Of a stretch of DNA of 12,851 bases, positions 1 to 12,851 are shown in pieces. The position numbers and the translations under genes were made by a program. Numbering within the stretch: position 1 is the stretch's first letter; each line of letters opens with the position of its first letter. The notes under the pieces were generated by a model. It saw only the letters and a program-made list of their open reading frames with translations. It was not told where the DNA came from and searched no databases. This DNA comes from Clostridiales bacterium (GTDB lineage: Bacteria > Bacillota_A > Clostridia > Oscillospirales > Oscillospiraceae): positions 1-12,851 of the forward strand of contig JALFGI010000151.1 in the NCBI GenBank assembly GCA_022777455.1, written 5' to 3'.

Positions 1-869
1 CCCAGAATATTGCCCATGCCGCCCAGCACCACGAAGACCAGAATGTTAATGGATGTATTGAAATTAAACTTGGCCGCATCCAGGGAGGAATAGTTCAGGC
101 CGTACAGCGCGCCTGCCATGCCCGCCAGGAAAGCGGAGACCACAAAGGCCTTCATCCGGAAGGAGGTGACATTGATGCCCACGGACTCGGCGGCAATACG
201 GTTGTCCCGCACGGCCTTGATGGCCCGGCCTTCCTTGGAGTTGATCAGGTTCAGCACCACGAACAGGGTGAACAGAATCAGGCCAAAGCCCACCGCGAAG
301 GTGGCAAGCTTTTTGATTCCGGTGACGCCCATAGCGCCGCTGAGAATCCACTTGCCCTTGCCCACCAGCTTGGGCTTGGCGGTGGCGATGGCGAAACGGA
401 AGCCGGATTCATCGGTGCCCACATACATGTTGCCGATGATGTTTTTCATGATTTCTCCGAAAGCCAGGGTCACAATGGCCAAATAATCGCCCCGGAGGCG
501 AAGCACGGGAATGCCGATGAGGAAACCCAGAAGTCCCGCCAGGGCGCCGCCGAAGATCATGGCAATCAGCAGCCGCAGCGTGGCGTTGTCCACGGTATCC
601 TTCAGCAGGGTTGCCAGCACCACGCCGGAGAAGGCGCCGATGCCCATGAAGCCCGCATGGCCCAGGCTCAGCTCACCGCAAACACCCACCAGCAGGTTCA
701 GGGAGACAGCCAGCACGATGTAGCAGCAAACAGGAACCAGATAGCCCTTTACGGCGCTGCTCAGCTTTCCCTGACCGAGCAGGGTCTGCATAATGATGAA
801 GGCCACAATCACCACCGCGTAGGTGATGAAATCCTTTCGTCTGTCTTTGCTCTGAAGTGTCTTTTTCAT
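1..869 (-). CDS. livM: Branched-chain amino acid ABC transporter permease LivM (3' end outside window)
   Basis: Inner-membrane permease that would pair with LivH to move leucine, isoleucine and valine across the cytoplasmic membrane, powered by LivG/LivF ATPases. Reading the minus strand from ATG 869 gives a continuous 289-codon frame to the window edge. It begins MKKTLQSKDRRKDF, then has hydrophobic segments, the LivM-type stretch GELSLGHAGFMGIGAF, and a later RDNRIAAESVGIN loop typical of the BPD_transp_2 family. The usual family length is about 300-350 residues, so only the extreme C-terminus is missing. ATG 869 is chosen because GAGGTG lies 7 nt upstream; an in-frame ATG at 875 is possible but too close to that site. 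The livH stop is 11 nt upstream, so this is one operon. livG and livF are expected just beyond position 1 but are not seen. Confidence 0.93.
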   Translation of the reverse strand, partial: MKKTLQSKDRRKDFITYAVVIVAFIIMQTLLGQGKLSSAVKGYLVPVCCYIVLAVSLNLLVGVCGELSLGHAGFMGIGAFSGVVLATLLKDTVDNATLRLLIAMIFGGALAGLLGFLIGIPVLRLRGDYLAIVTLAFGEIMKNIIGNMYVGTDESGFRFAIATAKPKLVGKGKWILSGAMGVTGIKKLATFAVGFGLILFTLFVVLNLINSKEGRAIKAVRDNRIAAESVGINVTSFRMKAFVVSAFLAGMAGALYGLNYSSLDAAKFNFNTSINILVFVVLGGMGNIL

Positions 870-880
870 GTTCATTCACC

Positions 881-1762
881 TCACACCTTCTCCTGCACCT
901 GCTTGCCCAGAAGGCCCGCGGGCTTCACAAGGAGGATGATAATCAGAACGCCGAACACAATGGCATCCGAAAATTGGGTGGACAGATATGCCTTGGCAAA
1001 GGTTTCAATGATGCCCAGCAGGATGCCGCCCAGCATGGCCCCGGGGATGGAGCCGATGCCGCCGAACACCGCCGCCGTGAAGGCGCGGATACCGGGCATG
1101 GAGCCGGTGGTGGGGGTCAGGGTGGGAATGGAGGAGCACATCAGCACACCGGCAATGGCAGCCAGGGCGGAGCCGATGGCAAAGGTAATGGAAATGGTGC
1201 GGTTGACGTTGATGCCCATGAGCTGAGCGGCGTCCCGGTCCTCGGACACGGCCCGCATGGACTTGCCGATCCTGGTGCTGCCGGTGAACCAGGTCAGGCC
1301 GATCATAATCACCACGGAGGCGACCACGGTGATGATGACTTCACCGGTGATGGTCAGGCTTCCGAACAGGTGGAAGGGCTGGATGTTGGAGACGATGCTG
1401 GTGAAGCTCTTGGGGTTGGAGGACCAGATCAGCTGGGCGGCGTTCTGCAGGAAATAGCTGACGCCGATGGCCGTGATCAGAACCGCCAGGCTGGGAGTGC
1501 CCCGCAGAGGCTTATAGGCCAGGCCCTCAATGGTGATGCCCAGCAAAGTACAAACCACCATGGATACCAGCACGCCCACCAGAGGGGGCATTCCCAGATA
1601 GTTGGTGACACAGTAGGAGATGTAGGCACCCACCATAATGACATCGCCGTGAGCGAAGTTCAGCATCTTGGCAATGCCGTAGACCATGGTATAACCCAGT
1701 GCAATGATGGCGTAAACAGAACCGATGCTGATTCCGTTTATAAAGTACTGGAGTATGTTCAT
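881..1762 (-). CDS. livH: Branched-chain amino acid ABC transporter permease LivH
   Basis: First permease subunit of the BCAA importer, acting in the cytoplasmic membrane with LivM. The 293-residue product matches the family length (about 290-310). It starts MNILQYFINGISIGSVYAI and carries the LivH hallmark LNFAHGDVIMVGAY at about residues 34-47 and the cytoplasmic loop RAVSEDRDAAQLMGINV, with 7-8 hydrophobic helices. The frame is open 7 codons further upstream, but ATG 1762 is preferred because AAGGAGG (1770-1776) lies 7 nt before it. It follows livJ after a 128-nt gap holding two RNA hairpins, and its stop is 11 nt before livM. Expression probably depends on read-through from livJ, since no clear promoter is visible in the gap. 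Confidence 0.95.
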   Translation of the reverse strand: MNILQYFINGISIGSVYAIIALGYTMVYGIAKMLNFAHGDVIMVGAYISYCVTNYLGMPPLVGVLVSMVVCTLLGITIEGLAYKPLRGTPSLAVLITAIGVSYFLQNAAQLIWSSNPKSFTSIVSNIQPFHLFGSLTITGEVIITVVASVVIMIGLTWFTGSTRIGKSMRAVSEDRDAAQLMGINVNRTISITFAIGSALAAIAGVLMCSSIPTLTPTTGSMPGIRAFTAAVFGGIGSIPGAMLGGILLGIIETFAKAYLSTQFSDAIVFGVLIIILLVKPAGLLGKQVQEKV

Positions 1763-1783
1763 CTTTCTTCCTCCTTGTTTCAA

Positions 1784-1826
1784 CGGTTGATAACAAACGC
1801 CGCAGTGCGGCAGCTCTTATCAACCG
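1784..1826 (-). promoter_or_regulatory. Nested hairpin in the livH leader
   Basis: A perfect 10-bp inverted repeat (CGGTTGATAA at 1784-1793 and TTATCAACCG at 1817-1826) encloses a second perfect 5-bp stem GCCGC/GCGGC (1799-1811, loop AGT). It sits between the livJ-livH terminator-like hairpin and the livH ribosome site, with its base 7 nt from the AAGGAGG. There is no U-tract, so it is not itself a terminator. It could protect the processed livH-livM RNA from 3'-5' decay, set translation, or be a protein-binding palindrome; the sequence does not decide. Confidence 0.6.
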
Positions 1827-1842
1827 CCGGGCATTTTTGCGG

Positions 1843-1871
1843 AAAAGGGGGAGGTGAGGCCTCCCCCTTTT
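1843..1871 (-). terminator. Intra-operon terminator/attenuator between livJ and livH
   Basis: A perfect 12-bp stem (AAAAGGGGGAGG at 1843-1854, CCTCCCCCTTTT at 1860-1871) with a 5-nt loop starts 19 nt after the livJ stop in the direction of transcription. The U-run on the RNA is only four bases and lies inside the stem, so termination is probably partial. A leaky terminator or 3'-protective stem-loop after a binding-protein gene commonly gives more binding protein than permease in ABC importer operons; that role is inferred here. Confidence 0.75.
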
Positions 1872-1890
1872 CTATTGGTAAAAATATGGA

Positions 1891-3027
1891 TTACTCAACG
1901 GAGACGTAAGCGCCGTCCTGAATCTTCACAACCGTGCCGGACTTGGAAACGAAGCCGTCCTCGTCCCAGGTCATGCCGCTGCCGGTGATGCCGTCGTAGG
2001 TCATGGAGGTGAACTGAGCGATCATAGCATCGCAGATGTCCTCAACGGACTCGGAGCCGTCGATGCCGGCAGCGGTAGCAGCCTGGTACATGGCCCAGAT
2101 CACGTCGTAGGCGTCGGCAGCGAACTGGTTGGGAACTTCGTTGTAGGCTTCCTTGTAGGCAGCCACGAAAGCGGCGGTGCGCTCGTCCTTGGAGTCAGCA
2201 GCGAAGGGAGTCAGCATGTGCAGGCCTTCGGCCAGGGAGGTGTCGAAGCCTTCCACGTCCAGGATGCCGTCCATGCCGTCCACGCCGAAGAACAGAGGAG
2301 CGTACCCAATCTTGCTGGCGGTGGTCAGAATCTGGGAAGCCTCGGTGTAGTAGATGGGCAGGAAGACCAGATCAGCGCCGGATTCCTTGCACTTGGTAAC
2401 CTGAGTGGTCAGGTCGGCCTTGGTGTCAGCGGTGAAAGCTTCGGTGCAGACAATTTCCAGGCCCTGAGTCTCAGCCTCTTCGGTGAAGCTCTCCAGGATG
2501 CCGGTGGAGTAAACATCGGAGGAATCGTAGATTACGCCGACCTTGGTGCCCAGACCCTTGGCGGTGATAACCTCAGCGGAAATCTTGCCCTGAGCGGGGT
2601 CGATGAAGCAGATCTGGAACACGTTGTCGCCGGTGTAGGCAACGTCAGCGGCGGAAGCGGAAGGAGTGACCATGAAGATGCGGTCAGCGTTGGCCTCGGG
2701 GCCGACAGCCAGGCAAGGCTTGGTGGTGACGGTGCCGCACATCATCTGCATGCCCCAGTCCTTCAGGGTGTTGTAAGCGGAGACGGCCTTCTCGGCGTCG
2801 TGCTCATCGTCCTGGCAGTTCAGTTCAAACTGCAGGCCGCCCAGAGCGTTGACTTCGTCAACAGCGATCTGTGCAGCGCGGGCAACAGCAGTGCCGTAAA
2901 CGGCAGCGCCGCCGGTCAGAGGACCGGACATACCGATCTTAATGGTGCCGGCATCGGCGGAAGCGCCGACGGCGAACATGGCTGTAACCATAGCGAGGGT
3001 CAGAACCAATGCGAGTAACTTTTTCAT
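1891..3027 (-). CDS. livJ: Branched-chain amino acid ABC transporter substrate-binding protein (LivJ/LivK family)
   Basis: Extracytoplasmic receptor that would capture leucine, isoleucine or valine and deliver it to LivH-LivM. The 378-residue product begins with a signal peptide (KK at 2-3, hydrophobic core 4-20, likely cleavage after the ASA at 22-24). The mature protein starts with the Peripla_BP_6 motif IKIGMSGPLTGGAAVYG and keeps the family pattern of AAQIAVDEVNALGG, the inter-lobe stretch VGVIYDSSDVYSTG and FFGVDGMDG. Start ATG 3027 has CTCCTTT on the plus strand (AAAGGAG in the RNA, 3037-3043) 9 nt upstream. Oddity: no cysteine occurs in or just after the signal peptide, so it is not a standard Gram-positive lipoprotein. 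The operon promoter, BCAA-rich leader ORF and terminator lie upstream. Ligand preference within hydrophobic amino acids cannot be read from sequence. Confidence 0.95.
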   Translation of the reverse strand: MKKLLALVLTLAMVTAMFAVGASADAGTIKIGMSGPLTGGAAVYGTAVARAAQIAVDEVNALGGLQFELNCQDDEHDAEKAVSAYNTLKDWGMQMMCGTVTTKPCLAVGPEANADRIFMVTPSASAADVAYTGDNVFQICFIDPAQGKISAEVITAKGLGTKVGVIYDSSDVYSTGILESFTEEAETQGLEIVCTEAFTADTKADLTTQVTKCKESGADLVFLPIYYTEASQILTTASKIGYAPLFFGVDGMDGILDVEGFDTSLAEGLHMLTPFAADSKDERTAAFVAAYKEAYNEVPNQFAADAYDVIWAMYQAATAAGIDGSESVEDICDAMIAQFTSMTYDGITGSGMTWDEDGFVSKSGTVVKIQDGAYVSVE

Positions 3028-3085
3028 TTTACGTTTCTCCTTTGTTGATTACTGAAAGCGCGGGAGAACGTCCCTCGCTTCCTAT

Positions 3086-3118
3086 AAAAAAGCGGTTACG
3101 GGGTTTGGACCGTAACCG
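3086..3118 (-). terminator. Attenuator terminator in the livJ leader
   Basis: On the transcribed strand a perfect 9-bp stem, CGGTTACGG/CCGTAACCG (plus-strand 3110-3118 and 3093-3101) with an 8-nt loop, is followed by CTTTTTT (3086-3092 reversed). This is a textbook intrinsic terminator lying between the leader ORF and livJ, 58 nt before the livJ start codon. The upstream arm can pair instead with the RNA segment CGTGACCG (plus 3143-3150), which overlaps the leader ORF stop codon. This gives an 8-bp antiterminator with one G-U pair. Terminator and antiterminator are mutually exclusive. Confidence 0.88.
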
Positions 3119-3122
3119 TTCT

Positions 3123-3138
3123 TTCATACGAACATGAA
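3123..3138 (-). promoter_or_regulatory. Small spacer hairpin within the liv antiterminator loop
   Basis: TTCAT/ATGAA (5 bp, 6-nt loop) lies exactly between antiterminator segment 3143-3150 and the terminator 5' arm 3111-3118. It would compact the intervening RNA and bring the two antiterminator strands together. Short and unproven on its own. Confidence 0.4.
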
Positions 3139-3145
3139 TTCCCGG

Positions 3146-3313
3146 TCACGCTGAAGGCAGAATAACTCGTACATCCAGTACAAGTACGCAAATGGACACT
3201 ACCAAATTGACGGCAGTGTCCAATAGGCTATGAATCCGGGCATCAAAGGAAGCCGCAGAGGCATTGCCGCTGCAGGAAAAAGACTGAAAACCGAAAGCAT
3301 TGCGAGTCGTCAT
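3146..3313 (-). CDS. BCAA-rich leader peptide of the liv operon (55 aa)
   Basis: Short ORF between the liv promoter and the attenuator terminator. ATG 3313 is preceded by a strong AAGGGGAGG site, 8 nt before the start. The 55-residue peptide starts MTTRNAFGFQ. Residues 1-26 hold no Leu, Ile or Val at all, whereas residues 27-52 hold 16 of them (I27, L30, L31, V35, L37, V38, V39, I41, V43, L44, V45, L46, V48, V50, I51, L52). The TGA stop (3146-3148) lies inside the antiterminator strand 3143-3150. Inferred role: ribosomes stalled on BCAA codons leave the antiterminator free and let livJ be transcribed; ribosomes that reach the stop mask it and the terminator forms. It is longer than enterobacterial ilv/leu leaders (about 28-32 aa). 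A small membrane peptide is the alternative, but D47 and R49 in the hydrophobic part and the RNA structure argue for a leader. Confidence 0.82.
   Translation of the reverse strand: MTTRNAFGFQSFSCSGNASAASFDARIHSLLDTAVNLVVSICVLVLDVRVILPSA
3193..3222 (-). promoter_or_regulatory. Hairpin inside the liv leader ORF (possible pause structure)
   Basis: A perfect 8-bp inverted repeat, TGGACACT (3193-3200) and AGTGTCCA (3215-3222) with a 14-nt loop, falls within leader codons 31-41. In attenuators an early hairpin often pauses RNA polymerase until the first ribosome catches up; that role is inferred. It does not overlap the antiterminator strand. Confidence 0.5.
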
Positions 3314-3343
3314 TTTCGTTTACCTCCCCTTGAATTTGTGCCT

Positions 3344-3372
3344 ATTGTATCTCATGGGAGGACATTTGTCAA
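3344..3372 (-). promoter_or_regulatory. Sigma-A promoter of the liv operon
   Basis: On the minus strand TTGACA (plus 3367-3372) is followed by a 17-nt spacer and TACAAT (plus 3344-3349), one mismatch from full consensus. Predicted transcription start is around 3337, giving a short 5' UTR before the leader-peptide ribosome site. A strong constitutive-type promoter fits an operon whose control is by attenuation downstream. Confidence 0.88.
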
Positions 3373-3375
3373 CGA

Positions 3376-3395
3376 GGAAAATACTACCATATTCC
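3376..3395 (-). promoter_or_regulatory. Imperfect palindrome just upstream of the liv -35 box
   Basis: A 20-bp dyad with arms GGAAAAT and ATATTCC and one mismatch per arm ends 4 bp from the -35 box. It is placed like an activator or repressor operator. It does not match the CodY consensus as I know it, and no regulator can be assigned. Confidence 0.3.
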
Positions 3396-3515
3396 CTTTG
3401 TAAAGATTTGAATTTTTGTGCAGAACCTACAAAGGTCCCTATCCCCATTCATTTCGCCCCAAAACGGCAAACCGTCATTGAGCGGCGAGTTGATTGACAC
3501 ACAGTTCGTCATTTC

Positions 3516-3670
3516 GTAGGGAACGGCCTGTGTGCCGTTCCAAGTCCTACGTAATTACCCTGTTTGGTTAAATGGTATTGGTGTTGGATCAATCTGCATG
3601 GGGCGGATGTTGTACCACTTTACGCAATGTGCAATGAACGGCGCGGAACGGCACATAGGCCGTTCCCTAC
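3516..3670. repeat. Small inverted-repeat element (MITE-like) between pbp and the liv promoter
   Basis: Two 26-bp ends, 3516-3541 and 3645-3670, are inverted copies of each other with a single mismatch. Each end starts GTAGGGAACGGCC and is itself a hairpin (GGAACGGC and GCCGTTCC arms, 6-nt loop). The total span is 155 bp with no credible ORF inside. Such structures are typical of non-autonomous palindromic repeats. The right end may also act as a 3' stem-loop for the minus-strand PBP gene, which stops 52 bp away, though no U-tract follows. The flanks 3396-3515 and 3671-3722 hold nothing recognisable. Confidence 0.7.
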
Positions 3671-3722
3671 AGATTCGTCCAACAAGTGTCCGTTCAACCC
3701 ATCGCAAAATTACAATCTGCTT

Positions 3723-5096
3723 TTATTCGGCATCCAGCACGGCCTTGCATTCGCTGAGGACGGTGGACAGGATGGGCACGCAGGTGGCCGCGCCGTAGCC
3801 GCCGTTTTCCACCACGCAGATGAAGGCCAGAGGGTACTTCTCATCCGCCACAAAGCCGGCGAACATGGCGTTGGAAATCTGGTCCTTGCCCAGCTCGGCA
3901 GTGCCGGACTTGCCGCAGACGGTGAGCCCCGGGAATTTCCAGGTGCCGTAGGTCACCTCCACGTTGTTGCGCAGGTAATTTTTCATCTGGCTGGCCAGGT
4001 TCTGGCTCATCACCCGGTCGGTGTAGGTGGTTTTGGCCTGGTAGGTTACTTCTCCGCCGCTTTCCACCCGCTCCACCAGGTAGGGCTGAGCCGCCACACC
4101 GCCCCCGGCGATCTGGCCCATGAAGGTCATAAAGCGGCAGGGGTTGACCAGGTCCGAATGCTGGCCGATGCAGCTCCAGGCAAAGGAGGCCGCGCCGGCA
4201 TCGGAGATGTCGTAATTACCGGCGGAGGTGGTGACTCCGTCGAAGCTGAGCTTCTGGGTGATCTGAAACTGTTCCACATATTTCTGCATGTTTTTCCGGC
4301 CCACCAGCTCCGCTACCTGGGCAAAGGCACAGTTGCAGGACACCGCCAGAGCCCGCTTCAGGTCGCAGCTTCCATGGGCCGCCTCACAGGTGATGGCCTC
4401 CTTGCCGTAGGCATACTCGCCGGAGCAGTAGAAGGTTTTGCTTTCTATCCCCGGCACGCATTCCAGGGCCGCGGCGCAGGTGACAATTTTGTAAATGGAG
4501 CCGGGGGGATAGGAGGACTGGAGAAACCGGTTCAGGTACACACCGGTGTAGGTGCCGGTGGTGTCCCCCTCGATGTCCGGCACATTGTCCGGGTCGTAGG
4601 TGGGGGAGGTGACGGCACAAAGGATCTCACCGGTTTTGTAATTGTACACCGCCACGGTGCCCTTCCGGCCCAGCAGTCCGTTCAGGGCCGCGTTCTGCAC
4701 CCGGGCAGACAGGGTCAGCTTCTCCACGCCCCCGGTGCCATCGGCATTGTACACACCGTCCACCAGGTCGTAGCCCACCATGGCGCTGGCATATTTGGCC
4801 ACGGCCCCGGCACTGATAAAGCCGCTGCGGTCGCCCACCCAATGGAGGGTGGATTTTCTGGTCTGGACATCGGAGGCGTATTGCCGCCCGTCGGTCAGGT
4901 CCAGCAGGGTGTTCCCCCACCGGTCCACCACGATACCGCAGCCCAGGTTGCCGTTGTTATATACATGGGGCGACCCGGCGGAAACCACCCAGGTGGAAGC
5001 CTGGGTCAGGTATTCAAACAGAAAAAATCCCATTCCTCCCAGCAAAACCGCCAGGAACAGACCCATCAGCCAGGTTCTTTTGGTAACACGATTCAT
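3723..5096 (-). CDS. Class B penicillin-binding protein (transpeptidase, PbpA/FtsI-type)
   Basis: D,D-transpeptidase that cross-links peptidoglycan outside the membrane. The 457-residue protein has a short cytoplasmic N-terminus, one membrane anchor (about 10-28), a compact N-terminal domain, and a transpeptidase domain with all three active-site motifs: S200-I-Y-K203 (in YPPGSIYK), S253-C-N255, and K396-S-G-T. There are no PASTA repeats. It is shorter than FtsI/SpoVD proteins (550-700 aa) and close in size and style to PbpA of actinobacteria. Its ATG overlaps the stop of the upstream SEDS gene (ATGA, 5093-5096), so the two are translationally coupled, matching the known SEDS polymerase-class B PBP partnership. 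The start is supported by an AAAGG about 10 nt upstream. Whether it serves septation, elongation or sporulation is not decided by sequence. Confidence 0.94.
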   Translation of the reverse strand: MNRVTKRTWLMGLFLAVLLGGMGFFLFEYLTQASTWVVSAGSPHVYNNGNLGCGIVVDRWGNTLLDLTDGRQYASDVQTRKSTLHWVGDRSGFISAGAVAKYASAMVGYDLVDGVYNADGTGGVEKLTLSARVQNAALNGLLGRKGTVAVYNYKTGEILCAVTSPTYDPDNVPDIEGDTTGTYTGVYLNRFLQSSYPPGSIYKIVTCAAALECVPGIESKTFYCSGEYAYGKEAITCEAAHGSCDLKRALAVSCNCAFAQVAELVGRKNMQKYVEQFQITQKLSFDGVTTSAGNYDISDAGAASFAWSCIGQHSDLVNPCRFMTFMGQIAGGGVAAQPYLVERVESGGEVTYQAKTTYTDRVMSQNLASQMKNYLRNNVEVTYGTWKFPGLTVCGKSGTAELGKDQISNAMFAGFVADEKYPLAFICVVENGGYGAATCVPILSTVLSECKAVLDAE

Positions 5097-6901
5097 TTTT
5101 TACGTACCTTTCTGCTCAGCTTCACGGCGAAGCTGGCGTTCTGCCGGGTATCCGCCGCTTTCACAAAGGCCAGCAGTCCCCAGGAGGCCACCATGCTGGT
5201 GCCGCCGTTGGAGACAAAGGGGAAGGTGACGCCCGTAAACGGCAGGATATCCACGGTGCCCAGCACATTCAGGATGGTTTGAATCAGCAAGATACCCGCC
5301 GCGGTGCAGGCGCCGATGCTGTAGAAGCTGCTCCGGGCAACCCGGGCCGTGCGGATGGCGAAGAAACCGAAGGCGCAGATGCACAACACCGCCATCATAG
5401 CCAGAAGCAGACCCCATTCCTCCGAAATGGTGGCAAACACAATGTCCGAGTCCGCCGCAAAGACCTTCCGCAGCCAACCCTTGCCCGCACCCACGCCGAA
5501 CAGGCCGCCGGAGGCGATGCACATCAGCGATTGAGCCTGCTGATAGCCCTTGTTGAAGGGGTCCTCCCAGACGTGCCGCCAGGTGGCGAACCGCTCCAGA
5601 GCATGGGGCGCCACCCGCAGGGCCAGAACACCGGCGATGCCCAGGGCGGTGATCGCCAGGGCCACGGTGCCCATGCTGCCGGAACGCAGATAGGCAATGA
5701 TCAGGAAAGAGCAGAAGAAAATCAGGGCCGTGCCGAAGTCATTCATAATGGCAAGGCAGGCGCAGATCATCACGGAATAGGCAATGAAGGCGATCAGGTT
5801 CCGCTTGTTCATGATTCTGTCCATGGTGGAAGCACCGGCAAACACGAAGCAGACCTTACTCAGTTCCGAGGGCTGCAAGGACACACCCCCCAGAATGATC
5901 CAGTTTTTCGCGCCGTAGTATTCCGTACCGAACACCAACGTCAGAATCAGAAAGCCCAATCCGGCCGCCACCGCCAGATACCGGACCCGCTTGGCCCGCT
6001 CCAGATTCCGCAGGGACATGCCCACCAGCAGGTAGACAAACACCCCCGCCAGCATGGCGATCAGCTGCTTCAGTGCCTCTTTGGGGGCCACCGTGGCAAT
6101 GGCGGCCATACCCAGGGTGCACAGGAAGAAGGCCAGCGTCTCCATCTCAAAGGAACTGCGGCGGATAACCAGATAGAAAATATACAGCAGCCACTGGGCC
6201 AGGATAATTCCGCTGAAGCCCTCCAGCACCAACACCGTATTCTCCACCGCGTTGTGCACGGCGAACCCCATCACCACCAGCACCTGGAAGGCGGTGAGCA
6301 GCAGCAGATTGAAAAGGGACGCGATGGGCCCGGAGGCTCTGGTGCGCAGCCGGGACTGGAGCTGCTCCTGCTGCCGGGTGATCACCTTCAGCTTCAGCTT
6401 CACCCCACCCACGGAGATCACGTCGCCGTCCTGGAGGGCACAGATATTCACCCGCTCGCCGTTGACGTAAGTGCCGTCCTTGGAATTGGCATCGGAGACG
6501 GTCCAGCTGCCGTCATCATACCGGGTCAGCACCGCGTGGTTCCGGGAGACGGTGGACAGGGCAATGGACACGTCACAGTTTTTACTCCGGCCGATGACGT
6601 TTTCCCAGTGGGTCACGGGCACCCGCTCTCCCCCGGGCATCACCAGCCAGGCCCAGATTTCCGGTTCCCGCCGGAAGGTAAGCAGGGGCATGGCGCAGCG
6701 AAGCAGCAGCAGCGCTGCCAGAATCGGGCAGCCATAGCGCACCATGGACATATAAAAGCTGCCATAGGCCCCGTCTATCTGGGAAAATGAGGCCGGGATT
6801 GCGGCAAGTCCCGTCTCCAGCCACTGGACCATCGGCTCCATCGCCTGTCCCAGCCCGGAGAAGAAGCCTGTGATTCCATTCAAAACTGATTGAAAATCCA
6901 T
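5093..6901 (-). CDS. FHA-domain fused SEDS-family peptidoglycan polymerase (FtsW/RodA/SpoVE-like)
   Basis: Predicted lipid II polymerase fused to a phosphothreonine-reading domain (602 residues). N-terminal part: a helix around 57-76, then an FHA domain at about 100-172 with the expected residues GRS (104-106), SRNH (119-122) and KDGTYVNG (141-148). C-terminal part from about 195: around ten membrane helices with SEDS motifs GGVSLQPSELSKV (338-350), NDFGTALIFF (387-396), the loop with GVGAGKGW and TISEEWG, and LPFTGVTFPFVSNGGTS (553-569). ATG 6901 is chosen because the frame further up begins only at a TTG inside a hairpin; AAAGGGGG lies about 12 nt upstream, a long spacing. It follows nfo by 95 nt and overlaps the PBP gene. 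FHA fusion suggests control by a Ser/Thr kinase (PknB/PrkC type), none of which is in the window. Confidence 0.93.
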   Translation of the reverse strand: MDFQSVLNGITGFFSGLGQAMEPMVQWLETGLAAIPASFSQIDGAYGSFYMSMVRYGCPILAALLLLRCAMPLLTFRREPEIWAWLVMPGGERVPVTHWENVIGRSKNCDVSIALSTVSRNHAVLTRYDDGSWTVSDANSKDGTYVNGERVNICALQDGDVISVGGVKLKLKVITRQQEQLQSRLRTRASGPIASLFNLLLLTAFQVLVVMGFAVHNAVENTVLVLEGFSGIILAQWLLYIFYLVIRRSSFEMETLAFFLCTLGMAAIATVAPKEALKQLIAMLAGVFVYLLVGMSLRNLERAKRVRYLAVAAGLGFLILTLVFGTEYYGAKNWIILGGVSLQPSELSKVCFVFAGASTMDRIMNKRNLIAFIAYSVMICACLAIMNDFGTALIFFCSFLIIAYLRSGSMGTVALAITALGIAGVLALRVAPHALERFATWRHVWEDPFNKGYQQAQSLMCIASGGLFGVGAGKGWLRKVFAADSDIVFATISEEWGLLLAMMAVLCICAFGFFAIRTARVARSSFYSIGACTAAGILLIQTILNVLGTVDILPFTGVTFPFVSNGGTSMVASWGLLAFVKAADTRQNASFAVKLSRKVRKK

Positions 6902-6941
6902 TCTGGGGATATTCCCCCTTTCAAAGGAACTTGATGATAGC

Positions 6942-6967
6942 TTGACACAGAGAAGGCCCCGTGTCAA
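6942..6967 (-). other. Strong hairpin between nfo and the FHA-SEDS gene
   Basis: TTGACAC (6942-6948) and GTGTCAA (6961-6967) form a perfect 7-bp stem that extends to 11 bp with G-U pairs around a 4-nt loop. There is no U-tract, so it is not a clean terminator. The TTGACA it contains has no acceptable -10 box at normal spacing. It may modulate read-through or mRNA stability between the two genes. Confidence 0.45.
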
Positions 6968-6996
6968 CTTAAATTTTTATTATGAATATTGCGCCG

Positions 6997-7821
6997 TCAC
7001 TTCTCCAGCGCCCGCAGGGCGGCGATTTCCTTTGCGTAGCCCGGCAGCTCGTTGGGCGTTTCCAGGATCATGGGCAGTCCCTTCAGCGCGGGGTGGTTGA
7101 CGATGTTCTCAAAGGTATCCATCCCCAGGCTGCCCAGGCCGATGCACTCGTGCCGGTCCTTATGGCTGCGGAAGGGATTCTTGGAATCGTTCAGATGGAG
7201 GGCTTTCAGCCGGTCCAGGCCGATGACCCGGTCAAATTCCGCCAGCACTCCATCCAGGTCACTGACAATGTCGTAGCCCGCATCGTAAACATGGCAGGTA
7301 TCCAGGCACACGCCCACCTGATCTGAACCCACGGCGTCCAGGATCTGCTTCAGCTCCTCAAACCGGCCGCCCACCTCGCTTCCCTTGCCAGCCATGGTTT
7401 CCAGCAGAACGGTGACGGGATAGCCCGGTTCCAGCGCCCGGCGCAGAGCAGCGGAAATGTACTCGATTCCCTGGGCTGTCCCCTGGCCGGTGTGGCTGCC
7501 GGGGTGGAAATTATAGAAATTCCCGGGCAGCGCCCCCATGCGGCGCAGATCATCCAGCAGTACATCGGCAGCGAAGGCTCTGGCCTCCGCTTCTGCGGTA
7601 CACAGGTTCATGGTGTAGGCTCCGTGGGCAACCAGCGGGCCAAAGCCGCGCTCCCGCAGCAGCTCCATGGCCCGGGCAGCATCCTGGGGATTCTCCTGCT
7701 TGGCCCGGCTGCCCCGAGGATTCCGGGTGAAAAAGGCAAAGGTATCCGCTCCGATGGAGCAGGCGGTTTCCACCATGGCGGCGAACCCCGCCGAGGCGGA
7801 CAGATGGCAGCCAAGATACAT
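6997..7821 (-). CDS. nfo: Endonuclease IV (AP endonuclease)
   Basis: Cleaves the backbone 5' of abasic sites and removes 3' blocking groups during base-excision repair in the cytoplasm. The 274-residue TIM barrel is the normal family length (about 280). The metal-binding residues of the family can be traced: H66 (VAHGAY), H106/H110 (NFHPGSH), E141 (LLETMAG), D174 and H177 (CLDTCHVYDAGYD), H209 (LHLND), D222 and H224 (KDRHE), and E254 (LETP). The frame is open to 7944, but ATG 7821 is used because MYLGCHLSAS matches the family start and GGAGG lies 10 nt upstream. It is the first gene of a minus-strand run with the FHA-SEDS and PBP genes, possibly one transcript, although the functions are unrelated. 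Confidence 0.95.
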   Translation of the reverse strand: MYLGCHLSASAGFAAMVETACSIGADTFAFFTRNPRGSRAKQENPQDAARAMELLRERGFGPLVAHGAYTMNLCTAEAEARAFAADVLLDDLRRMGALPGNFYNFHPGSHTGQGTAQGIEYISAALRRALEPGYPVTVLLETMAGKGSEVGGRFEELKQILDAVGSDQVGVCLDTCHVYDAGYDIVSDLDGVLAEFDRVIGLDRLKALHLNDSKNPFRSHKDRHECIGLGSLGMDTFENIVNHPALKGLPMILETPNELPGYAKEIAALRALEK

Positions 7822-7852
7822 GATTTTCGTTCCTCCGCAATTCGTTTTGCTC

Positions 7853-7881
7853 ATGCTATCACATTTGAAGTAAAAAAGCAA
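7853..7881 (-). promoter_or_regulatory. Likely sigma-A promoter of nfo
   Basis: On the minus strand TTGCTT (plus 7876-7881), a 17-nt spacer, then TAGCAT (plus 7853-7858) preceded by TG at the extended -10 position. Start of transcription would be near 7846, about 25 nt before the nfo start codon. This also excludes the longer N-terminal frame. Confidence 0.6.
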
Positions 7882-7949
7882 ATTAACATGTCCCAAATTC
7901 CAAAAACTGTGATAAAATAGGACGCGTACGCAGGGTTCAGTCATCAGAT

Positions 7950-8145
7950 AAATGGTTGTTTAGCGCCCTTGGCTCTCCCTTTGGGAGAGCTGTCAGCCGA
8001 ACAGGCTGACTGAGAGGGTAGCGCAGTAAGGCAATGGCAACTGAAATCCATGTATTGCCCTCTCAGTCTGCCCCTATGGGGCAGCCAGCTCCCCCATAGG
8101 GGGAGCCAAGAGGGGTGTCGGTTCCGGTACGCGAAACAACAATTT
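7950..8145. repeat. MITE-like element, copy 1
   Basis: A 196-bp non-coding element with imperfect terminal inverted repeats: AAATGGTTGTTTAGCG at the left and the inverse of AAATTGTTGTTTCGCG at the right. TA lies at both outer edges. Inside is a 66-nt block nearly identical to copy 2 (12529-12595), with a perfect hairpin GCTCTCCC/GGGAGAGC (7972-7990), a CAGCC/GGCTG hairpin, and distant complementary pairs (CCTTGGCTC with GAGCCAAG; ACTGAGAGGG with CCCTCTCAGT). The whole folds into a branched cruciform. It fills most of the gap between the divergent nfo and WYL genes. Confidence 0.8.
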
Positions 8146-8178
8146 ATCGGTCAAATCCATCAAAAGCAGGAGGCTGCC

Positions 8179-9159
8179 ATGGCAAAGACAGACAATCAGA
8201 AGCTGAAAATTCTCTACATCCTGGATTACCTGCAAAAAAACTCCCACCAGGACAAGCCGGTGAGAGCCAACGAATTGATTTCCATGCTGGATCGGCTGGG
8301 CATCAGCTGTAACCGGAAAACCATTTATTCCGACATTGCCGCCCTTCAGGAGTTCGGGGTGGACATCGTGCACCTGCCCGGCCGGAACGGAGGCTATTAC
8401 GTGGCCTCCCGGAATTTCCAGCTGCCGGAGCTGAAGCTGCTCATCGACGCGGTGCAGTCCAGCCGGTTCCTCACGGAGAAAAAGTCCCGGGAACTGATCG
8501 AGAAGCTGTGCAGCCAGTGCAACGAGCAGGATGCCAGGCTGATGCGCCGGGATGTTTACGTCTCCGGCCGGGTCAAGAGCATGAACGAAACCATTTATTA
8601 TAGTGTGGATGCCATTCAGGAGGCCATCGCCCAGAACAAACAGATCACCTTCCGCTATTTCGACTGGGGCCTGAACGGAACCCGGGTCTACCGCCAGAAA
8701 AGCTACACCGCCAGTCCCTACGGCCTGTGCCAGGACAACGAAAACTGCTACCTGCTGGCCCTGTCCCCCCGGCACGGCATCACCAGCTACCGGGTGGATC
8801 GGATGAGCGACATTGAACTGGCGCAGGAGCCCCGGGTCCCCTGCCCGGAGCTCGCCGGAAGGAATCTGACGGAATACGCAAATCGGATGTTTCAGATGTA
8901 CTCCGGCGACCGGGTATCGGTAAAGCTCCGGTTCCGCCGGGAGCTTGCCAACGTGGTCATCGACCGGTTCGGCAAGGACACCATGCTGTTCCCCGATGGA
9001 GAGGAGCACTTCGTATTCACCGTGGAAGTGGCCGTGTCCCCCCTGTTCCTCAGCTGGGTCATGGGCTTCGGGGACAAGGCCCAGATCCTCTACCCCCAAA
9101 GCGTGGTGGAGGAATGCAAAAAAATGGCCCGCCAGGTACTGGAACAGTACGGCGGGTGA
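8179..9159 (+). CDS. WYL-domain transcriptional regulator (YafY/DeoR-like HTH)
   Basis: Predicted DNA-binding regulator of 326 residues, the usual size for this family. The N-terminal winged HTH spans about 8-75 (ILDYLQK, RKTIYSDIAALQEFG as recognition helix region, then the wing GRNGGYYVASR). A middle helical segment runs to about 140, and a WYL domain covers about 150-220 (ITFRYFDWGLNG, SPYGLCQDNENCYLLAL, SYRVDRMSDIEL), followed by a C-terminal WCX-type extension to 326. The eponymous W-Y-L reads C-Y-L here. The frame continues upstream through the MITE-like element, but ATG 8179 has AGGAGG (8168-8173) 5 nt before it and begins MAKTDNQKLKIL. Targets and ligand are unknown; the neighbours do not point to one pathway. 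It ends 6 bp from the convergent lipoprotein gene. Confidence 0.9.
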   Translation: MAKTDNQKLKILYILDYLQKNSHQDKPVRANELISMLDRLGISCNRKTIYSDIAALQEFGVDIVHLPGRNGGYYVASRNFQLPELKLLIDAVQSSRFLTEKKSRELIEKLCSQCNEQDARLMRRDVYVSGRVKSMNETIYYSVDAIQEAIAQNKQITFRYFDWGLNGTRVYRQKSYTASPYGLCQDNENCYLLALSPRHGITSYRVDRMSDIELAQEPRVPCPELAGRNLTEYANRMFQMYSGDRVSVKLRFRRELANVVIDRFGKDTMLFPDGEEHFVFTVEVAVSPLFLSWVMGFGDKAQILYPQSVVEECKKMARQVLEQYGG

Positions 9160-9165
9160 AGGAAA

Positions 9166-9654
9166 TCAGGAAAGCTGGAAGGTGTTGAACACCTCGCTCC
9201 AGATGATCTGGCAGTCGTCATCGTCGGCGTCCTGCAGCACGGTCAGACAGTAGTGGTAGTTTCCGTCATCCAGCACCACCCCACGGCCTACCCGTTCTCC
9301 GGCTTCTCCGGCAGCGGCCCAGGCAAATTCCCAGCGCTGGGGCGCTTCCGCCCGGGTCTGGATCAGGGTGATGTCCTCCCGGTCAAAGCCGGTGAGTTCC
9401 CGGATCGTGGAGTCCAGGTCACCGCCGGTGAGGGTCTGTACCATCACCTCATACCCATCCCCGAAGTAAAGCCGCCCGGTGTCACTTTCCATGGCACAGG
9501 CCACCGCCTCCCCAGGCAGCTCCAGCCGGACTTCTCTGGGCGCAGCCACCGCGACGGGCTCCTCCCACACATCTGCCACGGTTTCCGCCGCCTCCACCTG
9601 GCCGCACCCCGCCAGCAGCAGGGCGGCCAGAAGTATCAATCCAATTTTCTTCAA
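9166..9654 (-). CDS. Small uncharacterised lipoprotein (TTG start)
   Basis: I do not recognise this 162-residue protein. It has a clear lipoprotein signal: KK at 2-3, hydrophobic core 4-14, lipobox L14-A-G-C17. The mature part is acidic, with a linker to about residue 45, then a mixed alpha/beta region (REVRLELPGEAVACAMES, YEVMVQTLTGGDLDSTIRELTG, RGVVLDDGNYHYCLTVL) and a run of aspartates before the end. The frame is open to 9723, but the signal peptide and a GGAGG 7 nt upstream fix the start at TTG 9654. It is tail to tail with the WYL regulator (6-bp gap) and separated by an 80-nt hairpin from the divergent DUF1294 gene. Expected on the outer face of the membrane; function unknown. Confidence 0.8.
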   Translation of the reverse strand: MKKIGLILLAALLLAGCGQVEAAETVADVWEEPVAVAAPREVRLELPGEAVACAMESDTGRLYFGDGYEVMVQTLTGGDLDSTIRELTGFDREDITLIQTRAEAPQRWEFAWAAAGEAGERVGRGVVLDDGNYHYCLTVLQDADDDDCQIIWSEVFNTFQLS

Positions 9655-9676
9655 AAGAACACCTCCAGAAAGGATT

Positions 9677-9756
9677 GGCGACCTCAAAAAACTACTTTTT
9701 GCGGTTTTGGGCAAGTGATCCACCCAAACCCAAAAAGGGGCGTTTTCAGAGGTGCC
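9677..9756. repeat. 80-nt near-complete palindrome (MITE-like or structured leader)
   Basis: The two halves pair along almost the whole length: GGC(G)ACCTC with GAGGTGCC at the ends, AAAAC with GTTTT, CTTTTTG with CAAAAAG, and GGTTTTGGG with CCCAAACC around a loop of about 11 nt, roughly 28 pairs in all. GATT occurs directly on both sides (9673-9676 and 9758-9761), like a target-site duplication. It sits between the start codons of the divergent lipoprotein and DUF1294 genes, with no recognisable promoter left over in the gap. Confidence 0.65.
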
Positions 9757-9764
9757 CGATTGCC

Positions 9765-10049
9765 ATGAGAACCGTTTTCCTTTTCTATCTGCTTACAATC
9801 AATGCAGTAGGCTGCCTGATTATGCTTGTTGACAAGCAAAAGGCCCGAAAAAACCTTTGGCGCATCCCGGAAGCCACCCTGCTCACCGTCGCCATACTGG
9901 GCGGCAGCGTGGGATGCCTTGTCGGAATGCGCCTGTTTCGCCATAAAACCAGGAAGCCCAAATTCTATATTGGAATTCCGGTGATTCTGGCCATGCAGCT
10001 GATTTTGAGCGGTTACATTCTGACAAAAGCAATCACTCCGCCCATGTGA
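9765..10049 (+). CDS. DUF1294 family small membrane protein
   Basis: A 94-residue integral membrane protein matching the DUF1294 family pattern: an N-terminal helix (about 3-22), the loop DKQKARKNLWRIPE (23-36), a second helix with LGGSVGCLVGM, the conserved LFRHKTRKPKFY (58-68), and a final helix (about 70-88). Family function is not established. ATG 9765 is the first ATG fitting the family start; the open frame extends further up only through the 80-nt palindrome. The GAGGTG upstream is part of that palindrome and lies about 11 nt away, so translation may be affected by it. A hairpin (10072-10090) follows the stop, and the next gene has its own promoter. Confidence 0.88.
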   Translation: MRTVFLFYLLTINAVGCLIMLVDKQKARKNLWRIPEATLLTVAILGGSVGCLVGMRLFRHKTRKPKFYIGIPVILAMQLILSGYILTKAITPPM

Positions 10050-10071
10050 TGATTCAAATACGCCCATTGCA

Positions 10072-10090
10072 AGGGAGGAACACCCTCCCT
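10072..10090 (+). other. Hairpin downstream of the DUF1294 gene
   Basis: AGGGAGG/CCTCCCT, a perfect 7-bp stem with a 5-nt loop, begins 22 nt after the stop. There is no U-tract, so rho-independent termination is doubtful; it may be a 3' stabiliser or remnant of a palindromic repeat. The rest of 10091-10137 shows nothing. Confidence 0.4.
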
Positions 10091-10137
10091 ACGCTGGGAA
10101 TGAACCATGCTTCATTCAGCCATGTGCCGGAAAAGGC

Positions 10138-10166
10138 TTGACATTCTTTGCATTTGCTGATACAAT
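10138..10166 (+). promoter_or_regulatory. Sigma-A promoter of the CDF transporter gene
   Basis: TTGACA (10138-10143), exactly 17 nt, then TACAAT (10161-10166) with an extended TG just upstream. The predicted start is near 10173, so the transcript carries a leader of about 160 nt containing the metal aptamer and terminator. Confidence 0.88.
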
Positions 10167-10189
10167 CCTAACTAATTTACCCCTGTAAA

Positions 10190-10267
10190 GGGGCATATCT
10201 GAACAGACCGGGGCATTCTGCCCGGAGTCGGGTCACATCCGTGACAGTGGTTTACCACGGGACAGTC
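10190..10267 (+). ncRNA. NiCo (czcD-motif) riboswitch aptamer
   Basis: The leader contains the four-way junction pattern of the NiCo/czcD riboswitch as I know it. CTGAACAGAC (10199-10208) matches the conserved CUGAnCAGnC strand. It is followed by P2 (CCGGGGCA/TGCCCGG, 10208-10225), the AGTCGGGTC junction strand, P3 (GTCAC/GTGAC, 10232-10245), P4 (GTGG/CCAC, 10247-10258), and GGGACAGTC (10259-10267), which is the family's signature 3' strand. P1 is weak beyond CTG/CAG. The gene downstream is a CDF exporter, the standard partner of this class. The class binds Co2+ and Ni2+, and Fe2+ has also been proposed as ligand. Identification is by memory of conserved strands, not by a covariance-model search. 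Confidence 0.8.
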
Positions 10268-10297
10268 AATTCATTTGCTGCTCCGGGGTATTTTTTT
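10253..10297 (+). terminator. Riboswitch expression-platform terminator
   Basis: TACCACGGGACAG (10253-10265) pairs with CTGCTCCGGGGTA (10278-10290), 13 positions with two mismatches and one G-U, followed directly by seven T (10291-10297). Its 5' arm consumes the conserved GGGACAG strand and half of P4 of the aptamer, so folding of the metal-bound aptamer should block termination (an ON switch). GGGGCA at 10190-10195 can also pair with TGCTCC at 10279-10284, a possible additional antiterminator. Confidence 0.82.
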
Positions 10298-10333
10298 ACC
10301 CTTGAGCGGCCTTCAACAACAAGGAGGCCTCCC

Positions 10334-11491
10334 ATGACAAATCTGCTATTGCGCCTGTTCGTCCCCCATTTTAGCGAACACACCCCCGCCGTCCACGCTG
10401 CCATCGGCAAGCTGGCGGGCATCGTCGGCATCGTGTGTAACGTGCTGCTCTCGTGCATGAAAATTGTTGTCGGTTTACTCACCGGCTCCGTAGCCATCAC
10501 CGGCGACGGCATCAATAACCTCACCGACTCCGCTTCCTCCCTGGTAACCCTGCTGGGCTTCCGCATGGCCCAGCGCCCGGCGGACGGGGAGCACCCCTTC
10601 GGTCACGGGCGTTACGAGTACATCTCCGGGGTGGTGGTGGCTGCCCTGGTGCTGCTGGCGGGAGCGGAACTGGCAAAATCCTCTTTTGAGAAAATCCTGC
10701 ACCCCCAGTCCGTTCCCTTCACCGCTTCCACGCTGGTGGTCCTGCTGGTTTCCATCGGCGTGAAGCTGTGGATGGCCGGGTTCAACCGAAAGCTGGGCAG
10801 GCTCACCGGCTCCAAGACCCTGGAGGCCACCGCCCAGGACAGCCGCAACGACGTGATCGCCACCTCCACCGTGGTGGTGAGCTTCCTGGCGGATGCCATC
10901 TTCCGCATCCGGCTGGATGGCTACGTGGGCATGGGCGTAGCCCTGTTCATCCTCTGGTCCGGCATTTCCCTGGCAAAAAGCACGGTGGACCCCCTGATCG
11001 GCATGCAGGCAGATGAGGAAATGGTGCACCAGCTGACGGACCTGATCCTGGCCCATGAGCGCATTATGGGTATCCACGATCTGCTGATCCACGACTACGG
11101 TCCCGGCCACTGCTTTGCCACGGTCCACGCGGAAATGAACGCCGGGGAAAGCCCCCTGGATGCCCACGACCAGTTGGATCACATTGAGCAGGAGGCCCTG
11201 CGCCGGCTGGGCATCCACCTGGTGATCCACTATGACCCCATTGCCGAAAACGAGGACTGGAACGCCTGCCGCAACCTGGCGGAAACCTGTGCCGCCGGGC
11301 TCAGCCCCGACGCCTCCATCCACGACCTGCGCATCGTGGACTATCAGGAGCAGAAAAAGCTCACCTTCGACCTGGCAGTGCCCTATTCCCTGCCCCTGTC
11401 CGACGAGGCGCTGGTCCAGCGGATGCTGGATGCCCTGAAGGAAAAAGGGTGTTTTCTTCCCACGGAAATCCAGATTGACCGGCACGACTGA
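10334..11491 (+). CDS. Cation diffusion facilitator (CDF) family metal exporter with duplicated C-terminal domain
   Basis: Proton-driven divalent metal exporter of the cytoplasmic membrane, 385 residues. Six helices span about 25-215, with the TM2 metal motif in GDGINNLTDSASS (N61-x3-D65) and the TM5 motif AQDSRND (D169-x3-D173). The PFGHGRYEYI loop after TM2 is typical. The cytoplasmic part holds two related ferredoxin-like units: about 225-302 (from GIHDLLIHDYG to HLVIHYDP) and about 315-383 (from SIHDLRIVDYQ to TEIQIDRHD). Usual CDFs end near residue 300 with one unit. ATG 10334 is chosen over the longer frame because AAGGAGG (10321-10327) is 6 nt upstream and the riboswitch lies before it. 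The N-D/D-D site resembles manganese exporters of the MntE type, whereas the riboswitch argues for Co/Ni/Fe; the substrate is therefore open. Confidence 0.93.
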   Translation: MTNLLLRLFVPHFSEHTPAVHAAIGKLAGIVGIVCNVLLSCMKIVVGLLTGSVAITGDGINNLTDSASSLVTLLGFRMAQRPADGEHPFGHGRYEYISGVVVAALVLLAGAELAKSSFEKILHPQSVPFTASTLVVLLVSIGVKLWMAGFNRKLGRLTGSKTLEATAQDSRNDVIATSTVVVSFLADAIFRIRLDGYVGMGVALFILWSGISLAKSTVDPLIGMQADEEMVHQLTDLILAHERIMGIHDLLIHDYGPGHCFATVHAEMNAGESPLDAHDQLDHIEQEALRRLGIHLVIHYDPIAENEDWNACRNLAETCAAGLSPDASIHDLRIVDYQEQKKLTFDLAVPYSLPLSDEALVQRMLDALKEKGCFLPTEIQIDRHD

Positions 11492-11531
11492 TGGTTTCAA
11501 AAAGTGCCAAAATCCCCCAACACTAATGCAC

Positions 11532-11566
11532 AAAGGTGCCCTGTCCATCTGACAGAGCACCTTTTT
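11532..11566. terminator. Bidirectional terminator between convergent genes
   Basis: AAAGGTGC plus CTGTC (11532-11545) pair with GACAG plus GCACCTTT (11551-11564) around a 5-nt loop with one C/A mismatch, followed by T to 11566 on the plus strand. On the minus strand the stem is followed by the shorter TTT. It lies 40 bp after the CDF stop and 15 bp after the end of the convergent membrane-protein gene. Confidence 0.85.
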
Positions 11567-11580
11567 CCTTTGTATTATTC

Positions 11581-12393
11581 CTACTCTTCCTTCTTTGGCT
11601 GTTCCACCTGGGGGATGAAACGGTGGGCTACCTTGCCCTTGCCCTTTTCCTTCACATAGAAGAAGCCGATGACGGAGAACACCACCGCGCCAATGAAGTT
11701 CACGAACAAGTCCTTCATGGTATCGATGATGCCAATGTCCAGATAGCCCCCCAGGCCCAGGGCCTCTTGGGTGCCGTCGGAGTGAACCACAATGGTATCG
11801 GCAATATCCCGGATGTGGATCACGGTATTGGTGAGGGTGGGGTCCAGGTTCACGGAGTGAATGGCATTCACGATGGTATCCTTTTGCATATCCATGCCCA
11901 GGAAGTAATCCGCGCTGAACTCAAAAAACTCCCACAGCACGCCCACGGTCATGGAGAAGCAGAAGGACACAATGGCCAGATACAGCGGCGACAGCTGGAA
12001 GGAAAACCGGTCGTTCCGGTTCATCATATCCACCAGCGCAAAGCCAATGGCAGCGCAGAGGAAGCCATTGATGGTATGGAGCATGGTATCCCAGTGGGGT
12101 ACCCGGACATAGAAGCTGTTCAGTTCCCCCAGAATTTCCGCCGCGAAAATGAACAGCAGAATGATAATCTCCAGGGTGCTTGGCAGCACGATTTTCAGCC
12201 TTTTGGAAATGACGCTGGGCAGCACCAGCAGCACCAGGGACAGGGCGCACAGGAACACGCTCTGATATTCCTGCCGGAACACCGACCGCACCAGGGTGAG
12301 GATGACCAGTGCCCGGAGCACCAGGTAAACCGTAAGGGTCTCCTTGTTTTTGTAATAGGGGTTACTTTTCTTTTCTTTTTTCTTCCGTCCCAT
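11581..12393 (-). CDS. Multi-pass membrane protein, DUF2238/YjdF-like, function unknown
   Basis: A 270-residue integral membrane protein. It begins with a lysine-rich cytoplasmic tail (MGRKKKEKKS) and ends with a charged tail (QVEQPKKEE). Between them are about six to seven hydrophobic helices. Conserved-looking motifs are HWDTMLHTINGF (100-111), GVLWEFFEFSADYFLG (151-166) and LDIGIIDTMKDLFVNFIGA (218-236), a layout of acidic and aromatic residues I associate with the DUF2238/YjdF group; the match is from memory. ATG 12393 has AGGAGG 7 nt upstream; the frame is open only a few codons further. Single gene with its own promoter (12435-12462) and a shared terminator. No function can be assigned from context. 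Confidence 0.8.
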   Translation of the reverse strand: MGRKKKEKKSNPYYKNKETLTVYLVLRALVILTLVRSVFRQEYQSVFLCALSLVLLVLPSVISKRLKIVLPSTLEIIILLFIFAAEILGELNSFYVRVPHWDTMLHTINGFLCAAIGFALVDMMNRNDRFSFQLSPLYLAIVSFCFSMTVGVLWEFFEFSADYFLGMDMQKDTIVNAIHSVNLDPTLTNTVIHIRDIADTIVVHSDGTQEALGLGGYLDIGIIDTMKDLFVNFIGAVVFSVIGFFYVKEKGKGKVAHRFIPQVEQPKKEE

Positions 12394-12434
12394 TCGGATA
12401 CCTCCTGACCACATGTTTTTAACGGATATTTTAC

Positions 12435-12462
12435 ATTATACCACTCTTTGTTTAAGGGTCAA
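12435..12462 (-). promoter_or_regulatory. Sigma-A promoter of the membrane-protein gene
   Basis: On the minus strand TTGACC (plus 12457-12462), a 16-nt spacer, then a perfect TATAAT (plus 12435-12440). Predicted start near 12428, about 35 nt before the start codon at 12393. Confidence 0.82.
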
Positions 12463-12466
12463 GTTT

Positions 12467-12491
12467 TTTCGCAGAGATCCTCTTTGCGAAA
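12467..12491. promoter_or_regulatory. Palindrome immediately upstream of the membrane-protein promoter
   Basis: TTTCGC-AGAG (12467-12476) and CTCT-TT-GCGAAA (12480-12491) form a 10-bp dyad with a 2-nt bulge and 3-nt loop, starting 5 bp above the -35 box. No T-tract lies on the useful side for termination. Its position suits an operator, but no regulator is evident. Confidence 0.4.
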
Positions 12492-12500
12492 CAAACACAT

Positions 12501-12695
12501 AAATTGTAATTTGCGGGCAGATACGGCAGCGCCCCTTGGCTCTCCCTTTGGGAGAGCTGTCAGCCGAACAGGCTGACTGAGAGGGTACCGCAGTTAGATA
12601 ATAGCAGCCGAAATCACGCCATGCTGGCCCTCTCAGTCTGCCCCATAGGGGGAGCCAAGGGATGCAGTCGGTTCCGGTGCGCTAAATTACAATTT
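12501..12695. repeat. MITE-like element, copy 2
   Basis: A 195-bp element in the same orientation as copy 1 (7950-8145) and nearly the same length. Terminal repeats: AAATTGTAATTTGCG at the left and the exact inverse of AAATTGTAATTT at the right (12684-12695). The inner block 12529-12595 is almost identical to that in copy 1, with the same GCTCTCCC/GGGAGAGC hairpin (12539-12557), while the middle part 12596-12630 has diverged. No coding capacity. It fills the gap between the membrane-protein promoter and the 3' end of the next minus-strand gene. Confidence 0.8.
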
Positions 12696-12712
12696 TCCAT
12701 CCGGAAAAATCG

Positions 12713-12851
12713 TCATTTCTCCCCCATGCTGACACATACGTCCACCCAGCCAAGGCTGCCGGAAAGCTGCTCCAGCTCCTCACAGGTGAGCTTTACGGCG
12801 CTGTTGTCGCTGCCGCAGGCGGGGTACACATACTGGAATCGCTTCAGGGAT
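12713..12851 (-). CDS. C-terminal fragment of an unrecognised protein
   Basis: An open minus-strand frame runs from the right window edge to TGA at 12713-12715, giving 45 full codons ending LGWVDVCVSMGEK. The fragment contains LKRFQYVYPACGSDN and KLTCEELEQLSG, looks soluble and has three cysteines. Codon use (GCC, CTG, AAG, GGC rich) agrees with the other genes here, and no stop interrupts it, so it is likely the real end of a longer gene. The family cannot be named from so short a piece. The MITE-like copy 2 begins 17 bp after its stop. Confidence 0.55.
   Translation of the reverse strand, partial: SLKRFQYVYPACGSDNSAVKLTCEELEQLSGSLGWVDVCVSMGEK

Follow-up and report, generated by a model that had tools for sequence, protein, structure and literature searches.

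The 12,851-nucleotide stretch of a Clostridiales bacterium contig analysed here (JALFGI010000151.1, positions 1 to 12,851; hereafter the window) carries on its reverse strand the genes of a branched-chain amino acid (BCAA) importer: livJ for a BCAA-type substrate-binding protein with a Peripla_BP_6 domain (3027-1891), and livH (1783-881) and livM (875-3, open at the window edge) for two permeases, each with a BPD_transp_2 domain. Upstream of livJ on the same strand are a sigma-70-type promoter with 11 of 12 consensus matches (TTGACA, 17 nt, TACAAT; 3372-3344), a ribosome-binding site (GGGGAGG, 3329-3323) and a leader ORF of 55 codons plus stop (3313-3146). The promoter hexamers also occur in L009 and are readable in the sequences of L001, L002 and L010 (numbers of this form designate loci that were compared with the window). 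Beyond the leader promoter, between it and a penicillin-binding-protein gene, there is a 26-nt inverted repeat (3516-3541 and 3645-3670; 96% complementary, 103 nt apart) that resembles a small mobile element or a REP-type element. Elsewhere in the window, an FtsW/RodA-type protein with an N-terminal FHA domain is encoded next to a transpeptidase gene (6967-5093, reverse strand), and a NiCo riboswitch that scores above its gathering threshold (10189-10267, forward strand) overlaps the start of a cation-efflux ORF (10241-11491), so the true start codon of that ORF is probably further downstream.

Codons 1 to 26 of the leader (3313-3236) contain no Leu, Ile or Val, whereas codons 27 to 52 (3235-3158) contain 16 (hypergeometric P 2e-6). 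An intrinsic terminator with its U-tract (3118-3086) begins 27 nt past the leader stop codon, as a 9-bp perfect stem followed by C and T6 (3118-3093). Eight base pairs, one of them G-U, can form between CGTGACCG (3150-3143), spanning the leader stop codon, and CGGTTACG in the 5' arm of the terminator (3118-3111); these terminator bases double as the 3' strand of the putative antiterminator. As in attenuators of this class, a short ORF with its own ribosome-binding site lies between the promoter and the first gene, and the control codons suit the operon, 16 of the 55 codons being for Leu, Ile or Val ahead of livJHM. The initial annotation had described the promoter, the ORF and its ribosome site, the skewed codon content, the terminator, the competing helix and the livJHM genes that follow, all as they are found here, and had overlooked one element, a hairpin inside the leader ORF (H0).

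Leaders of the same layout occur in relatives. Among close livJ homologues from 52 genome contigs, nine are preceded by a BCAA-rich leader, in genomes labelled Oscillospiraceae bacterium, Oscillibacter, Candidatus Faecousia and uncultured Clostridia. A strict detector (ribosome-binding site, 40 to 120 residues, BCAA-poor start, dense BCAA block, and a strong terminator no more than 50 nt past the stop) was run on both strands of these 52 loci, and its ten matches in 413,404 base-strands were the nine livJ leaders and one spurious match (L018), so the leader design exceeds chance. In a second, livJ-centred sample, for which 62 of 101 searched genomes had a livJ match, 13 of 50 upstream regions held a leader (two of the regions being shorter than 300 nt; both strands, density cut-off of 9 of 20). 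The distribution is thus patchy, at 9 of 52 and 13 of 50 livJ loci. In all, 41 leaders were tabulated with that of the window included, 33 first and 8 later; their genomes are of Oscillospiraceae type or, in a few cases, belong to more distant clostridia, and since some leaders are mutually close, counts over the 41 are not counts of independent sequences. The leaders are 50 to 106 residues long with a mean column identity of 23%. Alignment A6 holds 27 of the 33 leaders, with the near-duplicates L027, L029, L071, L072 and L076 and the diverged L090 left out, and alignment A5 holds 10 of 12, L029 and L117 being left out. Alignment of leader N-termini (A7) shows a loose Ala/Ser/Cys-rich motif (for example DA..APSCSSA) in the BCAA-poor part across distant leaders. 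A tmRNA gene (2294-2641, reverse strand) lies just upstream of the leader-livJ unit at L065.

A profile of the leader peptide was also compared with whole genomes regardless of neighbouring genes. At the cut-offs used, matches were obtained in 4 of 394, 6 of 150, 17 of 400, 3 of 391, 11 of 101 and 13 of 394 genomes, in sets that overlap; the matches were false in two of the 4, one of the 6 and two of the 17 genomes, and one true genome among the 17 has a second, false place in addition. The 13 matches of the second 394-genome set comprised seven leaders, one rejected match (L162) and five that were left unclassified in that set (L163 to L167), of which L163 is the same place in genome G150 as the rejected L063. 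Weak matches judged not to be leaders were L060, L061, L063, L064, L068, L084, L085, L086 and L162; L066 and L067 are true leaders, recorded as L074 and L149. In a protein database, where scoring covered the 7995 candidates with the most words in common, the profile matched at least 255 proteins at E of 0.01 or less. Among the 120 of these that were listed, none had a Pfam domain and four were named, all as hypothetical proteins of Oscillibacter.

The genes that follow the leaders found by leader-only searches provide the best evidence that BCAA are the signal, the link to BCAA genes having played no part in the search. Of the first 21 such leaders, 18 precede a livJ-type binding-protein gene, two (L138, L139) precede operons for a branched-chain aminotransferase and a 2-ketoisovalerate-type oxidoreductase, and one (L151) precedes a pair of genes of the lactate permease and dehydrogenase families. 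The gene runs at L138 and L139 encode an amidohydrolase, a branched-chain aminotransferase (above its curated cut-off), VorB of 3-methyl-2-oxobutanoate dehydrogenase (also above cut-off) and AMP-binding enzymes of acyl-CoA-ligase type; one of the two runs also holds a LeuA-like protein, with a LeuA_dimer domain and scores below the LeuA cut-offs, and the other also holds beta and gamma subunits of the oxidoreductase. The same leader cassette stands before amidohydrolase, branched-chain aminotransferase and 2-ketoisovalerate-type oxidoreductase genes at L138, L139, L152 and L153, in genomes spread class-wide. At L151 and L154 the leader is the second of its genome, another one standing before livJ, and the genes behind it, a lactate-permease-family transporter and a lactate/malate-dehydrogenase-family enzyme, were assigned by Pfam and fall below NCBIfam cut-offs; they may act on branched 2-hydroxyacids.

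The codon content of the leaders is strongly polarised. In 33 leaders, Leu, Ile and Val make up 97 of 1201 residues (8%) before H0 and 636 of 1383 (46%) from H0 onward. The choice among synonymous codons is biased as well: the Val codon GTA accounts for 26 of 44 in eight leaders versus 6 of 212 in eight livJ genes (Fisher p 2e-18), and the Ile codon ATT for 51 of 56 versus 28 of 183 (Fisher p 8e-26), so that these control codons are the Val and Ile codons that livJ avoids. For Leu, the frequent codon CTG predominates in the control region, and GC3 is also lower in the other leader codons than in livJ (0.59 vs 0.80).

The start of an intrinsic terminator lies 6 to 47 nt past the leader stop codon in 41 of 41 leaders (33 of 33 and 8 of 8), and a terminator score cut-off of 34 is passed by 32 of 33 real sequences and by 0 of 660 shuffled ones. 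Within the last 260 nt before livJ, a strong terminator was found in 18 of 22 regions with a leader versus 9 of 80 without, these regions having been drawn from two locus sets that overlap in a few genomes, and three of the nine leaderless cases (L037, L044, L092) having been counted from the scan alone. At L099, L127 and, with a lower score, L123, a promoter-proximal terminator stands upstream of livJ with no leader ORF; that of L099 resembles the terminator of the leader-bearing L097. These three are possibly leader losses or other livJ attenuators, and they limit the range of the attenuator system. At L101, L115, L116 and L122 the terminator belongs to an upstream gene. L134, left out of the 41 leaders, has upstream of livJ a leader-like ORF with a BCAA-poor start and an H0-like hairpin, a stop codon directly after that hairpin, and a weak stem and T-run further down; it is perhaps a decaying leader.

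The competing antiterminator is conserved in relatives, more weakly over all 33 leaders than within groups of them. In the group of nine leaders to which the window belongs, a strand at the stop codon (for example CGTAACCG, ACCGCTTTTT, AACCGCTTA or GGCCGCT, each with its partner) pairs with the terminator 5' arm over 7 to 10 bp, and the mean longest helix of 8.2 bp (six of the nine leaders being distinct) was reached by 0 of 1000 shuffles. Partners swapped between species often pair too, over 4 to 10 bp, which limits the co-change seen in this group. Leaders of the Oscillibacter group have a longer antiterminator, an interrupted helix that encloses a small hairpin at the stop codon, with 83.9% of cells paired versus 25 to 53% when the strands are slid; there are few compensatory changes, and neither double-change pairs nor new pair types beat shuffles in this group (93 and 375 of 500 shuffles, respectively). 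A contiguous-helix test on all 33 leaders gave a modest difference, 15.4 versus 13.8 for shuffles (sd 0.43) and 14.2 for swapped partners. In a fold model, the probability that upstream RNA holds the terminator 5' arm was lower with the ribosome at the stop codon than with the ribosome stalled, by more than 0.1 in 33 of 33 leaders and by 0.61 on average; the model itself contributes to this result, because more RNA is free when the ribosome is stalled. In L078, L083 and L109 the model left the arm still held (above 0.5) with the ribosome at the stop codon. When each leader was compared with its own shuffles, the held state was above the shuffled mean in 32 of 33 and reached the 95% level in 20 of 33; L001, L010, L088 and L136 did not stand out, and L133 went in the opposite direction. 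A ribosome model that allowed RNA to pair across the ribosome was uninformative and was replaced.

The initial annotation had proposed to look for joint recurrence in relatives of the ORF, its BCAA bias, the antiterminator at the stop codon and the terminator; these do recur together, which supports its reading of the window leader as an attenuator. It had also named a kept terminator with a missing ORF as refuting, and a few loci show this pattern (L099, L123 and L127), L099 lowering the odds slightly. On balance, ribosome-mediated attenuation is well supported by the sequence comparisons. With the ORF, its codon bias, the H0 pairing, the antiterminator and the terminator each backed by comparison among relatives, the leader is very probably a transcription attenuator that would sense charged Leu-, Ile- and Val-tRNA and control livJHM. 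The sensing of tRNA, the way the leader responds and what H0 does are inferred as follows. The ribosome would load and cross codons 1 to 26 as on a runway; as these contain no Leu, Ile or Val, it could reach the control region despite BCAA starvation. If all three tRNAs are charged, it would proceed to the leader stop codon and cover the 5' strand of the antiterminator, and the terminator would form. If Leu-, Ile- or Val-tRNA is short, the ribosome would stall within codons 27 to 52 and leave the stop region free, the antiterminator would form, and transcription would continue into livJHM. At H0, the end of the runway, RNA polymerase would most likely pause, or terminate where a U-tract follows as in most relatives, until the leading ribosome arrives and melts the hairpin, and this release would let ribosome and polymerase start the control region together.

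In the window, H0 is an in-frame palindrome, TGGACACTGCCG..TGGTAGTGTCCA (3222-3193), with a 12-bp stem and a 6-nt loop (z -5.6). The best hairpin within the ORF falls at this place in 32 of 33 leaders, L090 being diverged, and in 7 of the 8 later ones; in L149 H0 is not the top hairpin, and in L091 it was picked by hand as the second best. It sits at the border between the BCAA-poor start and the BCAA-rich part, after 28 to 45 codons with few Leu, Ile or Val, and ahead of most Leu, Ile and Val codons in 33 of 33 tabulated leaders. In 27 sequences, 96.6% of H0 pair cells are standard pairs versus at most 53% in slid versions, and 6 of 10 pairs have changed on both sides, which 9 of 500 shuffles reach; the percentage paired and the strong covariation are reached by 0 of 500, and a count of new pair types alone is no better than in shuffles (77 of 500). 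The 153 arm cells include 13 G-U and one A-C (17 distinct arm pairs of 33, the misanchored L090 among them), and the distance between the arms varies in multiples of three in 32 of 33 leaders. The G-U pairing together with this spacing indicates that both an RNA hairpin and the reading frame have been kept. Consensus folding also suggested hairpins within the runway, which were weak and are not claimed.

The role of H0 may be to pause RNA polymerase and nothing more, keeping it in step with the ribosome within a single attenuator. We give this reading about an even chance. A pause hairpin melted by the ribosome has been described for attenuation of the trp/his type (PMC1183508), and the position of H0 ahead of most Leu, Ile and Val codons in 33 of 33 leaders also speaks for it. 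Against it, the U-tract that follows H0 in most leaders is left unexplained by a pause alone: at least 5 T occur in the 8 nt after H0 in 37 of 41 leaders versus 70 of 1065 windows of the same phase later in the ORFs, and T makes up 113 of 160 third bases versus 83 expected from amino-acid-matched rates, so the U-richness goes beyond what the choice of amino acids explains. Nor do the leaders consistently share a pyrimidine-G pause step at any one distance behind H0, the best distance having it in 14 of 37.

The U-tract suggests that H0 could instead terminate transcription within the leader gene unless a ribosome follows closely; this is less likely than not, though a real possibility. The attenuator of Escherichia coli pyrBI senses UTP through the speed of RNA polymerase. 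Its terminator also lies in the region of a leader ORF and does not act when the ribosome keeps close to the polymerase: a translating ribosome suppresses the pyrL terminator (PMC5021804). A U-tract after a hairpin within the ORF, the corresponding feature, is present in the 37 leaders above and weak in the window, and a generic terminator scan picked out H0 as terminator-like in each of three relatives (L009, L129, L065), all that were tried. It did not call H0 in the window, which is one of four U-tract exceptions: its flank (3192-3183, beginning TTTGCGTA) has 4 T of 8, and that of L001, another exception, has 3 T, although the H0 stems of both are strong (-19.7 kcal/mol in the window and -21.8 in L001). 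The terminator reading is further weakened in that the U-richness follows in part from Ile, Phe and Leu codons, and a pause hairpin would look alike. Both readings of H0, pause and terminator, lie within the main attenuator explanation.

An extended form of the attenuator explanation, which we put forward tentatively, places two attenuators in series in one leader gene. The H0/U-tract gate would abort or hold transcription unless a ribosome has crossed the BCAA-poor runway, and at the second step, of the ilv type, read-through would require a stall of that ribosome at Leu, Ile or Val codons. Such a gate would be ON for BCAA shortage and OFF for a general block of translation or a shortage of other amino acids, and it would form a BCAA-regulon module serving importer, aminotransferase-ketoacid oxidoreductase and hydroxyacid permease-dehydrogenase genes in Oscillospiraceae and relatives. 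The pyrBI leader, unlike this two-step arrangement, has no second attenuator that reads an amino acid.

Outside the attenuator explanation, the leader ORF might encode a functional small hydrophobic protein, with the terminator incidental. Some copies are indeed annotated as hypothetical proteins in Oscillibacter, and the leaders form a recognisable sequence family; the idea is nonetheless improbable given their wide range of length and low mean column identity, an Asp that is invariant in a 12-row alignment and falls in the H0 palindrome, the terminator close behind the stop codon in every one of the 41, and the use of precisely those Val and Ile codons that livJ avoids. That H0, a dyad, is a DNA operator for a repressor is very unlikely, since its arms pair through G-U in 13 cells and A-C in one of 153, as fits RNA of the sense strand, their spacing varies in steps of three in 32 of 33 leaders, and their sequence differs among species with compensating changes. 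As for other RNA classes in Rfam, no T-box was found in the window at E values up to 1, nor at the gathering threshold in L002-L041 and in 20 leader loci. Termite-leu (RF01730), whose hairpins and spacing resemble the terminator region of the window, was rejected at 28.8 bits versus a gathering threshold of 51. A second hairpin between the terminator and the livJ ribosome-binding site of the window (3082-3054, reverse strand) contributes to this weak match and is absent in the nearest relative, L001, whose LivJ is 93% identical.

Enterobacterial ilv and leu attenuators combine a leader peptide rich in BCAA with biased control codons and with an antiterminator and a terminator that exclude each other. 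The clostridial leader resembles those of ilvGMEDA, ilvBN and leuABCD in these three respects. It differs in standing before an importer, in the 28 to 45 BCAA-poor codons that precede H0, in having both arms of H0 within the ORF and ahead of most control codons, and in placing the 5' strand of the antiterminator at the stop codon. PMC6123439 gives the sizes of the enterobacterial ilv/leu leader peptides. According to PMC5794164, PMC5864092, PMC6123439, PMC10272879 and PMC11857589, ilv attenuation is established in enterobacteria, has been demonstrated experimentally in Staphylococcus aureus, Listeria monocytogenes and Corynebacterium glutamicum, and is predicted for Lactococcus and Streptococcus. 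Ribosome-mediated BCAA attenuation has been tested experimentally on the ilv operons of S. aureus and L. monocytogenes (PMC5794164, PMC5864092, PMC6123439); as described there, these attenuators (Rli60 in Listeria, with a leader of 13 residues) control a biosynthetic operon, whereas the clostridial case is an importer. The Corynebacterium ilvB-II motif (ilvBNC) likewise has an RNA stem over a BCAA-rich upstream ORF followed by a terminator (PMC10272879, PMC11857589), but the ORF is usually of 15 to 17 residues, and the hairpin over its start region, H1, is a competitor of the antiterminator. The clostridial H0, unlike H1, lies clear of the antiterminator.

Firmicutes are usually described as users of T-boxes and CodY for BCAA control. 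In Clostridia, T-boxes are reported on BCAA synthesis genes and on some LIVCS transporters (PMC2494555), and a 2010 survey presented leader peptides in Firmicutes as new (PMC2965389). No livJ attenuator and no report of this leader family was found among the matches listed in a search of open-access titles and the starts of abstracts. The suggestion in the initial annotation that such control had not been described in clostridia stands, among the matches listed, for the importer and the lineage and has to be narrowed otherwise, BCAA leader attenuation being already known in S. aureus and L. monocytogenes; attenuation itself is thus not new to Firmicutes, and the novelty would lie in a leader family that spans the lineage, stands before an importer and has an additional hairpin built in.

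Long leader attenuators on a BCAA importer would explain how BCAA are sensed in common gut bacteria, and through the leader family a set of "hypothetical proteins" would be recognised as regulatory leaders. Should H0 be a terminator relieved by translation, one short gene would compute a two-input decision, and such a gate, if true, would offer a direct test of the use of transcription-translation coupling in Gram-positive anaerobes.
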